A stretch of DNA of 64,000 bases from Luteitalea sp. TBR-22. GTDB taxonomy: Bacteria; Acidobacteriota; Vicinamibacteria; Vicinamibacterales; Vicinamibacteraceae. The notes below the pieces were generated by a model. The model searched no databases, was not told the origin of the DNA, and saw only the letters and a list, made by a program, of their open reading frames with translations. The stretch lies in NCBI RefSeq assembly GCF_016865485.1, contig NZ_AP024452.1:2378501-2442500 (forward strand), written 5' to 3'. Both the position numbers and the translations under genes were made by a program. This document shows, in pieces, positions 1 to 64,000 of the stretch (position 1 is the stretch's first letter; every line of letters starts with the position of its first letter).

Positions 1-953
1 CTGCCGCGGCGCCGACGTCGGCCTACCTGAAGTTCGGCTACACCATCGGGACGCGCTCGCTGGTGCTGAAGTGGCCCGACGCCGCGCCGGTGACCTACGT
101 GGTCGGGTCGCGCGGTACGGCGACGGTGACCGGCGCCGAGTTCCGCGAGACGGTGGCCCGCTCGTTCGCCACGTGGGAAGGCGTGCCGAGCGCGAGCATC
201 CGCTTCGCGAGCGGCGGCGTCACCGACCGGGACCTCGCCGACAACGACGGCGTCACCCAGCTCGCCTTCGCGAGCCGGCCGGAACTCGATCGCACGCTCG
301 GCGCAACCAGCTACACGATCGACGTCGCCACGGGCACCCTTCTCGAGGCCGACGTGTTCTTCAACGCGGCCTTCCCCTGGTCGGTCGCCCCGACAGGGCA
401 GGCCGGGCGCTTCGACCTCGAATCGATCGCCACCCACGAGGTCGGTCATCTCGTCGGGCTCGGGCATTCGGCGCTCGGCGAGACCGAGCAGGTCGGCTCG
501 GGACGACGCGTGCTCTCGGCCGGCGCGGTGATGTTCCCGATCGCCTTCGCCCCCGGCAACGTCGATGGCCGCCGCCTGCTGCCCGACGACATCGCCGGCA
601 TCTCGGACATCTACCCCGACGCCGGCTTCCGCGCCGCGACGGGCAGCATCTCGGGGCGCGTCGTCAAGGGCGGGCTCGGGGTGTACGGCGCGCACGTCGT
701 GGCGATGCACCTGCGCACGGGCGCGCTCGTCGGCGGCTTCACGCTCGACGAGAGCGGCGGCTTCGTGCTGGCGGGCATCGAGCCCGGGCCGGTGGTGCTG
801 CGCGTCGAGCCGCTCGACGACGCCGACGTGACCAGCTTCATCGACGGGCCGCGCGTCGATGCCAACTTCCGCGTGGCGTTCTCGGACAAGGCGATCTTCG
901 TGCCCAAGGGTGGCAACGTGCCGAGCATCACGATCGACGTGGTGGCCAAGTGA
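1..953 (+). CDS. Matrixin-like secreted zinc metalloprotease (5' partial)
   Basis: The frame is open from the first base, so the gene starts before the window; the GTG at 63 is in frame but the same protein clearly continues upstream of it. The visible protein carries HEVGHLVGLGHS, the HExxHxxGxxH zinc site of metzincin proteases, followed by AVMFPIA as a likely Met-turn. The first visible residues (AAAPTSAYLKFG) look like the start of the mature chain after a signal peptide, so the enzyme is probably exported. After the peptidase core, SISGRVVKGGLGVYGAHV resembles a carboxypeptidase-regulatory-like beta-sandwich. The substrate cannot be told. The TGA stop runs straight into a GGGAGTC heptamer repeat. 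Confidence 0.75.
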   Translation, partial: AAAPTSAYLKFGYTIGTRSLVLKWPDAAPVTYVVGSRGTATVTGAEFRETVARSFATWEGVPSASIRFASGGVTDRDLADNDGVTQLAFASRPELDRTLGATSYTIDVATGTLLEADVFFNAAFPWSVAPTGQAGRFDLESIATHEVGHLVGLGHSALGETEQVGSGRRVLSAGAVMFPIAFAPGNVDGRRLLPDDIAGISDIYPDAGFRAATGSISGRVVKGGLGVYGAHVVAMHLRTGALVGGFTLDESGGFVLAGIEPGPVVLRVEPLDDADVTSFIDGPRVDANFRVAFSDKAIFVPKGGNVPSITIDVVAK

Positions 954-1753
954 GCGGGAAGCGGGAGTCGGGAGTCGGGAGCCGGGAGTCGGTCGGCAGG
1001 CCGCAGTTGGCGGTCGGCGGTGCGTCACCGGCATTCCCCACGCGGCGCGTATCGACGCGCCTCGCCAGGGGCGTCGTCGGGACATGCCTCGGGCTCGCAC
1101 TGTGCGCCGCGCCTGCGTATGCGCAGGACCCGGGCGGGACGGCCATGGCGCCGACGCCTCGAGCGTCACGCGTCGAGCTGAGCGCGCTCGGCGGCCTGTT
1201 CGGCAGCATCGAGCTGGGCAGCAGGGATGCCCTGATGTTGACCAACTCCGTGCCGACCAGCGGCCAGACGGCGCTGTTTGCCACCACGACCACGCAGCGA
1301 TCGGCGCCCCTTGTCGAGGGGCGGGTCGGCGTGCGGGTGTGGCGCGCGGTGTGGGTCGAGGGGGCCGCGAGCTACGCGCGCCCGGACTTCGCGGTCGCGA
1401 TTTCTGCCGACACCGAGGGTGCCCCGGACGTGACGGCCACCTCGAGACTCACGCAAGCGACCGCTGACGTGTCGGTGCACTATCGCTGGGAAGGGCGGCT
1501 CGCGCCGTACGTCTTCGGCGGCGGCGGGTACTTGCGGCAGCTCGATGAACCCCGCACGACGGCGGAGAACGGCTGGACGTACTTCGGGGGCGCCGGACTG
1601 CGCTGGCGCCTCGCGCCGGCGAGCCGAGGCTTCATGGGACGGCTGTCGATCCGCGGCGAGGCGCGCCTGCTGATGCTGCAGGGCGCCATCGCCTTTCCGG
1701 ACGACCGCGGGACCACGGTCAGCGTGCTGGGTGGCCTATCGCTGACCCTGTGA
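950..1753 (+). CDS. Predicted outer-membrane beta-barrel protein
   Basis: Secreted protein with hydrophobic segment GVVGTCLGLALCAAPAYA ending in a signal-peptidase-like AYAQ site. The mature part (about 215 residues) is rich in alternating aromatic/hydrophobic strands typical of a small porin-like barrel and ends in ...GLSLTL, a plausible outer-membrane C-terminus. The GTG at 950 overlaps the stop of the upstream protease (GTGA), but the following codons lie in a heptamer repeat; a TTG at 1007, giving a shorter N-terminus just ahead of the signal peptide, is an equally good start. The overlap suggests co-transcription with the protease. No specific family is recognised. Confidence 0.6.
   Translation: MSGKRESGVGSRESVGRPQLAVGGASPAFPTRRVSTRLARGVVGTCLGLALCAAPAYAQDPGGTAMAPTPRASRVELSALGGLFGSIELGSRDALMLTNSVPTSGQTALFATTTTQRSAPLVEGRVGVRVWRAVWVEGAASYARPDFAVAISADTEGAPDVTATSRLTQATADVSVHYRWEGRLAPYVFGGGGYLRQLDEPRTTAENGWTYFGGAGLRWRLAPASRGFMGRLSIRGEARLLMLQGAIAFPDDRGTTVSVLGGLSLTL
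956..992 (+). repeat. GGGAGTC heptamer tandem repeat
   Basis: About five imperfect copies of a 7-base unit (GGGAGTC/GGGAGCC) directly after the metalloprotease stop. The same unit recurs at 8309, 13172 and other gaps of the window. Confidence 0.85.
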
Positions 1754-1761
1754 CGAGAGGT

Positions 1762-1893
1762 GGCAATTTGAAATGTGACATTTGAAATCGGGGCGGCTTG
1801 GCCTCTCGGCCTTGCTCGCTCGCGATATCTCGAAGGGGCAGCGCGGCGAGAGCCGCGCGCCCGTGAGAATTTCAAACTTCAAATTTCAAATTC
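1762..1893. repeat. AT-arm/GC-core intergenic element, copy a
   Basis: Left arm GCAATTTGAAATGTGACAT..., GC-rich core with short hairpins (GGCCTCTCGGCC-like, GGCGAGAGCC), right arm of AATTTCAAA repeats inverted relative to the left arm. It fills the gap between the barrel protein and the convergent xylA and touches the xylA stop codon. Related copies lie at 6389, 34281, 57150 and 62593. Confidence 0.85.
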
Positions 1894-3049
1894 ATCGCAC
1901 GCCGAGGATGATCTCGTTGGTCAGCTGATCGAGGCGCTCGTAGGCGAGGCCCTTGCTGGCGATCGCCTTGCGGTCGAAGGCCCGGTTGGCGAGCGCGCGC
2001 GCGGCGTCGGCGCTGAACGTGCCCACCGTCGCGTTGTCGCCGTGGGCCTCCTTGACGATGGCCTGGATCTCGGCGTCGGCGTTCCAGCGCGCCGCCTTCT
2101 CCTTCATGATCAGGTAGGTCCGCATGCACCCGCGGGCGAAGTCCTTGACGCCCTCGTAGTCCTCGGTGCGGTAGGCGTGCGCGTCGAAGTGGCGCGGCCC
2201 GTCGTAGCCCACGTCCTCGAGGAACTTCACCAGGAAGAACGCCCCACGCAGGTTCGCGGCGCCGAAGCGGAAGTCCTGGTCGTAGCGGCCGGGATTCTGG
2301 TCGTTCAGGTCGATGTGGAACAGCTTGCCGGCCTCCCACGCCTGGGCGACCGCGTGCGTGAAGTTCAGGCCCGCCATCGTCTCGTGAGCGACCTCCGGAT
2401 TCACGCCGACCATCTCCGGATGGGCCAGGGTCGGGATGAAACCGAGGTAATTGCCGGTCGTGGCCATGTAGATGTCGCCACGCGGCTCGTTCGGCTTGGC
2501 CTCGAGCGCGAACCTGTACTGGTAACCCTGCGCGATGTTGTACTCGCAGAGGAAGTCCACCGCCTCCCTGAGGCGCTTGACCGCGTCGTCGCCGCGCCGG
2601 CACGCGTCGGTTTCGGTGCCCTCGCGACCGCCCCAGAGCACGAAGATGTTCGCGCCGAGCTCGGCGCCGAGATCCATCGCGCTCATCGTCTTCTGCACCG
2701 CGTAGGCGCGGACCTGCGGGTCGTTGGCCGTGAAGGCGCCGTCGCGGAAGACGGGATCGGTGAACAGGCTCACCGTCGCCATCGGGCAGACCACCCCGTG
2801 CTGCTGCATCGCCGCCTTGAACTCGCGGACGATGCGGTCGCGCTCGCTCGGGGTGGCGTCGATCGGCACGAGGTCGTTGTCGTGCAGGTTCACGCCCCAC
2901 GCGCCGACCTCGCCAAGCATCGCGACGGCGTCGTTGGGAGCCAACGGCTCGCGCACCGGCTCACCGAAGGGGTCGCGGCCCCGGTTGCTGATGGTCCAGA
3001 GGCCGAACGAGAACTTGTGGGCGGGTTGCGGCGTGTAGGCGTCGGACAC
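1892..3049 (-). CDS. xylA: Xylose isomerase (class I, actinobacterial-type)
   Basis: Cytoplasmic enzyme converting D-xylose to D-xylulose (and D-glucose to D-fructose). The 385-residue length matches class I xylose isomerases. The catalytic and two-metal residues are visible: H56 and D59 in NLHDND, E183 and K185 in ALEAKPNE, E219 and H222 in VNPEVAHE, D247 in HIDLND, D257/D259 in RYDQD, and D289 in HFDAHAYR. It is the last gene of a minus-strand group with xylulokinase and a glutathione peroxidase, which together would feed xylose into the pentose phosphate pathway. The ATG start at 3049 follows an AGGAG-like ribosome site. Confidence 0.95.
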
Positions 3050-3182
3050 TGCAGGCGTCTCCTGGAGGGAGGTCGGCCGGGTCGCGCTGACCCGGCCCGA
3101 ACGAGTTTCGCGCTGCAGTGTAGATCACTGCGCGACTTGGTCCCACTCCGGGGCAAACTGCGCCCCCGGGGCCCGGCCGGGG

Positions 3183-3737
3183 TCAGGACGCCAACGCGTC
3201 GGCAATCGCCTTGCGCAGCGCCGGGTCGTCGGGCGTCACTGCGCTGGGGAAGAAGGCCTTCACCTTGCCGTCCTTGCCGACGAGATACTTCGAGAAGTTC
3301 CAGCCGGGCAACTGTCCCGATGCGCCGAGGAAGGCGTACACCGGCGACTGGCCCTGCCCGGCCCTGGTGACGACCTTGCTGAACATCGGGAAGCTCACCC
3401 CGTAGTTGCGCTGGCAGAACGTGGCAATCTCCTGCGCGCTGCCCGGTTCCTGCCCGCCGAAGTCGTTGCTCGGGAAGCCGAGGACCGAGAAGCCCTGGCC
3501 CTTCAGCTGGTCGTGCAGCTTCTGAAGGCCTGCGTACTGCGGGGTGTAGCCGCACTGGCTGGCGGTGTTCACCACGAGGGTCACGGTGCCCTTGTAGGCC
3601 GACAGCGGGGCGGGCTTGCCGTCGAGGGTGGTGGTGGAGAGGTCGTAGAGCGAGGCCGGAGCCTGGGCGTCGGGCATGGTGGTGGTCAGCACGGCGAGCG
3701 CCGCGGCGAGAAGGACACGGGTCGTCAGGGTGCGCAT
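3183..3737 (-). CDS. Secreted glutathione peroxidase-family thiol peroxidase
   Basis: Reduces hydrogen peroxide or lipid hydroperoxides. An N-terminal signal peptide (VLLAAALAVLTTTMPDAQA) places it in the periplasm. The peroxidatic residue is cysteine, C62 in VVNTASQCGYTP, not selenocysteine; GFPSNDFGGQEPGS and PGWNFSKYLV give the Gln, Trp and Asn of the family tetrad, and a second Cys in IATFCQRN fits a thioredoxin-type resolving cysteine. Length (184) is normal for a secreted member. It sits between xylB and xylA on the same strand, an unusual place: it may simply ride the xylose transcript. Confidence 0.9.
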   Translation of the reverse strand: MRTLTTRVLLAAALAVLTTTMPDAQAPASLYDLSTTTLDGKPAPLSAYKGTVTLVVNTASQCGYTPQYAGLQKLHDQLKGQGFSVLGFPSNDFGGQEPGSAQEIATFCQRNYGVSFPMFSKVVTRAGQGQSPVYAFLGASGQLPGWNFSKYLVGKDGKVKAFFPSAVTPDDPALRKAIADALAS

Positions 3738-3768
3738 GCTGCTTTGACGCGTCTGCGCGCCGGGAGGG

Positions 3769-3797
3769 CGCGGCGGGGTGGGACACCCCGCCCTACC
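3769..3797. repeat. GTAGGGCG-type hairpin overlapping the xylB stop
   Basis: Perfect inverted repeat GGCGGGGTG/CACCCCGCC with a 3-base loop followed by CCCTACC. The CTA of CCCTACC is the complement of the xylB TAG stop codon. Same family as the hairpins at 23114, 24530 and 41085. Confidence 0.7.
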
Positions 3798-5304
3798 GCT
3801 TGACCTCGAGCGCGTCGCGCACCTGCTTCAACGCCGGATACAGCACCCGGTACGCCTCGTACTGCCTGGCCAACACGGGCTGCGCCTCGCCCGGCTCGAC
3901 CTCGCTGGTCACGCGGACGACGCGTTGGCAGGCGGTGTCGACGTCGGGCCACACGCCCGCACCGACGCCGGCGAGGAGGCCGGCGCCGTACGCCGCGCCC
4001 TCTTCGGCAGCCACCGTCTGCACGGCCTGACCGTAGACGTCGGCCTGCACCTGCCGCCACAGGGGCGACCGGGCCCCCCCGCCGCCCAGGCGGATGCCCT
4101 CGACAGGTACCTGCATCTCTCGCAGGATCGTGAAGCTGTCCTGCAGGCTGAAGGCCACGCCTTCGAGGATGGCGCGGATGACGTGTCCCCGCGTGTGCGA
4201 CGCGGCGAGCCCCACCAGGGCGGCGCGCGCATCGGCGTCCAGATGTGGGGTGCGCTCACCCATCAGGTATGGCGCCCAGAGCACGCCGTCGGCGCCGGCC
4301 GGGGCCGCCATCGCCTCGTCGGTCAGCCGTTCGTACGGATCGCGACCATCGTCGGGACCGGAGCCGAACCGGTCGCGGAACCAGCGGAGCGACAGGCCGG
4401 CCGCCTGCGTGACGCCCATCACGTGCCAGCGCCCGGGCACCGCGTGACAGAACGTGTGCACGCGTCCTTTCGGGTCGAGGGCCGGGCGATCGGTGGCCGC
4501 GAACACGACGCCCGACGTGCCGATCGTCGCGCTCACCGCGCCGGCGCGGACGATTCCCATCCCGACGGCGCCCGCCGCCTGGTCGCCGCCCCCGGCCACG
4601 ACCGGAATGCCAGCCACCAGGCCCACGGCCTCGGCCCCGGCGGCCGTCAGCGATCCGGTGACCTGCGGCCCTTCCATCGCCTCGGGCAGCAGGCTGGCGC
4701 CGAGATCGGTGGCGGCCAGCATCTCGCTCGACCACCGGCGCCGTGCGACGTCGAACAGCAGCGTGCCCGAGGCATCGGCGACGTCGGTCGCCAACCCCCC
4801 GGTCAGCTTGTACCGGATGTAGTCCTTCGGCAGCAGGACGTGTCGCACGCGTGCCCAGGCGTCGGGCTCGGTGCGACGCACCCAGAGCAGCTTGGGCAGC
4901 GTGAACCCCGTCAGCGCCGGGTTGCTGGTCCAGGCGATCAACTGGTCGGCGCCGATGCGCGTCGTCAACTCGTCGCACTCGGCCTGCGTGCGCTGGTCGC
5001 ACCAGATCAGCGCCGGACGCACCACCGCTCCCGCCCCGTCGAGGAGCGTGGCGCCGTGCATCTGGCCGCTCAGGCCGATGGCGGCGATGTCGGAAGGCTG
5101 CAGCCCCGCGTCCTGCAGGGCACGCGGCACGGCCTGCCGGCAGGCCCGCCACCAGTCGTCGGGATCCTGCTCGGCCCAGCCGGTGCGCGGCGAGGCGAAC
5201 GGTGCGTGGTCGGCGGTGGCCGACGCGATGACGACGCCGGACTCGTCGAGGATCAGGGCACGGGTGCCGCCCGTGCCGACGTCGATGCCGAGGAGGTAGG
5301 TCAT
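3793..5304 (-). CDS. xylB: Xylulokinase (FGGY family)
   Basis: Phosphorylates D-xylulose to xylulose 5-phosphate in the cytoplasm. N-terminal LLGIDVGTGGTRALILD is the ATPase phosphate-1 motif; IGLSGQMHGATLLD is a substrate-binding region typical of xylulokinases; VAGGGDQAAGAVGMG and ATIGTSGVVFA lie in the second actin-like domain. The length of about 503 residues is normal. I place the start at the ATG at 5304 rather than a further upstream ATG, because the extra 12 codons fall in a GGGCACC/GGGAATC repeat. First gene of the xylB-peroxidase-xylA group; the gap to the divergent esterase gene holds the promoters. Confidence 0.93.
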   Translation of the reverse strand: MTYLLGIDVGTGGTRALILDESGVVIASATADHAPFASPRTGWAEQDPDDWWRACRQAVPRALQDAGLQPSDIAAIGLSGQMHGATLLDGAGAVVRPALIWCDQRTQAECDELTTRIGADQLIAWTSNPALTGFTLPKLLWVRRTEPDAWARVRHVLLPKDYIRYKLTGGLATDVADASGTLLFDVARRRWSSEMLAATDLGASLLPEAMEGPQVTGSLTAAGAEAVGLVAGIPVVAGGGDQAAGAVGMGIVRAGAVSATIGTSGVVFAATDRPALDPKGRVHTFCHAVPGRWHVMGVTQAAGLSLRWFRDRFGSGPDDGRDPYERLTDEAMAAPAGADGVLWAPYLMGERTPHLDADARAALVGLAASHTRGHVIRAILEGVAFSLQDSFTILREMQVPVEGIRLGGGGARSPLWRQVQADVYGQAVQTVAAEEGAAYGAGLLAGVGAGVWPDVDTACQRVVRVTSEVEPGEAQPVLARQYEAYRVLYPALKQVRDALEVKR

Positions 5305-5312
5305 AAACAGGA

Positions 5313-5378
5313 CGGGCGCCGGGCACCGGGTGCCGGGCACCGGGAATCACGGGTCGCGGATCGGGAACCGGGAATCGG
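5313..5378. repeat. GGGCACC/GGGAATC heptamer repeat
   Basis: About nine degenerate 7-base units (CGGGCAC, CGGGAAT, CGGATCG variants) between the divergent xylB and esterase genes. Same class as the repeats at 26258 and 41600. Confidence 0.75.
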
Positions 5379-5395
5379 ACGCTGGACGGGCTGCA

Positions 5396-5404
5396 TGCTA
5401 TAAC
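5396..5404 (+). promoter_or_regulatory. Extended -10 promoter (TGC TATAAC)
   Basis: TGCTATAAC gives a TGn extension plus a TATAAC box (five of six to the sigma-70 consensus), followed by a GC-rich discriminator ACGCCGCG. It lies about 80 bases before the esterase start at 5487. No convincing -35 box is seen, as expected for an extended -10 promoter. Confidence 0.5.
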
Positions 5405-5486
5405 ACGCCGCGACAATGATGTGGGGCAGGGCCGGCTGTCCCAGCCGGCCGTGTCCGACTGCGGTCGATTCCGATTGGCGAGGCGT

Positions 5487-6386
5487 ATGCGTCGACTCGT
5501 GTGTGCTTGTCTGCTCCTCCTGATGTCCGGAACCGCCCACGCTCAACTCCCGCCGACGGGCACCGAGATCCGGCTGTGGCCGTCCGCGGCGCCCCTCGCC
5601 ACGGGCGCCGGCCCGGAGGACACGCCGGCCCTGACGGTGTACCAGCCCGCGCCGGGTACCGCCACCGGCGCGGCGTTCGTCGTGCTGCCGGGCGGTGGCT
5701 ATCGTGGTCGCGCCGCGCACGAGGGCGAGCCCATCGCGCGCTGGCTGAACACGGTGGGCATCACGGCCTTCGTCGCGCGCTACCGCGTCTCTCCCTACCG
5801 TCATCCCGCGCCGCTGTCTGACGCGCTGCGCGCCATCCGGTACGTGCGGGCTCATGCAAAGGACTGGGGGCTGGACGGCCGGGTGGGCATCCTCGGGTTC
5901 TCGGCCGGCGGGCACCTGGCCAGCACCGCGGCCACCCAGTTCACGTCGGGCGACGCGTCGGCAAGTGACCCGATCGATCGTGTGAGCAGCCGTCCGGACG
6001 CGGCCATCCTCATCTATCCGGTGATCACGTTCACCGAGGACGCCTGGGTGCACAAGGGCTCGCGGACCAACCTGCTCGGCGCCGAGGCGACGGCGGCGCA
6101 GATGGCCGAGATGTCGTCGGAGCGTCGCGTCACCGCGCAGACCCCGCCGGTGTTCCTCGTGCACACCACGGGCGACACGGGCGTGCCGCCGGAGAACAGC
6201 CTGCTGTTCGTGCAGGCGATGCGGAAAGCCGGCGTCGAGGTCGAGCTCCACCTCTACGAGGGCGGTCGACACGGCTTCGGCCTCGGGGAGAAGGAAGGCC
6301 CGATCGGCACGTGGCCGGCGCTGGCCGGCCTCTGGCTCCACAAGCACGGCCTGGCGACGGCGACGACGCTGACGGTGACCAAGTGA
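5487..6386 (+). CDS. Secreted alpha/beta-hydrolase esterase (acetylxylan esterase-like)
   Basis: Signal peptide RLVCACLLLLMSGTAHA directs export. LPGGGYRG gives the oxyanion HGGG-like loop, GFSAGGHLAS the nucleophile serine (GxSxGG), HTTGDTGVPPENS the acid and GRHGFGL the base histidine. This matches the BD-FAE/xylan-esterase group of alpha/beta hydrolases that deacetylate hemicellulose. The xylose genes lie divergently next door, which fits xylan use. Start chosen at the ATG at 5487 because it opens the signal peptide; upstream in-frame codons lie in a hairpin repeat (GGCCGGCTGTCCCAGCCGGCC). Confidence 0.8.
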   Translation: MRRLVCACLLLLMSGTAHAQLPPTGTEIRLWPSAAPLATGAGPEDTPALTVYQPAPGTATGAAFVVLPGGGYRGRAAHEGEPIARWLNTVGITAFVARYRVSPYRHPAPLSDALRAIRYVRAHAKDWGLDGRVGILGFSAGGHLASTAATQFTSGDASASDPIDRVSSRPDAAILIYPVITFTEDAWVHKGSRTNLLGAEATAAQMAEMSSERRVTAQTPPVFLVHTTGDTGVPPENSLLFVQAMRKAGVEVELHLYEGGRHGFGLGEKEGPIGTWPALAGLWLHKHGLATATTLTVTK

Positions 6387-6388
6387 CG

Positions 6389-6516
6389 CGCAATTTGAGA
6401 TTCGACATTTCAAATTGATCGGCGGCCGGCCTGTCGGCCGTGCCGCGCGCCAGATCCCGAGGGTCGGCGGCGCAGCCGCGCCCCCCAAGAATTTCGAATT
6501 TCAACTTTCAAATTGC
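6389..6516. repeat. AT-arm/GC-core intergenic element, copy b
   Basis: Left arm GCAATTTGAGATTCGACATT, core with GGCCGGCCTGTCGGCC and GGCGGCGCAGCCGCGCC hairpins, right arm AATTTCGAATTTCAACTTTC. It starts 2 bases after the esterase stop and ends 1 base before the FAD-oxidoreductase ATG. Its core is close to copy d at 57150. Confidence 0.88.
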
Positions 6517-6517
6517 C

Positions 6518-8149
6518 ATGCGTAGTGCCATTGCCCTCGCCCTTGTCGCCACGCTGGGACTCGTCGCCACCGCCACGGCCCAGCCGCGTTCTTTCGACGT
6601 CGTCGTGTACGGCGGAACCGCCGGCGGGGTCGTCACGGCCATTGCCGCGGCACGCGAGGGCGCAAAGGTGGCGCTGCTCGAGCCGCGCGATCACCTCGGT
6701 GGCATGGTGTCGGGCGGCCTCGGCTGGACCGACTTCGGCAAGAAGGAGGTGATCGGCGGCTACGCGCTCGAGTACTACGAACGCGCCGGGAAGAAGTACG
6801 GCACGCCGATCCAGTGGTACCTCGAGCCGCACGTCGCCGAGGCCATCTTCCGCGAGTGGGCGGCAGAGGCCGGGGTGCAGGTCTTCTACCGGCACCGGCT
6901 GGTGGAGAAGACGGGCGTCACGAAGGAGGGGACGCAGGTGACGGCCATCCGGCTGGAGAACGGCGCCGAGTTCCGCGCGAAGGTCTTCGTCGACTCGACC
7001 TACGAAGGCGATCTGATGGCGCAGGCAGGTGTGAGCTACACCTTCGGCCGTGAGGGCGTCGAGCAGTACGGCGAGTCGCTGGCCGGCGTCCGCGACCGCA
7101 CGCCCCTGCACCAGTTCCAGGTGTCGGTCCCGGCGCGCGACGAGACCGGGCGCCTCCTGCCCGAGATCTCGGGGGAGCCGAAGGCCCCGGCGGGCAGCGC
7201 CGACACGAAGCTGCAGGCCTACAACTTCCGGGTGTGCATGACGCAGCGGGCCGACAACCGCGTGCCGTTTCCGAAGCCGGCCGGCTACTCGCCAGCCCGG
7301 TACGCGCTGCTGGCGAAGATGCTTGCCGCGATGGACGCGGTCAAGCGCGAGGCCGCGCTCGCCCCGGAGGCGCAGGTGCAGAAGGGCGATCCGCGCGGGC
7401 GCCTGAAGCAGCCGTGGTCGCTCTGGGACGTGATGAAGCCCGACCCGCTCCCGAACGGCAAGACCGACACCAACAACAACGGCGCCTTCTCGACCGACTA
7501 CATCGGCGGCAACTACGGATACGCCGACGGCGACTACGCCACCCGCGCCCGCATCTGGCAGGCGCACGTGGACTACGTGCAGGGCTTCCTGTACTTCCTG
7601 CAGCACGACCCGCAGGTGCCTGCCGCATTGCACGCGGCAATGGCGCCCTGGGGACTGTGCAAGGACGAGTTCGTCGACACCGGCCACTGGCCGCACCAGC
7701 TCTACGTGCGGGAGGCGCGCCGCATGGTGGGGGAGTTCGTCGTCTCGCAGAAGGACATCCAGACCGACCTGCGCAAGCCCGACGTCATCGGGATGGGCTC
7801 GTACAACAGCGACTCGCACAACATCCAGCGCATCGTCAACGCCGAGGGGTTCGCCGAGAACGAGGGCGACATGCAGGTGTCGGTGACGCCCTATCAGATC
7901 CCCTACCGGGTGATGCTGCCCAAGCGGACCCAGGCCACCAACCTGCTGGTGCCGGTGGCCTTCTCGGCCAGCCACGTGGCGTACTCGACGCTCCGCATGG
8001 AGCCGCAGTACATGATCATCGGCCAGGCCGCCGGCGTGGCCGCGAGGATGGCCATCGACGCCGACATCCCCGTGCAGGCGGTGTCGCCGACCGCCCTCCA
8101 GGCGAAGCTGCAGAGTCAGCGCGCCGTGTTCGAGTGGGTGAAGAAGTAG
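6518..8149 (+). CDS. Secreted FAD-dependent oxidoreductase (FAD_oxidored, PF12831 type)
   Basis: Begins with signal peptide MRSAIALALVATLGLVATATA, then FDVVVYGGTAGGVVTAIAAA, a Rossmann FAD-binding motif (GGTAGG with E following in LLEPRDHLGGM). The PF12831 family combines this fold with a long substrate domain and is widespread beside glycoside-degradation genes in Planctomycetes and Acidobacteria; its substrates are mostly unknown. C-terminal SASHVAYSTLRMEPQYMIIGQAAGVAA is split here as the second FAD contact region. Start at the ATG at 6518, since upstream codons are repeat sequence. Likely co-expressed with the esterase. Function beyond flavin oxidation is not assigned. Confidence 0.8.
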   Translation: MRSAIALALVATLGLVATATAQPRSFDVVVYGGTAGGVVTAIAAAREGAKVALLEPRDHLGGMVSGGLGWTDFGKKEVIGGYALEYYERAGKKYGTPIQWYLEPHVAEAIFREWAAEAGVQVFYRHRLVEKTGVTKEGTQVTAIRLENGAEFRAKVFVDSTYEGDLMAQAGVSYTFGREGVEQYGESLAGVRDRTPLHQFQVSVPARDETGRLLPEISGEPKAPAGSADTKLQAYNFRVCMTQRADNRVPFPKPAGYSPARYALLAKMLAAMDAVKREAALAPEAQVQKGDPRGRLKQPWSLWDVMKPDPLPNGKTDTNNNGAFSTDYIGGNYGYADGDYATRARIWQAHVDYVQGFLYFLQHDPQVPAALHAAMAPWGLCKDEFVDTGHWPHQLYVREARRMVGEFVVSQKDIQTDLRKPDVIGMGSYNSDSHNIQRIVNAEGFAENEGDMQVSVTPYQIPYRVMLPKRTQATNLLVPVAFSASHVAYSTLRMEPQYMIIGQAAGVAARMAIDADIPVQAVSPTALQAKLQSQRAVFEWVKK

Positions 8150-8215
8150 GCTCAATGCTTACGGCGCACGGCTCAGCGATGTAGCGGCCGGCCCTGGCCG
8201 GCAGTCAGATCGCGG

Positions 8216-8292
8216 CCGAGGGCGGTCCTGCCCGTCGGCCAAGGCCGACGGCTACAACGAAGGCCGACGGCCGAATGACGAAGGCCGTTCGG
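8216..8292. repeat. GGCCGAA/GGCCGAC repeat cluster
   Basis: Repeats of GGCCGAAG and GTCGGCCAAGGCCGACGGCTAC between the FAD oxidoreductase and the next gene. The GGCCGAC...GGCTAC unit is a cousin of the GTCGACC palindrome family seen at 17466 and 18584. Confidence 0.7.
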
Positions 8293-8308
8293 GGGCCGCC
8301 ACGCCGCC

Positions 8309-8374
8309 CGACTCCCGATCCCGATTCCCGACTCCCGACTCCCGACTCCCGACTCCCGATTCCCGATTCCCGAT
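8309..8374. repeat. GACTCCC/GATTCCC heptamer array, ten units
   Basis: Ten consecutive units of CCCGACT or CCCGATT (one six-base unit), the longest heptamer array of the window. It is the reverse complement of the GGGAGTC array at 13172. It lies 67 bases before the GTG of the dehydrogenase at 8441. Confidence 0.92.
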
Positions 8375-8440
8375 GTTTGTCCCCCGACGCGGCCCTGACA
8401 TATCCTCGCCTTCTGTGACAGCGCAGCAGGGGGGACGAGG

Positions 8441-9472
8441 GTGATCCTGCGGGTCGGGTTCACCGGCGGCGGCAACATCAGCGACACGCACATCCGGGCC
8501 GTGGCCGAGGTGCCCGGGCTCGAGGCGGTGGCGGTGTGCGGATCCAACGCCGCCAAGGTCGGCGCGCTTGCCGAGCGGTACGCGCTGGCCGCGGCGCCCT
8601 CGCTGGCCGCGCTGCTCGATGCGCACGCGATCGACCTGGTCTGCATCGGCAGTCCGTCGGGCGTGCACGCCGACGAGATCGCGCTCGCCGCATCGCGCGG
8701 GTGTCACGTGCTCACCGAGAAGCCGCTCGACATCACCGTCGAGCGCGTCGACACTGCCATCGCGGCGGTCGAGCGTGCCGGCGTGAAGCTCGGTGTCTTC
8801 TACCAGGACCGGTGCACGCCGGCGTTCGTCGAGGCGCGCGACGCGATCGCGGCAGGCCGACTCGGGCGCGTGCTGCTGGTCGACGCCCGCGTCAAGTGGT
8901 ACCGAGCACCGGAGTACTACCGGTCGGCGCCCTGGCGCGGCACCCCGTCGCTCGACGGCGGCGGCGCCCTCATCAACCAGGCCATCCACACCGTCGATCT
9001 GCTGCTGTTCCTGCTGGGCGACGTCGCCAGCGTGCAGGCGCGTGCCGCCACCGTGCTGCACGACATCCGCGTCGAGGACACGCTGGTGGCCTCGCTGGCC
9101 TTCGCCTCGGGCGCGATCGGCACGTTCCAGGCGACCACCGCGGCGTACCCGGGCTATCCTCGCCGCGTCGAGATCACCGGGACCGAGGGCACCCTGATCC
9201 TCGAGCACGACCGCATCGCCGGATGGGACCTCAAGAGCGGACACGTCGACGGCACGACGCTCACCAGTGCGACCAAGAGCGCGTCGACGGCGGTCGTCGC
9301 CGATGCGTCTCCCCACCGCCGCGTCGTCGAGGACTTCGTCGATGCCCTGGGGGCCGGTCGTCGGCCGGCGTGCGACGCCCGGGAGGGACGGCGCAGCGTG
9401 GCGCTGGTGGAGGCCCTGTACGAATCGGCACGCACCGGCACCAGCGTGTCCCTGCAACCGGAAGGCATGTGA
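8441..9472 (+). CDS. Gfo/Idh/MocA-family sugar dehydrogenase (cytoplasmic)
   Basis: NAD(P)-dependent dehydrogenase of sugars, inositols or their derivatives. LRVGFTGGGNISDTHI is the Rossmann dinucleotide motif; HVLTEKPLDI contains the family EKP lysine; GGGALINQAIHTVDLL contains the catalytic histidine region. No export signal, so cytoplasmic, unlike the Tat-directed relatives at 26302 and 32996. GTG start preceded by GGGGGGACGAGG, a purine-rich ribosome site. Its TGA overlaps the ATG of the next gene (ATGA), so it is translationally coupled to the Tat-exported small subunit and the GMC flavoprotein. Confidence 0.85.
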   Translation: MILRVGFTGGGNISDTHIRAVAEVPGLEAVAVCGSNAAKVGALAERYALAAAPSLAALLDAHAIDLVCIGSPSGVHADEIALAASRGCHVLTEKPLDITVERVDTAIAAVERAGVKLGVFYQDRCTPAFVEARDAIAAGRLGRVLLVDARVKWYRAPEYYRSAPWRGTPSLDGGGALINQAIHTVDLLLFLLGDVASVQARAATVLHDIRVEDTLVASLAFASGAIGTFQATTAAYPGYPRRVEITGTEGTLILEHDRIAGWDLKSGHVDGTTLTSATKSASTAVVADASPHRRVVEDFVDALGAGRRPACDAREGRRSVALVEALYESARTGTSVSLQPEGM

Positions 9473-10101
9473 TGAACGAGATGAACGATCCCGGAGCCGG
9501 CCTGAGCCGGCGCTCGCTGCTCAAGGCGGTCGGCACCAGCGTCGGCACGATCGCGATGCTGCCGGTACTGTCGGACGAGGGCGTGCTCGCCTTCGAGGCG
9601 CTGCAGCGCACCAAGGCCGCGCCGAAGCTCAAGGCCCTCACGCCCGCGCAGTACGCCACGGTCGACGCCCTGACCGAGGCCATCATCCCCACCGACGCGC
9701 ACTCGCCGGGCGCCCGCGCCGCGCGCGTCGCCGATTACATCGACCTGCTGCTGTCGGAGTCGGACGCCGCGCTGCAGGCCGCCTGGACCTCTGGCCTGGC
9801 GGCGCTCGACGCCGCCGCGGTGGCCGCGCACAAGGTGCCGTTCGTCAAGCTGCAGGCCGCGCAGGTCGAGGCGCTGCTCACCGCCATCAGCGCCAACGAG
9901 GCGCAGCCGACCACCCCCGTGGAGCAGTTCTTCAGGTCGGCCAAGGACGCCACCATCCGCGGCTACTACACCTCGGAGATCGGCATCCAGCAGGACCTGC
10001 AGTACAAGGGCAACCAGTACCTGCCGGAGTTCGTGGGTTGCCTCACCGAGGACGGCAAGGACTGTCCCCACTGCGGCCAGAAGGCCCAGGCGAAGGCCTG
10101 A
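9472..10101 (+). CDS. Tat-exported small subunit of GMC dehydrogenase (gluconate 2-dehydrogenase subunit 3 family)
   Basis: 209 residues with a twin-arginine signal (LSRRSLLKAVGTSVG) and the Gluconate_2-dh3 fold (LTPAQYATVDALTEAIIPTDAHSPGA is broken here as LTPAQYATVDALTEAIIPT then DAHSPGA). In gluconate 2-dehydrogenase and LacABC-type glucoside 3-dehydrogenases this subunit chaperones the flavoprotein and carries it through the Tat pore. The C-terminus holds three cysteines, C190, C198 and C201 (GCLTEDGKDCPHCG), a CxxC arrangement I do not associate with the family. ATG overlaps the upstream TGA; the GMC gene follows 3 bases after its stop. Confidence 0.88.
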   Translation: MNEMNDPGAGLSRRSLLKAVGTSVGTIAMLPVLSDEGVLAFEALQRTKAAPKLKALTPAQYATVDALTEAIIPTDAHSPGARAARVADYIDLLLSESDAALQAAWTSGLAALDAAAVAAHKVPFVKLQAAQVEALLTAISANEAQPTTPVEQFFRSAKDATIRGYYTSEIGIQQDLQYKGNQYLPEFVGCLTEDGKDCPHCGQKAQAKA

Positions 10102-10104
10102 CCC

Positions 10105-11883
10105 ATGCACATGCACGACCTCCAGCCCTCGGCCCCCGTCACGCCGGGCAAGGAGCCCTTCGACGCGATCGTCGTCGGCTCCGGCGCCGCCGGCGGCATG
10201 GCCGCCTTCCAGCTCGCGCAGGCGGGCATCAAGGTGCTCCTTCTCGAGGCCGGGCGCATGCTCGATCCGCAGAAGGAGTACAAGACGATGGAGTGGCCGT
10301 ACAAGGACCTCCGTCGGCACCGCCTGCCGGTCGGCGAGTTCGCGCTGCAGGCCGCCGAGTACCGCACGCTCGACCGGCCGTACGGGCTCACGCCCGAGAT
10401 GCAGAAGTACAAGAAGGTGATGGCCTACTCGGGCAATCACTTCACGAAGGACTGGATCGTCAACGAGAAGGAGCACCCGATCACCGGCACGCCGTACGCG
10501 TGGGTGCGGGCCCGCGTGCTCGGCGGCAAGACGAACCTGTGGGGCCGCGTGTCGCTGCGCTTCTCCGACCTCGACCTCAAGGCGAAGAGCCACGACGGCT
10601 TCGGCGAGGACTGGCCGATCTCGTACGCCGACATCTCGCCCTACTACGACACGGTCGACACGCTGCTCGGCATCACGGGTACCAAGGAAGGCATCCCGCA
10701 CCTGCCCGATGGCCTGTTCCAGCGGCCGCTCAAGCTCAATTGCGGCGAGGTGCAGGTGCAGCGCGCCATCGCGAAGATGGGCCGCAAGCTGATCGCCGGT
10801 CGCGCCGGCGTGACCACCGACGGCGTGCTGAACAACAAGTATCGCGCCCGGTGCATGGGCCGGGGTCGCTGCGGTCGCGGCTGCGACCTGAACGCGGCGT
10901 TCCACTCGCCGGCGGCGCTGATCTTCCCGGCGCGCGACACGGGCAACCTCGTCGTGCGCACCGACTCGGTCGTGTCGGAGGTGCTCGTCGACGACCGCAC
11001 CAACAAGGCGACCGGCGTGCGGGTGATCGACAAGAACACGAAGGAGGTCATGGACTTCCGCGGCCGGATCGTCATCCTGGCCGCCTCGTGCCTCGAGTCG
11101 ACACGGCTGCTGCTGAACAGCAAGTCGGCGACCCGCGCCAACGGCACGGCCAACTCGTCGGGCGTCGTGGGCCACTACTTCTGCGAGCACGTGATGGGGC
11201 CGGGCGCGAGCGGGATCCTGCCGTCGCGCGTCGGCACCGCCCCGACCAACGACGATGGCCGGCCGCAGAGCACGTACATCGTCAGGTTCCGCAACGTCAC
11301 CGACAAGCACCCCGACTTCATCCGGGGCTACGGCTTCCAGGGCGCGAGCGGCGCGGCGGAGTTCCCGGCCAACGCCGCCGAGACGCCGGGCTTCGGCGCC
11401 GCCTTCAAGAAGACGGTCCGCGCCAACTACCCGGCGCGCGTCAACTACGGCGGCTTCGGCGAGGTGCTGGCCCGCAAGGAGAACCGCGTCTTCCTCGATC
11501 CCGAGGTCAAGGACGCGTGGGGCATCCCGGTGCTGAAGTTCGACTACACCTTCAGCGACAACGAGAAGAAGATGGCGGCCGACATGGCCGACACGGCCGA
11601 GGAGATGCTTCGTGCCGCCGGGGCCACCGACATCGTCGTGCGGCGCAACATCCTCACCGAGGGCTGGTCGATCCACGAGATGGGCACGGCCCGCATGGGG
11701 ACCGACCCGAAGACCTCGGTGACCAACTCGTTCGGCCAGACGCACGACATCAGGAACCTGTTCGTGGTCGACGGCAGCATCTTCGTGTCGGCGAGCTGCC
11801 AGAACCCGACGTGGATGATCATGGCGCTCTGCTGGCGCGCCATGGACTACGTGAAGGAACAGATGCGGACGGGGAACCTGTGA
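10105..11883 (+). CDS. GMC-family FAD dehydrogenase, catalytic subunit (glucoside 3-dehydrogenase-like)
   Basis: 592 residues. FDAIVVGSGAAGGMAAF is the FAD-binding GxGxxG motif (residues 25-31). The active-site His-Asn pair is H524 (GWSIHEMGTARMG) and N567 (CQNPTWMIM). A cysteine cluster C250-x5-C256-x3-C260 (CMGRGRCGRGC) resembles the three-cysteine 3Fe-4S site of bacterial FAD glucose dehydrogenases, which passes electrons to a cytochrome c. The protein has no signal of its own, so it is probably carried to the periplasm by the Tat signal of its partner at 9472. Expected reaction: oxidation of sugar C3 (or C2) hydroxyls. The stop TGA is the first codon of an AATTGC repeat. Confidence 0.88.
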   Translation: MHMHDLQPSAPVTPGKEPFDAIVVGSGAAGGMAAFQLAQAGIKVLLLEAGRMLDPQKEYKTMEWPYKDLRRHRLPVGEFALQAAEYRTLDRPYGLTPEMQKYKKVMAYSGNHFTKDWIVNEKEHPITGTPYAWVRARVLGGKTNLWGRVSLRFSDLDLKAKSHDGFGEDWPISYADISPYYDTVDTLLGITGTKEGIPHLPDGLFQRPLKLNCGEVQVQRAIAKMGRKLIAGRAGVTTDGVLNNKYRARCMGRGRCGRGCDLNAAFHSPAALIFPARDTGNLVVRTDSVVSEVLVDDRTNKATGVRVIDKNTKEVMDFRGRIVILAASCLESTRLLLNSKSATRANGTANSSGVVGHYFCEHVMGPGASGILPSRVGTAPTNDDGRPQSTYIVRFRNVTDKHPDFIRGYGFQGASGAAEFPANAAETPGFGAAFKKTVRANYPARVNYGGFGEVLARKENRVFLDPEVKDAWGIPVLKFDYTFSDNEKKMAADMADTAEEMLRAAGATDIVVRRNILTEGWSIHEMGTARMGTDPKTSVTNSFGQTHDIRNLFVVDGSIFVSASCQNPTWMIMALCWRAMDYVKEQMRTGNL

Positions 11884-11983
11884 ATTGCGGAATTGCAGAA
11901 TTGCAGAATTTCAGTACCTCTCGACCTTCGTGCAATTCTGAAATTCTGCAATTCTGAAATTCTGCAATTCTGAAATTCTGAAG
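11881..11983. repeat. AATTCTG octamer element with inverted arms, copy 1
   Basis: Left arm GAATTGCAGAATTGCAGAAT and right arm built of alternating CAATTCTG/AAATTCTG octamers (six or more), inverted to each other around about 20 bases of unique sequence. The first three bases are the GMC stop codon. A second copy is at 36559. Confidence 0.88.
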
Positions 11984-12002
11984 TCGTACAACCGGTGAGG
12001 AG

Positions 12003-13172
12003 ATGCCTGTGAAGCGAATCGGGATGGGTCTGGTCGGGGCGGGGTTCATCGGACCCCACCACCTGGAGGCGGTGCGGCGGCTGGGGTTCGTGGACGTCGT
12101 GGCGATCGCCGACTTCAACGAGGAACTGGCGCGGTCCAAGGCCCAGGCGCTGGGCGTGCCCAAGTCGTACGGGAACTACCAGGACCTGCTGGCCGACCCC
12201 GACATCCAGGTGGTGCACAACGCGACGCCCAACTACATGCACCACCCGGTGAACATGGCGGCGATCGCGGCCGGCAAGCACATCGTGTCGGACAAGCCGC
12301 TGGCCATGACCTCGGCGCAGGCCCGGGAACTGCTCGACGCGGCCACCGCGAAGGGCGTGGTGCACGCGGTCACGTTCAACTACCGCGGCAACCCGCTGGT
12401 GCAGCAGGCGCGCACGATGATCGCCAAGGGCGAGATCGGCCTGCCGCGCTTCATCCACGGCGCCTACCTGCAGGACTGGCTGCTGTACGAGACCGACTAC
12501 AGCTGGCGGCTCGAGCCCGACAAGGGCGGCGAGTCGTCGGCGATGGGCGACATCGGGTCGCACTGGTGCGACCTGGCGCAGCACGTCTCGGGCCTGCGGA
12601 TCACGCACGTCCTGTCGGACCTGACCACCGTCATCCCGGTGCGCAAGAAGCCGGTCGGGGCGCGCATCGCCTTCGCGCAGGCCGGAGCCGACGACCAGTA
12701 CGAGCCGGTGGACATCAAGGTCGAGGACCTGTGCTCGGTGCTGGTGCGCTTCGAGAACGGCGCCAAGGGCGCCTTCACGGTCGGACAGGTGCACGCCGGT
12801 CACAAGAACGACCTCTGGCTCGAGATCAGCGGCAGCCAGGCGTCGCTGCGGTGGCATCAGGAGCAGCAGAACGAGCTCTGGATCGGCAACCGCAGCAAGG
12901 GCAACGTGATCCTCCAGAAGGATCCGTCACTGATGGACCCCGACGTCGCTGGCCTGGCCAAGCTGCCGGGCGGCCACCAGGAGGCCTGGCCCGACGCGTT
13001 CCGCAACGTGCTCAAGGCCGTCTACGAGCACATCGCCGAAGGCAAGCCGATGTCGGAGCGGCCGGCCCATTTCGCCTCGTTCGAGGACGGCTGGCGCGCC
13101 AACGCGATCATCGACGCCGTGCTGGCCAGCCACCGCAACGGCAACGTCTGGACGGCGGTGGCGACGCTGTAG
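12003..13172 (+). CDS. Gfo/Idh/MocA-family sugar dehydrogenase (cytoplasmic)
   Basis: 389 residues; MGLVGAGFIGPHHLEAV is the Rossmann motif. The family EKP triad is DKP here (HIVSDKPLAM), which keeps the lysine. SSAMGDIGSHWCDLAQHV carries the likely catalytic histidine. The fold and FNYRGNPLVQQAR, RLEPDKGGESSA resemble glucose/glucose-6-phosphate 3-dehydrogenase relatives found beside TIM-barrel isomerases. No signal peptide, so cytoplasmic. GAGGAG lies 4 bases before the ATG, a strong ribosome site. Probably acts on the product imported after periplasmic oxidation by the GMC enzyme just upstream; that is inference from position. Confidence 0.83.
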   Translation: MPVKRIGMGLVGAGFIGPHHLEAVRRLGFVDVVAIADFNEELARSKAQALGVPKSYGNYQDLLADPDIQVVHNATPNYMHHPVNMAAIAAGKHIVSDKPLAMTSAQARELLDAATAKGVVHAVTFNYRGNPLVQQARTMIAKGEIGLPRFIHGAYLQDWLLYETDYSWRLEPDKGGESSAMGDIGSHWCDLAQHVSGLRITHVLSDLTTVIPVRKKPVGARIAFAQAGADDQYEPVDIKVEDLCSVLVRFENGAKGAFTVGQVHAGHKNDLWLEISGSQASLRWHQEQQNELWIGNRSKGNVILQKDPSLMDPDVAGLAKLPGGHQEAWPDAFRNVLKAVYEHIAEGKPMSERPAHFASFEDGWRANAIIDAVLASHRNGNVWTAVATL

Positions 13173-13238
13173 AGTCGGGAATCGGGAGTCGGGAATCGGG
13201 AGTCGGGAGTCGGGAGTCGGGAGTCGGGAGTCGGGGGC
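13172..13238. repeat. GGGAGTC/GGGAATC heptamer array, nine units
   Basis: Nine 7-base units directly after the TAG stop of the dehydrogenase (the first unit shares bases with the stop context TAGAGTCGGG). Reverse-complement equivalent of the array at 8309. Confidence 0.9.
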
Positions 13239-13299
13239 AGGTCCCCCGTTCACCTGTCAGCGCCCGGTCGTCCTCACGGATGGCCGGGCGTTGATCGTT

Positions 13300-13339
13300 T
13301 CGGGGATCGGGGATCAGAGATCGCGGATCGGGGATCGTC
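13300..13339. repeat. GGGGATC repeat block
   Basis: About five degenerate 7-8 base units (GGGGATC, GAGATCG, GCGGATC) before the regulator gene. Same class as the neighbouring heptamer arrays but with an ATC end. Confidence 0.7.
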
Positions 13340-13411
13340 GAGTCCAGCTCACGCCCCTGCCACGTCCATGTTCTTGTTGTTTCCCTTCCGAACTTTCGGA
13401 TCGATGCAGAT

Positions 13412-13422
13412 TGGTCATACCT
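13412..13422 (-). promoter_or_regulatory. Putative FadR-type operator, site 1 (AGGTATGACCA)
   Basis: On the minus strand this reads AAAGGTATGACCAATC. Ten of eleven core bases equal the second site TGGTATGACCA at 13586, and the minus-strand context CGCAAAGGTATGACCA parallels CGTAAAGGTTGCACCA upstream of the receptor gene at 49991. FadR-subfamily GntR regulators bind TGGT-N(1-3)-ACCA palindromes. Confidence 0.5.
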
Positions 13423-13519
13423 TTGCGGTCTGGCAGCGCCTCGCTTCAGAAAATCGGCCGCCGACGACGGGAGCGGGCGGCAGGACCTGCGCAGGCCGAC
13501 TGGGTCGCTGTGTTGACAA

Positions 13520-13548
13520 TTGACACGCCCGGTGGCGGGTGATAGCGT
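13520..13548 (+). promoter_or_regulatory. Sigma-70-like promoter of the GntR regulator
   Basis: TTGACA (13520-13525), 17-base spacer, TAGCGT (13543-13548). A second overlapping TTGACA begins at 13513. Same layout as the promoters at 14376 and 27860. Transcription would start near 13555. Confidence 0.5.
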
Positions 13549-13585
13549 GCGCTGGCCAACAACCAGCACGTGTCATCCGGGATAC

Positions 13586-13596
13586 TGGTATGACCA
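13586..13596 (+). promoter_or_regulatory. Putative FadR-type operator, site 2 (TGGTATGACCA), over the start codon
   Basis: Perfect TGGT-N3-ACCA palindrome whose central ATG is the regulator's own start codon (13590-13592). A protein bound here would block its own translation start region and elongation, a plausible autorepression site. Confidence 0.55.
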
Positions 13597-14354
13597 CAGA
13601 GAAGCAACGCACCTCCAAGAAACCGTTCGAGGGCGTAGCCGCGGAACTCGTCGTCGCGCACGTCCGTGAGCTCATCGAGCGTGGAGCGCTGCGGCCGGGT
13701 GACCGGCTGCCGGCCGAGCGCGAACTGGCCCTCCGCGTCGGGGTGAGCCGCCCCAGCGTGCGCGCCGGGTTGCGCGCGCTCTCGGCCATGGGCGTGGTGC
13801 AGTCGCGCCACGGCGCGGGCACGTTCATCCGTGGCGGCCCGCCGACGCTCGGCAGCGAGCCCCTCAGCTTCCTGGCGGCGCTGCACGGGTTCACGCGCGA
13901 CGAGATGTTCGAGGCGCGACGCGTGCTCGAAGTCGGCGTGGCGGGCCTGGCGGCCGAGCGCGCCACCGGCGATCAGCTGGCGTCGATCTCCGAGGAGATC
14001 ACCGGCATGTACGCGTCGATGGACGACCCGCAGGCCTTCCTGGTGCACGACATCCGGTTCCACCGCGCGGTGGCCGCGGCCGCCGGCAACCCGATCCTCG
14101 CCTCGCTGGTGGAGATGGTGTCGGAGATCTTCTACGAGCATCGACGCCGCACGGCCGAGCAGGGGACCGACCTCAAGGAGGCGGCGGAACTGCACCGCGG
14201 CATCTATCAGGCCCTGCGCTCGCGCGATCCGGAGCGGGCGCGTCGGGCGATGGATGCGCACCTGTCGCGGGCCCGCGACCGGCAGGCGTCGGAGGCCGGC
14301 TTCGGCGACGAGGCCGCCGCCCCTCCGCCCGTGGTGGTCGCCGCCGCGGGCTAG
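13590..14354 (+). CDS. GntR-family transcriptional regulator, FadR subfamily (FCD domain)
   Basis: Winged-helix N-terminal domain (residues about 15-80): RPGDRLPAERELALRVGVS and RPSVRAGLRALSAMGVV form the helix-turn-helix, HGAGTFI the wing. The C-terminal FCD effector domain shows ARRVLEVGVAGLAAERAT, VHDIRFHRAVAAAAGNPIL and LHRGIYQALRSRDPERARRAMDAHL (split: LHRGIYQALRS, RDPERARRAMDAH), with the Asp and His residues that bind metal and a small carboxylate. Directly upstream of hexuronate catabolic genes, it is likely their repressor, answering to a sugar acid. The start at 13590 is chosen over 13539 because it follows the promoter at 13520 and coincides with an operator. Confidence 0.88.
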   Translation: MTTEKQRTSKKPFEGVAAELVVAHVRELIERGALRPGDRLPAERELALRVGVSRPSVRAGLRALSAMGVVQSRHGAGTFIRGGPPTLGSEPLSFLAALHGFTRDEMFEARRVLEVGVAGLAAERATGDQLASISEEITGMYASMDDPQAFLVHDIRFHRAVAAAAGNPILASLVEMVSEIFYEHRRRTAEQGTDLKEAAELHRGIYQALRSRDPERARRAMDAHLSRARDRQASEAGFGDEAAAPPPVVVAAAG

Positions 14355-14375
14355 GGCGCAGGTGGGGGACCTTCC

Positions 14376-14404
14376 TTGATTTCGCGGGGCCTGCCTGATA
14401 GGTT
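14376..14404 (+). promoter_or_regulatory. Sigma-70-like promoter of the hexuronate gene group
   Basis: TTGATT (14376-14381), 17-base spacer, TAGGTT (14399-14404), about 90 bases before the SDR gene. Same spacing and TAG-type -10 as the regulator promoter at 13520. Confidence 0.45.
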
Positions 14405-14492
14405 TTGCGGGCCCAACACCTGCTCGTCCGACGACCGGGCGCTTCACGCGCGCCGTCACCCACGGCGAGCCTGACGGAGCGACGGACTGCAC

Positions 14493-15266
14493 ATGTTCCA
14501 GGGATTCGATTTGAGTGGCCGTGTCGCCGTGGTGATCGGCGGCACGTCGGGCATCGGCCGCGCCATGGCGCGCGGCCTGGCGGAGGCCGGCGCGGACGTG
14601 GTGGCCACTGGCCGCCGGCAGGGGCTGGTGGACGAGGCCGCCGCCGAGATCGAGGGCATGGGCCGCCGCAGCGCCCGCATCGCCGTGGACGTCGCCGACC
14701 GCGCATCGCTGGTCGCCTTGCGCGACGGCGTGGCCACGCAACTCGGCCCGACCGACATCCTGATCAACTGCGCCGGACGGACCAAGCGCTCGCCGACGCT
14801 CGAGGTCGACGAGGCCGACTGGGCCGCCATCCTCGAGACCAACCTCACGGGCACGCTCCGCGCCTGCCAGGTGTTCGGTCCCTCGATGATCGAGCGCAAG
14901 TGGGGACGCATCATCAACATCGCCTCGCTGTCCTCGTTCGTCGCGCTGTACGAGGTGGCGGCCTACGCCGCGAGCAAGGCGGCGGTGGCCTCGCTCACCA
15001 AGTCGCTCGCCATCGAATGGGCGCCGCACGGCGTGACCGTGAACGCCGTCGCCCCGGGCGTGTTCCGTACCGACCTCAACGCGCAACTGCTCGACGGCAC
15101 CGGTCGCGGCAAGGAGTTCCTGATGCGGACACCGATGAAGCGGTTCGGCAGCATCCCCGAGCTCGCCGGCGCGGCCGTGTACCTGGCGTCGCCGGCCGCC
15201 TCCTTCGTCACCGGCGAGGTGCTCGTCGTCGACGGCGGCTTCCTCGCCAGCGGCGTGAACCAGTAG
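14493..15266 (+). CDS. SDR dehydrogenase, probable mannonate/fructuronate or KduD-like oxidoreductase
   Basis: Classical short-chain dehydrogenase of 257 residues: GGTSGIG (16-22) binds NAD(P), NCAG follows beta-4, INIASLSS supplies the catalytic serine and Y158/K162 in AAYAASKAAV complete the YxxxK site. The gene opens a group with a hexuronate-type carrier, KDPG aldolase, KDG kinase and mannonate dehydratase. In such loci the SDR usually interconverts fructuronate and mannonate, or acts on 2,5-diketo-3-deoxygluconate (KduD). The gene context slightly favours the first because ManD is present and KduI is absent; sequence alone cannot decide. Confidence 0.85.
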   Translation: MFQGFDLSGRVAVVIGGTSGIGRAMARGLAEAGADVVATGRRQGLVDEAAAEIEGMGRRSARIAVDVADRASLVALRDGVATQLGPTDILINCAGRTKRSPTLEVDEADWAAILETNLTGTLRACQVFGPSMIERKWGRIINIASLSSFVALYEVAAYAASKAAVASLTKSLAIEWAPHGVTVNAVAPGVFRTDLNAQLLDGTGRGKEFLMRTPMKRFGSIPELAGAAVYLASPAASFVTGEVLVVDGGFLASGVNQ

Positions 15267-15285
15267 CGTCGGACCGGAGACTTGC

Positions 15286-16797
15286 ATGGCCCAGGCTGAC
15301 GCCGCCCTGTCCCACGGTGCCGCTCCCCCCACCACGGCAGGCGCGGCCACGCGCGTCCGGTGGGTGATCTGCGCGCTGCTGTTCTTCGCCGCGACGATCA
15401 ACTACATCGACCGCAACGTCCTGGCGGTCCTCAAGGCGCCCCTCACCCAGGAATTCGGCTGGACCAACACCGAGTTCGGGTACATCAACTTCTTCTTCCA
15501 GGTCGCCTACATGGTCGGCATGCTGGCCTCGGGCTGGATGATCGACCGCATCGGCACCCGTCGCGGGCTGGCCATCGCCATCTGCCTGTGGAGCGTCGCA
15601 GCGATGCTGCACGCCGAGGCGCCCGAAATCGGCAGCGCCGTGCAGGGCGCCTTCGGGGCGCTGGGGCTGACCATGTCGGCCTCGGTGGCCGGCTTCGCGC
15701 TGTGCCGCGTGCTGCTCGGCATCGGCGAAGCGGCGATCTTCCCCGGCTCGGTGCGCAGCATCGCCGAGTGGTTCCCGCAGAAGGAGCGGGCGCTGGCGAC
15801 GGGGCTCTTCAATGCCGGCACGAACATCGGTGCGCTGCTCACGCCGATCGTCGTGCCGATCATCCTGTTCCGCTACGGCTGGTACTGGGCCTTCTTCGGC
15901 ACGGGCGCGGTGGGCTTCGTGTGGCTGGGCGTGTGGCTCTGGCAGTACAAGTCGCCGCGCCAGCACCCGCACGTCAACGCGGCCGAACTGGCGCTGATCG
16001 AGAGCGACCCACCCGACAGCGCCGCCTACAAGGTGCCCGGCCTCCTGCTGGCCGGGATCGTCGCCGCGGTATGCTTCGTGAGCGGCACGGTGGCGGCCAC
16101 GTTCTTCAGCGCCAGGCTCGTCGCCGTCTCGTTCTTCGTCGGCGGCCTCGTCGTCGCGATCATCCTCAACCCGCGCCGGCAGGTGTGGGCCTACGCGGTC
16201 GCCAAGTTCATGACCGACCCGGTGTGGTGGCTCTACCTCACCTGGCTGCCCGACTTCCTGCTGAAGGTGCACAAGGTCGACATCAAGGGCGCGATGCTGC
16301 CGTTGGCGACGATCTACCTGATCGCCGACTTCGGCAGTGTCGCCGGCGGCTACGTGAGCTCGAAGTTGATCCAGAAGGGCTACACGGTCAACGCCGCGCG
16401 CAAGCTCACGATGCTGATCTTCGCCATCAGCGTCACCCCGATCGTCTTCGCGGCCCAGGCCGACTCGCTCTGGACCTCGGTGCTGCTGGTGAGCGTGGCC
16501 GCCGCCGGTCACCAGGCGTGGAGCGCCAACGTCTACACGCTGGTGAGCGACATGTTCCCGCGGCGCGCCGTCGGTAGCGTCATCGGCTTCGGCGGCATGA
16601 TGGGTGCCTGCGGCGGCGCGATCATGCAGATTGCCGTCGGCGTGTGGCTCGATGCCTCGGGCAACAACTACGTGCCGATCTTCGTCGCGGCCGGCACCCT
16701 GTACCTCCTGGCACTCGGCGTGGTCCACCTGCTGGTGCCGAAGATGACGCCGGCGACGCTGGAACTGCCGGCCCCCGGAAAGGAAGGCGTGGCATGA
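15286..16797 (+). CDS. MFS transporter, hexuronate/anion:cation symporter type (ExuT-like)
   Basis: Inner-membrane carrier. RWVICALLFFAATINYIDRNVL is the ACS-family first helix (quoted in part: FFAATINYIDRNVL), with the N-Y-I-D-R motif of ExuT/GudP carriers; DRIGTRRG is the loop 2-3 MFS motif; LLGIGEAAIFPGSVR is the family helix-4 signature. At 503 residues it is longer than the usual 430-460 because the central loop holds two extra hydrophobic segments (LLLAGIVAAVCFVSG and VSFFVGGLVVAIIL). It should import glucuronate or galacturonate with protons. Its stop overlaps the eda ATG. Confidence 0.88.
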   Translation: MAQADAALSHGAAPPTTAGAATRVRWVICALLFFAATINYIDRNVLAVLKAPLTQEFGWTNTEFGYINFFFQVAYMVGMLASGWMIDRIGTRRGLAIAICLWSVAAMLHAEAPEIGSAVQGAFGALGLTMSASVAGFALCRVLLGIGEAAIFPGSVRSIAEWFPQKERALATGLFNAGTNIGALLTPIVVPIILFRYGWYWAFFGTGAVGFVWLGVWLWQYKSPRQHPHVNAAELALIESDPPDSAAYKVPGLLLAGIVAAVCFVSGTVAATFFSARLVAVSFFVGGLVVAIILNPRRQVWAYAVAKFMTDPVWWLYLTWLPDFLLKVHKVDIKGAMLPLATIYLIADFGSVAGGYVSSKLIQKGYTVNAARKLTMLIFAISVTPIVFAAQADSLWTSVLLVSVAAAGHQAWSANVYTLVSDMFPRRAVGSVIGFGGMMGACGGAIMQIAVGVWLDASGNNYVPIFVAAGTLYLLALGVVHLLVPKMTPATLELPAPGKEGVA

Positions 16798-17441
16798 GTC
16801 GGACCGACGTGGTCCGCGCGATCGAGCAGAGCGGCGTGGTGGCCGTCATCCGCCTCAAGGATGCCGGCAAGCTGCGCAACGTGGTCGATGCCCTGATCGA
16901 GGGCGGCGTCACGGCCATGGAAGTGACCATGACCGTGCCGGGTGCCGTCGGCCTGATCGAGCAGTTGGCGAAGGACCTGCCCGCCGGCTTCCAGCTCGGC
17001 GCCGGCACGGTGCTCGATCCCGAGACGGCCCGCCAGGTGATCCTCGCCGGCGCGACGTATCTCGTCTCGCCCGTGCTCAGCCTGCCGACCATCGAGCTGG
17101 CGCATCGCTACGACGTCGCGGTGATGCCCGGCTGCTTCACGCCCACCGAGATCCTCACCGCCTGGCAGGCCGGCGCCGACGTCGTCAAGGTCTTCCCGGC
17201 GACGACGCTCGGGCCCGGCTACATCAAGGACGTCAAGGCGCCGCTGCCGCAGGTGAAGCTGATGCCGACCGGCGGCGTCACGCTCACCAACGCCGGCGAC
17301 TGGATCAGGGCCGGCGCCTGCGCGGTCGGCGTCGGCAGCAACCTGGTGGACGCCAAGGCGCTCGCCGCCAACGACTTCGCGCAGATCGCCGAGAACGCCC
17401 GCACCGTGGTCGAGAGCGTGGCGGCTGCAAGGAAGGTGTAG
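16794..17441 (+). CDS. eda: KDPG/KHG aldolase
   Basis: Splits 2-keto-3-deoxy-6-phosphogluconate into pyruvate and glyceraldehyde 3-phosphate. GVVAVIRLKD begins the barrel, E43 (AMEVTM) is the catalytic glutamate, LGAGTVLDPE and MPGCFTPTEI are family signatures, K132 (VKVFPA) is the Schiff-base lysine and MPTGGV binds phosphate. The length of 215 residues is normal. The ATG overlaps the carrier stop (ATGA), so the two are translationally coupled. The TAG stop is part of GTAGGCGTCGAGC, the edge of a palindromic repeat. Confidence 0.95.
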   Translation: MSRTDVVRAIEQSGVVAVIRLKDAGKLRNVVDALIEGGVTAMEVTMTVPGAVGLIEQLAKDLPAGFQLGAGTVLDPETARQVILAGATYLVSPVLSLPTIELAHRYDVAVMPGCFTPTEILTAWQAGADVVKVFPATTLGPGYIKDVKAPLPQVKLMPTGGVTLTNAGDWIRAGACAVGVGSNLVDAKALAANDFAQIAENARTVVESVAAARKV

Positions 17442-17494
17442 GCGTCGAGCTTCGGCGCGACGCTGACCGTCGACCTGAAGGTCGACGGCTACGC
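17438..17494. repeat. Two GTCGAC palindromic repeats after eda
   Basis: A degenerate copy (GTAGGCGTCGAGCTTCGGCG) whose TAG is the eda stop, then CGTCGACCTGAAGGTCGACG followed by GCTACG. The core GTCGACCTGAAGGTCGAC is a near-perfect palindrome found many times in this window. Confidence 0.8.
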
Positions 17495-17541
17495 GAAATC
17501 AGCGGGCCGACGGCCGACTGCCGAAGGCCGCCCCCGAGACC

Positions 17542-18570
17542 ATGATCAAGACTGTCTGCTTCGGCGAAATCATGCTCCGCCTCAGCCCCCCGGGGTTCGA
17601 GCGCTTCCTCCAGACCCAGCAGTTCGTCGCCACCTTCGGCGGCGGCGAGGCCAACGTCGCCGTCAGCCTGGCGGCGTTCGGGTGCGAGAGCCACTACGTC
17701 ACGCGCCTGCCGTCGCATGCGATCGGCGAGGCCGCCGTGAAGGCGCTGCGCGCCGAGGGCGTGCGCACCGAGCACATCCTGCGCGGCGGCGATCGCATCG
17801 GCGTCTACTACGCCGAGAGCTCGGCGAGCCAGCGTGCCTCGCAGGTCATCTACGACCGCGCCCGCTCGGCCATCGCCGAACTGAAGCCCGGCACGGTGAA
17901 CTGGGGCCCGATCCTCGAGGGCGCGAAGTGGTTCCACTGCACCGGCATCACCCCGGCGCTCGGTGACGACGCCGCGGCGTGCACGAAGGAGGCGCTGCAG
18001 GCGGCCAAGGCGGCGGGCGCCACCGTGAGCATGGACCTCAACTTCCGCAAGAAGCTGTGGTCCGAGAAGAAGGCGCAGTCGGTGATGCGCCCGCTCATGG
18101 AGTGGGTGGACGTCGTCATCGCCAACGAGGAGGACATCCAGTCCGTGCTGGGGTTCGACGTGCACGGCACCGACGTCACGACCGGCGAGCTGAACCTCGA
18201 GGCGTACAAGGCGACGGCCGCGGAGGTTGCCGAGACGTTCGACTGCCAGCTGATCGCCATCACGCTGCGCGAGAGCCACTCGGCCAGCGACAACGGCTGG
18301 AGTGCCTGCATCTACGAGAAGGCGACCGGTGACTTCCAGCGCAGCCAGCACTACGAGGTGCGGCTCGTGGACCGCATCGGCGGCGGCGACAGCTTTGCCG
18401 GCGGGCTGATCTACGGCCTGGTCTCGGGCAAGTCGCCGATCGACGCGCTGCGGTTCGCCGTCGCCGCGAGCGCGCTCAAGCAGACCATCCCCGGCGACTT
18501 CAACCGCGTCACCGTCGACGAGGTCGAGCGCCTCGTGAAGGGCGACGGCAGCGGACGAGTGCAGCGGTAG
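17542..18570 (+). CDS. kdgK: 2-keto-3-deoxygluconate kinase (PfkB family)
   Basis: Phosphorylates 2-keto-3-deoxygluconate to KDPG in the cytoplasm. [17 protein letters not shown] is the KdgK-type N-terminus, [16 protein letters not shown] the PfkB signature 1, and [17 protein letters not shown] signature 2 with catalytic base D283. Residues 100-110 ([15 protein letters not shown]) form the substrate lid seen in KdgK. The 342-residue length is normal. It sits 100 bases after eda, the next enzyme of the path, and before mannonate dehydratase, the previous one; the gap holds palindromic repeats rather than a promoter. Confidence 0.93.
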
Positions 18571-18583
18571 GACGGGCGACCTC

Positions 18584-18648
18584 AGTCGGTCGACCTGAAG
18601 GTCGACCGCTACGAACAGCTGTAGGCGTCGACCTTCAGGTCGACGCGC
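18584..18648. repeat. Pair of GTCGAC palindromes in opposite orientation
   Basis: GGTCGACCTGAAGGTCGACC-GCTACG and GTAGGC-GTCGACCTTCAGGTCGAC face each other between kdgK and manD. Together they could form one long cruciform. Confidence 0.85.
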
Positions 18649-18655
18649 CACGACC

Positions 18656-19864
18656 ATGAAGATCGTCGACGCTCGCGTCATCGTCACCTGCCCGGGGCGC
18701 AACTTCGTCACGCTGAAGATCGTGACCGAGGACGGCGTCCACGGGCTCGGCGATGCCACCCTCAACGGCCGTGAGCTCGCGGTGGCGAGCTACCTGACCG
18801 ACCACGTCGCGCCACTGCTGATCGGCCGCGATGCGCGGCGCATCGAGGACATCTGGCAGTTCCTGTACAAGGGCGCCTACTGGCGGCGCGGCCCGGTCAC
18901 CATGAGCGCGATTGCGGCCGTCGACACGGCGCTCTGGGACATCAAGGGCAAGGTGGCGAACCTGCCCGTGTACCAGCTGCTCGGTGGCGCCTCTCGCGAG
19001 GCGGTGCGGGTGTACTGCCACGCCAACGGCACCGACGTCGACCAGGCCGTCAAGGCCGTCGCGCATCACCTGGACCTCGGCTACACCGCCATCCGCGTGC
19101 AGTCTGGCATTCCCGGCCTGCACAGCACGTACGGGGTCGCCAAGGGCGATCGTCCGTACGAGCCGGCGGAGAAGGGCGGGGTGTCGGAGCACCGCTGGAG
19201 CACCGAGGCCTACCTGACGTTCATCCCGCGCCTGTTCGAGCGGATCCGCGCCGAGTTCGGCGACGAGATCGACCTGTTGCACGACGTGCACCACCGGCTG
19301 ACCCCGATCGAGGCGGCCCGTGCCGGGCGGTCCCTCGAGCCGTATCACCTGTTCTGGATGGAGGATCCGACGCCTGCCGAGCAGCAGGACGCCTTCCGGC
19401 TGATCCGGCAGCACACCGTGACGCCGATCGCGGTGGGCGAGGTGTTCAACGCGATCTTCGACTGCCAGCAGCTGATTCAGGAGCAACTGATCGACTACGT
19501 GCGGACGACGGTGGTGCACGCGGGCGGGATCTCGCACCTGCGCAAGATCGCGGCGCTCGCCGAGTTGTACCAGGTGCGCACCGGCAGCCACGGCGCGACC
19601 GACCTGAGCCCGGTGTGCATGGCGGCGGCGCTGCACTTCGACCTCAGCGTGCACAACTTCGGCATCCAGGAGCACATGCCGCACAACGCCGAGACCGACG
19701 TCGTCTTCCCGCACGAGTACTCGTACCGCGACGGCTTCATGCACCCCGGCGACGCCCCCGGCCTGGGCGTGGACATCGACGAGGCGCTGGCCGCGCAGTA
19801 CCCGTACGATCCGGCGTACCTGCCGGTGAACCGGAAGCTTGACGGCACCATGCATAGTTGGTGA
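18656..19864 (+). CDS. manD: D-mannonate dehydratase (enolase superfamily, ManD)
   Basis: Dehydrates D-mannonate to 2-keto-3-deoxygluconate. The 402-residue length and residues match the ManD subgroup almost position by position: N37, H122 (CHANG), R147, Y159, metal ligands D210, E236 and E262 with H212 ([24 protein letters not shown]), and H312 followed by Gly-Ala ([10 protein letters not shown]). As I recall, Ala at this last position goes with efficient mannonate dehydration; not verified. It supplies the substrate of kdgK just upstream. The TGA stop lies inside a perfect hairpin (19860-19886). Confidence 0.94.
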
Positions 19865-19886
19865 GCGCGGTCGGGCCGCGCTCACC
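19860..19886 (+). terminator. Perfect 11-bp hairpin over the manD stop
   Basis: GGTGAGCGCGG, loop TCGGG, CCGCGCTCACC. The manD TGA is within the left arm. There is no T-tract, so it may be a processing/stability hairpin rather than an intrinsic terminator. Confidence 0.5.
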
Positions 19887-19892
19887 AGCTGA

Positions 19893-19976
19893 ATGCTGCG
19901 ATGCCGGGAATGCTGCGATGCCGGAAGGTCGAAGGCTGAAGAACCAAGGCCCAAGGCCCCGGCCCCAAGGCCCAGC
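19893..19976. repeat. GAATGCTGCGATGCCGG doublet and GGCCCAA repeats
   Basis: Two direct copies of a 17-base unit (ATGCTGCGATGCCGGGA), then GGTCGAAGG and AAGGCCC units. A related AAGGCCC block is at 39864. Confidence 0.75.
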
Positions 19977-19979
19977 GTG

Positions 19980-19985
19980 TACAAT
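19980..19985 (+). promoter_or_regulatory. -10 box TACAAT before the TIM-barrel gene
   Basis: GTGTACAATCCGCCC: TACAAT (five of six) with a GC discriminator, 27 bases before the ATG at 20012. AAGGAGA at 19996 is the ribosome site. No clear -35. Confidence 0.45.
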
Positions 19986-20011
19986 CCGCCCATTCAAGGA
20001 GACCTCGTCCC

Positions 20012-20875
20012 ATGTCCGACGTCACCCGTCGTGAACTCCTCGGCGCCGCCGCGCTGACCGCCGCAGGCGCGGCGCTGCCGGCCGTGGCCGGCGCGCAAGC
20101 GGCCAAGCCCGGCTCCGGCCGCCTGAAGCAGTCGGTCTGCCGCTGGTGCTACAACAAGATTCCGCTGCCGGAGTTCTTCAAGGCGTGCGCCGAGATGGGG
20201 CTGCCCGCCGTCGACCTCCTCACCGAGGAGGAGTGGACCATCGCCAAGCGCGACTTCGGCCTGGTGTGTTCGACGGGCTTCCCGGCGGTGCGGTCCATCC
20301 CGGACGGCATCAACAACACGAAGTTCCACGACGGCATCGTCGCCTCGCTCACCGAGATGATCCCGAAGGCAGCCAAGGCCGGCGTCCCCAACGTGATCAC
20401 GTTCTTCGGCAATCGCCGCGGGCAGGATCTCGAGGAGGCCAAGGCCAACAGCGTCGCCTGCCTCAATCGGATCAAGCCGGTGGCCGAGGCCGAGGGCGTG
20501 ACCGTGGTGGTCGAACTGCTCAACAGCAAGGTCAACCACAAGGACTACATCGGCGATCACACCGCGTACGGCGTGGACATCTGCAAGCGGGTCGGGTCGC
20601 CGCGCATCAAGCTGCTCTACGACATCTACCACATGCAGATCATGGAGGGGGACATCCTCCGGACCATGGGCGAGAACTGGGAGTACATCGCGCACCTGCA
20701 CACGGGCGGCGTGCCCGGGCGCAACGAACTGGACGACACCCAGGAACTGCAGTGGAAGACGATTGCCAAGTGGGTGGTCGACAAGGGCTACCAGGGATAC
20801 TTCGCCCACGAGTTCATCCCGACGCGCGACCCGCTCACGTCATTGCGCGAGGCGGTCCAGCTCTGCAACGTGTAG
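20012..20875 (+). CDS. Tat-exported TIM-barrel sugar isomerase (hydroxypyruvate isomerase-like)
   Basis: Twin-arginine signal VTRRELLGAAALTAAGAALP, then an AP-endonuclease-2-type barrel. Likely metal residues are E168 (VVVELLNS), D204 (YDIYHMQ), H230 (IAHLHTGG) and E267 (AHEFIPTRD), the layout of hydroxypyruvate isomerase (Hyi). Known Hyi enzymes are cytoplasmic; export suggests another substrate, perhaps a 3-keto sugar produced in the periplasm. Adjacent to the hexuronate genes but with its own -10 box, so likely separately expressed. It could also be an epimerase or a lyase; these cannot be told apart by sequence. Confidence 0.8.
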   Translation: MSDVTRRELLGAAALTAAGAALPAVAGAQAAKPGSGRLKQSVCRWCYNKIPLPEFFKACAEMGLPAVDLLTEEEWTIAKRDFGLVCSTGFPAVRSIPDGINNTKFHDGIVASLTEMIPKAAKAGVPNVITFFGNRRGQDLEEAKANSVACLNRIKPVAEAEGVTVVVELLNSKVNHKDYIGDHTAYGVDICKRVGSPRIKLLYDIYHMQIMEGDILRTMGENWEYIAHLHTGGVPGRNELDDTQELQWKTIAKWVVDKGYQGYFAHEFIPTRDPLTSLREAVQLCNV

Positions 20876-20884
20876 GGTAGGAAT

Positions 20885-20910
20885 GGGGAGGCCGCCTGGG
20901 CGGCCTCCCC
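20885..20910 (+). terminator. 12-bp GC hairpin after the TIM-barrel gene
   Basis: GGGGAGGCCGCC-TG-GGCGGCCTCCCC, extendable by two A-T pairs, 10 bases after the stop. No T-tract follows, so termination strength is uncertain. Confidence 0.55.
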
Positions 20911-20955
20911 ATCGCCTCGACGTGGTTCGAGCTGCCGACCGTCTCCGGGAACATC

Positions 20956-20984
20956 ACTGACCGTCGACCAAGGTCGACGGCGAC
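20956..20984. repeat. GTCGACC palindrome
   Basis: CCGTCGACCAAGGTCGACGG followed by CGACG, a shorter-loop variant of the GTCGACCTTCAGGTCGAC family, 18 bases before the peptidase ATG. Confidence 0.7.
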
Positions 20985-21001
20985 GAACCGAACCTCAGCC
21001 C

Positions 21002-23116
21002 ATGGAACCCCGCCTCTCCCTTCTCGTCAGCGCGGCCCTCGTCGCCGCCACCGCGCCCCTGATGGCCCAGACGCCGACGCCGCCGGTCGCGGCGCAGAAG
21101 CCGCACACCGTCGCCTCGCCCAACGGCGACCGTGTCGATCCGTACTACTGGCTGCGCGACGACACCCGCAAGTCGCCCGAGTTGCTGAAGCACCTGGAGG
21201 CCGAGAACGCCTACACCGAGGCCGTCATGGCCCCGGTGAAGGCGCTTCGCGCGCAGCTGTTCGAGGAACTGAAGGGGCGCTACAAGCAGGACGACGAGCA
21301 GCCGGCCTGGCGGATGCGCGGCTTCCTGTATTCCAGCCGATTCGTGGCCGGCAAGGACTACGCGGTCAACGTCCGTCGGCCGGTCGCCGGGGGCGCCGAG
21401 CAGGTGCTGGTGGACCAGAACGCGCTCGCCGAGGGGCACCAGTACTTCTCGCTCGGCCAGTGGGACGTGTCGCTCGACAACGCGCGGCTCGCCTATTCGA
21501 CCGACACGGTGGGGCGGCGCCAGTACGTCATCCAGTTCAAGGACATCGCGACCGGGGCGCTGCTGCCGGAGAAGATCACCGGCACCTCGGGCAACGTCGC
21601 GTGGGCGGCCGACAACAAGACCGTCTTCTACGTCGAGATCGACCCGAAGACGCTGCTCTCCAAGCGCGTCAAGCGGCACGTCGTGGGCACCGACCCGTCC
21701 ACCGACGTCCTGGTGTACGAGGAGCCCGACGACAGCTTCTACATGGGCGTCAGCCGCACCAAGGACGACCGGTTCCTCTGCATCGGCGTCAGCAGCACGG
21801 TGTCGAGCGAGGCGCGTTGCATCCCGGCCGACCAGCCGACGGCCGCCTTCCGCGTGCTCGTGCCTCGCGAGCGCGACTTCGAGTACGACGCCGATCACGT
21901 CGGCACGCACTGGATCATCCGCACCAACTACAAGGCGAAGAACTTCCGCGTCGTCGAGGCCACCGACGCTGCCATCGGCCAGCGCGACCAGTGGAAGGAC
22001 CTCGTGCCACATCGCGACGACGTGTTCGTGTCGGGCGTCGAGCCCTTCGACCGCTACGTGGTGGTGGGGGAGCGGCGCGACGGCCTGCAGCGGCTGCGCA
22101 TCCTCGACGCGGCGGGGGCGTCCCGTGACGTCGCGTCAGACGAGCCCGCCTACGTGATGGGCCTCGGCGTCAACCGCGAGGCCAACACCACGGTCCTGCG
22201 CTACTCGTACACGTCGCTGACCACGCCGAGCACGATCTACGACCTCGACATGACGACCGGCGCGCGCACGCTCGTCAAGGAGACCCCCGTCCTCGGCGGT
22301 TTCGACAAGGCGCGCTACGCCACCGAGCGCATCTGGGTGCCGGCCCGCGACGGCGTCAAGGTGCCGGTGTCGATCGTGTACCGCAAGGAGACGCCGCGCG
22401 ACGGCTCCGCGCCGCTGTACCTGTACGCGTACGGCTCGTACGGCATCTCGTCGGATCCCGCGTTCCGCACCGACTGGCTGAGCCTGCTCGACCGCGGCTT
22501 CGTGATGGCCATCGCGCACATCCGTGGCGGCCAGGAACTCGGCCGGCACTGGTACGAGGACGGCAAGCTGCTCAAGAAGAAGAACACCTTCACCGACTTC
22601 GTGGACGTGACCGAGGCGCTCGTGGCCCGAAAGTACGCCGCGGCCGACAAGGTCTTCGCGATGGGCGGCAGCGCCGGCGGCCTGCTGATGGGCGCGGTGG
22701 CCAACCTCGCGCCCGAGCGCTATCGCGGCATCGTGTCGCACGTGCCCTTCGTCGACGTCGTGACGACGATGCTGGACGAGTCGATTCCGCTCACCACCAA
22801 CGAGTTCGACGAGTGGGGCAACCCGAAGAAGAAGGAGTTCTACGACTACATGCTGTCGTACTCGCCCTACGATCAGCTGCAGAAGAAGGCCTATCCCGCG
22901 ATGCTCGTGACGACCGGCCTGTGGGACTCGCAGGTGCAGTACTGGGAGCCGGCCAAGTACGTGGCGAAGCTGCGCACGCTCGACACGTCGTCGTCGCCGG
23001 TGCTGTTCCGGGTCAACATGGAAGCCGGGCACGGCGGCCGGTCCGGTCGCTTCACGCGCCTCGAGCAGGTGGCGCTCGAGTACGCCTTCATCCTCCAGCA
23101 ACTGGGAAAGAGGTAG
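21002..23116 (+). CDS. Secreted prolyl-oligopeptidase family S9A peptidase (oligopeptidase B-like)
   Basis: 704 residues: signal peptide (LLVSAALVAATAPLMA), seven-blade propeller (about 35-430) and C-terminal alpha/beta-hydrolase domain. SPNGDRVDPYYWLRDD is the typical N-terminus of PtrB-like enzymes. Catalytic triad: S557 in GGSAGGLLMG, D642 in GLWDSQVQ, H677 in EAGHGGRSG. Oligopeptidase B cleaves short peptides after Arg/Lys; the signal peptide suggests a periplasmic role in peptide scavenging. The TAG stop is the first part of a GTAGGGCGCGG repeat. Confidence 0.9.
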   Translation: MEPRLSLLVSAALVAATAPLMAQTPTPPVAAQKPHTVASPNGDRVDPYYWLRDDTRKSPELLKHLEAENAYTEAVMAPVKALRAQLFEELKGRYKQDDEQPAWRMRGFLYSSRFVAGKDYAVNVRRPVAGGAEQVLVDQNALAEGHQYFSLGQWDVSLDNARLAYSTDTVGRRQYVIQFKDIATGALLPEKITGTSGNVAWAADNKTVFYVEIDPKTLLSKRVKRHVVGTDPSTDVLVYEEPDDSFYMGVSRTKDDRFLCIGVSSTVSSEARCIPADQPTAAFRVLVPRERDFEYDADHVGTHWIIRTNYKAKNFRVVEATDAAIGQRDQWKDLVPHRDDVFVSGVEPFDRYVVVGERRDGLQRLRILDAAGASRDVASDEPAYVMGLGVNREANTTVLRYSYTSLTTPSTIYDLDMTTGARTLVKETPVLGGFDKARYATERIWVPARDGVKVPVSIVYRKETPRDGSAPLYLYAYGSYGISSDPAFRTDWLSLLDRGFVMAIAHIRGGQELGRHWYEDGKLLKKKNTFTDFVDVTEALVARKYAAADKVFAMGGSAGGLLMGAVANLAPERYRGIVSHVPFVDVVTTMLDESIPLTTNEFDEWGNPKKKEFYDYMLSYSPYDQLQKKAYPAMLVTTGLWDSQVQYWEPAKYVAKLRTLDTSSSPVLFRVNMEAGHGGRSGRFTRLEQVALEYAFILQQLGKR

Positions 23117-23166
23117 GGCGCGGTGTCCCACCGCGCCGCTGTCGTCTCACGGCGGCCCTACCTGAC
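23114..23166. repeat. GTAGGGCGCGG hairpin repeat
   Basis: TAGGGCGCGGTGTCCCACCGCGCC hairpin (shown in halves: GGCGCGGTG / CACCGCGCC) plus ACGGCGGCCCTACC. The first TAG is the peptidase stop. Family shared with 3769, 24530, 41085 and 46654. Confidence 0.75.
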
Positions 23167-23175
23167 GATCACGAC

Positions 23176-23181
23176 TACCAT
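23176..23181 (+). promoter_or_regulatory. -10-like TACCAT 7 bases before the fucosidase ATG
   Basis: TACCAT, AGGGCGC, ATG: no room for a Shine-Dalgarno site, so the transcript would be leaderless if this is the promoter. Confidence 0.4.
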
Positions 23182-23188
23182 AGGGCGC

Positions 23189-24529
<1,341 letters not shown>

Positions 24530-24599
24530 GGAAGGTAGGGCGCGGTGTCCACCGCGCCGCTATCGACTCACGGCGGCGTGGGACACGCCGCCCTACCGG
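24530..24599. repeat. GTAGGGCGCGG double hairpin repeat
   Basis: GGTAGGGCGCGGTGTCC-ACCGCGCC then ACGGCGGCGTGGGACACGCC-GCCCTACC: a fuller copy with both hairpins and GTAGGG/CCCTAC ends as terminal inverted repeats. Confidence 0.8.
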
Positions 24600-24610
24600 G
24601 CCCTGTGGCC

Positions 24611-25012
24611 CTATTTCAGCTTCGGGTCGAAGCCGCGGACCTTGCGGGCGAGGGCGGCGATCTCGCCAGGGCTGAACTGCGTCTTGAAGGGCATCATGGC
24701 CGTGCCCTGCACGCCGTTGGTGATCGTGTTGATCACGTCCTTCACGCTCGAACCGTGCCGCCACTCGCCGTCGGCGAAGTTCATGTTCACGATGGGCGAG
24801 TTGCCGTCGAGCGTGTGGCAGACGGCGCACTTGGTCTTGTAGATGTCCTCGGCCGACGCCACTTCCTCCGGCGTCGGGACCGGGCCATCGGCGCCCTTGG
24901 CCTTGCTCGCGGTCTTCTTCTTGGCGGCCTGCGCCAGCGCGATCGTCGACCCTGTGCCAGCCGCCATCACGAGCGCCAGACAGGCGGCGCCCACCATCCG
25001 TGCATTCACCAT
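24611..25012 (-). CDS. Periplasmic class I cytochrome c
   Basis: Signal peptide MVGAACLALVMAAGTGSTIALA, a Lys/Ala-rich linker, then CAVCH (residues 62-66) for covalent heme c and axial M106/M107 (GTAMMPF). About 133 residues from the ATG at 25012; an ATG at 25057 is in frame but leaves an unlikely pre-region. Family: c5/c6-like monoheme electron carriers. It could accept electrons from the GMC flavoprotein at 10105, as the cytochrome of glucoside 3-dehydrogenases does, but it is 13 kb away and that link is inference. Confidence 0.88.
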   Translation of the reverse strand: MVNARMVGAACLALVMAAGTGSTIALAQAAKKKTASKAKGADGPVPTPEEVASAEDIYKTKCAVCHTLDGNSPIVNMNFADGEWRHGSSVKDVINTITNGVQGTAMMPFKTQFSPGEIAALARKVRGFDPKLK

Positions 25013-25241
25013 CGTTCGTGCGTCCTCGAAGTGCGCGGCCGGGTGGCCTGCAGTCACACAGTGTAGGACAGCGCCTACCCGCGACGGTAGGCCCAGCTTG
25101 CCATCGGCGCCCGCGCCGGAGTGGGCGGGCTGGGCCGCTGTGCCCTTCGCCTTCGGTCAGGGCAAGACCGGGCCGGTCTTCGGCAGGGCCTGTTGAGGAC
25201 CAACGGGCCCCTGCCTTCCGGGTTCCTGCTTCGTTCGACGC

Positions 25242-26336
25242 TCAGGAGCCGTTGCTGGTCGCAGCCCAGCCGGCCGCGTACTTCTGCATCTGCTCGGCCG
25301 TCGGGTTGGCGTCGAGCACGAGGATGCGGTACCTGAAGGTGGCCGGCTTGCCTTCGCTGATGGAGAAGTTCAGCGTGTCCTTGTTGTTGCTGAGCGCGGC
25401 CTGGCCGAGCGGATTGGCCGCGAACAGGCCGTACCCGCGGGCGTGCCAGTACGTGGGGTACCCCGGGTTGCCGGGGCTGTCGATGATGGCGACGGTCACG
25501 TCCTTGCCGTCGACCTGGCCACTGAGTTTGGTCCACGTGCCGCGGGTGCCCCACACGTCCTTGCCGACCTTGCCCTCGCTGGAGAGGTACTTGCCGGTGG
25601 AGCCGGCGGCGGTGTTGCCCTTCTCGTCCGGATCCTCGAGGGCCCTGATGACGCGCAGGCCGAGCGTGCCTTCCTTGTTGTCGGTCAGCTTCACCGTGCC
25701 GGTGCCCCTGGCCGCCGCCAGCGTCGTCACGCGGTCGATCATCCGCACGCCGCCGGCGGCCGCGCGGAAGGTGAACGTCGTCGTCTCGTGCAGGCGCGTC
25801 TTGCCGTCGCCCGACACCCAGTCGGCCTTCACCTGCAGGGTGGCGTGGTCGCCCTTGCTCTCGGCCTTGACCACCTCGCGGTGCTTGACCGACCCCATCT
25901 TCGGCTTCTGATCCGGCTTGATCGCGTCGGAGTTGTTCCAGAAGTCGAAGCCGTCGACGTCGCCGTAGTTGAACCACAAGCCGACGTGGTGCGGGTGATC
26001 CGTTCGTTCGCCCGGAAGCGTCGGGAAGCCGCGGGTGATCACCGTGCCCGCCGCGGTGCTGATCGGGTACAGCACCGGCTTCTCCAGCGTGTCGGGCCAC
26101 ATGTAGGTGGTGAACGGCTTGCCGTCCACGGTGACCTCCACCTTCTTCTCCGCCGGCAGACTCCTGATGGCCACCTTCGGCGCCTGTGCGCTCACGGCGA
26201 TGCCTCCCAACGCGAGGGCGCCGACGAGGGCCATCGTGGCGGTCCGTTGCGTGCGTGTGGACCCGGTGCCCGGAACCCGTTGCCCGGTGCCCGTCGTGTA
26301 CCTAGCGTCGCGCTGCACTGCTGACTCCTTGTCCAC
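25242..26336 (-). CDS. Secreted DUF6807 (PmoA-like) protein
   Basis: Family of unknown function, common near Gfo/Idh/MocA sugar dehydrogenases. Recognisable by PVLYPISTAAGTVITRGFP, DHPHHVGLWFNYGDV and NPGYPTYWHARGYGLF. The hydrophobic stretch MALVGALALGGIAVSAQA is a signal peptide, preceded by basic residues. The GTG at 26336 has AGGAGG upstream and overlaps the preceding gene by 35 bases; a GTG at 26318 is also possible. Part of the N-terminal pre-region is a GGGCACC repeat (26258-26294), so a shorter protein starting at 26234 cannot be ruled out. A second DUF6807 gene is at 50446. Confidence 0.75.
   Translation of the reverse strand: MDKESAVQRDARYTTGTGQRVPGTGSTRTQRTATMALVGALALGGIAVSAQAPKVAIRSLPAEKKVEVTVDGKPFTTYMWPDTLEKPVLYPISTAAGTVITRGFPTLPGERTDHPHHVGLWFNYGDVDGFDFWNNSDAIKPDQKPKMGSVKHREVVKAESKGDHATLQVKADWVSGDGKTRLHETTTFTFRAAAGGVRMIDRVTTLAAARGTGTVKLTDNKEGTLGLRVIRALEDPDEKGNTAAGSTGKYLSSEGKVGKDVWGTRGTWTKLSGQVDGKDVTVAIIDSPGNPGYPTYWHARGYGLFAANPLGQAALSNNKDTLNFSISEGKPATFRYRILVLDANPTAEQMQKYAAGWAATSNGS
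26258..26294. repeat. GGTGCCC heptamer repeat inside a gene's 5' end
   Basis: About five units of CCCGGTG/CCCGGAA/CCCGTTG. It falls in the extended N-terminus of the DUF6807 gene and, unusually, keeps the frame open. Confidence 0.6.
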
Positions 26337-27651
26337 CGACGACGACCTCCTGCGTGGCGTCGTCGAACGTGATCCGCTGGCCCGTCTGGATGGCGGCGAT
26401 CGTCATGCACAGCGCCACCGAGTGGCTGTAGCCGGCCTCGACGCTGGCGTTGGGCGTCTTGCGGCTGCGCACGCACTCCATCCAGTTCTTCATGTTGGCC
26501 GACGTCGCGTCGTCGGCGCCGGTGTCGGCACCGGTCTGCATGGCGGCGGCCTCGGCGATCGACATCGAGGGCAGGAGGTTGGCCTTCATGCCCATGGCCT
26601 TGGCGTGGTTCTCCTTCAGGCCACCGGTGTCGGTCACGGTGTTCTTGTCCAGATCGAGCATGCCGCCGTTGGAGTAGTAGTACTCCTTCACGTCGCCAGC
26701 GGCGTTGGTCATGCGCGAGCTGTAGATCACCTGGAAGCCCTTGGTCGTGTCGTCGAGCGGGCCGTAGTCGTACACGCCGGTGAACGTGTCCCAGTTGCGG
26801 CGCCCGTCGCGCCACAGGTAGATGCCGCCGTTGGCGACGACGCTGCGCGGCCGCGGGTAGCCGGTGAACCAGTGGACGGTGTCGATCTGGTGCACGAGCC
26901 ACTGATCGGGAATGCCTGAGGAGTACGGCCAGAACAGCCGGAACTCGAGGTACTTGCGCGGGTCGAAGGCTTCCTTGGGGCGATTGAGCTGCCAGCGCGT
27001 CCAGTCGGTGTCCTCCTGGCGCAGCTTGTCGACCAGGCCGGGGCGCCGCCAGCGTCCGGGCTGGTTGACGTTCCAGGTCATCTCGACGGCGACGATGTCG
27101 CCGAACTTGCCGGACTTGAGGTACTCGTAGGCCTGCTGGTAGTTCTTCGCGCTGCGGCGCTGCGTGCCGATCTGGACGATCTTGCCGGTGTCCTTGACCG
27201 CCTTGCGGAGGGCGCGCGCGTCCTCCATGGTGTTGGCCATCGGCTTCTCGACGTAGGCGTCGCGGCCGGCGCGAACTGCCTCGACCCCGTGCTGCGCGTG
27301 CTGGAAGTCGGCGGTGGCGACGATCACGGCGTCGACGTCCTTGCGGGCGTAGAGCTCGTCGTTGTTCCGACACACGATCGGTGAAGACTGTCCGAGCTTC
27401 TGGAGCGCGGCGCTGCCGGCCTCCCGGCGCAGGCTCCAGAGGTCGGAGACGGCGACGAGCTCGAAGTTCATGCCGGCGGCGTGCTGCTGGAAGGCGGGGA
27501 TCAGGCTGCCGCGGCAGCGGTCGGAGAAGCCGACGATGCCGACGCGGACGCGGTCGTTGGCGCCGAGGATGCGGGCGTAGCTGCGGGCGGGCAGGGTGGC
27601 GGCGACGGCAGTGGCGCCGGCGGCGTGCAGGAATTGTCGTCGGTCGGGCAT
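26302..27651 (-). CDS. Tat-exported Gfo/Idh/MocA-family oxidoreductase
   Basis: 449 residues beginning MPDRRQFLHAAGATAVAATL, a twin-arginine signal. Rossmann motif RVGIVGFSDRCRGSLIPAF, the EKP lysine in DAYVEKPMAN, and VHQIDTVHWFTG with the likely catalytic histidine. Exported members presumably carry tightly bound NAD(P), folded in before Tat transport. GGAGG lies 4 bases ahead of the ATG at 27651, which is why I prefer it to a further upstream start. It overlaps the DUF6807 gene downstream, so the two are co-expressed; with DUF6807 and cytochrome c it forms a minus-strand group of exported proteins. Confidence 0.86.
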   Translation of the reverse strand: MPDRRQFLHAAGATAVAATLPARSYARILGANDRVRVGIVGFSDRCRGSLIPAFQQHAAGMNFELVAVSDLWSLRREAGSAALQKLGQSSPIVCRNNDELYARKDVDAVIVATADFQHAQHGVEAVRAGRDAYVEKPMANTMEDARALRKAVKDTGKIVQIGTQRRSAKNYQQAYEYLKSGKFGDIVAVEMTWNVNQPGRWRRPGLVDKLRQEDTDWTRWQLNRPKEAFDPRKYLEFRLFWPYSSGIPDQWLVHQIDTVHWFTGYPRPRSVVANGGIYLWRDGRRNWDTFTGVYDYGPLDDTTKGFQVIYSSRMTNAAGDVKEYYYSNGGMLDLDKNTVTDTGGLKENHAKAMGMKANLLPSMSIAEAAAMQTGADTGADDATSANMKNWMECVRSRKTPNASVEAGYSHSVALCMTIAAIQTGQRITFDDATQEVVVGGQGVSSAARR

Positions 27652-27809
27652 CGGACCTCCGTGGGGCCGCGGGCGGGCCCGGTTGTGACGCGTGGCCGCA
27701 CGGGGTGTGACCGGGAGCACTGGTCGAACCACTCGGCCCTGTCGGGGGTGTGCGTTTGCACCGGGAGAAGTACTACAGAGAGGGTATACGGCGCAACTTG
27801 GCGCCAAAT

Positions 27810-27820
27810 TGGTTAGTCCA
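27810..27820 (+). promoter_or_regulatory. Operator-like site TGGTTAGTCCA
   Basis: TGGT-N3-TCCA in the context AAATTGGTTAGTCCACTT, one base from the TGGT-N3-ACCA consensus, 40 bases upstream of the -35 box at 27860. Confidence 0.35.
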
Positions 27821-27859
27821 CTTCTGGGTCAATGTGGGACCACTGGTGCGCTACTCGCC

Positions 27860-27888
27860 TTGACCGCGCAGAGTGGCTGTGTTAAACC
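27860..27888 (+). promoter_or_regulatory. Sigma-70-like promoter of the first receptor gene
   Basis: TTGACC (27860-27865), 17-base spacer, TAAACC (27883-27888). Same spacing as the promoters at 13520 and 14376. Confidence 0.5.
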
Positions 27889-28005
27889 CTTTGAGGTTTT
27901 CCTCGCTCCATGCCCCTGCATGCAGGCAGTTTGAAGGCGTCAGGCGCCCCCCGGGGCGGCCCCCGATTCGGCCGCAACGGGGACGGTGTCTGCCGGAGGT
28001 GCGTC

Positions 28006-28026
28006 ATGGAGTGGCGAGACAACTAG
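28006..28026 (+). CDS. Possible six-codon leader peptide (MEWRDN)
   Basis: GGAGGT, 5 bases, ATG GAG TGG CGA GAC AAC TAG. The ribosome site is the best in this gap, better than that of the receptor gene itself. Such a short ORF in a long leader could couple translation to receptor expression. It may also be coincidence; nothing else supports it. Confidence 0.25.
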   Translation: MEWRDN

Positions 28027-28229
28027 ACGGTGATCAGGGAGGTCGTCGCTTGCCCGGTCGGGCGGTGGCGATTGCGAGTTCTGCGACGCGCGGTGGATGC
28101 CCGGCGCGCGAGGCAGTTACGGCCGTCCCCGGCACGGCGCCGCTGGGGCGCAGGGACGGCAGGTGCAGTGCCAGGCGGGCAGGTCGGGGCGCAGGCTCCG
28201 GCAACACACACGAAGGAAGGAACGCACTT

Positions 28230-31200
28230 ATGGGGAAGGTCCACGTGGGGAGGAGCCTGCAACGCCTGTTGGCGGTTGCCGTGCTGCTGCTCGCCGGTAC
28301 GCCCGCGTTCGCGCAGTTCGAACGCTCGGCCATCTCCGGCACCGTTCGTGACCAACAGGGCGGAGTGATGCCCGGCGTCACGGTGACGGCCACCAACATC
28401 GCCAGTGGCGTCGTCGACACCGCGGTGTCCGACGAATCCGGCTTCTACACGTTCTCGACGCTGCTGCCGGGGCAGTACAACATCAGCGCGGAACTGCAGG
28501 GCTTCAAGAAGGCGAGCCGCACGGGCGTGCAGGCCGACGCGGCCGGTCGCCAGACCCTCGACTTCACGCTCGAGACCGGCGAACTGTCCGAAGAGGTCAC
28601 CGTGGTCGCGGAAGCGGCCCGGCTGCAGACCGACGTGGCCCTCCGCAAGACGGTCGAGGCCAAGGACATCGAGCAGCTCTCCTTCAACGGTCGCAACCCG
28701 ATCGGCGTGGCGGGCCTGAAGGCCGGCGTGAGCGGCGGCTCCTTCAACAACTACGGCTTCTCCAGCCTCTCCAACGGCGGCTTCAACATCAACGGCAGCC
28801 GCTCGGACGAGAACAACATCACGGTGGACGGCGCGACGGCCATCCGCACCCGCTCGGCGGGCGCGATCGTCGGCGTGCAGAACGTCGACGCGCTGCAGGA
28901 AGTGCAGGTGCTGACCGGCAACTACATGCCGGAGTACGGGCGCGCCAGCGGCGGCCAGATCCGCTTCGTGACCAAGAGCGGCAGCAACCGCTTCAGCGGC
29001 AACGCCTCGTTCTTCTACCGCGACGAGTCGCTGCAGGCCAACACCTGGGCCCGCAACCGCTCGACCAACCCGGTCGAGAACAGCGGCCCGGCGCCGTTCG
29101 ACTTCAAGCAGTACGGCTACTCGGTGGGCGGCCCGATCCTGAAGAACCGCCTGTTCTTCTTCGGCGCGCAGGAGTGGGTGAACTTCTTCCAGGTGGCGAC
29201 CAACACCGCGACGGTGCCGACGCTCAAGATGCGCCAGGGCGACTTCAGCGAGCTGCTCGATCCGAACAACGGCTTCCGCGCCGCAATCGCGATCATCGAC
29301 CCGCTGACGGGCCAGCCGTTCCCGGGCAACATCATCCCGGCCAACCGCCTCTCGGCCAACGGGCTGGCGATCCTCAACACCTACCCGCAGCCGACGCCCG
29401 GCTTCCGCCAGGGCTCGGCCAACCTGATCCAGAACAGCGAGAACCCGCAGGATCAGCGCAAGGACAACATCCGCCTCGACTTCCGTCCGAACGCCGGCAA
29501 CCAGTTCGCCTACCGCTTCTCGCGCTCCAACTGGGTGGCGGTCGACGCGTTCCGCGGCTCGTTCCCGTTTGCGCGCACCGACTGGGAGCGCCCGAACTTC
29601 ACGCAGACCGCGAGCTGGACCTCGAGCATCAAGAGCAACTGGGTGAACGAGTTCAGCTACACGTTCTCGCGTGACGACGTGTTCATCAACGTGTTCACCG
29701 AGACGGGCCTCTACAAGCGCAGCAACTCGGGCATCAACTACCCGTACATCTTCCAGGAGAAGGAGATCGTCGACAAGATTCCGACGGTGTCGATCAGCAA
29801 CTTCTCGGAGATCGACGGTGGTCCGTACCCGGCGTTCTCGTCGGGCCCGATCCACACGTGGCAGGACGTGAGCACGTACGTGCGCGGCCGTCACACGTTC
29901 AAGGCCGGCGTGCAGTTCGAGTACTCGGGCCAGGACGACTTCGACCAGATCAACGTCAGCGCCATCCCCGGCTCGACCAACAACCAGAACGGCCGCTTCG
30001 AGTTCCTCGACGGGCGCGCTGGCGGCACCGGCGTGGGCGTGGCCAACGTGGCGATGGGCCTGTTCTCGAACTACGCCGAGCTCGGCCAGCGCAACCTGAC
30101 CAAGTGGCGTGCGCTCGCGGTCGACGCCTTCGTGCAGGACTCGTGGCGCCCGACGGCCAAGCTGACGGTCGAAGGCGGGTTCCGCTACGTGTACTGGCCG
30201 CCCTGGTACTCGACGACCAACAACATCGCGACGTTCGCCGAGAGCGCCTACAACCCGGCGTTCGCGCCGACGGTCAACCCGGCCAATGGCACGCTCTCGG
30301 GCGGCGTCCGCTACAACGGCATGATCCTGCCCGGCGAGGGCTTCCTCGGTGAGGGCCAGCAGTCGGTCATCGCCAACGACCCGGCGGTGCTCCGCCTGTT
30401 CCAGGGCTACGACCGCGGCTTCTCCGAGACGCACAAGAACGTCTTCGAGCCGCGCTTCGGCGCCACCTACCAGTGGAACGACAAGACGGTCATGCGCGCC
30501 AGCCTCGGCATGTTCCACAACCGCGTGACGCTGAACGACTCGACGCTGCTCGGCGGCAACGTGCCGTTCCAGCCGCAGGCCACCGTGGCCAACGGCATCG
30601 CCGACAATCCGGGCGGCGTGGGCGTGAGCGCCAGCAACCTGCCGATTGGCGCCACCGCGCAGGACCTCGTGTTCAAGCACCCGACCTCGTACATCTGGTC
30701 GGCGGGCGTGCAGCGCGAGATTCCGTTCGGGTTCATCCTCGACGTGACCTACGTCGGGCGTCGCGGCCTGTACCTGCAGCGCGAGCGCAACATCAACCAG
30801 CTGCCGCTCGGCACGCTGTACCAGAACCCGGGCGTCAACATCGCCGCGCTCCGTCCCTACAAGGGGTACGGCGTCATCCGCCTGTCGGAGAACGCGGGCC
30901 GCTCGATCTACAACTCGCTGCAGATCTCGGCCGACCGCCGCTACACGAACGGCCTGAAGGTGGGCTTCGCGTACACGCTGTCCAAGTCGGAGGACAACGG
31001 CTCGGACAAGCGCAACGTGCTGTGGAACACCTACGACGACACGATCTTCTGGGGGCCGTCGAGCTTCGACCGCCGGCAGATCCTGAACTTCTACTACATC
31101 TACGACCTGCCGATCTTCCGTGACCAGACCACGCTGATGGGCAACCTGCTCGGTGGCTGGCAGATCTCGGGCGCGACCTTCATGCGCTCGGGCACGCCGT

Positions 31201-31610
31201 TCACGGTCGGCCAGAGCGCCCAGGACATCGCCGGCGTCGGCGACGCGGGCTTCGGCCAGCCGTGGAGCCAGACCGGACCGTCGAGCACGAACTTCCAGCT
31301 CTACACCGGTCCCGGCACCGAGGCGCTCGACACCAGCGTCTTCGTCCGCCCGGCCAACGGCACGTTCGGCAACTCGCCGCGCAACGCCTACTACAACCCG
31401 GGCGAGATGCAGTGGGACATCGCCCTGTTCAAGAACTTCAACATGGGCGGCAACCGCAAGCTGCAGCTCCGTGCGGAGTGCTTCAACTTCCTGAACCACC
31501 CGAACCTGGGCGGCATCGACGCCAACCCGCTCAGCGGCACGTTCGGCCGCATCACGTCGAAGGACGGCAACCGTCGCGACGTGCAGCTCGGCGTGCGGGT
31601 GCTCTTCTAA
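28230..31610 (+). CDS. TonB-dependent receptor with carboxypeptidase-regulatory-like domain
   Basis: 1126-residue outer-membrane protein: signal peptide (LLAVAVLLLAGTPAFA), a carboxypeptidase-regulatory-like domain (ISGTVRDQQGGVMPGVTVTA..., residues 33-115), a plug (about 120-230, with INGSRSDENNITVDGA and GGQIRFVTKSGSN), and a long beta-barrel ending in VQLGVRVLF with the terminal aromatic needed for outer-membrane insertion. This OAR/SusC-like type is expanded in Acidobacteria and takes up oligosaccharides or other large nutrients. ATG at 28230 follows GGAAGG. Two hairpins and a terminator follow the stop. Confidence 0.92.
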   Translation: MGKVHVGRSLQRLLAVAVLLLAGTPAFAQFERSAISGTVRDQQGGVMPGVTVTATNIASGVVDTAVSDESGFYTFSTLLPGQYNISAELQGFKKASRTGVQADAAGRQTLDFTLETGELSEEVTVVAEAARLQTDVALRKTVEAKDIEQLSFNGRNPIGVAGLKAGVSGGSFNNYGFSSLSNGGFNINGSRSDENNITVDGATAIRTRSAGAIVGVQNVDALQEVQVLTGNYMPEYGRASGGQIRFVTKSGSNRFSGNASFFYRDESLQANTWARNRSTNPVENSGPAPFDFKQYGYSVGGPILKNRLFFFGAQEWVNFFQVATNTATVPTLKMRQGDFSELLDPNNGFRAAIAIIDPLTGQPFPGNIIPANRLSANGLAILNTYPQPTPGFRQGSANLIQNSENPQDQRKDNIRLDFRPNAGNQFAYRFSRSNWVAVDAFRGSFPFARTDWERPNFTQTASWTSSIKSNWVNEFSYTFSRDDVFINVFTETGLYKRSNSGINYPYIFQEKEIVDKIPTVSISNFSEIDGGPYPAFSSGPIHTWQDVSTYVRGRHTFKAGVQFEYSGQDDFDQINVSAIPGSTNNQNGRFEFLDGRAGGTGVGVANVAMGLFSNYAELGQRNLTKWRALAVDAFVQDSWRPTAKLTVEGGFRYVYWPPWYSTTNNIATFAESAYNPAFAPTVNPANGTLSGGVRYNGMILPGEGFLGEGQQSVIANDPAVLRLFQGYDRGFSETHKNVFEPRFGATYQWNDKTVMRASLGMFHNRVTLNDSTLLGGNVPFQPQATVANGIADNPGGVGVSASNLPIGATAQDLVFKHPTSYIWSAGVQREIPFGFILDVTYVGRRGLYLQRERNINQLPLGTLYQNPGVNIAALRPYKGYGVIRLSENAGRSIYNSLQISADRRYTNGLKVGFAYTLSKSEDNGSDKRNVLWNTYDDTIFWGPSSFDRRQILNFYYIYDLPIFRDQTTLMGNLLGGWQISGATFMRSGTPFTVGQSAQDIAGVGDAGFGQPWSQTGPSSTNFQLYTGPGTEALDTSVFVRPANGTFGNSPRNAYYNPGEMQWDIALFKNFNMGGNRKLQLRAECFNFLNHPNLGGIDANPLSGTFGRITSKDGNRRDVQLGVRVLF

Positions 31611-31645
31611 GTTGACCTCCGGCCGCCACGGCGGCCTCAGTCAAC
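31611..31645 (+). terminator. Hairpin directly after the receptor stop
   Basis: Arms GTTGAC...GGCCGCC and GGCGGCC...GTCAAC around ACGG-type loop. No T-tract; a further 9-bp hairpin (GCAGGCTGC/GCAGCCTGC) lies at 31703-31725. Confidence 0.55.
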
Positions 31646-31735
31646 ACGCTCACTCGAAGGCGTCCGTGGGACGCCCTCGAGAGTTCTAGACGGCTGACGC
31701 AGGCAGGCTGCAGCCAGCAGCCTGCAGGCTATCGA

Positions 31736-31771
31736 GGGCGGGGCGACACATGTCGCTCCGCCCTTTTGCTT
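31736..31771 (+). terminator. Rho-independent terminator of the receptor transcript
   Basis: GGGCGGGGCGACA-CA-TGTCGCTCCGCCC stem (one G-T pair) followed by TTTTGCTTT. The strongest plus-strand intrinsic terminator in the window. Confidence 0.85.
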
Positions 31772-31792
31772 TCCTTCGCCGCAGCTTGGCGA

Positions 31793-31798
31793 TACACT
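31793..31798 (+). promoter_or_regulatory. -10-like TACACT 10 bases before the SUMF1-fold gene
   Basis: GATACACTCCGCC ahead of the GTG at 31809, with no Shine-Dalgarno sequence between. Similar in form to TACAATCCGCC at 19980. Confidence 0.4.
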
Positions 31799-31808
31799 CC
31801 GCCTCATC

Positions 31809-32831
31809 GTGTTTCCTCATCGTCTTCCTTCATGGCGGCGGGGCGGGTTACCCAAGGCAGGAGTGGTGCTGTCGGCCCTCCTGTCAGCAGGTGCCGCCGC
31901 GCTGATGGCGCAGCCTGCGCCGAAATCCACTCCCCCCGCCTCGTACACCGAGACCATCCCGAACAGCAGCGTGACCTTCGAGATGGTGGCGGTGCCCGGC
32001 GGCACGTTCCTCATGGGCAGTCCCGCCTCCGAAGCCGGCCGCGATGCCGACGAGGGACCGCAGGTGGAGGTCACCCTCAAGCCGTTCTGGATCGGCAAGA
32101 CGGAAGTGACCTGGGACGAGTACGACCAGTTCGCGTTCGTCGGCAACACCGGTGCGCGCACCGGTGATGGCGGCGCGGGCGATGCGGTCGATGCGGTCAC
32201 CAAGCCGTCGCGCGCCTACGGCGACGAGGCCAAGGGCTACGGCAAGGGCAAGATGCCCGCTCTGGCGATGACGCAGCACGCGGCGATGGAGTACTGCCGC
32301 TGGCTCTCGAAGGTGACGGGCAAGGCGTACCGGCTGCCGACCGAAGCCGAGTGGGAGTATGCGGCCCGCGCCGGCGACACGGGTGCGAAGCCCGCGAACC
32401 TCGAGGAGCAGGCCTGGCACTCGGGCAACGCCAAGGAAACGCCGCACAAGGTCGGCACCAAGGCGCCCAATGCGTTCGGCCTGCACGACATGCTCGGCAA
32501 CGTCGCCGAGTGGGTGCTCGACATGTACGCGGAGAACCGCTACGCCGAGTGGGGCGCCAAGGCGACGCAGCCGGTGGCGATCCCGACCGACAAGCGGTAC
32601 CCGCACCCCACCCGCGGCGGCTCGTTCATCGAGGGCGCCGACAAGCTCCGCTACGCCAACCGCCAGCCGTCGCACGAGGACTGGAGCCAGCGCGATCCGC
32701 AGGTCCCCCAGAGCATCTACTGGCACACCGACGCCGACCACGTCGGCTTCCGCGTGGTGCGCGCGCTCGAGGAGCAGCCGAACCTGAAGGGGATCAAGAG
32801 CCAGGTGATCAAGGAGAGCGGGGACCGTTGA
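31809..32831 (+). CDS. Secreted SUMF1/FGE-fold protein without the catalytic cysteines
   Basis: Formylglycine-generating-enzyme-like fold: VPGGTFLMGS, EVTWDEYDQF, YRLPTEAEWEYAARAG, LHDMLGNVAEWVLD and the C-terminal GFRVVRAL are all present, with an N-terminal hydrophobic segment (VVLSALLSAGAAALMA) for export. In true FGE the strand after RGGSF holds two copper-binding cysteines; here the region reads RGGSFIEGADKLRYANR with none, and the only cysteine (EYCRWLS) is elsewhere. It therefore should not oxidise sulfatases; a binding or carbohydrate-related role is more likely. GTG start with a close -10 box. No sulfatase gene is nearby. Confidence 0.85.
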   Translation: MFPHRLPSWRRGGLPKAGVVLSALLSAGAAALMAQPAPKSTPPASYTETIPNSSVTFEMVAVPGGTFLMGSPASEAGRDADEGPQVEVTLKPFWIGKTEVTWDEYDQFAFVGNTGARTGDGGAGDAVDAVTKPSRAYGDEAKGYGKGKMPALAMTQHAAMEYCRWLSKVTGKAYRLPTEAEWEYAARAGDTGAKPANLEEQAWHSGNAKETPHKVGTKAPNAFGLHDMLGNVAEWVLDMYAENRYAEWGAKATQPVAIPTDKRYPHPTRGGSFIEGADKLRYANRQPSHEDWSQRDPQVPQSIYWHTDADHVGFRVVRALEEQPNLKGIKSQVIKESGDR

Positions 32832-32889
32832 CGGTTGACGTTTGACGTCTAACGTTCAACGCCGAACGCAGAAGTAATGTGGGCCCGCG

Positions 32890-32975
32890 TCGTAGCCGTC
32901 GACCTTCAGGTCGACGGTCGGTGATGCCCGCACGGTGAGCGTCGAGCTGAAGCTCGACGCCTACAGAGGCCGCAG
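32890..32975. repeat. Pair of GTAGCCGTCGACC / GTCGAGCTGAAGCTCGAC palindromes
   Basis: GTAGCCGTCGACCTTCAGGT-CGACGG (32891-32916) and GCGTCGAGCTGAAGCTCGACG-CCTAC (32939-32973), ends GTAG/CTAC. They sit just upstream of the Tat-exported dehydrogenase start. Confidence 0.85.
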
Positions 32976-32995
32976 ATGGCCAACGAGGTATCGAG

Positions 32996-34276
32996 ATGTC
33001 AGAGCAAACCGGTTCGACCCGACGCGATTTCCTGAAGACGACGACGGCTGCGGCCGTGGGCAGCGGCCTGGCGTCTGGCTGGGGCGTGATCCCCGGGGCG
33101 CACGCGCAAGGCAGCGACGAGATCCGCATCGGCCTGATCGGCGCCGGCGGGCGCGGGTCGGGCGCGGTGGCCGACGTGTTCAAGGGGCACGAGACCGGCG
33201 TGCGCCTGGTGGCCGTGGCCGACATGTTCGGGGATCGCAGCGAGCAGGCGCTCAAGCGCCTGTCGCAGCAATACGGCGCGCGCGCGGCGGTGAAGCCGGA
33301 GCACGTGTTCACGGGCTTCGACGGCTACCAGAAGGTGGTCGCGCACCCGGAGGTGAACTACGTGATCCTGGCCTCGCCTCCGGGATTCCGCCCGAGCCAT
33401 CTGGAGGCGGCGCTTGCCGCCGGCAAGCATGTCTTCTGCGAGAAGCCGGTGGCGGTGGACACGCCCGGCATCAAGAAGGTGATGGCGCTGTCGGCACAGG
33501 CCAACGCCAAGAAGCTCTCGGTGGTCACGGGGCTCCAGCGGCACCATCAACAGGGTTACATCGAGACGATGAAGCGCGTCCACGGCGGCGCGATCGGCGA
33601 CATCGTGGCGATGCGGGCCTACTGGAACCAGGGCTTCCTGTGGAAGCGTGACCGGCAGCCGGCCTGGTCCGACATGGAATGGCAGGTCCGCAACTGGCTG
33701 TACTTCACCTGGCTCTCCGGTGACCACATCGTCGAGCAGCACATCCACAACCTCGACGTCATCAACTGGGCCAAGCAGGGGCACCCGGTGAAGGCGATGG
33801 CGATGGGCGGCCGCCAGGTCCGCACCGACAAGGCGTACGGCCACATCTTCGACCACTTCGCGGTCGACTACGAGTACCCCGACGGGTCACACATGCTCAG
33901 CATGTGCCGTCAGATCGACAACTGCGCCAACAGCGTCTCCGAGGCCCTGGTCGGCACCAAGGGCACGGCGCAGTGCGACAAGTACGAGATCGCCGGCGCC
34001 ACCACCTGGAAGGGCGACAAGGATCCGATCAGCCCGTACGTGCAGGAGCACATCGACCTGATCAAGGCCATCCGCGGTGGTGTCCACGTCAACGAGCTGC
34101 CCTACACCGTCGATTCGACGATGACCGCGATCATGGGCCGGATGTCGGCCTACAGCGGCAAGGCCATCACCTGGGACGAGGCGATGGCCTCGACCGAGTC
34201 GCTGATGCCGGCGACGCTGCAACTGGGCCCGATCGCCACGCCGCCGGTGCCGATGCCGGGGCAGGCGACCAACTGA
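32996..34276 (+). CDS. Tat-exported Gfo/Idh/MocA-family oxidoreductase
   Basis: 426 residues; twin-arginine signal STRRDFLKTTTAAAVGSGLA, Rossmann motif IRIGLIGAGGRGSGAVAD, EKP lysine in HVFCEKPVAV, and HIVEQHIHNLDVINW with the catalytic histidines. This exported subgroup (with WSDMEWQVRNWLYFTWLSGDH) is abundant in Planctomycetes and Acidobacteria; some relatives oxidise glycosides at C3 with bound NAD. Upstream of the DUF1080 hydrolase and a permease, so it may produce the 3-keto glycoside that DUF1080 cleaves. The ATG has only a weak AACGAGG ribosome site. Confidence 0.87.
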   Translation: MSEQTGSTRRDFLKTTTAAAVGSGLASGWGVIPGAHAQGSDEIRIGLIGAGGRGSGAVADVFKGHETGVRLVAVADMFGDRSEQALKRLSQQYGARAAVKPEHVFTGFDGYQKVVAHPEVNYVILASPPGFRPSHLEAALAAGKHVFCEKPVAVDTPGIKKVMALSAQANAKKLSVVTGLQRHHQQGYIETMKRVHGGAIGDIVAMRAYWNQGFLWKRDRQPAWSDMEWQVRNWLYFTWLSGDHIVEQHIHNLDVINWAKQGHPVKAMAMGGRQVRTDKAYGHIFDHFAVDYEYPDGSHMLSMCRQIDNCANSVSEALVGTKGTAQCDKYEIAGATTWKGDKDPISPYVQEHIDLIKAIRGGVHVNELPYTVDSTMTAIMGRMSAYSGKAITWDEAMASTESLMPATLQLGPIATPPVPMPGQATN

Positions 34277-34280
34277 CGCC

Positions 34281-34398
34281 GGCAATTTGAGATTGGAAAT
34301 TTGAAATTCGTGGGTCGGTGGCCTCCTGAGACGGGAGGCCACTCGACCGCGAAGAGGTCGAGTCGATTGAGCATTTCGAATTTCGAATTTCGAATTGC
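34281..34398. repeat. AT-arm/GC-core intergenic element, copy c
   Basis: Left arm GCAATTTGAGATTGGAAATT, core with GGTGGCCTCC-TGAGAC-GGGAGGCCAC and CGACCGCGAAGAGGTCG hairpins, right arm of three TTTCGAA units. Core differs from the other copies, so arms and core evolve separately. Confidence 0.82.
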
Positions 34399-34579
34399 AG
34401 CGGCCGCGCCGCGCCGTAGGGCGGCGCGTGCGCTGCTGTTCGTGGCGCTCAGCGGCGTGGCCGTGCCGGCCTGTCAGTACGAGGGCGGCACCGACGCGGC
34501 CGCCGTGCCGACGACGGCCAGTGCCGCGCGGCCCTCGCCGACGGTCCCGCCGGTGCAGGCCACCCCACCTGCGGCCTGA
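34301..34579 (+). CDS. Possible small lipoprotein (start uncertain)
   Basis: The C-terminal half looks like a lipoprotein: basic residues (RRRAARA), hydrophobic LLFVALSGVAVPAC with a lipobox-like VPAC cysteine, then a Thr/Pro/Ala-rich tail typical of a surface tether. The N-terminal half is translated from repeat copy c (reads ISNFEFRIA) and is unlikely to be protein, so the true start may be a rare codon near 34390 or the gene may be a remnant whose 5' end was replaced by the repeat. Lies between the exported dehydrogenase and DUF1080. Confidence 0.35.
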   Translation: MKFVGRWPPETGGHSTAKRSSRLSISNFEFRIAAAAPRRRAARALLFVALSGVAVPACQYEGGTDAAAVPTTASAARPSPTVPPVQATPPAA

Positions 34580-34673
34580 TCCTCCCGCCATCCCTGTCCT
34601 GCCGGCCCAAAGCCGGATACCATGGCGCCCACACGGCGCCTGCACTCTGCCCGTGCTCCGAGGAGTTCGTTCG

Positions 34674-35351
34674 ATGACGCGTATGGGAATCCTCGCGTTC
34701 GTCGCCACGCTGGCGATGGGCGCTTCGGCGATCGCGCAACCGGCCGGCAAGGATGGCTGGACGCCGCTGTTCGACGGCAAGACCCTGGCGGGCTGGCGCT
34801 CGTTCAAGAGCGAGGCGCCGCCGGCCGGCTGGACCGTCAAGGACGGCATCCTCGCCCGCACCGACAAGGGCGGCGACCTGATGACCGTGGGGCAGTACGG
34901 CAGCTTCGAGCTCGAGCTCGACTACCGGATCGCCGTCGGCGGCAACAGCGGGATCATGTACCGCGTGGTCACGCAGGGGGACGCGCCGTACTGGAGCGGT
35001 CCCGAGTACCAGATTCTCGACAACGAGCGGCACCCCGACGCCAAGAACGGGCCCGACCGTCTCGCCGGCGCCAACTACGACCTGATCGCGCCGAGCGCTG
35101 CCGTCAGCAAGCCGGCCGGCGAGTGGAACACCGCGAAGATCGTCGTCCATGGCAACCACGTCGAGCACTGGCTGAACGGCACGAAGGTGGTCACCTACGA
35201 ATTCGGCAGCCCCGAGTGGACGAAGATGGTGGCCGAGAGCAAGTTCAAGGTGTGGCCGATGTACGGCAAGGCGGCGCGCGGCCACATCGTGCTGCAGGAC
35301 CACGGCGACCTCGTCGAGTTCCGCAACATCCGGATCAAGGACCTGAAGTAG
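34674..35351 (+). CDS. Secreted DUF1080 protein (3-keto-disaccharide hydrolase family)
   Basis: 225 residues: signal peptide ILAFVATLAMGASAIAQP, then WTPLFDGKTLAGW, the hallmark of the concanavalin-like DUF1080 fold (PF06439), with GNSGIMYRV and GPEYQILDNERHPDA. Characterised members cleave 3-keto-disaccharides or hydrate the 2-hydroxy-3-keto-glucal intermediate of oxidative glycoside cleavage. The exported Gfo/Idh/MocA enzyme just upstream could provide the 3-keto substrate, and the permease starting at the next base after its stop could import the product. AGGAG lies 8 bases before the ATG. Confidence 0.9.
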   Translation: MTRMGILAFVATLAMGASAIAQPAGKDGWTPLFDGKTLAGWRSFKSEAPPAGWTVKDGILARTDKGGDLMTVGQYGSFELELDYRIAVGGNSGIMYRVVTQGDAPYWSGPEYQILDNERHPDAKNGPDRLAGANYDLIAPSAAVSKPAGEWNTAKIVVHGNHVEHWLNGTKVVTYEFGSPEWTKMVAESKFKVWPMYGKAARGHIVLQDHGDLVEFRNIRIKDLK

Positions 35352-36548
35352 ATGCCCACCGCCACCCGCGTCAAGCTCTCCATCCTGATGTTCCTCACGT
35401 ACTTCGTGTGGGGTACGTGGTACGTCACGATGGGGCCGTACCTCAATGAGGTCCTGAAGTTCAGCGGCGGGGAGATCGGCCTCGCGTACGGCGCCACCGC
35501 GCTGGCGGCCATCGTGTCGCCGTTCTTCGTCGGGATGGTCGCCGACCGCTACTTCGCCACCGAGAAGATCCTCGCGGTGCTGCACCTGGTCGGCGCGGCG
35601 CTGTTGTTCTACGTCTCGACGCTCACCGACTTCACCTCGTTCTACGGGGTCCTGCTGGTGTACACGCTCTGCTACATGCCGACGCTGGCGCTGGCCAACT
35701 CGCTGTCGTTCCGGCAGATGACCGACCCGGGCAAGGAGTTCCCGGCGGTCCGCGTGCTCGGCACCATCGGCTGGATCGTCGCCGGCTCGGTGATCGGGCT
35801 GATGGGCTTCGGGACCAGCGCCGGCATGTTCCGCGTCGCGGCGGTCTCGTCGGCGCTGCTGGGCCTCTACAGCTTCGCGCTGCCGCACACGCCGCCCACC
35901 GCGACCGGCGCGGCGACGTTGCGCAACATCCTCGGCCTCGACGCGCTCGCGCTGATGAAGGAACGCTCGTTCGCGATCTTCGTGATCGGCTCGTTCCTCA
36001 TCTGCATCCCGCTGCAGTTCTACTACGGGCTGGCCGGCACGTTCCTCAGCGAGATCGGCGTCCCGGCCGTCGCCGCCAAGATGACGCTCGGGCAGTGGTC
36101 CGAGATCGGCTTCATGCTGCTGATGCCGTTCTTCTTCGCGCGGCTCGGCGTCAAGTGGATGCTGATCGTCGGCATGGCTGCCTGGGTCGTGCGCTACACG
36201 CTCTTCGCGTTCGGCAATGCCGACGCCGGGATGTGGATGCTCTACATCGGCATCCTGCTGCACGGCGTGTGCTACGACTTCTTCTTCGTCACCGGCCAGA
36301 TCTACGTCGACAAGAAGGCGCCCGGGCACCTGCGTGGTGCGGCGCAGGGCTTCATCGCGTTCGTCACGCTCGGCGCCGGCATGTTCATCGGCTCGCTGGT
36401 CTTCGGCCGCGTGCTCGGCATGTACGAACTCGGCGCGGCCAGCCACAACTGGCCGGCCATCTGGGTCGTGCCGGCCGCCTTCGCTGCCCTCGTCCTGGCC
36501 CTCTTCGCCGTGATGTTCAACGAGAAGAAGGACGCGGAAGCCAGGTAG
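35352..36548 (+). CDS. MFS permease, nucleoside:H+ symporter (NupG/XapB) family
   Basis: 398-residue inner-membrane protein with about 12 helices. KLSILMFLTYFVWGTWYVTM, GPYLNEVLKFSGGEIG and LANSLSFRQMTDPGKEFP-AVRVLGTIGWI are signatures of the NHS family. The annotated substrate of the family is nucleosides, but members placed next to DUF1080, Gfo/Idh/MocA and TIM-barrel genes are more likely carriers of sugars or keto-sugars; that is inference from context. The ATG follows the DUF1080 stop with no gap, so both are on one transcript. Confidence 0.87.
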   Translation: MPTATRVKLSILMFLTYFVWGTWYVTMGPYLNEVLKFSGGEIGLAYGATALAAIVSPFFVGMVADRYFATEKILAVLHLVGAALLFYVSTLTDFTSFYGVLLVYTLCYMPTLALANSLSFRQMTDPGKEFPAVRVLGTIGWIVAGSVIGLMGFGTSAGMFRVAAVSSALLGLYSFALPHTPPTATGAATLRNILGLDALALMKERSFAIFVIGSFLICIPLQFYYGLAGTFLSEIGVPAVAAKMTLGQWSEIGFMLLMPFFFARLGVKWMLIVGMAAWVVRYTLFAFGNADAGMWMLYIGILLHGVCYDFFFVTGQIYVDKKAPGHLRGAAQGFIAFVTLGAGMFIGSLVFGRVLGMYELGAASHNWPAIWVVPAAFAALVLALFAVMFNEKKDAEAR

Positions 36549-36558
36549 AGGGCGCGGC

Positions 36559-36662
36559 ATTTCACAATTTCAGACTTTCACAATTTCATTGGCAGGGTCA
36601 GCGGATCGACCTGCTGACTCTGCTCCTGAAATTCTGAAATCCCTGCAATTCTGAAATTTCCG
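36559..36662. repeat. AATTCTG octamer element with inverted arms, copy 2
   Basis: Left arm CACAATTTCAGACTTTCACAA..., an inner inverted repeat CAGGGTCAGC/GCTGACTCTG-like, right arm CTGAAATTCTGAAATCCCTG CAATTCTGAAATTTC. Ends directly at the ATG of the HipA-like gene. Copy 1 is at 11881. Confidence 0.82.
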
Positions 36663-37442
36663 ATGCTGTCTCTCCGAACCGTCCGCGTCACCCGCTATGT
36701 GACGCCGCTCCGTGAGGGCGGGTCGTTGCCGGCCATCGTCGAGGCCGACGATGACGGGCTGTACGTGCTCAAGTTCCGCGGGGCGGGGCAGGGGGCGCGG
36801 GCGCTCGTCGCCGAGCTGGTGGCCGGCGAAGTCGCGCGAACCCTGGGCCTGCCCGTTCCCGAGCTCGTGTTCGTCGATCTCGACCCCGACCTGGCGCGCA
36901 CCGAGCCCGACCCGGAGATCCAGGAGCTGATCCGGGCCAGTGCCGGCCTCAACCTCGCGCTCGACTACCTGCCGGGCGCCGTCGGCTTCGACCCGGTCGC
37001 CGATCGCCTCGATGCCGCGCTGGCGTCGGAGATCGTGTGGTTCGACGCCTACACCAGCAACGTCGATCGCACCGCCCGCAACACCAACCTGCTGATGTGG
37101 CACCGCCGGGCGTGGCTCATCGACCACGGCGCGTGCCTGTACTTCCATCACGGGACGGACGCCGCCGACTTCGCGGCGCGCGTCGACGACCCCTTCACGC
37201 GCATCAAGGAGCACGTGCTGCTGCCGCGGGCCTCCGACCTCGCGGGGGCCGATGCCCGGCTGGCGCCGCGGCTCACGCCCGATGCCATCGCCGCGGTGGC
37301 CTCGCTCGTCCCCGACGCGTGGCTGCCGCCCGACGGCGCCGCCCAGGAGCGGGCCGCGTATGCGTCGTACCTGCGGACCCGGGTCGAGGGCGCCCGGCCC
37401 TTCGTCGAGGAGGCGGCCCGTGCGCGACGGCCACGCGTATGA
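36663..37442 (+). CDS. HipA-like protein kinase-fold protein (HipA_2)
   Basis: 259 residues with a compact HipA kinase core: K37 (YVLKFRG) for ATP, E56 in ELVAGEVARTLG, catalytic loop D128...N133-D135...N140-N142 (FDAYTSNVDRTARNTNL) and D154 in LIDHG, the metal aspartate. It lacks the N-terminal extension and long C-terminal half of true HipA toxins (about 440 residues) and no HipB-type antitoxin is adjacent. The next gene, DUF3037, overlaps it by 23 bases; the two families travel together in many bacteria but I know no experimentally assigned function. The start ATG follows the repeat directly, with no ribosome site. Confidence 0.85.
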   Translation: MLSLRTVRVTRYVTPLREGGSLPAIVEADDDGLYVLKFRGAGQGARALVAELVAGEVARTLGLPVPELVFVDLDPDLARTEPDPEIQELIRASAGLNLALDYLPGAVGFDPVADRLDAALASEIVWFDAYTSNVDRTARNTNLLMWHRRAWLIDHGACLYFHHGTDAADFAARVDDPFTRIKEHVLLPRASDLAGADARLAPRLTPDAIAAVASLVPDAWLPPDGAAQERAAYASYLRTRVEGARPFVEEAARARRPRV

Positions 37443-37803
37443 CTACGCGGTGATCCGCGTCGTGCCGCTCGTCGCGCGCGAGGAGTTCGTCAACGCGGGA
37501 GTGATCGTCTCGTGCCCGACGCTGCGCTTCCTCGACACGCGCATCGCCCTCGACGAGGCGCGCCTGCTGGCCCTCTCCCCTGGCGTCGACCTCGAGGCCG
37601 TGCGGAGTCACCTGGCGGCGTTCGAGGCGGTGGCCCGCGGACACGACGATGCCGGCCCGATCGGCGAGCTGCCGCCGCGGCAGCGCTTCCACTGGCTGGT
37701 CGCGCCGCGCAGCACCGTCATCCAGACCTCGCCGGCGCACACCGGCTGGTGCCGCGACCCCGCGATCACCATCGATCGCCTCCTGCGCCAGTACGTGGGC
37801 TAG
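37420..37803 (+). CDS. DUF3037 protein, partner of the HipA-like kinase
   Basis: 127 residues. YDYAVIRVVPLVAREEFVNAGVIV and GPIGELPPRQRFHWLVAPRSTVIQTS are quoted in pieces (YAVIRVVPLVAREEFVNAG, PRQRFHWLVAPRSTVIQTS) and mark DUF3037 (PF11236). No catalytic motif is evident. The GTG at 37420 has GAGGAGG 6 bases upstream, the best ribosome site nearby, and lies inside the end of the kinase gene, so synthesis of the two is coupled. A substrate or regulator of the kinase is a reasonable guess. Confidence 0.82.
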   Translation: MRDGHAYDYAVIRVVPLVAREEFVNAGVIVSCPTLRFLDTRIALDEARLLALSPGVDLEAVRSHLAAFEAVARGHDDAGPIGELPPRQRFHWLVAPRSTVIQTSPAHTGWCRDPAITIDRLLRQYVG

Positions 37804-37822
37804 CGCCTCGCGGCCTGGTGGC

Positions 37823-37828
37823 TACAAT
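37823..37828 (+). promoter_or_regulatory. -10 box TACAAT before the lipoprotein/nifS genes
   Basis: GGCTACAATCCTGTCGG, five of six to consensus, 200 bases before the lipoprotein start. No clear -35. Confidence 0.4.
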
Positions 37829-38025
37829 CCTGTCGGTGGTGCGCATCGTGCATCGAGGCAGGGCGTGCGCCCCACGGCGCGGCGTCGGCCGCGATGCGTC
37901 GCGCAGAGTCGTCAGTGACACGACAGACCTGTAAGGCGAGCCCCTCGGGCGGGATCGCCTGCGTCCCGCGAGATCGGCACGGTCGGGGACCACGCCGTTG
38001 CCCTGTGAGTCGGAAGGAGATGCTC

Positions 38026-38562
38026 ATGACCGTCCCTGCCTGGCCCGTGCGCCGGGTGCTGCTCGCCCTGGTGGTCGCTGGCAGCGTGGCTGCCTGCTCG
38101 TCGGAGCCCGCGTCCGAGCCCGACGCTGCTTCGACCGCGGAGGCGCCGGTGGCGCCCAAGGCCCTGGAGGAGGCGACCGCGAAGGTCTTCGAGGAGACCG
38201 AGACCCACGCCGACCAGCCGCCGCACGGCGGCAAGATCGTGCCCCTGGGCGCACACGTGGCCCATGCGGAGGTCGTGTTGGTGCCCGACACCGGCGAGCT
38301 GACCGTGTACATCCTGGACGCCGAGGGGCAGCCCGGACAGCGCATCGCGCAGCCCGTGGTGCTCGTGGATGTCGAGACCAGCGGCCGCACGGTGCGACTC
38401 GAACTCGCGGCGAGCCCGCTCGACGGCGAGCGCTCGGGCGATGCGTCGCGCTTCACGGCGCGGTCCGACGATCTACTGCGCATGGCCGAGGGCAAGGCCA
38501 CGCTCCGGTGGGTGGGCGTGAACGGGCAGGTTTTCAGCGACGTCGTGGTCAGCTGGCCCTAG
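38026..38562 (+). CDS. Lipoprotein with PHGG/VxHAE metal-efflux-like domain
   Basis: 178 residues. RRVLLALVVAGSVAAC carries a lipobox (VAAC), followed by an acidic linker. The folded part shows PHGGKIVPLGAHVAHAEVVL and GELTVYILDAEGQPGQ, a small beta-rich domain seen alone or at the start of heavy-metal efflux adaptor proteins in Planctomycetes and Acidobacteria; its histidines may bind metal. ATG at 38026 chosen because AAGGAG ends 6 bases before it, whereas the ATG at 38020 overlaps that site. Function not known. Confidence 0.72.
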   Translation: MTVPAWPVRRVLLALVVAGSVAACSSEPASEPDAASTAEAPVAPKALEEATAKVFEETETHADQPPHGGKIVPLGAHVAHAEVVLVPDTGELTVYILDAEGQPGQRIAQPVVLVDVETSGRTVRLELAASPLDGERSGDASRFTARSDDLLRMAEGKATLRWVGVNGQVFSDVVVSWP

Positions 38563-38642
38563 CCGAGCGTCATAGGCCCCCGGCAGGGTTGGCCGTGGGG
38601 CGAAGAGTAGGGGAGAATCCGGACTGACCCTGTCGGTCGGCC

Positions 38643-39797
38643 ATGCCAGCAGCACCCATCTACCTCGACTACCACGCGACGACGCCCGTCGATCCCCGTG
38701 TGTTCGGCGCCATGGCGCCCTACTTCATGGAGGTGTTCGGCAACCCGGCGAGCACCAGCCATCGCGTCGGCCTGCAGGCCCGCGCCGCCGTGGAGCAGGC
38801 GCGCCAGCGGATTGCCACCGCCGTGGGGGCGGCCTCGCCGCGCGAGATCGTCTTCACCTCCGGCTCCACCGAGTCGAACAACCTCGCCATCAAGGGCGTG
38901 GCCCGCATCTGCCGGCAGCGTGGTCGCCACGTCGTGACCGCCGCGACCGAGCACAAGTGCGTGCTCAACGCCTGCAAGGCGCTGCGCGACGAGGGCATCG
39001 ACCTGACGATCCTGCCGGTGGCCACCGACGGCCGGCTGTCGGTGGACGCGGTCGAGGCGGCGTTGCGCCCCGACACGATCCTCGTGTCGCTGATGCACGC
39101 CAACAACGAGATCGGCGTGGTGCACGACCTGGCCGCGATCGGCGCGCTCTGTCGGGCGCGCGGCGTGCTGTTCCACACCGACGCGACGCAGTCGTTCGGC
39201 AAGCTGCCGGTGGACGTGCGGTCGCTGCAGGTGGACCTGCTCTCGATGAGCGGGCACAAGATGTATGGCCCGAAGGGCGTCGGCGCGCTCTACGTGCGCA
39301 CGCCCTGTGCGCTGGCGCCACAACTGGACGGCGGCGGGCACGAAGGCGGCCTCCGGAGTGGCACCCTCAACGTCCCCGGCATCGTCGGCCTGGCCGAGGC
39401 CGTAGCCCTCGCGGTCGAGGACCTCGAGCACGACCGGCGCACGCAACAGGCTCTCCGCGACCGACTGTGGATGGCGCTGCGCGCGGCGTTCCCCGATGTG
39501 CTGCTCAACGGGCCCGACCCCGTCGCGATGCCTGACGCGCGGCTGCCCAACAACCTGAACGTCAGCCTCGCGGGGCCTGCCGGCGACGCGCTCCTCGCGG
39601 CGCTGGGCGACGACGTGTGCGTGTCGACGAGTTCGGCCTGCACGTCGGCGACCGGCGAAGCGTCGCACGTGCTCACCGCCATCGGTCGCGCGCCCGGCCT
39701 GACCAACCTGCGCATCAGCGTGGGACGCCCGACCACCGACGCCGAGGTCGACGCGGTCATCGCCGCCATCGAGCGGGCGGCTGCCCTTAAGATGTAG
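38643..39797 (+). CDS. Cysteine desulfurase (NifS/IscS family)
   Basis: PLP enzyme taking sulfur from cysteine for Fe-S clusters and tRNA thiolation. YLDYHATTPVDPRV is the N-terminal signature, SGSTESNNLAIKG binds PLP phosphate, TEHKCVLNAC and HTDATQSFGK contact the cofactor, K206 (SGHKMYGPKG) forms the Schiff base and C333 (VSTSSACTSA) is the persulfide cysteine in the longer SSAC loop. The length of 384 residues is normal for group I. No iscU or other isc/suf gene follows. The stop TAG is part of GTAGCCTTCGACCC, a repeat edge. Confidence 0.93.
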   Translation: MPAAPIYLDYHATTPVDPRVFGAMAPYFMEVFGNPASTSHRVGLQARAAVEQARQRIATAVGAASPREIVFTSGSTESNNLAIKGVARICRQRGRHVVTAATEHKCVLNACKALRDEGIDLTILPVATDGRLSVDAVEAALRPDTILVSLMHANNEIGVVHDLAAIGALCRARGVLFHTDATQSFGKLPVDVRSLQVDLLSMSGHKMYGPKGVGALYVRTPCALAPQLDGGGHEGGLRSGTLNVPGIVGLAEAVALAVEDLEHDRRTQQALRDRLWMALRAAFPDVLLNGPDPVAMPDARLPNNLNVSLAGPAGDALLAALGDDVCVSTSSACTSATGEASHVLTAIGRAPGLTNLRISVGRPTTDAEVDAVIAAIERAAALKM

Positions 39798-39853
39798 CCT
39801 TCGACCCAGGTCGATGGTCAACGGACGCGTCGAGCTGAAGCTCGGCGCCTACT
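39796..39853. repeat. Degenerate and intact GTCGAC palindromes after the desulfurase
   Basis: GTAGCCTTCGACCCAGGTCG (degenerate; its TAG is the stop codon) and GCGTCGAGCTGAAGCTCGGCG-CCTAC. Confidence 0.72.
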
Positions 39854-39863
39854 CGCGCGTTCC

Positions 39864-39909
39864 GAAGGCCGAAGGCCGATGGCCCAAGGCCCAAGGCCGT
39901 TCCCCGAAG
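39864..39909. repeat. GGCCGAA/GGCCCAA heptamer repeat
   Basis: GAAGGCCGAAGGCCGATGGCCCAAGGCCCA... (units of seven bases) immediately before the next gene; related to the block at 19893. Confidence 0.8.
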
Positions 39910-39922
39910 GAGTTCCACTCGC

Positions 39923-40873
39923 ATGTCCCTCTCACGTCGCGCCCTGCTCGGCGCCGCTGGCACGGCCGCGGCTGCTGCGGCCCTCCCGTTCACGTCCACC
40001 GCTGGCGCGCAGGCGCCGGCCAGCCTCGGCAAGGGGCCCGGGCGCGTCAAGCTCGGTGTGTCGTCGTACTCGTACTGGCACTTCCGTCCGGCCGACCAGC
40101 CATACCCGCTCGAGAAGGTGATCGAGCACGCCGCCGCGGTGGGCGTCGAGGGCGTCGACCTCCTGCACCGGCAGATGCCGCGCGAGGACAACGCCTACCT
40201 GCAGTCGCTGAAGAAGCACGCCTTCGTCAACGGCATCGACCTCATCGCGCTGTCGATCCACCAGGGCTTCGTGTTCCCCGACGCCGCCGAGCGCCAGAAG
40301 AACATCGACCACACGGTCAAGTGCATGGAGCTGGCCTACGCGATGGGCATTCCGTGCCTGCGCCTCAACACGGGCCGCTGGAACACCACCAAGTCGTTCG
40401 ACGACCTGATGAAGAACCGCGGCATCGAGCCGGTGCTGCCGGGCGTGACCGAGGACCAGGGCTTCGCCTGGTGCATCGAGTCGATCGAGAAGCTGCTGCC
40501 CACCGCCGAGAAGCTCGGCGTGGTCCTCGCCCTCGAGAACCACTGGGGCCTGGCGCGCACCGCCGACGGCCTGATGCGGATCGTCGACGCGGTGAACTCG
40601 CCGTGGCTCGGCGTGCTGGCCGACACGGGCAACTTCCTCGACGACCAGTACGCGCAGTTCGAGAAGATTGCCCCCAAGACGGTCTTCGTGCAGGCCAAGA
40701 CGTATGAGGGCGGCGGCGAGTGGTACTCGCTCGACATCGACTACACGCGGATTGCCAGGATCCTCGCCGCGCAGCAGTACCGCGGCTACGTGTCGCTGGA
40801 GTTCGAGGGGAAGGCGCCGGCCGAGACGGCAGTGCCCAAGGCGATCGCGCAGCTGCGCGCGGCGTTCAAATAG
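39923..40873 (+). CDS. Tat-exported TIM-barrel sugar isomerase/epimerase
   Basis: 316 residues with twin-arginine signal MSLSRRALLGAAGTAAAAAA. Barrel of the AP-endonuclease-2 (xylose isomerase-like) superfamily: VKLGVSSYSYWHF opens it, ALENHW, VLADTGNF and SLEFEG give the acidic metal ligands, and FVQAKTYEGGGEW a substrate loop. It resembles the exported sugar phosphate isomerase/epimerase proteins paired with Gfo/Idh/MocA enzymes, some of which act on 3-keto glycosides. Probably the same pathway as the gene at 20012, with which it shares the Tat signal but little else. Stop TAG merges into a GGCTCAG repeat. Confidence 0.82.
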   Translation: MSLSRRALLGAAGTAAAAAALPFTSTAGAQAPASLGKGPGRVKLGVSSYSYWHFRPADQPYPLEKVIEHAAAVGVEGVDLLHRQMPREDNAYLQSLKKHAFVNGIDLIALSIHQGFVFPDAAERQKNIDHTVKCMELAYAMGIPCLRLNTGRWNTTKSFDDLMKNRGIEPVLPGVTEDQGFAWCIESIEKLLPTAEKLGVVLALENHWGLARTADGLMRIVDAVNSPWLGVLADTGNFLDDQYAQFEKIAPKTVFVQAKTYEGGGEWYSLDIDYTRIARILAAQQYRGYVSLEFEGKAPAETAVPKAIAQLRAAFK

Positions 40874-41112
40874 GGCTCAAAGGCTCACGGCTCAGGGCTC
40901 AGGGAGCATCCTGATGGATGCCGACGGACGTAGCCGTCGGACTTGAAGACTCGCCATCTGCGCCGGCGGCGCTTGGCGAGTTGTCCGACGGGGGGCGCGA
41001 GGGCAGGCGAGGGCTCAGATGGCATCCGGAGCGAAGTCGGAATGCCTTCTGAGCCTTGAGCCTTGAGCCGTGGGCCGTGTGCCAACGGCGCGGTCGGAGA
41101 CCGCGCCCTACC
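40874..41112. repeat. GGCTCAG repeats and hairpin in the convergent gap
   Basis: GGCTCAAAGGCTCACGGCTC... (40874-40913) and its inverse CTTGAGCCTTGAGCCGTGGG (41046-41074) flank a palindrome-rich middle with GTAGCCGTCGGACTTGAAG; the right end is a GCGCGGTC-GGA-GACCGCGC hairpin (41088-41107) followed by CCTACC at the DUF411 stop. Confidence 0.75.
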
Positions 41113-41567
41113 TAGTGCTTTGCGAACACGGTGATCTTGCCGGCCTCGGTGAAGGCCACCGTGTCGTACTTCTGCGGCGCCGGGCCTTCCATGCCCGGCG
41201 AGCCGACCGGCATGCCGGCGACGGCGATGCCCTTGATCTTCGGCTGCTCGGCGAGCATGCGCTTCACGTCGGCGGCCGGCACGTGTCCTTCGACCACGTA
41301 CGGTCCGACGAGCGCGGTGTGGCACGAGGTCGCCGTCGGCGGCACCTTGTGCGTCTGCCTGATGATGGTCAGGTCGTCACGGTGCTGCGTCTGCACCGTG
41401 AAGCCGGCGGCCTGCAGGTGCTCGACCCACTTGGTGCAGCACCCGCACGTCGGCGTCTTGTAGACCACGATCGTCGGCGCCTTCTGCTGCGCCGTCACCA
41501 CCACGCCGGCCAGCGCCAGCGCCCCCACGAGCCCGCTGGCCAAGCGTGCCACGACGTTCTGCGTCAC
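41112..41567 (-). CDS. Secreted DUF411 metal-binding protein
   Basis: 151 residues. Signal-like segment LASGLVGALALAGVVVTA, then IVVYKTPTCGCCTKWVEHL with the CxCC motif (residues 41-44), CHTALVGPYVVEGHVPAAD and KGIAVAGMPVGSPGME, all typical of DUF411 (CopG-like) proteins linked to copper or mercury handling in the periplasm. GTG at 41567 is preceded by GGAGGG at 6 bases; ATGs further upstream fall in the repeat at 41600. No copper-resistance genes adjoin; role in metal homeostasis is by family only. Confidence 0.85.
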   Translation of the reverse strand: MTQNVVARLASGLVGALALAGVVVTAQQKAPTIVVYKTPTCGCCTKWVEHLQAAGFTVQTQHRDDLTIIRQTHKVPPTATSCHTALVGPYVVEGHVPAADVKRMLAEQPKIKGIAVAGMPVGSPGMEGPAPQKYDTVAFTEAGKITVFAKH

Positions 41568-41599
41568 GAGAAACCCTCCGTTGGCCAACATACCATCGT

Positions 41600-41660
41600 C
41601 CGGGCACCGGGCACCGGGGATCGGGCGCCGGGGATCGGGCACCGGGCGCCGGGCGTCCGA
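41600..41660. repeat. GGGCACC/GGGGATC heptamer repeat
   Basis: Eight or nine units of CGGGCAC, CGGGCGC and CGGGGAT between M28 peptidase and DUF411. Related to 5313 and 26258. Confidence 0.82.
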
Positions 41661-41670
41661 TGCGCGTGGC

Positions 41671-43086
41671 CTAGCGCGGCAGTGGCGTCTCCATCTCCGC
41701 CGCCGCCCAGGCGACCGCGGCGATGCCCGCCGCCGCCTTGGCGACCTCGCGCGGGTCGATGCGCTCGACCGTGTCGGCGGGCGTGTGGTGGATCACGAAG
41801 TACTTCGACGCATCGCCCGAGAGCGCCATGGTCGGCGTCTGCCCGAGCTGCGCGATGGGCCCGATGTCGGCGCCGCCGCCGCCGGGTCCCAGCGGCGGGA
41901 AGCCGATGGGGCGGAGGAGATCCACCACGTCGGCCATCATCTGGCGCGCCCGGTCGTTGCCGGTGAACCCGAGTCGCATGGGCTCGAACACGCCGATGTC
42001 CGACTCCAGTGCGAGCACGTGGGCGCCGGCGTCGGCCGCGAAGCCGTCGCGATAGGCCAGGCCGCCGCGCAGCCCGTTCTCCTCGTTGGTGAACAGCACG
42101 ACGCGCACGGTGCGCCGGGGCCGCATCCCGAGCTGGGCCATCAGCCGCGCGGCTTCCCAGGTGACGATGCAGCCGACGCCGTCGTCGGAGGCGCCGCCAG
42201 CCGGGTCCCACGAGTCGAAATGGCCCCCGAGCAGCACGACCTCCTCGGGGCGCTCACGCCCGGTGATCTCGCCGATCACGTTGGCCGAGTCGGCATCTGG
42301 CAGCGTCCGTGCCGCCATGCGCAGCCGGAGCGTCACGGGCACCGAGCGGGCGAGCAGGCGCGACAGGCGCTGGGCGTCCTCCACGGGAATGGCTGCGGCG
42401 GGGATCTGCGGGACGCCGGCCTGGTAGGTCAACGCGCCGGTGTGGGGCGTGCGCAGGCCGATGGGGCCGACCGAGCGCACGAGCGCGGCCACGGCCCCGT
42501 GTCGGGCGGCCTGGCTCGGGCCGATCGCCCGGTAGGCCACCGTCTGCCCGTAGGACGTGAAGGGCACGTCGAACAGCACGATGCGACCCCTGGCCTCGGC
42601 GGCGCGGGCGTTCAGCTCGTCGAAGCTCCGCACCACGAGCAGCGGTGCCGTGATGCCGTCGCCGGGCGTGCCGACACTGCCCCCGAGGCCGAGCATCACC
42701 AGAGGAGACGGGGCAGGCGTCACGAGCTCGAGCGACTCGTCTCCGCGTACCCAATGCGGGGCCCTGGTGGGTTGCAGCCTGACGCGATCGAGGCCGTCGC
42801 GACGCATCGCCTCGGCGGCCCAGTCGATGGCGAGTTCCAGGTTGCGCGAGCCGGTGAGTCGGCTGCCGAAGGTGTCGCAAAGTTCCGCGAGCCGATCCCA
42901 GCCTCGGCTGGTGGCCAGGCTCGCCTCGACGAGCCGCATGATGTCGGCGCTGATCGACCCCAACCACGCAGGCGCGGCCGGCTGGGCGACGGACGTGGCC
43001 GGCTGTGACTGGCCACGCGCGGCGCGCCCGCGCTCGGCGGCGGCGATGGCGGGGACGGTCGCGAGGAACTGGCGGCGGGTCGGCAT
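41671..43086 (-). CDS. Tat-exported M28 zinc aminopeptidase/carboxypeptidase
   Basis: 471 residues starting MPTRRQFLATVPAIAAAE, a twin-arginine signal. A PA-type insert (about 150-260, APLLVVRSFDELN) precedes the peptidase domain: LLGGHFDSWDPAGGASDDG gives the first zinc His and bridging Asp, TNEENGLRGG the catalytic and metal Glu, LESDIGVFEP an Asp, and IHHTPADTVERID the last zinc His. This is the pattern of plasma glutamate carboxypeptidase-like M28 enzymes, which release amino acids from peptides. Start at 43086, where the Tat signal opens and a GATAAT box lies 9 bases upstream. Confidence 0.9.
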   Translation of the reverse strand: MPTRRQFLATVPAIAAAERGRAARGQSQPATSVAQPAAPAWLGSISADIMRLVEASLATSRGWDRLAELCDTFGSRLTGSRNLELAIDWAAEAMRRDGLDRVRLQPTRAPHWVRGDESLELVTPAPSPLVMLGLGGSVGTPGDGITAPLLVVRSFDELNARAAEARGRIVLFDVPFTSYGQTVAYRAIGPSQAARHGAVAALVRSVGPIGLRTPHTGALTYQAGVPQIPAAAIPVEDAQRLSRLLARSVPVTLRLRMAARTLPDADSANVIGEITGRERPEEVVLLGGHFDSWDPAGGASDDGVGCIVTWEAARLMAQLGMRPRRTVRVVLFTNEENGLRGGLAYRDGFAADAGAHVLALESDIGVFEPMRLGFTGNDRARQMMADVVDLLRPIGFPPLGPGGGGADIGPIAQLGQTPTMALSGDASKYFVIHHTPADTVERIDPREVAKAAAGIAAVAWAAAEMETPLPR

Positions 43087-43095
43087 TGGCCCGCG

Positions 43096-43101
43096 ATTAT
43101 C
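43096..43101 (-). promoter_or_regulatory. -10-like GATAAT 9 bases before the M28 start
   Basis: Reads GATAATCGCGGGCCAATG on the minus strand, five of six to consensus and no ribosome site between; a leaderless promoter candidate. Confidence 0.45.
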
Positions 43102-43202
43102 CGCGAAAACGCCCGCCGGGCTCGCGCCAGCGTACGCCTCGAGCGAGGTGTTCGTCGCTGGATGTGACGCTTTGTCCTGTAGAGTCTTGCCGACCGCACC
43201 AC

Positions 43203-44975
43203 TTACGGGCGCCGGATGACATGCTCTCGATCGACGGTCAGGCCCGCGACCCTCTGGGTCACCCCGTCCGGCCAGGTGATCGTGGCGTCGACGGGGCCGG
43301 TCGCGGAGCCGAGTCCGATGTGCAGTCGGGTGTCCGAGGAAGACAGGTAGCTGCCGCCCGAACGCACCCGGCGCACGACCGGCGGCGCGCCAGGGAGGTC
43401 GACGCGTACCGACGCGCCGAGCGCGCGCCGATTGCCGGTTGCCGCCGCCAACGACAACCGCAGCCAGTGGCCGGTCGCGCTGGAGACGTTGCGCAGCAGC
43501 CGGACCGGCCCGCCGTTGTTGGTCACCAGCACGTCCACGCGCCCATCGAGGTCGATGTCGCCGAAGGCCGCGCCGCGGCTCACCTCCACGAGTTCGAGGC
43601 CCGGTCCTGCCTGGGTCGTCAGCTCCGTGAGGCGGACGGGCGGCGCGGGCGCCCGGCCAGCGGCCTTGGCCGCGACGCTGGCCGCGGGCCTCGTGGTGAA
43701 CAACTGGTTGCGCTGCCTGAACGGGTTGGGCGTCGCGCGCAGCGACGGGATCAGGTTCACCGCGCCGTTGGCGATGAACAACTCGAGCCACCCGTCGTTG
43801 TCGGCGTCGAACCAGTCGGCCCCGAAGCCGGTCATCATCGCCGTGGCCGACGACAGGCCGACGGCCGCCCTTCGATCCTCGAAGGCGCCGGTGCCGTCGT
43901 TCTCGTAGAGGACGAACGTCTCGCCGATGATGTTGGTCACCACCAGGTCGTCGTCGCCGTCACGGTCGTAGTCGCCGGCGGCGATGCCCATGCTGCCCTC
44001 CGGGCGCCCCGCGGCGTTGTACGCGGTCCCCGACAGCGGCCCGAGGTCCTCGAACGTGCCATCGTGCCGGTTGATCCAGAGCTGGTTCGGGGTGGCGTCG
44101 TTGGCGACGTAGATGTCAGGCCAGCCGTCGGCGTCGAAGTCGCTCACCGCGACGCCGAGCGCGTTGCCGTCGGCCCGGGTGAGGCCGGCCGCGGCGGTGA
44201 CGTCCTCGAAGGTGCCGTTGCCACGGTTGCGCAGCAGCCGATCCGGCACTGGCCGGTACGCCACGGGCGCACAGTAATCGCGCAGCCCAGCCGCCTCCAT
44301 GCACGGCTTGTTGCCGGCCGGCGTGAAATCCACGTAGTTGCCCACGAACAGGTCGAGGTCGCCGTCGCGGTCGTAGTCGACGAAGGCGGCCGCCGTGCTC
44401 CAGCGCGGGTCGTTCGCGCCGGCCTCCTGCGTCACGTCGCGGAAGCGGCCCTGGCCCTCGTTCCTGTACAGCACGTTGTCGCCGTAGGTCGTCACGTACA
44501 GGTCGACATCGCCGTCGCCGTCGTAGTCGCCTACCGCGGTGCCCATGCCCTGCGCCACGAGCCCGACGCCGGCCTGCGCGGTCACGTCGGTGAACCGCAG
44601 GGTGCCCCCCGGCTTCTCCAGGTCGTTCCGGAACAGGCGCGACGTCGCGGGCTCAGGTGCCCGCGACGCGGTGCCTGGCGTCAGATTCCCGGTCCCCGCA
44701 GCCGGTGCCCGGTCCTGCGCCGTCCCCGGCGCACCCTGCACCAGGAACACGTCGAGGTCGCCGTCATCGTCGTAGTCGAACAGCGCGGCACCAGCGCCCA
44801 TGATCTCGGTGAGCCAGTAGTCGCCACGCGCGCCGTTGTCGTGCACGAAGCGCAGGCCGGTGGCCTCGGCCACGTCCTCGAACCGGGGGCTGCCTGGCTG
44901 TTGGCCCGACAGCGCCAGCCCGCCGCCGACCGAGGCGACGATGACCAGCGTGGGCAGGAGCACGGTGCGCTTCAC
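43203..44975 (-). CDS. Secreted FG-GAP/ASPIC (UnbV, CRTAC1-like) protein
   Basis: 590 residues: signal segment LLPTLVIVASVGGGLALS, then seven-blade propeller of FG-GAP/VCBS repeats with calcium loops (DYDDDGDLDVFL, DYDGDGDVDLYV, DYDRDGDLDLFV, DFDADGWPDIYV, DYDRDGDDDLVV, DADNDGWLELFI, DIDLDGRVDVLV) and a C-terminal UnbV_ASPIC domain (LSLAAATGNRRALGASVRV). Extracellular, binding role; mechanism unknown. A low-complexity stretch between blades 1 and 2 (44640-44720) looks like an in-frame heptamer repeat. The GTG overlaps the stop of the TPR gene upstream (GTGA), a pairing common in Acidobacteria. Confidence 0.88.
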   Translation of the reverse strand: MKRTVLLPTLVIVASVGGGLALSGQQPGSPRFEDVAEATGLRFVHDNGARGDYWLTEIMGAGAALFDYDDDGDLDVFLVQGAPGTAQDRAPAAGTGNLTPGTASRAPEPATSRLFRNDLEKPGGTLRFTDVTAQAGVGLVAQGMGTAVGDYDGDGDVDLYVTTYGDNVLYRNEGQGRFRDVTQEAGANDPRWSTAAAFVDYDRDGDLDLFVGNYVDFTPAGNKPCMEAAGLRDYCAPVAYRPVPDRLLRNRGNGTFEDVTAAAGLTRADGNALGVAVSDFDADGWPDIYVANDATPNQLWINRHDGTFEDLGPLSGTAYNAAGRPEGSMGIAAGDYDRDGDDDLVVTNIIGETFVLYENDGTGAFEDRRAAVGLSSATAMMTGFGADWFDADNDGWLELFIANGAVNLIPSLRATPNPFRQRNQLFTTRPAASVAAKAAGRAPAPPVRLTELTTQAGPGLELVEVSRGAAFGDIDLDGRVDVLVTNNGGPVRLLRNVSSATGHWLRLSLAAATGNRRALGASVRVDLPGAPPVVRRVRSGGSYLSSSDTRLHIGLGSATGPVDATITWPDGVTQRVAGLTVDREHVIRRP

Positions 44976-46354
44976 TTGAGCCTCTGAAGGTCGCGCTCGA
45001 TGGCCGCGGCCAGGTCGGCCTGCCCGTGCCGACGGGCCCGCGCCAGGGCGTCCTCGCCGAGGCGGCGCGCGCCCGCGGCGTCGCCCTTGCGAGCAAGGAC
45101 CGCGCTCGCGGCGTAGACGTACCGCACGCTCTCCGCATCGTCGGGTGAGGCCAGTGGCACCAGCACCGCGAGGGCCTCGTCGAGTTGGCCGCGGCTGACG
45201 AGCGCGCGCGCGAGGTTGAAGTGGAAGCCGCGTTGTCGCGGCATGGCCGCCGCAGCGGCCCGGTATCCGGCCTCTGCCTCTGCCGCCTGGCCGGTGGTCT
45301 CGGCAATCAGCCCGAGAGCGTTGTGGGCCTCGGCATCCTGCGGATTGGCCGCGATGGCCAGCCGCAGGATGGCCTGCGCCCGCGCCGGTTCCTTCAGCGC
45401 GAGCAGCGCGAGGCCGAAGGCGTGATGCGCCTCGGCGAGCTGCGTGCCGCTGGCGACCACCGCCTGGTAGTGCGACTCGGCCTTCGGCAGGTTGCCGGTC
45501 CGTCCGTAGAGCGTGATCAGGTTCACGCGTGCTTGCAGGAGGTCGGGGTTCTTCGCCACCGCCTCCTCGTGCAGGACGATGGCCGGGGCGGCATCTGCGC
45601 GTGAGGCTTCGTCGATGCCCCGCTGCAGGAGCGCCGACGCGTCGGTGCGCACCGACGCCAGGCGAGCCGAGTAGGGGTCGGGTGGCATCGGCCAGCACGC
45701 CAGGCATTGCTGCTGACGGGCGATCGAGACCCGCGCCGCGTCCATCTCGCCGGCCTTGCGCTGGAGCAGGGCCAGCGCGTAATGGGCGGCGCCGAACGTC
45801 GGCACCAGCGCCACCGCCCGCTCGAACTCGGCGCGCGCACGTGTCGGGTCGCCCGATGCCACCGCGACGCGGCCGAGGCCATAACGCGCGGCAGGCTCGG
45901 CTTCGGCCATCTGCACGGCGCGTTCGTAGGCCTTGCGTGCCTCTTCGAGCCGCGCCTGCTCGAGCAGCGCGTCGGCGTACCGCAACAGCAGGAGCGGGGT
46001 GGGGGAGAGCGCTGCGGCGCGGGCATACGCGGTGACCGCCGTGTCGTGACGGCCCATGCGGGTGGCGAGCACGCCCGAGAGCGCCCACCATGTCACGTCG
46101 TCCGGGGCGAGCCGCTGCGCCTCGGCGTATGCCTGCGCGGCGAGTTCGTACTGTTCCCAGGCGTGCAGCACCAGCGCCAGTTCGCCGACGGCGGTTGCAT
46201 CGGCTGGCCTGGCCGCCACGGCGTCGCGGGCGGCGCCGATCTGGGTGCGTGCGTCGGGAGGGTAGCTGTCGAGGGGCACGCTGCGCCAGTCCGCGGGCGC
46301 CTGCAGGGCCAGCGTGCCGGCCAGCAGCAGGGGGGCGAACGGGAGGACGGCCAC
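44972..46354 (-). CDS. Secreted TPR-repeat protein
   Basis: 460 residues: signal LPFAPLLLAGTLALQA and about nine tetratricopeptide repeats (for example EQYELAAQAYAEAQRLAPDD, RARAEFERAVALVPTFGAAH, AQAILRLAIAANPQDAEAHN), which form a protein-binding superhelix. It is translationally coupled to the ASPIC protein, so the two probably act as a pair in the periplasm or outside the cell. No enzymatic motif. GTG start; a TGTAAT box lies 6 bases upstream, leaving no room for a ribosome site. Confidence 0.86.
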   Translation of the reverse strand: MAVLPFAPLLLAGTLALQAPADWRSVPLDSYPPDARTQIGAARDAVAARPADATAVGELALVLHAWEQYELAAQAYAEAQRLAPDDVTWWALSGVLATRMGRHDTAVTAYARAAALSPTPLLLLRYADALLEQARLEEARKAYERAVQMAEAEPAARYGLGRVAVASGDPTRARAEFERAVALVPTFGAAHYALALLQRKAGEMDAARVSIARQQQCLACWPMPPDPYSARLASVRTDASALLQRGIDEASRADAAPAIVLHEEAVAKNPDLLQARVNLITLYGRTGNLPKAESHYQAVVASGTQLAEAHHAFGLALLALKEPARAQAILRLAIAANPQDAEAHNALGLIAETTGQAAEAEAGYRAAAAAMPRQRGFHFNLARALVSRGQLDEALAVLVPLASPDDAESVRYVYAASAVLARKGDAAGARRLGEDALARARRHGQADLAAAIERDLQRLK

Positions 46355-46360
46355 GACGGC

Positions 46361-46366
46361 ATTACA
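46361..46366 (-). promoter_or_regulatory. -10-like TGTAAT 6 bases before the TPR gene
   Basis: GCTGTAAT-GCCGTC-GTG on the minus strand: five of six to consensus; leaderless candidate. Confidence 0.45.
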
Positions 46367-46497
46367 GCATGGATGCGGCCGGGAACTGGGAGCTGCGGTG
46401 CTGGGTGCCCAGGGCGGTCGGTAGTGATGGGGCGCTGTGCGCCTGCCCCTCCTCCCTCACCACGTCGCGCTCCATGTCGCTCGGCCTCAGGACGGAC

Positions 46498-46572
46498 GTC
46501 CCTCGTCCCTTGCTCTCTCCTCCCTTGTCCCTGGCCGCCCTCGTGACTCGTCCCCTCGTCCCTGTTCCCTTG
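46498..46572. repeat. CCCTCGT/CCCTTGT degenerate repeat
   Basis: Eight or so units of GTCCCTC, GTCCCTT and TCCCTTG with period about seven to eight. Confidence 0.6.
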
Positions 46573-46582
46573 GACCGCTACA

Positions 46583-46620
46583 AGAAAAACGCCCCGGCAC
46601 CCTCTCGGGTACCGGGGCGA
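46583..46620 (-). terminator. Rho-independent terminator of the second receptor gene
   Basis: On the minus strand CGCCCCGGTACCC-GAGA-GGGTGCCGGGGCG followed by TTTTTCTT. Strong stem and T-tract about 70 bases after the receptor stop. Confidence 0.92.
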
Positions 46621-46688
46621 AGTCACCCCGCGTGGGGAGACGTCAGAGCTTGGTGGGACGGCCGGCTCGGAGAGCCGGCCCTACCCAT

Positions 46689-49600
46689 TTAGAACGCGAA
46701 GCGCAGGCCGAGCTGCACGCGCCGCGGGTTGCGGGCGAGCGAACGGATGCGCATGAAGTTCGGGTCGGTCAGGCCGGTGACCGGGTTCCCCCACTGCGTG
46801 TGGTTGAACACGTTGGTCGACTCCGCACGGAACTCCATGCGGTAGCGGCCGATCGGGAACGCCTTGAAGAGCGAGAAGTCGAGGTTCCAGTTCGCGGGTC
46901 CGCGGAAGGCGTTGCGGCCCGAGTTGCCCCAGCGGTTGCCGGGCTGGCTGAACTGCGACGGGTCGTACCACGGCTCGTTCGGGCCGGCCGTACCGAAGCC
47001 ACCCTTGAGCTCGCCCGTCACCTGGGCCGACTGGAAGCCGCCGACCTGCTGGAGCAGGCCGTTGTCACCGCCCACCGAGAACGGCGTGCCCGAGACCCAC
47101 GACGCGATGCCGTTGACCTGCCACGCGCCGAGGAGCGTGTACAGGGCGCCGCCCTGATCCTTGAAGAAGGGCAGCTCGTACACGAAGCCCATCTGGAGCA
47201 TGTGCGGACGGTCGTAGCCGGCGCGCGCGTAGTTGCGGGCGATCTGCGAGGGCTGGTTCCACGTCAGGCCCACCCAGCCGTCGTCGTCGGTCTCGTTGAG
47301 CGCCTTCGAGAAGGTGTAGGCGCCCTTGAGGAGCAGGCCGTTCTTGAACGGGCGGTTCAGGGCCATCTGCAGCGAGTGGTAGCGCGCCTTGGTGCGCGAC
47401 CCCCACGACAGGATGCTGGCGTTGCCCGCCTGGGTGAAGTACTGGCGGTTGACGTTGCCGCCGGACTCGGCCCAGTTCAGGTTCAGGTCGGCGTAGCCGT
47501 TGTTGGTGGCGGTGCCCACGTAGCCCGTGCTCAGCGAGAGGTCACCGGGGAGGCGGCGCTCGATGAACACGTTCCAGGAGTCGATCGTGCCGCGCTCGAT
47601 GTTGCCGGCCTCGGGCGAGCGCATGTCGACGCCGCGCGGGAGCGGCACGTTGCCGCTGGCCACGTCGGGGTTCGGGGCGCCCGGGATGCCGTTGGCGAGC
47701 GAGCCGTAGGGGATGAACCCGTTCGGGCCGGCGCCGGTGTAGGCGATCGTCAGCGGGTAGAAGCCGCGCATCGGGCGCGACCACGGCATCGGGTTGAACG
47801 TACGGCCGTAGCCGGCGCGCAGCACCGTGTCGTCGTTCAGGCGGTAGGCAGCGCCGAGGCGCGGCGCGAACAGGCCCTTCGACGGGTTGAGACCGTTGAG
47901 CTCTTCAGGGTTGCCACCGACGCCACCGAGGCGCACGGTGAAGGTGCTCAGGTCGAGCTGCTCGATGCCGCGGCTCTCACGGCTCATGAGCGGGTAGTAC
48001 TCGTAACGCAGACCGGCGTTGACCGTCAGCTTGTCGTTCACCTGCCAGCGGTCGTTGATGTACACGCCGAACTGGTTCTCGCGACCCGTCATCTTCTCGA
48101 ACTGCACCGACTTGCCGAAGTCGCTCATCAGGCCGAGCTGGAACGCCGCGTAGTTGTTCCACGCCAGCGTGGCATAGCCGGGCACGCCGGTGATGCCGCC
48201 GCCGAAGTTGAAGTTGCCGCGCGGGTTGTTGATCTCCGGCTGCCAGTGGTCGAGGCCGAGCTTGACGTAGTCGAAGCCCGAGCGGATCTCGTGCTTGCCC
48301 GCGACCTTGGTCACGTTGGTCGAGAACGTGTAGTTGACCTCGTCACGCGTCACCGGCGTCCAGCCGGCGTTGTTGCCGAGCGTCGACACACCGGGGTTGA
48401 AGGCCGGCATGCCCGAGTAGTAGTCGAGGTACTCGCCCGTCGAACCGGGGCCCGTCACGCCGGCGTTGTTGGTGCCGGGGATGCGGAACACGTCGAGGCC
48501 GTAGTTGGTGCCGAAGTCAGGCCCCTGCGACTGGTGCGTCATGTTGTTGTAGCCGAACGTGGCGTCCCAGATGAGGGTCGGGGTGATCGTGTAGGTCTGG
48601 CCGACCGACCACACCTTCACGGTCGTGTCGCCGCCACCGGCTTCCTCGAACGGCAGGTAGAACAGGTCCTGCACCGAGGCGATCATGGTCGAGTACTTGC
48701 CCCAGATCTGGTTGGCCGCCGTGCGGTTCCAGTTGACCTTGAAGTCGAGGTTGTCGCGCTTGGCCTCGGGGAAGCGGGCGATCTCGTAGTTGTTCTGCGT
48801 GCCGTTGTTGGTACCGGTCGCGTTCGGCAGCGGGTAGAGCGCCTGGATGGCGCGCGACTGCGTCGACATGCGCTCCATCGGGATCTGCGCATTGGCAAAC
48901 TCGGTACGGCCCGCGCCGGTGGCGGGGTCGCCCGTGTTCGGGTCGTACAGGCGGAAGTTCGGGTTGAACGCGAGCACCTCGCTGAAGTCGCCGTTGCGCA
49001 TCCGCGCGGTCGGCACCGTGTAGATGTCGATGCGCGAGTTCTTCTCGAGGTTGCGCTCCCAGCCGCCGAAGTAGAACAGGCGGTTCTTCTTGATCGGGCC
49101 ACCCACCGTGCCGCCGAGGATGTCGACGCTGGAGTTCGGGTTGTCGGCCGCCGAGAAGTAGGCCTGACGCGCGTTGAACTCATCCTGGTTGCGGAAGTAG
49201 AAGGCCGAGCCGCGGAGCTCGTTGGTGCCCGACTTGGTGGCCACCGAGACCGCCGCGCCGCCCGTCATGCCCTGGCTGGCGTCGAACGAGTTGGTCGAGA
49301 TGTTGACCGTCTCGATCGTCTCCACCGGCGCCACGTAGCCCACGTGGTGCGGCAGCCACACGTTGATGGAGGCCGCGCCGTCGATACGGGTCACGTTGTT
49401 GTTGCGGTTGGTGCCGTTGACGTTGGTCGTCAGCGCGCGGCCCGGCGTGTCGGTCTGCGCGTTCTGGAAACCGACCGGCGTCGCGCCGGGCACCAGGTTC
49501 ATCAGGCCCTGGTAGTTGCGGTACTGGTTCAGCGGGAGGTTGACCACGTCGGCCGGCTTGAGGTTCACCGACACGTCGGCCTTGTCCGTCTTCAGGAGGG

Positions 49601-49991
49601 CCGCCTCGGTCGTGACCGTCACCGACTCGGTCAGCGCGCCGACCTCGAGCTTCGCGTCCACACGCGACGTCTCGTTCTGCGCCACCGGCAGGCCGGTCTG
49701 GATGTACTCCTTGAAGCCCTGCAGGGAGGCCTTCACCGTGTAGGTGCCGGGCTGCAGGTTGCGGATCGCATAGGCGCCAGTCTCGTCGGTCACACCGGAG
49801 ACCTCGAGACCAGTGCCCTGGTTGATGACCGTGACGGTGGCGCCAGGGATGGCAGCGCCAGAGTCATCGACGACCGTACCGGCAATCGTGCCGTACAGGG
49901 CTTGCGCCGAGACATTCGCGGGAAGCAGCGTCATTGCTGCCGCCATCACGATGGCCAGGCCTCGAGCTAGAAGGGTTCGAACAGGGGTCAC
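46689..49991 (-). CDS. TonB-dependent receptor with carboxypeptidase-regulatory-like domain
   Basis: 1100-residue outer-membrane protein: signal (LAIVMAAAMTLLPANVSA), carboxypeptidase-regulatory-like domain (GTIAGTVVDDSGAAIPGATV, residues about 34-115), plug (about 120-230; NNNVTRIDGAASINVWLPHH, GGAAVSVATKSGTNELRG) and barrel ending VQLGLRFAF with terminal Phe. Same architecture as the receptor at 28230 but divergent, so they should import different ligands. The GTG start has GGAGG at 6 bases. An operator-like AGGTTGCACCA lies 43 bases upstream. TPR and ASPIC genes are downstream beyond a terminator. Confidence 0.93.
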   Translation of the reverse strand: MTPVRTLLARGLAIVMAAAMTLLPANVSAQALYGTIAGTVVDDSGAAIPGATVTVINQGTGLEVSGVTDETGAYAIRNLQPGTYTVKASLQGFKEYIQTGLPVAQNETSRVDAKLEVGALTESVTVTTEAALLKTDKADVSVNLKPADVVNLPLNQYRNYQGLMNLVPGATPVGFQNAQTDTPGRALTTNVNGTNRNNNVTRIDGAASINVWLPHHVGYVAPVETIETVNISTNSFDASQGMTGGAAVSVATKSGTNELRGSAFYFRNQDEFNARQAYFSAADNPNSSVDILGGTVGGPIKKNRLFYFGGWERNLEKNSRIDIYTVPTARMRNGDFSEVLAFNPNFRLYDPNTGDPATGAGRTEFANAQIPMERMSTQSRAIQALYPLPNATGTNNGTQNNYEIARFPEAKRDNLDFKVNWNRTAANQIWGKYSTMIASVQDLFYLPFEEAGGGDTTVKVWSVGQTYTITPTLIWDATFGYNNMTHQSQGPDFGTNYGLDVFRIPGTNNAGVTGPGSTGEYLDYYSGMPAFNPGVSTLGNNAGWTPVTRDEVNYTFSTNVTKVAGKHEIRSGFDYVKLGLDHWQPEINNPRGNFNFGGGITGVPGYATLAWNNYAAFQLGLMSDFGKSVQFEKMTGRENQFGVYINDRWQVNDKLTVNAGLRYEYYPLMSRESRGIEQLDLSTFTVRLGGVGGNPEELNGLNPSKGLFAPRLGAAYRLNDDTVLRAGYGRTFNPMPWSRPMRGFYPLTIAYTGAGPNGFIPYGSLANGIPGAPNPDVASGNVPLPRGVDMRSPEAGNIERGTIDSWNVFIERRLPGDLSLSTGYVGTATNNGYADLNLNWAESGGNVNRQYFTQAGNASILSWGSRTKARYHSLQMALNRPFKNGLLLKGAYTFSKALNETDDDGWVGLTWNQPSQIARNYARAGYDRPHMLQMGFVYELPFFKDQGGALYTLLGAWQVNGIASWVSGTPFSVGGDNGLLQQVGGFQSAQVTGELKGGFGTAGPNEPWYDPSQFSQPGNRWGNSGRNAFRGPANWNLDFSLFKAFPIGRYRMEFRAESTNVFNHTQWGNPVTGLTDPNFMRIRSLARNPRRVQLGLRFAF

Positions 49992-50033
49992 TCACACCTC
50001 CGAATAGGGGGTTGTACAGACAGCGACCGTTGA

Positions 50034-50044
50034 TGGTGCAACCT
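50034..50044 (-). promoter_or_regulatory. Operator-like site AGGTTGCACCA upstream of the receptor
   Basis: Minus strand CGTAAAGGTTGCACCATC; 13 of the first 16 bases agree with the site at 13412 (CGCAAAGGTATGACCA). It would overlap the receptor's likely -35 box. Confidence 0.45.
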
Positions 50045-50432
50045 TTACGCCACTCGTCTGTAACAAGTGTCCAAAATGACCCGGAATCGTTAACTCGTTG
50101 TCTGGCAGGTAGTTGACCCGCGCGTGGCGGCTAATGCAAATGCATGAGTTCAGCCCGCGGGCGACGCGGCGGTCGGGATCTTCGGCGGATTGGATCGGGC
50201 CGCTCCGGATTCTTGAAGTGGTTCGGCCACTTTGCTCGTTTGCATCATCTGGGGACAAACGGGAGGTCACGCGTGCCGGGCACGGAGGGCCAAGCCCCGG
50301 CCCGCGTCCTCGGACGGCAGACAGCACCGGTCCTGCGCCGAGGCGAGCGTTGGGCGGCCCACCTGACCCCCGGGGCCGGTGGGCCGGCCCCCGTGAGCAG
50401 GATTCCCCGAATTGCTGGACAAGCGGGTGCGC

Positions 50433-50438
50433 TACGCT
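50433..50438 (+). promoter_or_regulatory. -10-like TACGCT 7 bases before the DUF6807 gene
   Basis: TACGCT-GCCGGCC-ATG; weak match (TAnnnT) but in the same position as the boxes at 23176 and 62718, with no ribosome site. Confidence 0.3.
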
Positions 50439-50445
50439 GCCGGCC

Positions 50446-51666
50446 ATGCGCATCCTGTGGGCCGCGATCGTGGTCGCCCTGGGCGCCCTCGCCACGCCGC
50501 TCGCGCAGCCGACGACGCCCTCGTCGACGCTGCCGCGGCTGATCGTCGACGCCGGCGAGGTCGACCGGGCCGAGGCGTGGGCGCAGGTCCAACTGCCGCC
50601 CCGGGTGCGCGGCGCCGACCTGCAATTGCGTCGGGAAGACGATGGCGAGGTCGTGCCGCTGCAGATCGGGCCCTATCGCGAGGCCTGGATCCTGCTGCCG
50701 CGGCTGCGTGCCGGCACGACGACCGTGTTCCGCATCGAACCCGCGATGCGGCCGGCGCGGGCCGATCGGGTCACGGCGACGCGCGACGTGTCGCACGTCA
50801 GGGTCGCCGTCGACGGCCGGCCGGCCTTCACGTACGTCGGGGAGCCAGGGCCCCTGCCACGTGGTGTGGACGAGGTGTTCACGCGTGGCGGCTACATCCA
50901 TCCCGTCACCACGCCCTCCGGGCGTCGCGTCACCGAGGACTATCCCCCCAATCATCGTCACCATCACGGCATCTGGGCGGCGTGGACGCGCACCCGCTTC
51001 GACGGACGCTCGCCCGACTTCTGGAACATGGCCGACAGGACCGGCGCCGTGGAGTTCGAGCGCCTGAGCCGCACGTGGTCGGGGCCGCTCACCGCCGGCT
51101 TCGACACGCGGCATCGCTACATGGACCTCTCGGCCCCGACGCCGACGACGGTGCTGCTCGAGGACTGGCGCGTGATCGCCTATGCGTGGCCGACGTCCGA
51201 CCGACCGTGGCACGTCTTCGACGTCGAGATCACGCAAGCGCTCACCGGCGGGCTGCCGCTCGACCTGCCACCCTACCGCTACGGCGGCGTCGGTGTCCGC
51301 GGTCGCCACGACTGGGACGGGGCCGACAAGGCCGCCGTCATCACGTCGGCGGGACGTACCCGCACCACAGGGCATGGCACCCGGGCGACGTGGATGGCGA
51401 TGGGCGGGCTCGTCGACGGGCAGCGGGCAGGCATCGCCATGCTGTCGCACCCCGACAACGTGCAGTCACCGCAGCCGGTCCGCATCCATCCCACCGAGCC
51501 CTTCCTGAACTTCGCGCCGCAGCAGGCGGGCGCGTTGACGCTGCGCCCCGGCGAGCCCTTCCGGCTCCGTTACCGCTTCGTGGTGTTCGACGGCGCTCCC
51601 GATGCGGCGCGCCTCGACGCGCTCTGGCAGGCCTGGGCGACGCCGGTGAGGTGGAGGATCGAGTGA
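50446..51666 (+). CDS. Secreted DUF6807 (PmoA-like) protein
   Basis: 406 residues; signal MRILWAAIVVALGALATPLA. The family core is seen in GGYIHPVTTPSGRRVTEDYP, NHRHHHGIWAAWT and NFAPQQAGALTLRPGEPF. It is longer than the DUF6807 protein at 25242 by an N-terminal domain of about 100 residues. HRHHHG is a conserved histidine cluster that could bind metal or substrate. Function unknown; the family sits in sugar-use loci. It stands alone between the receptor gene and a repeat mosaic. Confidence 0.8.
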   Translation: MRILWAAIVVALGALATPLAQPTTPSSTLPRLIVDAGEVDRAEAWAQVQLPPRVRGADLQLRREDDGEVVPLQIGPYREAWILLPRLRAGTTTVFRIEPAMRPARADRVTATRDVSHVRVAVDGRPAFTYVGEPGPLPRGVDEVFTRGGYIHPVTTPSGRRVTEDYPPNHRHHHGIWAAWTRTRFDGRSPDFWNMADRTGAVEFERLSRTWSGPLTAGFDTRHRYMDLSAPTPTTVLLEDWRVIAYAWPTSDRPWHVFDVEITQALTGGLPLDLPPYRYGGVGVRGRHDWDGADKAAVITSAGRTRTTGHGTRATWMAMGGLVDGQRAGIAMLSHPDNVQSPQPVRIHPTEPFLNFAPQQAGALTLRPGEPFRLRYRFVVFDGAPDAARLDALWQAWATPVRWRIE

Positions 51667-51691
51667 GCCGCGATGCCTGGAATGCGGCAGG

Positions 51692-51883
51692 CTGAGGGCT
51701 CAGGGCTCAGGGCTCAGGGCTCAGGGCTCAGGGTAGAAGGGTAGAAGGGTAGAAGGGTAGAAGGTACAAGACAAAGGATCGAAGGCCGAAGGCCGAATGA
51801 CGAAGGCCGACTGACAAGGCCGCATGACGAACACCGTCGGTGACGTCCGGTGCCCGGTCCCCGGTGCCCGGTGCCCGGTCCCT
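51692..51883. repeat. Mosaic of four different tandem repeats
   Basis: In order: GGCTCAG x5-6 (51696-51735, period 7), GGGTAGAA x4 (51733-51765, period 8), GGCCGAA units (51781-51812, period 7), GGTGCCC units (51838-51883, period 7). Together they fill the gap between DUF6807 and the convergent kinase gene. Confidence 0.9.
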
Positions 51884-51885
51884 GC

Positions 51886-52998
51886 CTACCCCCGCGCGTA
51901 GCGACGCACGACGGCTTCGTACGCGTCCCGCTGGCGCTCGATCGAGGTCATCAGGGCCACCTGGGCGCGGGCCCGTTCGAGGTTGTGGTGCTGGCGATGG
52001 ACGCGGTAGTACGTATCGCCCTGGAGGTGGTCGGCCAGGAACCGGATCGCCTGCTCGAACGCCAGCAACTGGCCCGCGAACGCCAGCCAGGCGACCTCGG
52101 CAGGACGGAGGAAGTCGCCCGCCGACGAGAGGTATCCGCGCACGAGCGCCTCGAACATCTCTGGCCGCGACGCCACGCGCGACGCGTCGGGCTCGTCCTC
52201 GGCGGCGGCATTGGTCGCCGTGCGCACCATGTCGCCGAAGTCGATGGGCGCCAACCCCGGCATCGTCGTGTCGAGATCGACGACGCAGAGCGCCTCGCCG
52301 GAGGCGACGTCGATCATCACGTTGTTGATCTTCGTGTCGTTGTGGGTGACCCGCTCGGGGATGTCGCCCGCGGCCGCGGCGGCGAGCAGGCGGTCGGCAT
52401 CGGCCTCGTGCGCCAGGAGCTGGTCGATCAGCTCGCGGCAGCCCTGCGCGCGATTGCACGGGTCGCCGTCGACCGCGCGCACGAAGGCGTCGAAGCGTCG
52501 CCGCGTGTGGTGGAAGTCGGGGATCGTGTCGTGCAGGCGCTCGCCCGGCAGGTCGGCGACCTGGGCCTGGAAGGCGCCGAATGCCCGCGCCGCCGCCTCG
52601 GCCTGCTGCGGTGTCTCGACGATGTCGTAGGTGCGCGTGCGCTCGATGAACAGGTACGTGCGCCACACCGCGCCGTCAGCGTCGACGACGAAGGGCCGGC
52701 CGTCGCGCGCCGGCACGAGCGTGAGGGCGCGGCGCGACGCGTCGGGCAGGTGGGCCAGGCGGGTCGCGGCGTGGGTGAGCACGCGGGCCACGTTGTCCAT
52801 GAGCCGTTCGGGCTCGCGGAACACGTGGCCGTTGATGCGCTGGTGGATGTAGCGCACCGGCGTGCCGGCCTGATCGTAGGTGGCCGCGTACGTCTCGTTG
52901 ATGTGGCCGCTGCCGTAGGGCGCGGCGGCGACCTGGGTTCCGAGGATCTGGAACCGCGCGCCGAGGGCGCGCAGGTCGCGTGGCGGTGCCTGCGCCAT
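51886..52998 (-). CDS. APH-fold sugar kinase, N-acetylhexosamine 1-kinase-like
   Basis: 370 residues of the aminoglycoside-phosphotransferase fold. YGSGHINETYAATY is the glycine-rich loop seen in NahK-type anomeric kinases; VTHNDTKINNVMID is the catalytic HxDxxxxN and VVDLDT the metal aspartate. NahK phosphorylates N-acetylhexosamines at C1. The nucleotidyltransferase upstream ends 3 bases before its ATG, so the pair likely makes a sugar 1-phosphate and then a nucleotide-sugar. Choline or homoserine kinase alternatives are less likely given this partner. Confidence 0.8.
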   Translation of the reverse strand: MAQAPPRDLRALGARFQILGTQVAAAPYGSGHINETYAATYDQAGTPVRYIHQRINGHVFREPERLMDNVARVLTHAATRLAHLPDASRRALTLVPARDGRPFVVDADGAVWRTYLFIERTRTYDIVETPQQAEAAARAFGAFQAQVADLPGERLHDTIPDFHHTRRRFDAFVRAVDGDPCNRAQGCRELIDQLLAHEADADRLLAAAAAGDIPERVTHNDTKINNVMIDVASGEALCVVDLDTTMPGLAPIDFGDMVRTATNAAAEDEPDASRVASRPEMFEALVRGYLSSAGDFLRPAEVAWLAFAGQLLAFEQAIRFLADHLQGDTYYRVHRQHHNLERARAQVALMTSIERQRDAYEAVVRRYARG

Positions 52999-53001
52999 CC
53001 G

Positions 53002-53913
53002 TCAGCCGAAGAGGGGCGCGGGGTAGGCGCCGCTGGACGCCAGATCGGCCATGGCGGCGACGACGCCGGGCTTGTCCTCGCGGTAGGTGACCCCGAACCA
53101 GCGGCTCGTGGTCGGCAGCACCTCCACCACGCACTGGCCCCGGTTGATCAGCACGTCGACGGTCGCCGGGATGTAGCACTCCGACTTGAGGTCCTGCCCG
53201 TCGCGCGCCAGGAACTCCTCGAAGACCGCCTCGATCTGCGGGAACAGCGCCGGCGTGAAGCCCCACATGTTCATCGAGACCGGTTCCTGCCCCGTGAGTC
53301 GCTCGGGCGGCACCGTCCCGTCCTGGTTCTCCACGTGGTCGCCGACCGGCAGGACCTTGGTGAGTTCGCGGATCGACGCCAGGTGGCCCTGCGCGTCGGT
53401 GACGCAGACGCCGCGCGCCACCGTGCCGTGCGGCGACAGCGTGGTGCGCAGCGTGAAGCCGACCATCGCGTACCGGGTCGGGTCCTGCTGCCGCGCCGGG
53501 TCGGCGAGGAAGTCGTGCAGCACCTGGTAGGAGTGCTGGCCGTAGAAGTCGTCGGCGTTGATCGCGGCAAATGGCGTCGTGATCACGTCGCGCGCCGCCA
53601 GGATCGCGTGGGTCGTGCCCCAGGGCTTGGTGCGGTCGGCCGGACGGGTGAAGCCGCCGGGCAACTCGTCCATGTCCTGGAAGCAGTAGGCGGCGTCGAT
53701 GCGCCCTTCGTAGCGCGACAGGACCTGCTGCCTGAAGTCCTGTTCGAAGTCGCGGCGGATGACGAAGACGACCTTCCCGAAGCCGGCGCGCAGCGCATCG
53801 AAGATGGCGTAGTCCATCACGGTCTCGCCGTGCGGACCCATGGGGTCGAGTTGCTTGAGGCCGCCGTAGCGGCTGCCCATGCCGGCAGCCAGGACGAGAA
53901 GGGTCGGGGTCAT
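53002..53913 (-). CDS. Sugar-1-phosphate nucleotidyltransferase
   Basis: 303 residues. LVLAAGMGSRYGGLKQLDPM is the nucleotide-binding signature; TTPFAAINADDFYG holds the metal aspartates; NMWGFTPALFPQIEAVFEEF and ATVDVLINRGQC occur in the subgroup paired with NahK-like kinases. Expected product is a UDP- or other NDP-sugar. It is shorter than GlmU/RmlA-type fusions and has no left-handed helix domain. First gene of a two-gene minus-strand operon with the kinase. Confidence 0.84.
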   Translation of the reverse strand: MTPTLLVLAAGMGSRYGGLKQLDPMGPHGETVMDYAIFDALRAGFGKVVFVIRRDFEQDFRQQVLSRYEGRIDAAYCFQDMDELPGGFTRPADRTKPWGTTHAILAARDVITTPFAAINADDFYGQHSYQVLHDFLADPARQQDPTRYAMVGFTLRTTLSPHGTVARGVCVTDAQGHLASIRELTKVLPVGDHVENQDGTVPPERLTGQEPVSMNMWGFTPALFPQIEAVFEEFLARDGQDLKSECYIPATVDVLINRGQCVVEVLPTTSRWFGVTYREDKPGVVAAMADLASSGAYPAPLFG

Positions 53914-53969
53914 CGGTTATGAGGTCGAAGGATCCGGGATGGGGCCTTGCACGCGAACGGTCGAGCGCG

Positions 53970-53975
53970 AATAAT
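53970..53975 (+). promoter_or_regulatory. -10-like AATAAT before the glycosyltransferase
   Basis: GCGAATAATCCGCCCGG, 84 bases before the ATG at 54059; same ATCCGCC discriminator as 19980. Confidence 0.35.
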
Positions 53976-54058
53976 CCGCCCGGGATCGCTCCCGCACGCA
54001 CATCCTTCGTGTTGTACACCACTTTGCCCGCGCGTGGCACCGCGCCAGGATCCACCCC

Positions 54059-55324
54059 ATGAAGATGGTCGTCTCGATCCGGCAGCGGAGCTTCGCCCGG
54101 TACGTGGCCTTCGACCTGGCCGAGGCGGCCCGCCGTCTGGGCCATGTCGTCCACTGGATCGACTTCGACGCGTTGCAGCAGGGAACCGCGGCGCGTGGCC
54201 CCGACGCCTATCGGGAAGCGCTCGGGCGCGTCGACGAGCAGGTGCGGGCCTTTGCGCCCGACCTCGTCCTCAGCTACGGCATCGAGGCCATCGTCCCGCC
54301 CTTCCTGCGGGAGGTCCCCGGTGACTCCTGGACGCTGGCCGATGCCGCGCGCGCCCCGGTCGCCTGCTTCTTCTACGACTTCGGGGTGCCGTTCGACCGG
54401 CCCGTCGACGCCGCGACCGCGCCGTGGGTCGCGCGTGCCCAGCGAGCCGACGTGCGCGTCTTCTGCTGGGATCGGCAGGCGCTGGCCGACCTGCAGCGCT
54501 ACGGGGTGGCCGCCGAGTACCTGCCGATGGCCGTCAACGAGGCGATGTTCTTTCCCCCGCCCGGCGATGGCCTGCGGGACCTGCCGGTCGTGTTCTCGGG
54601 AGGTCCGACGCCGGAACGGATGGCGGCCCTCAGGGCCGTGGCGCCGCACGGCCTGGCCATCTACGGCTACGACGAGGCCGCGTGGACGACCGACCCGGTG
54701 CTCGCGGCGAGCTACCGGGGCTTCGTGCCCGAGCGCGACCGGCTGCGCGACATCTACCAGCGGGCACGCGTCACGCTCAACGTCACCCGCGCGCACGGCC
54801 GCGCCAGCCTCAACATGCGGGTGTTCGAGGCGATGGCCTGCGGGTGCACCGTGATCACCGATCAGGCCGAGGAGGCCGCGGCACTCTTCACGCCCGGTGA
54901 GCACCTCGTGACGATCGATCGCGACGAGTCACCGGCGGCCGTCGTGTCGCGGGTGCTCGCCGACGAGGCGCGGCGCGCGGCCATCGGCGCGCACGGGGCG
55001 GCCTGCGTGCGACGCGACCACACGTACGTCGAGCGACTATCGTCGATCGCTCCGCAACTCAAGGCCCTGGTGAGCGAGTCGCGGGCCTGGGCCTTCTGGG
55101 ACTCCTTCCTCGCGGTCGATCCCGACAAGGCGTTGCGCTTCCTCGGGGTGCTGCGCGCCGAGCGCAGCCTGCTGCGCGAGGATCTCTGGCACATGGCCGA
55201 GGCCGAGGCGCTCGGTCGCCTCGGGCGACGAGCGTTGGCGCTGCGGGCCTGCCGCGAGGCACAGCGACGCAACCCGGCGCTGCTGGGGCTCGATCGACTG
55301 GCGGAGCAACTGCAGACGCACTGA
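54059..55324 (+). CDS. CgeB-like glycosyltransferase (GT1_2 family)
   Basis: 421 residues, cytoplasmic GT-B fold. VSIRQRSFARYVAFDLAEAA begins the first Rossmann domain; VNEAMFFPPP and VFSGGPTPERMAAL lie at the interdomain cleft; RARVTLNVTRAHGRASLNM-RVFEAMACGCTVIT and HLVTIDRDES mark the PF13524 nucleotide-sugar domain. C-terminal 100 residues form a TPR-like helical extension (LWHMAEAEALGRLGRRALALR). Related proteins act in spore-coat, flagellin or cell-envelope glycosylation; acceptor unknown. Confidence 0.82.
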   Translation: MKMVVSIRQRSFARYVAFDLAEAARRLGHVVHWIDFDALQQGTAARGPDAYREALGRVDEQVRAFAPDLVLSYGIEAIVPPFLREVPGDSWTLADAARAPVACFFYDFGVPFDRPVDAATAPWVARAQRADVRVFCWDRQALADLQRYGVAAEYLPMAVNEAMFFPPPGDGLRDLPVVFSGGPTPERMAALRAVAPHGLAIYGYDEAAWTTDPVLAASYRGFVPERDRLRDIYQRARVTLNVTRAHGRASLNMRVFEAMACGCTVITDQAEEAAALFTPGEHLVTIDRDESPAAVVSRVLADEARRAAIGAHGAACVRRDHTYVERLSSIAPQLKALVSESRAWAFWDSFLAVDPDKALRFLGVLRAERSLLREDLWHMAEAEALGRLGRRALALRACREAQRRNPALLGLDRLAEQLQTH

Positions 55325-55688
55325 GAAGTGGTCCCCGCGCGCCGATGGCGGTCGGCGCGGCGGGGGATGGGCAGGGTGCCCTGGCTCAGTGAGATGAACT
55401 ACGTGTCGAGAGGAACGATTGGTGCAGTTGAACGCGCGATGACGCGAGCCTGAACGCCCCGCGCGGGCAGGTGTGTCCGGCCTCGGGGGCCTGCGACACG
55501 AGAAGAAGGCGTGCGGTAAGCACGCCAGTCACTGGAGCACGATGCGTGCCACGTCGGGAGGGCCGAAATCGCGCGCCATGTCCGCCGACCGCGCCGCGAG
55601 CGCTGTCGGAAATCCCCCAAGGGGTGGGGAAGTCCGTGCACCCGGCCCCAACGCGTAGGACGATGCCTACTCGTGGCGGATGGATCGA

Positions 55689-55706
55689 CACCAACGATCG
55701 TTGGTG
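55689..55706. promoter_or_regulatory. Perfect 18-bp palindrome upstream of the histidine kinase
   Basis: CACCAACGATCGTTGGTG, 42 bases before the ATG at 55748. Likely an operator for a dimeric regulator. Confidence 0.5.
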
Positions 55707-55709
55707 CCG

Positions 55710-55728
55710 CCACACTTTCTCCACACTT
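55710..55728 (+). promoter_or_regulatory. CCACACTT direct repeats, 11-base period
   Basis: CCACACTT at 55710 and 55721. Direct repeats one helical turn apart are typical targets of OmpR/PhoB-type response regulators. Confidence 0.4.
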
Positions 55729-55747
55729 GCGTGGTGAGCTTGTGGTG

Positions 55748-57154
55748 ATGGGACACTCTGCCGTGGCCTGGTGGCGCAGCCTGTACTGGCGCATCGGTGT
55801 CAGCTTCGTCGTGCTGGTGATCGGCATCTCGCTCGTCCAGGGTCTGCTCTTCACGTACCAGTGGCGCAACCTGTCGCGCGACCCGCACCGTTCCCCGCAC
55901 GGGGTGGTGCAGGAACTGGCGCTCGAGTACTCGACGGCCCTCGAGCGTGGGGGACGAGTGGACCTCAAGCGCCTGCAGCGCGAGCAGTACCCCGACTGGC
56001 CGTTGCTGTACGCCGTGATGACCGACGGGACCGTCGCGGGCGCTCCCGAGGCGCCCATGCCGCCCGAGCAGCTGACCTTCGCGCGCCAGTTGCTCCCGTC
56101 GCCGCCCCGTCGGCATGTCGAGAGCGAGGTCGGCCCGATGGTGACGGCGCCGATCCACGTCAACGGGCAGCTGCGCGGCCTCGCGGTGCTCATGTTCGAG
56201 TCCCGCGGACTGCTGCACGAGGCCGGTCGCTTCCTCTCCTGGTCGGGCCTCCTCCTGCTCCTCGGCGGCTCGGTGGCGGCCGCATGGTTCGTCGTCACGC
56301 CGGCCCGCCGGAAGCTGTCGGCCCTCGAGGCGGCGGCCGAGGCGATGCGCGAAGGCGACCTCAAGGCGCGCGCGTGCGAAACGGGTGGCGACGAGGTCGC
56401 GCGGGTCGCGCGGGCCTTCAACCGCATGGGCGAGCAGTTGGTGGAGCGCGACGAGGCGCTCAGGCGCGTCGACCAGTTGCGGCGGCAGATGCTGGCCGAC
56501 GTGTCACACGAGCTGAAGACGCCGCTGACCGCGATGCGGGGGTTCATCGAGACGTTGCAGATGCCGGAAATCGCGGCAGACGACGACCGGCGCACCCGAT
56601 ACTTCGCGACGCTGGAGCGCGAGACCCGACGGCTGGAGCGGCTGGTCGCGGACCTGCTCGACGTCGCGCGCCTCGAGAACGGCGTCGGCGACTTCGAGAT
56701 GCGCGTCTTTGCCGTCGGCCGGCTCCTCGAGCAGGTGGCCCGGCGCAACGAGCCGGTCGCGGCCGACGCGGGCGTCGCGCTGGCGATCGCGGTGGACGAG
56801 TCGGCCGACCAGGCCTACGGCGACCCGCACCGCCTCGAGCAGGCCATCGACAACCTCGTGGCCAACGCGCTGCGCTACACCCCGTCGGGCGGCACGGTGC
56901 GCATGGCGGCCAGCGCCACGGCGGAGGCGATCGTCGTGACCGTGAGCGATACCGGGCCGGGCATCCCGACCGAGCACCTCGCGCACGTGTTCGATCGGTT
57001 CTACAAGGCCGACCCCTCGCGCGCCGCGACGCGCCAGGGCAGCGGGCTCGGTCTCTCCATCGTCCGTGCCATCGTCGTGCGCCACGGCGGTACGGTGACG
57101 GTCGCCAGTTGTCCGGGTGAGACGACCTTCACGCTACGCCTGCCGACAGTTTGA
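55748..57154 (+). CDS. Orphan sensor histidine kinase (HAMP-HisKA-HATPase)
   Basis: 468 residues: helix 1 (about 16-36, GVSFVVLVIGISLVQGLLF), periplasmic sensor of about 125 residues, helix 2 (163-183), HAMP (184-240), HisKA with H254 in DVSHELKTPLTAM, and HATPase with NLVANALRYTPSGG (N box), DTGPGIP (G1), FYKADPS (F box) and GSGLGLSIV (G2). No response regulator gene adjoins on either side, unlike most such kinases. Start at 55748; a GTG at 55745 is also possible. The stop TGA is supplied by repeat copy d. Confidence 0.9.
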   Translation: MGHSAVAWWRSLYWRIGVSFVVLVIGISLVQGLLFTYQWRNLSRDPHRSPHGVVQELALEYSTALERGGRVDLKRLQREQYPDWPLLYAVMTDGTVAGAPEAPMPPEQLTFARQLLPSPPRRHVESEVGPMVTAPIHVNGQLRGLAVLMFESRGLLHEAGRFLSWSGLLLLLGGSVAAAWFVVTPARRKLSALEAAAEAMREGDLKARACETGGDEVARVARAFNRMGEQLVERDEALRRVDQLRRQMLADVSHELKTPLTAMRGFIETLQMPEIAADDDRRTRYFATLERETRRLERLVADLLDVARLENGVGDFEMRVFAVGRLLEQVARRNEPVAADAGVALAIAVDESADQAYGDPHRLEQAIDNLVANALRYTPSGGTVRMAASATAEAIVVTVSDTGPGIPTEHLAHVFDRFYKADPSRAATRQGSGLGLSIVRAIVVRHGGTVTVASCPGETTFTLRLPTV

Positions 57155-57263
57155 AATTCGACATTCGAAATTGATCGGCGGCTGGCCTGTCGGCCTTGCC
57201 GCTCGACACATCCCGAGGGGCGGCGGCGCAGCCGCGCCCCACGAGAATTTCAGATGTCCAATT

Positions 57264-57275
<12 letters not shown>
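57150..57275. repeat. AT-arm/GC-core intergenic element, copy d
   Basis: Left arm TTTGAAATTCGACATTCGAA includes the kinase stop codon; core GGCTGGCCTGTCGGCC and GGCGGCGCAGCCGCGCC as in copy b; right arm AATTTCAGATGTCCAATTTC overlaps the stop codon and last codons of the convergent GH63 gene. Confidence 0.9.
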
Positions 57276-61567
<4,292 letters not shown>

Positions 61568-61576
61568 GGCCCGACC

Positions 61577-62608
61577 GTGAACGCCGCCGTGACCAGCGAC
61601 CGCCGGCAGCACCTGCTGCCGGCGCCGGTCACGCTCGAGTCGGGCGTGGTGCTGCCGCGCGTGTCGGTCGCGTACCACACGTGGGGGACCCTGGCGCCCG
61701 GCGGTGACAACGCGGTCCTCGTGTGTCACGCGCTGACGGGCTCGTCGGACGTGTCGGACTGGTGGGGAGGCCTCATCGGCCCGCACGGTGCCCTCGATCC
61801 GTCACGCGATTACGTCGTCTGCAGCAACGTCCTCGGCAGCTGCTACGGATCGACCGGGCCGGGGACCCCGGAATGGGACGCGGTGTTCGGCAGGCAGCCC
61901 GAGGCGCCGGCCGTGACGATCCGCGACGTCGTGCACGTGCAGCGCCAGTTGCTCGAGGCGCTCGGCGTGCGTCGGTTGCGCCTGGTGATCGGCGGGTCGA
62001 TGGGCGGCATGCAGGCGCTGGAGTGGGCGCTGCTGTACCCCGGGATGGTCGAGGCCATCGCGGTGCTCGCGGCGCCCGCCGTGCACGCGCCCTGGGCGAT
62101 GGCCCTGGCCGAGGTGCAGCGGCAGGCCATCTTTGCCGACCCGGAGTGGCCGCACGGCCGTGCGGCGAAGGGACTGGCCGCGGCTCGGATGATGGGCATG
62201 ATCTCCTACCGGAGCGCGCAGGCCTTCGAGGCGCGCTTCGGCGCCGGTCGGCACGACGCCTCGGCGCCGTCGGTGACCCGCTGGCTGCACCGGCACGGCG
62301 AGAAGCTCGTCGATCGCTTCGACGCGCGGGCGTACGTCACCCTCACGCACGTGCTCGACTCGCATGACGTCGGCCGGGGACGCGGTGGCGTGCAGGCGGC
62401 TCTCGCGCGCCTCCACCAGCCAGCGCTGGTGGTCGGCATCGACAGCGACGTCTTGTACCTGCCCGACGAAATGCGCGGCCTGGCCCGCGACCTGCCAGCG
62501 GGTGAGCTGTTCTGGCTCGAATCGCCGCACGGGCACGACGCGTTCCTCATCGAGCAGGACGTCGTGCTGCGCGCCGTCCGCGACTTCCGCGCGCAATTGG
62601 AAATGTGA
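61577..62608 (+). CDS. metX: Homoserine O-acetyltransferase
   Basis: 343-residue alpha/beta hydrolase-fold acetyltransferase feeding metY. SVAYHTWGTLAP and CHALTGSSDVSDWW are family signatures; S141 in GGSMGGMQALEW is the nucleophile, and IDSDVLYLPDEM and SPHGHDAFL give the Asp and His. GTG start 9 bases after metY, so one operon. The last five codons (QLEM plus TGA) are encoded by the left arm of repeat copy e, so the original C-terminus may have been altered by the insertion. Confidence 0.93.
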   Translation: MNAAVTSDRRQHLLPAPVTLESGVVLPRVSVAYHTWGTLAPGGDNAVLVCHALTGSSDVSDWWGGLIGPHGALDPSRDYVVCSNVLGSCYGSTGPGTPEWDAVFGRQPEAPAVTIRDVVHVQRQLLEALGVRRLRLVIGGSMGGMQALEWALLYPGMVEAIAVLAAPAVHAPWAMALAEVQRQAIFADPEWPHGRAAKGLAAARMMGMISYRSAQAFEARFGAGRHDASAPSVTRWLHRHGEKLVDRFDARAYVTLTHVLDSHDVGRGRGGVQAALARLHQPALVVGIDSDVLYLPDEMRGLARDLPAGELFWLESPHGHDAFLIEQDVVLRAVRDFRAQLEM

Positions 62609-62720
62609 CATTTGAAATTCCCGGCGGCTCGGGCTTTGCCCTTCGCCGCTCGATATGCCGCGAGGGCGACAGGCCGAAGGCCGTCGCCTCGAGAATTTCA
62701 AATTTCGAATTTCAAATTAC
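62593..62720. repeat. AT-arm/GC-core intergenic element, copy e
   Basis: Left arm GCAATTGGAAATGTGACATT (one base from copy a) runs into metX and supplies its stop; core with GGCGGCTCGGGCTTTGCCC and GGCGACAGGCCGAAGGCC; right arm AATTTCAAATTTCGAATTTC ends 10 bases before the next ATG. Confidence 0.9.
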
Positions 62721-62723
62721 CAT
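62718..62723 (+). promoter_or_regulatory. -10-like TACCAT 6 bases before the deacetylase ATG
   Basis: TACCAT-CGCAGC-ATG at the end of the repeat's right arm; identical hexamer and almost identical spacing to 23176. No ribosome site. Confidence 0.4.
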
Positions 62724-62729
62724 CGCAGC

Positions 62730-64000
62730 ATGCGCACACGCCTCGCCGTGGCGGGCCTCGTCGCGGCCCTCTCCCTCATCTCCCTGCAGGCCCAGGTCCG
62801 GTCGCCGTACAGGGAGGGCGCGGCCGGCCTGATCCAGAAGCTGCAGCGGCTCACCACGACCGCCAGCGCGATGCACACCGGCGCGCACCCCGACGATGAG
62901 GACAGCGCGCTCATCGCGCGGCTGGCGCGTGGCGACCACGCGCGGGTGGCGTACCTTTCCCTGAATCGCGGCGAGGGCGGGCAGAACGTCCTCGGCCCCG
63001 AGTTCTACGAGGCGCTCGGCGTCATCCGCACGGAGGAGCTGCTGCAGGCGCGAGCCCTCGACGGCGGCGAGCAGTTCTTCACGCGCGTCGTCGACTTCGG
63101 CTACACGGTCAACATGCCGGAGACCGAGCGCAAGTGGGGCGGGCGCGACGTGCCGCTCGGTGACATGGTGCGCGTCCTGCGCACCTACCGGCCGCTCGTC
63201 GTCGCGTCACGGTTCTCGGGCACCTCGGCCGACGGGCACGGGAACCACCAGCTCGCGGGCGCGCTCACGCCCATTGCCGTCAAGGCGGCGGCCGACCCTG
63301 CGCAGTTCCCCGAGCAGATCGCGGAAGGGCTGCGGCCGTGGCAGGTGAAAAAGCTCTACGTGGGCATGCGGTTCGGACCCAACCAGCCGGAGCCACCGAC
63401 GCTCACGCTCCAGACGGGCGTGTTCGATCCGGCGCTCGGCCGGACGTACGCGCAGATCGCCGCGGAAGGCCGGTCACAGCACAAGACGCAGGAGATGGGC
63501 GGCGCGCAGCTGCATGGCCCGCAGACCACGGGCCTGCGCCTGGTCGAGTCGTGGGTGCCGCGCGTCGAGCGCGAGCAGTCGGTGTTCGACGGCATCGACA
63601 CGTCGATCGCCGGGCTGGCCCGACTGGCCGGCCTCCCCGACGGGGCGATCGCCGCGCCACTCGGCGTCATGGCGTCCTCGGCCAGCGAAGCGCTCTCGCG
63701 TGTCGACGTGCGGCAGCCGACGACGCTGCTGCCGGTGCTGGCGCGGGGCCTGACTGCGGCGCGCGAGGCGCGTGCGGCCCTTGCCACGCTGTCGGCGCCG
63801 GAGGCGGCGAGAGCGGAGGCCGCCTTCCTGCTGGATCAGGAGATTCGCCAGTGGGAGGACGCGTTGGTCCATGCGTCGGGCGTGCATGTCGAGGCGTTGG
63901 CGACCAGCGAAACGGTGACGCCGGGCGGGCAGGTCAGCGTCAGCGTCCGCGCATTCGTGCCCGCGGCGCCGGATCTCACCGTCACGGTGGCGCCGCCGAC
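62730..64000 (+). CDS. Secreted PIG-L/LmbE-family deacetylase (3' partial)
   Basis: The frame is open from the ATG at 62730 to the end of the window (423 codons). Signal MRTRLAVAGLVAALSLISLQA, then GAHPDDEDSALIARLARGD with the zinc motif AHPDDE (52-57), and SADGHGNHQLAG with the third zinc histidine. PIG-L enzymes remove N-acetyl groups from GlcNAc-type substrates. This long, exported form continues past 300 residues into a beta-sandwich (VTPGGQVSVSVRAFVPAA), as in the large Acidobacteria/Bacteroidetes group. The start follows a repeat directly. The real C-terminus lies outside. Confidence 0.87.
   Translation, partial: MRTRLAVAGLVAALSLISLQAQVRSPYREGAAGLIQKLQRLTTTASAMHTGAHPDDEDSALIARLARGDHARVAYLSLNRGEGGQNVLGPEFYEALGVIRTEELLQARALDGGEQFFTRVVDFGYTVNMPETERKWGGRDVPLGDMVRVLRTYRPLVVASRFSGTSADGHGNHQLAGALTPIAVKAAADPAQFPEQIAEGLRPWQVKKLYVGMRFGPNQPEPPTLTLQTGVFDPALGRTYAQIAAEGRSQHKTQEMGGAQLHGPQTTGLRLVESWVPRVEREQSVFDGIDTSIAGLARLAGLPDGAIAAPLGVMASSASEALSRVDVRQPTTLLPVLARGLTAAREARAALATLSAPEAARAEAAFLLDQEIRQWEDALVHASGVHVEALATSETVTPGGQVSVSVRAFVPAAPDLTVTVAPP

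Follow-up and report, generated by a model that had tools for sequence, protein, structure and literature searches.

We identified, in a 64,000-nucleotide stretch of the Luteitalea sp. TBR-22 genome (hereafter the window), two adjoining genes whose products are fairly likely to form a FAD dehydrogenase similar to LacABC and GlycDH that is exported by the Tat system and feeds a periplasmic 3-ketoglycoside route. The catalytic subunit, a GMC flavoprotein, probably crosses the inner membrane in its folded state, carried by its partner protein.

The dehydrogenase pair and twin-arginine signals

The two genes lie 3 bases apart:

9472..10101, plus strand: PF13618 (Gluconate_2-dh3) small subunit of 209 aa (E 6.1e-30) with a Tat signal (SRRSLLK), the putative hitchhiker carrier
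10105..11883, plus strand: GMC FAD dehydrogenase of 592 aa (PF00732 GMC_oxred_N, PF05199 GMC_oxred_C), the predicted catalytic subunit

The small subunit begins with MNEMNDPGAGLSRRSLLKAVGTSVGTIAMLPV, and its C-terminal tail, which we compared across relatives, carries a C-x7-CPHCG motif. The GMC protein starts with MHMHDLQPSAPVTPGKEPFDAIVVGSGAAGG and has no signal. The original prediction of a signal-less GMC protein coupled to a twin-arginine partner can thus be read directly in the sequence. Alignment revealed a C-x5-C-x3-C cluster motif and a His/Asn active-site pair in the GMC protein, and its three cysteines line up with those of BcGDH (6a2u), a bacterial FAD-glucose dehydrogenase. The window has the GMC protein without signal, the adjoining Tat-bearing PF13618 protein and the three cluster cysteines expected of Tat-partnered [3Fe-4S] GMC complexes of the GDH/FDH/LacABC/GlycDH kind. 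In NCBIfam, the small subunit had no match at E 0.01, and no model scored above its cut-off for the GMC protein among the best 25 of 49 matches. The cluster cysteines were absent only from the Pantoea and R. leguminosarum rows of the GMC alignment, which are also without an annotated PF13618 neighbour. A strict pairing of these cysteines with an adjacent PF13618 gene was ruled out: three GMC paralogues of the Luteitalea genome, at 81k, 83k and 3834k, carry the cysteines although the nearest PF13618 gene is more than 0.46 Mb away, and the cysteines also occur in the Haliscomenobacter row, where the stretch shown contains no annotated PF13618 gene.

Export of the folded GMC protein with its Tat partner, as had been proposed, is supported by the occurrence of PF13618 beside GMC genes in 20/20 distant loci (see below) and by the reported expression of a similar pair, GlycDH with a ‘TAT-pathway signal protein’, which oxidises glycosides at C3 (Bitter 2023, PMC10628242).

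Twin-arginine motifs were found at all six starts named in the original prediction, 9472, 20012, 26302, 32996, 39923 and 41671 (SRRSLLK, TRRELLG, DRRQFLH, TRRDFLK, SRRALLG, TRRQFLA). Signals were judged by eye or with a simple filter (motif plus hydrophobic stretch), except for 26302 and 32996, which matched TAT models. The filter was passed by five of the six; 41671 failed and encodes an M28 peptidase. We therefore rejected 41671, which is not a sugar enzyme, as a pathway member. Six Tat signals per 64 kb are not remarkable in themselves, since Tat-like signals were not enriched under the same filter (5/47 window ORFs versus 17/319 ORFs from 20 stretches chosen at random in the Luteitalea genome; P = 0.18, Fisher test). 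Several of the filter matches in the control stretches look like false positives.

Gene content of the window and the proposed route

The other candidate parts in the window are:

8441..9472, plus strand: cytoplasmic Gfo/Idh oxidoreductase overlapping the start of the small subunit (PF22725, PF02894, PF01408), kept in G001, G002, G004, G005 and G006
12003..13172, plus strand: cytoplasmic Gfo/Idh (Pfam), candidate 3-ketosugar reductase
13590..19864, plus strand: GntR-FCD regulator, SDR, MFS, KDPG aldolase, KDG kinase and mannonate dehydratase ManD
20012..20875, plus strand: Tat-exported xylose-isomerase-like TIM barrel (PF01261)
24611..25012, minus strand: exported monohaem cytochrome c (CAVCH; PF13442; signal), candidate electron acceptor
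26302..27651, minus strand: Tat-exported Gfo/Idh (PF01408, PF10518 TAT_signal)
32996..34276, plus strand: Tat-exported Gfo/Idh (PF01408; NCBIfam TAT_signal_seq 26.4 bits, cut-off 16.7)
34674..35351, plus strand: secreted DUF1080 (PF06439, 3keto-disac_hyd, E 2.7e-56; signal by eye), candidate 3-ketoglycoside hydrolase
35352..36548, plus strand: nucleoside-H+-symporter-type permease (Nuc_H_symport, PF03825, E 2e-120), candidate importer
39923..40873, plus strand: Tat-exported TIM barrel (PF01261), possible member

Motif, Pfam and signal analysis confirmed the cytochrome c, the secreted DUF1080 and the permease that had been named alongside the pair. The placement of the parts outside the cytoplasm applies to the Tat-bearing and secreted members, but not to the Gfo/Idh proteins 8441 and 12003, which have no signal. 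Gfo/Idh 12003 scored 195.8 bits against the NCBIfam levoglucosan dehydrogenase model, below its cut-off of 650, and shares 30% identity with the Gfo protein in the Caulobacter BK020 cluster. DUF1080 34674 sits in the GMC region, 23 kb from the GMC gene; its PDB relatives include 8rr2, a ‘3-keto-disaccharide hydrolase domain-containing protein’, and NCBIfam gave no match for it at E 0.01. The TIM barrel 20012 is 43% identical to one beside a Halomonas GMC gene, and a homologue (41%) abuts a GMC gene in Phenylobacterium Root1290 (L198), while a 65% homologue of 39923 adjoins the PF13618/GMC genes in G034. A counterpart of cytochrome 24611 adjoins the 20012 homologue in G004, G005 and G006, and a 52% homologue stands beside GMC/PF13618 in G011. 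The permease family occurs also in the Caulobacter, Phenylobacterium, Halomonas, G011, G015 and G060 clusters.

The sequences show the gene content, the signals, the cluster motif and the gene linkage; the reaction, the oxidised position, the cytochrome assignment and all later steps we infer. The GMC subunit would take up FAD and a [3Fe-4S] cluster as it folds in the cytoplasm, bind the PF13618 subunit 9472 and cross the membrane on the Tat signal of the latter. In the periplasm the complex would oxidise a glycoside, C3 being the likeliest position, and pass the electrons to a monohaem cytochrome c, for which 24611 is the best candidate. Cleavage of the 3-keto product may then fall to the secreted DUF1080 34674, perhaps together with 20012 and 39923, the Tat TIM barrels; the permease 35352 or the MFS protein 15286 may import the sugar, and the cytoplasmic Gfo/Idh 12003 may reduce the keto group. 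A 3-ketoglycoside-type pathway, as originally suggested, is supported by neighbour families that recur in distant loci and by described systems.

Co-location in the genome and linkage elsewhere

The window holds eight Gfo/Idh, TIM-barrel and DUF1080 genes, whereas 64 kb of this genome contain 1.16 of them on average. This is the genome maximum, reached by 0.5% of sliding 64-kb windows, and the grouping is beyond chance. The pathway parts lie between 9.5 and 40.9 kb; they are dispersed as predicted, but over about 31 kb rather than 35 kb. A genome rich in these families (Gfo/Idh 56, TIM barrel 36 and DUF1080 26 matches) could place some of them near any GMC gene by coincidence, and the lack of Tat enrichment is in line with this. 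The seven GMC loci of this genome alone showed only weak nearness (Gfo P 0.06, TIM 0.16, DUF1080 0.39), and DUF1080 occurs at 24 other places in the genome, which counts against the 3-ketoglycoside route. We nevertheless regard coincidence as very unlikely, because no 64-kb window of the genome holds more of the three families, and the linkage repeats in other families of the same class as well as in Caulobacter, Phenylobacterium, Halomonas and Runella.

To describe this linkage, GMC homologues were collected from other genomes. The search listed 38 places, 13 of them in the window's own family and 21 in the 20 regions counted; four were left out (in G014, G023, G034 and G042). Genes were called by a script that evaluates G+C content at the three codon positions and places starts only roughly, and tblastn was used instead for L064, L066, L104, L106 and L107 because the script called these loci poorly. 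The distance from PF13618 to the GMC gene was at most 211 bases in 14/14 loci outside the window's family (GMC 57-66% identical) and at most 36 bases in 6/6 loci with GMC proteins 47-49% identical, compared to 0/20 random stretches of the Luteitalea genome with a PF13618 gene. A Tat-type start was present on 24 of the 26 PF13618 genes in these 20 loci; one of the remaining two is cut by a contig end and the other reads LRRDALK, outside the pattern used. Of the 20 loci, 11 had TIM barrels within 8 kb of a GMC gene, 10 had Gfo, 9 had DUF1080, 5 had the permease and 2 had a cytochrome, whereas the 20 random stretches contained Gfo in 3 and none of the other four families.

The linkage is uneven, which speaks against the preferred reading: 10/14 closer loci are without DUF1080 within 8 kb, several of them on short contigs. 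A GMC match at 1e-60 was obtained in only 4/8 named alphaproteobacterial genomes searched (2/4 named Caulobacter). G001, G003 and G004 have a hydratase-like TIM barrel at the locus, which the window and G002 lack there; the G001 protein has one match in the Luteitalea genome, 36% identical and located 0.73 Mb away from the window. In favour of the reading, the families stand together with the monohaem cytochrome and the permease in a single compact cluster in Caulobacter BK020 and Phenylobacterium Root1290. In Halomonas PA16-9 the families are clustered, but without a cytochrome match, and in Agrobacterium pusense they are clustered too, although the 20 kb analysed gave no match for DUF1080 or the permease.

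Relation to known systems and the putative substrate

In the tree, the LacA/GlycDH proteins formed a clade of 9 rows (support 100/100), while the window GMC fell into a separate clade of 21 rows (100/100). On this tree it was rejected as a LacA orthologue. The separate clade and an identity of no more than 37% with the LacA-type protein of Caulobacter count against the preferred reading. The tree holds 11 of the 14 closer-set GMC genes; those of G116, G023 and G042 were placed by identity (63-65%), and the second-set genes of G015, G063 and G094 were left out. A literature search returned nothing tied to the window GMC clade among the matches listed. The best PDB matches of the GMC protein were FAD-GDH (6a2u, 2.4e-36) and FDH (7w2j, 6.7e-33), and it counts against the 3-ketoglycoside reading that the relatives of known structure closest to it are dehydrogenases of glucose and fructose, which are not known to oxidise at C3.

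These matches, the naming of PF13618 after gluconate 2-dehydrogenase and the continuation of the operon into aldonate/KDG genes would suit a periplasmic dehydrogenase for a free sugar, an aldonate or an alcohol that only feeds respiration, with the nearby DUF1080 and TIM barrels acting on other substrates. We consider this unlikely: the 44-row set (94/98) to which the window and the LacA/GlycDH rows belong excludes BcGDH, although the branch of BcGDH is very long and its placement unsure, and families of the cleavage type recur beside the GMC/PF13618 pair. The Burkholderia FAD-GDH complex (6a2u) resembles the window pair in its GMC protein with aligned cysteines, its small subunit acting as a Tat hitch-hiker and its cytochrome acceptor, but that acceptor is described as trihaem (PMC9727119), whereas the candidate 24611 is monohaem like the CYTc reported as acceptor of R. 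radiobacter glucoside 3-dehydrogenase, a further point against the free-sugar reading. Moreover, BcGDH Cys213, which is described as forming the disulfide between catalytic and small subunit, is a Met in the window protein.

The Bacteroides BT2156-2160 3-ketoglycoside system uses Gfo/Idh dehydrogenases in place of a GMC enzyme. It shares the DUF1080 and Gfo/Idh families with the window (NCBIfam; Price 2022). The four window Gfo proteins reached at most 64.6 bits (cut-off 750) and 47.9 bits (cut-off 650) against the BT_2158/BT_2159 families (NF058561, NF058563). The 3-ketoglycoside reading finds its closest counterparts in clusters of the LacABC and GlycDH kind. The Caulobacter loci contain, like the window, GMC, a PF13618 Tat subunit, a monohaem cytochrome, secreted DUF1080, Gfo, TIM barrels and a Nuc_H_symport-type permease; the loci compared are from strains BK020 and AP07, not C. 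crescentus, and their LacA label comes from locus layout. Unlike in LacABC loci, the window parts are scattered among KDG and other genes, and it is doubtful whether the window cytochrome corresponds to that of Caulobacter, with which it aligns over only 17 residues. This, and its distance of 13 kb from the GMC gene, also count against the preferred reading. The GlycDH/TAT-AtOGE-AtHYD-Gfo system of Agrobacterium/Rhizobium, as outlined in PMC10628242, likewise combines a GMC protein and a TAT protein with TIM barrels and Gfo. BLAST at E 0.01 paired none of the window proteins 1892, 20012 and 39923 with the proteins at the OGE/HYD places of A. pusense, and cleavage in the window would depend on DUF1080 or on TIM barrels of putative activity. 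The original suggestion that an extracytoplasmic version is undescribed did not hold. For Caulobacter crescentus, periplasmic oxidation by LacABC followed by a secreted DUF1080 hydrolase has already been proposed (Price 2022, PMC9007349), and TIM barrels of the cleavage type in the Agrobacterium and Caulobacter clusters carry export signals too. Since the window layout matches described periplasmic 3-ketoglycoside systems (Price 2022; Bitter 2023), a location outside the cytoplasm is a known arrangement.

What is new is therefore small: a GMC clade apart from LacA, the C-x7-CPHC tail of the partner and a locus shared with xylose and 2-keto-3-deoxygluconate genes. The presence of the latter genes at the locus in two genera hints at uronosides. 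The locus might degrade glucuronoxylan-type sugars, the GMC complex oxidising a (methyl)glucuronosyl residue, with uronate passing via mannonate and KDG to pyruvate and xylose via XylA/XylB. ManD (720.5 bits, cut-off 550) and XylB exceed their NCBIfam cut-offs, as does the KDPG aldolase (TIGR01182, 190.4 versus 156); the SDR clears only PRK07231 (216.6 versus 215), and the KDG kinase and MFS models scored below cut-off. KDPG aldolase, KDG kinase, SDR and the galactonate/hexuronate-type MFS are co-directional, the block is kept in the two genera, a BD-FAE-type esterase (5487) and a xylose-isomerase-like TIM barrel (1892) lie in the window, one UxaC is encoded elsewhere in the genome, and Gfo 12003 matches PDB 8tdi, a ‘glucuronide-3-dehydrogenase’. 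On the other hand, KDG genes occurred near GMC in 0/20 more distant loci, and neighbours may stay together within one family without a common pathway, so that we hold this version to be improbable. Its more specific form, in which the pair belongs to a clade not yet characterised, marked by a distinct cysteine tail on the Tat subunit, and acts as a periplasmic uronoside 3-dehydrogenase that frees (methyl)glucuronate from xylan fragments for mannonate-KDG catabolism without a classical alpha-glucuronidase, appears quite unlikely.

Taken as a 3-ketoglycoside system, the locus would extend the periplasmic route of oxidising and then cleaving glycosides to a lineage beyond those in which it was worked out. 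The outcome is a named gene set and a GMC clade with a putative substrate only, and for now these point to a route that has already been described. If a uronoside is the substrate, the locus would provide an added route for xylan side chains.

The GMC dehydrogenase and its small subunit

The genome of Luteitalea sp. TBR-22 is a single contig of 6.47 Mb with about 69% G+C, in which the window spans 2,378,501-2,442,500. It holds four PF13618 matches and nine GMC_oxred_C matches. The pair considered here consists of:

9472-10101, PF13618 protein (small subunit), twin-arginine start
10105-11883, GMC flavoprotein, no twin-arginine start

The original prediction had described a flavoprotein without signal next to a Tat partner. 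This part stands, but the account lacked a cysteine motif that the alignment reveals. The nearest solved chains to the window GMC are 6a2u, the Burkholderia FAD-glucose dehydrogenase BcGDH (2.4e-36), and 7w2j, a fructose dehydrogenase (6.7e-33). Aligning window RCMGRGRCGRGC with 6a2u TCCGNNNCMPIC places three cysteines in register, and the histidine of HEMGTARMG and the asparagine of QNPTW line up with H and N of 6a2u. We take the cysteines to be cluster ligands and the His and Asn to be the active-site pair. Work on BcGDH presents its small subunit as a hitch-hiker in Tat export, with the 3Fe-4S cluster as the primary acceptor of FAD (PMC9727119). In contrast to BcGDH, the window GMC carries a methionine at the position of the intersubunit-disulfide cysteine.

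The small subunit ends in a C-x7-CPHCG tail (10036-10077). A C-x7-C-x2-C ending, mostly CPHC, was found in 16 of the 34 small subunits compared, all 16 adjoining a GMC of the window clade. It is lacking in the small subunits of G124, G050, G011b, G034b and Caulobacter and in one of the two copies each in G005 and G006, which belong to another genus of the family. The tail could serve metal binding or docking near the iron-sulphur cluster.

The window GMC falls, in a tree of 46 rows, into a clade of 21 rows (100/100) that is separate from the 9-row clade (100/100) of LacA and GlycDH, the glycoside 3-dehydrogenases of Caulobacter and Agrobacterium; BcGDH and the own-genome paralogue own_3629k sit on very long branches and their placement is unsure. 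Among the papers listed in a literature search, none gave a known substrate for the window clade.

Conservation and linked gene families

All seven family genomes contain a match to the window GMC of at least 70% identity; across the class, 25 of 149 genomes have one at E 1e-145 or better, the own genome being counted both times. In the same-genus relatives G001-G004 a second GMC gene, 64-65% identical to the window GMC, lies directly downstream. This gene is absent from the own genome, and the window also lacks the hydratase-like TIM barrel carried by G001, G003 and G004. G005 and G006 keep most neighbours from 1892 to 36548 at about 50-82% identity and have the PF13618-GMC pair doubled. Genes 21002 and 23189 are absent from both, and in the fetched stretch of G006 neither permease 35352 nor TIM barrel 39923 was seen. 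Prolyl-oligopeptidase-type and GH29 fucosidase genes (window 21002-24529) separate the Tat TIM barrel from the cytochrome in the own genome, G001 and G002; in G004, G005 and G006 the two abut without these genes.

PF13618 adjoins GMC in all 20 more distant regions fetched. A Tat-type start was recognized in 24 of their 26 PF13618 genes; one of the others was ended by a contig edge and one fell outside the Tat pattern used. At distances of up to 8 kb from a GMC gene, these regions contained TIM barrels (11), Gfo/Idh (10), DUF1080 (9), permease (5) and a cytochrome resembling 24611 or that of Caulobacter (2), compared with 0, 3, 0, 0 and 0 in 20 stretches of 20 kb taken at random from the own genome; the comparison is rough, since regions measured 4.5-20 kb, distance was taken to any GMC gene, and the control came from the own genome and the test from relatives. 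KDG genes, found in one control stretch, occurred at none of the distant loci. The window operon continues with KDG and mannonate genes and is preceded by xylose genes, and this context is kept in two genera. That a uronoside is the substrate is a guess, and an improbable one.

In the distant genome G011, GMC, two PF13618, GMC, cytochrome (52% identical to 24611), permease, Gfo and Tat-Gfo lie side by side. Among the best six plasmid matches of the Tat TIM barrel 20012, four are at most 100 bases from a GMC match (Xanthomonas sacchari, Paracoccus, Halomonas, Palleronia) and the one in Hymenobacter is about 5 kb away; the Parabacteroides plasmid match was not among the best 40 of 540 GMC matches. 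In Phenylobacterium Root1290 (L198), a 41% homologue of 20012 abuts a GMC gene. The original prediction picked out a real and coherent gene set.

Comparison with described 3-ketoglycoside systems

Using CtrA as bait to pick genomes, we obtained a GMC match at 1e-60 in four of eight, and none at that threshold in two Caulobacter, one Asticcacaulis and one Agrobacterium. Within about 10 kb, Caulobacter BK020 carries PF13618, GMC, DUF1080, monohaem cytochrome, TIM, Gfo, TIM, permease, regulator and a second DUF1080; the Phenylobacterium Root1290 cluster has nearly the same content. Price 2022 gives this layout for C. crescentus and proposes a periplasmic LacABC, with a signal-bearing DUF1080 as 3'-ketolactose hydrolase (PMC9007349). 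The Agrobacterium pusense cluster (TIM, Gfo, TIM, GMC, PF13618, cytochrome) matches the operon of Bitter 2023, with OGE, HYD and GlycDH names assigned by gene order. There, GlycDH co-expressed with a TAT-pathway signal protein carries out the C3 oxidation of glycosides; AtOGE performs the elimination, AtHYD presumably the hydration, on preliminary evidence in that paper, and an enzyme of the Gfo family the reduction (PMC10628242). A Halomonas plasmid has most of these families and no cytochrome match. In R. radiobacter, a monohaem cytochrome, CYTc, serves as acceptor for glucoside 3-dehydrogenase (PMC9915066).

Read by eye, the protein in the OGE place bears a Sec-type signal in A. pusense and a Tat-type signal in Caulobacter, and thus export of the cleavage step is also in keeping with the known systems. 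The claim that a version outside the cytoplasm is undescribed is not supported, given these signals and what Price 2022 proposes for LacABC and DUF1080 (PMC9007349). Two results speak against assuming a firm role of these families in all cases: in Bacteroides, deletions of BT2157 and BT2158 did not impair growth on raffinose-family sugars (PMC11501099), and Price found no phenotype on lactose for the ten DUF1080 genes of a Pedobacter (PMC9007349).

Further loci and overall reading

Elsewhere in the own genome, L044 9091-16262 (2.631-2.638 Mb) holds another, compact GMC and PF13618 pair; a haem-motif protein and a Tat-Gfo are encoded nearby. L058 4725-9369 (1.645-1.649 Mb) combines two TIM barrels, DUF1080 and Gfo/Idh; at 1e-8, the hydratase-like TIM that the window locus lacks matches a single protein of the own genome, one of these two TIM barrels (36%). 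L047 6636-10059 (81-85 kb) has two tandem GMC genes with cluster cysteines and no PF13618 match within 2 Mb. Large outer-membrane beta-barrels with a carboxypeptidase-regulatory domain lie near sugar genes (window 28230-31610 and 46689-49793; L059 10036-13287) and are possibly substrate importers.

Judged from sequence, the window gene set is of a kind already described; its GMC lies in a clade apart from LacA/GlycDH, and the window GMC complex is likely to carry out the predicted oxidation at C3.
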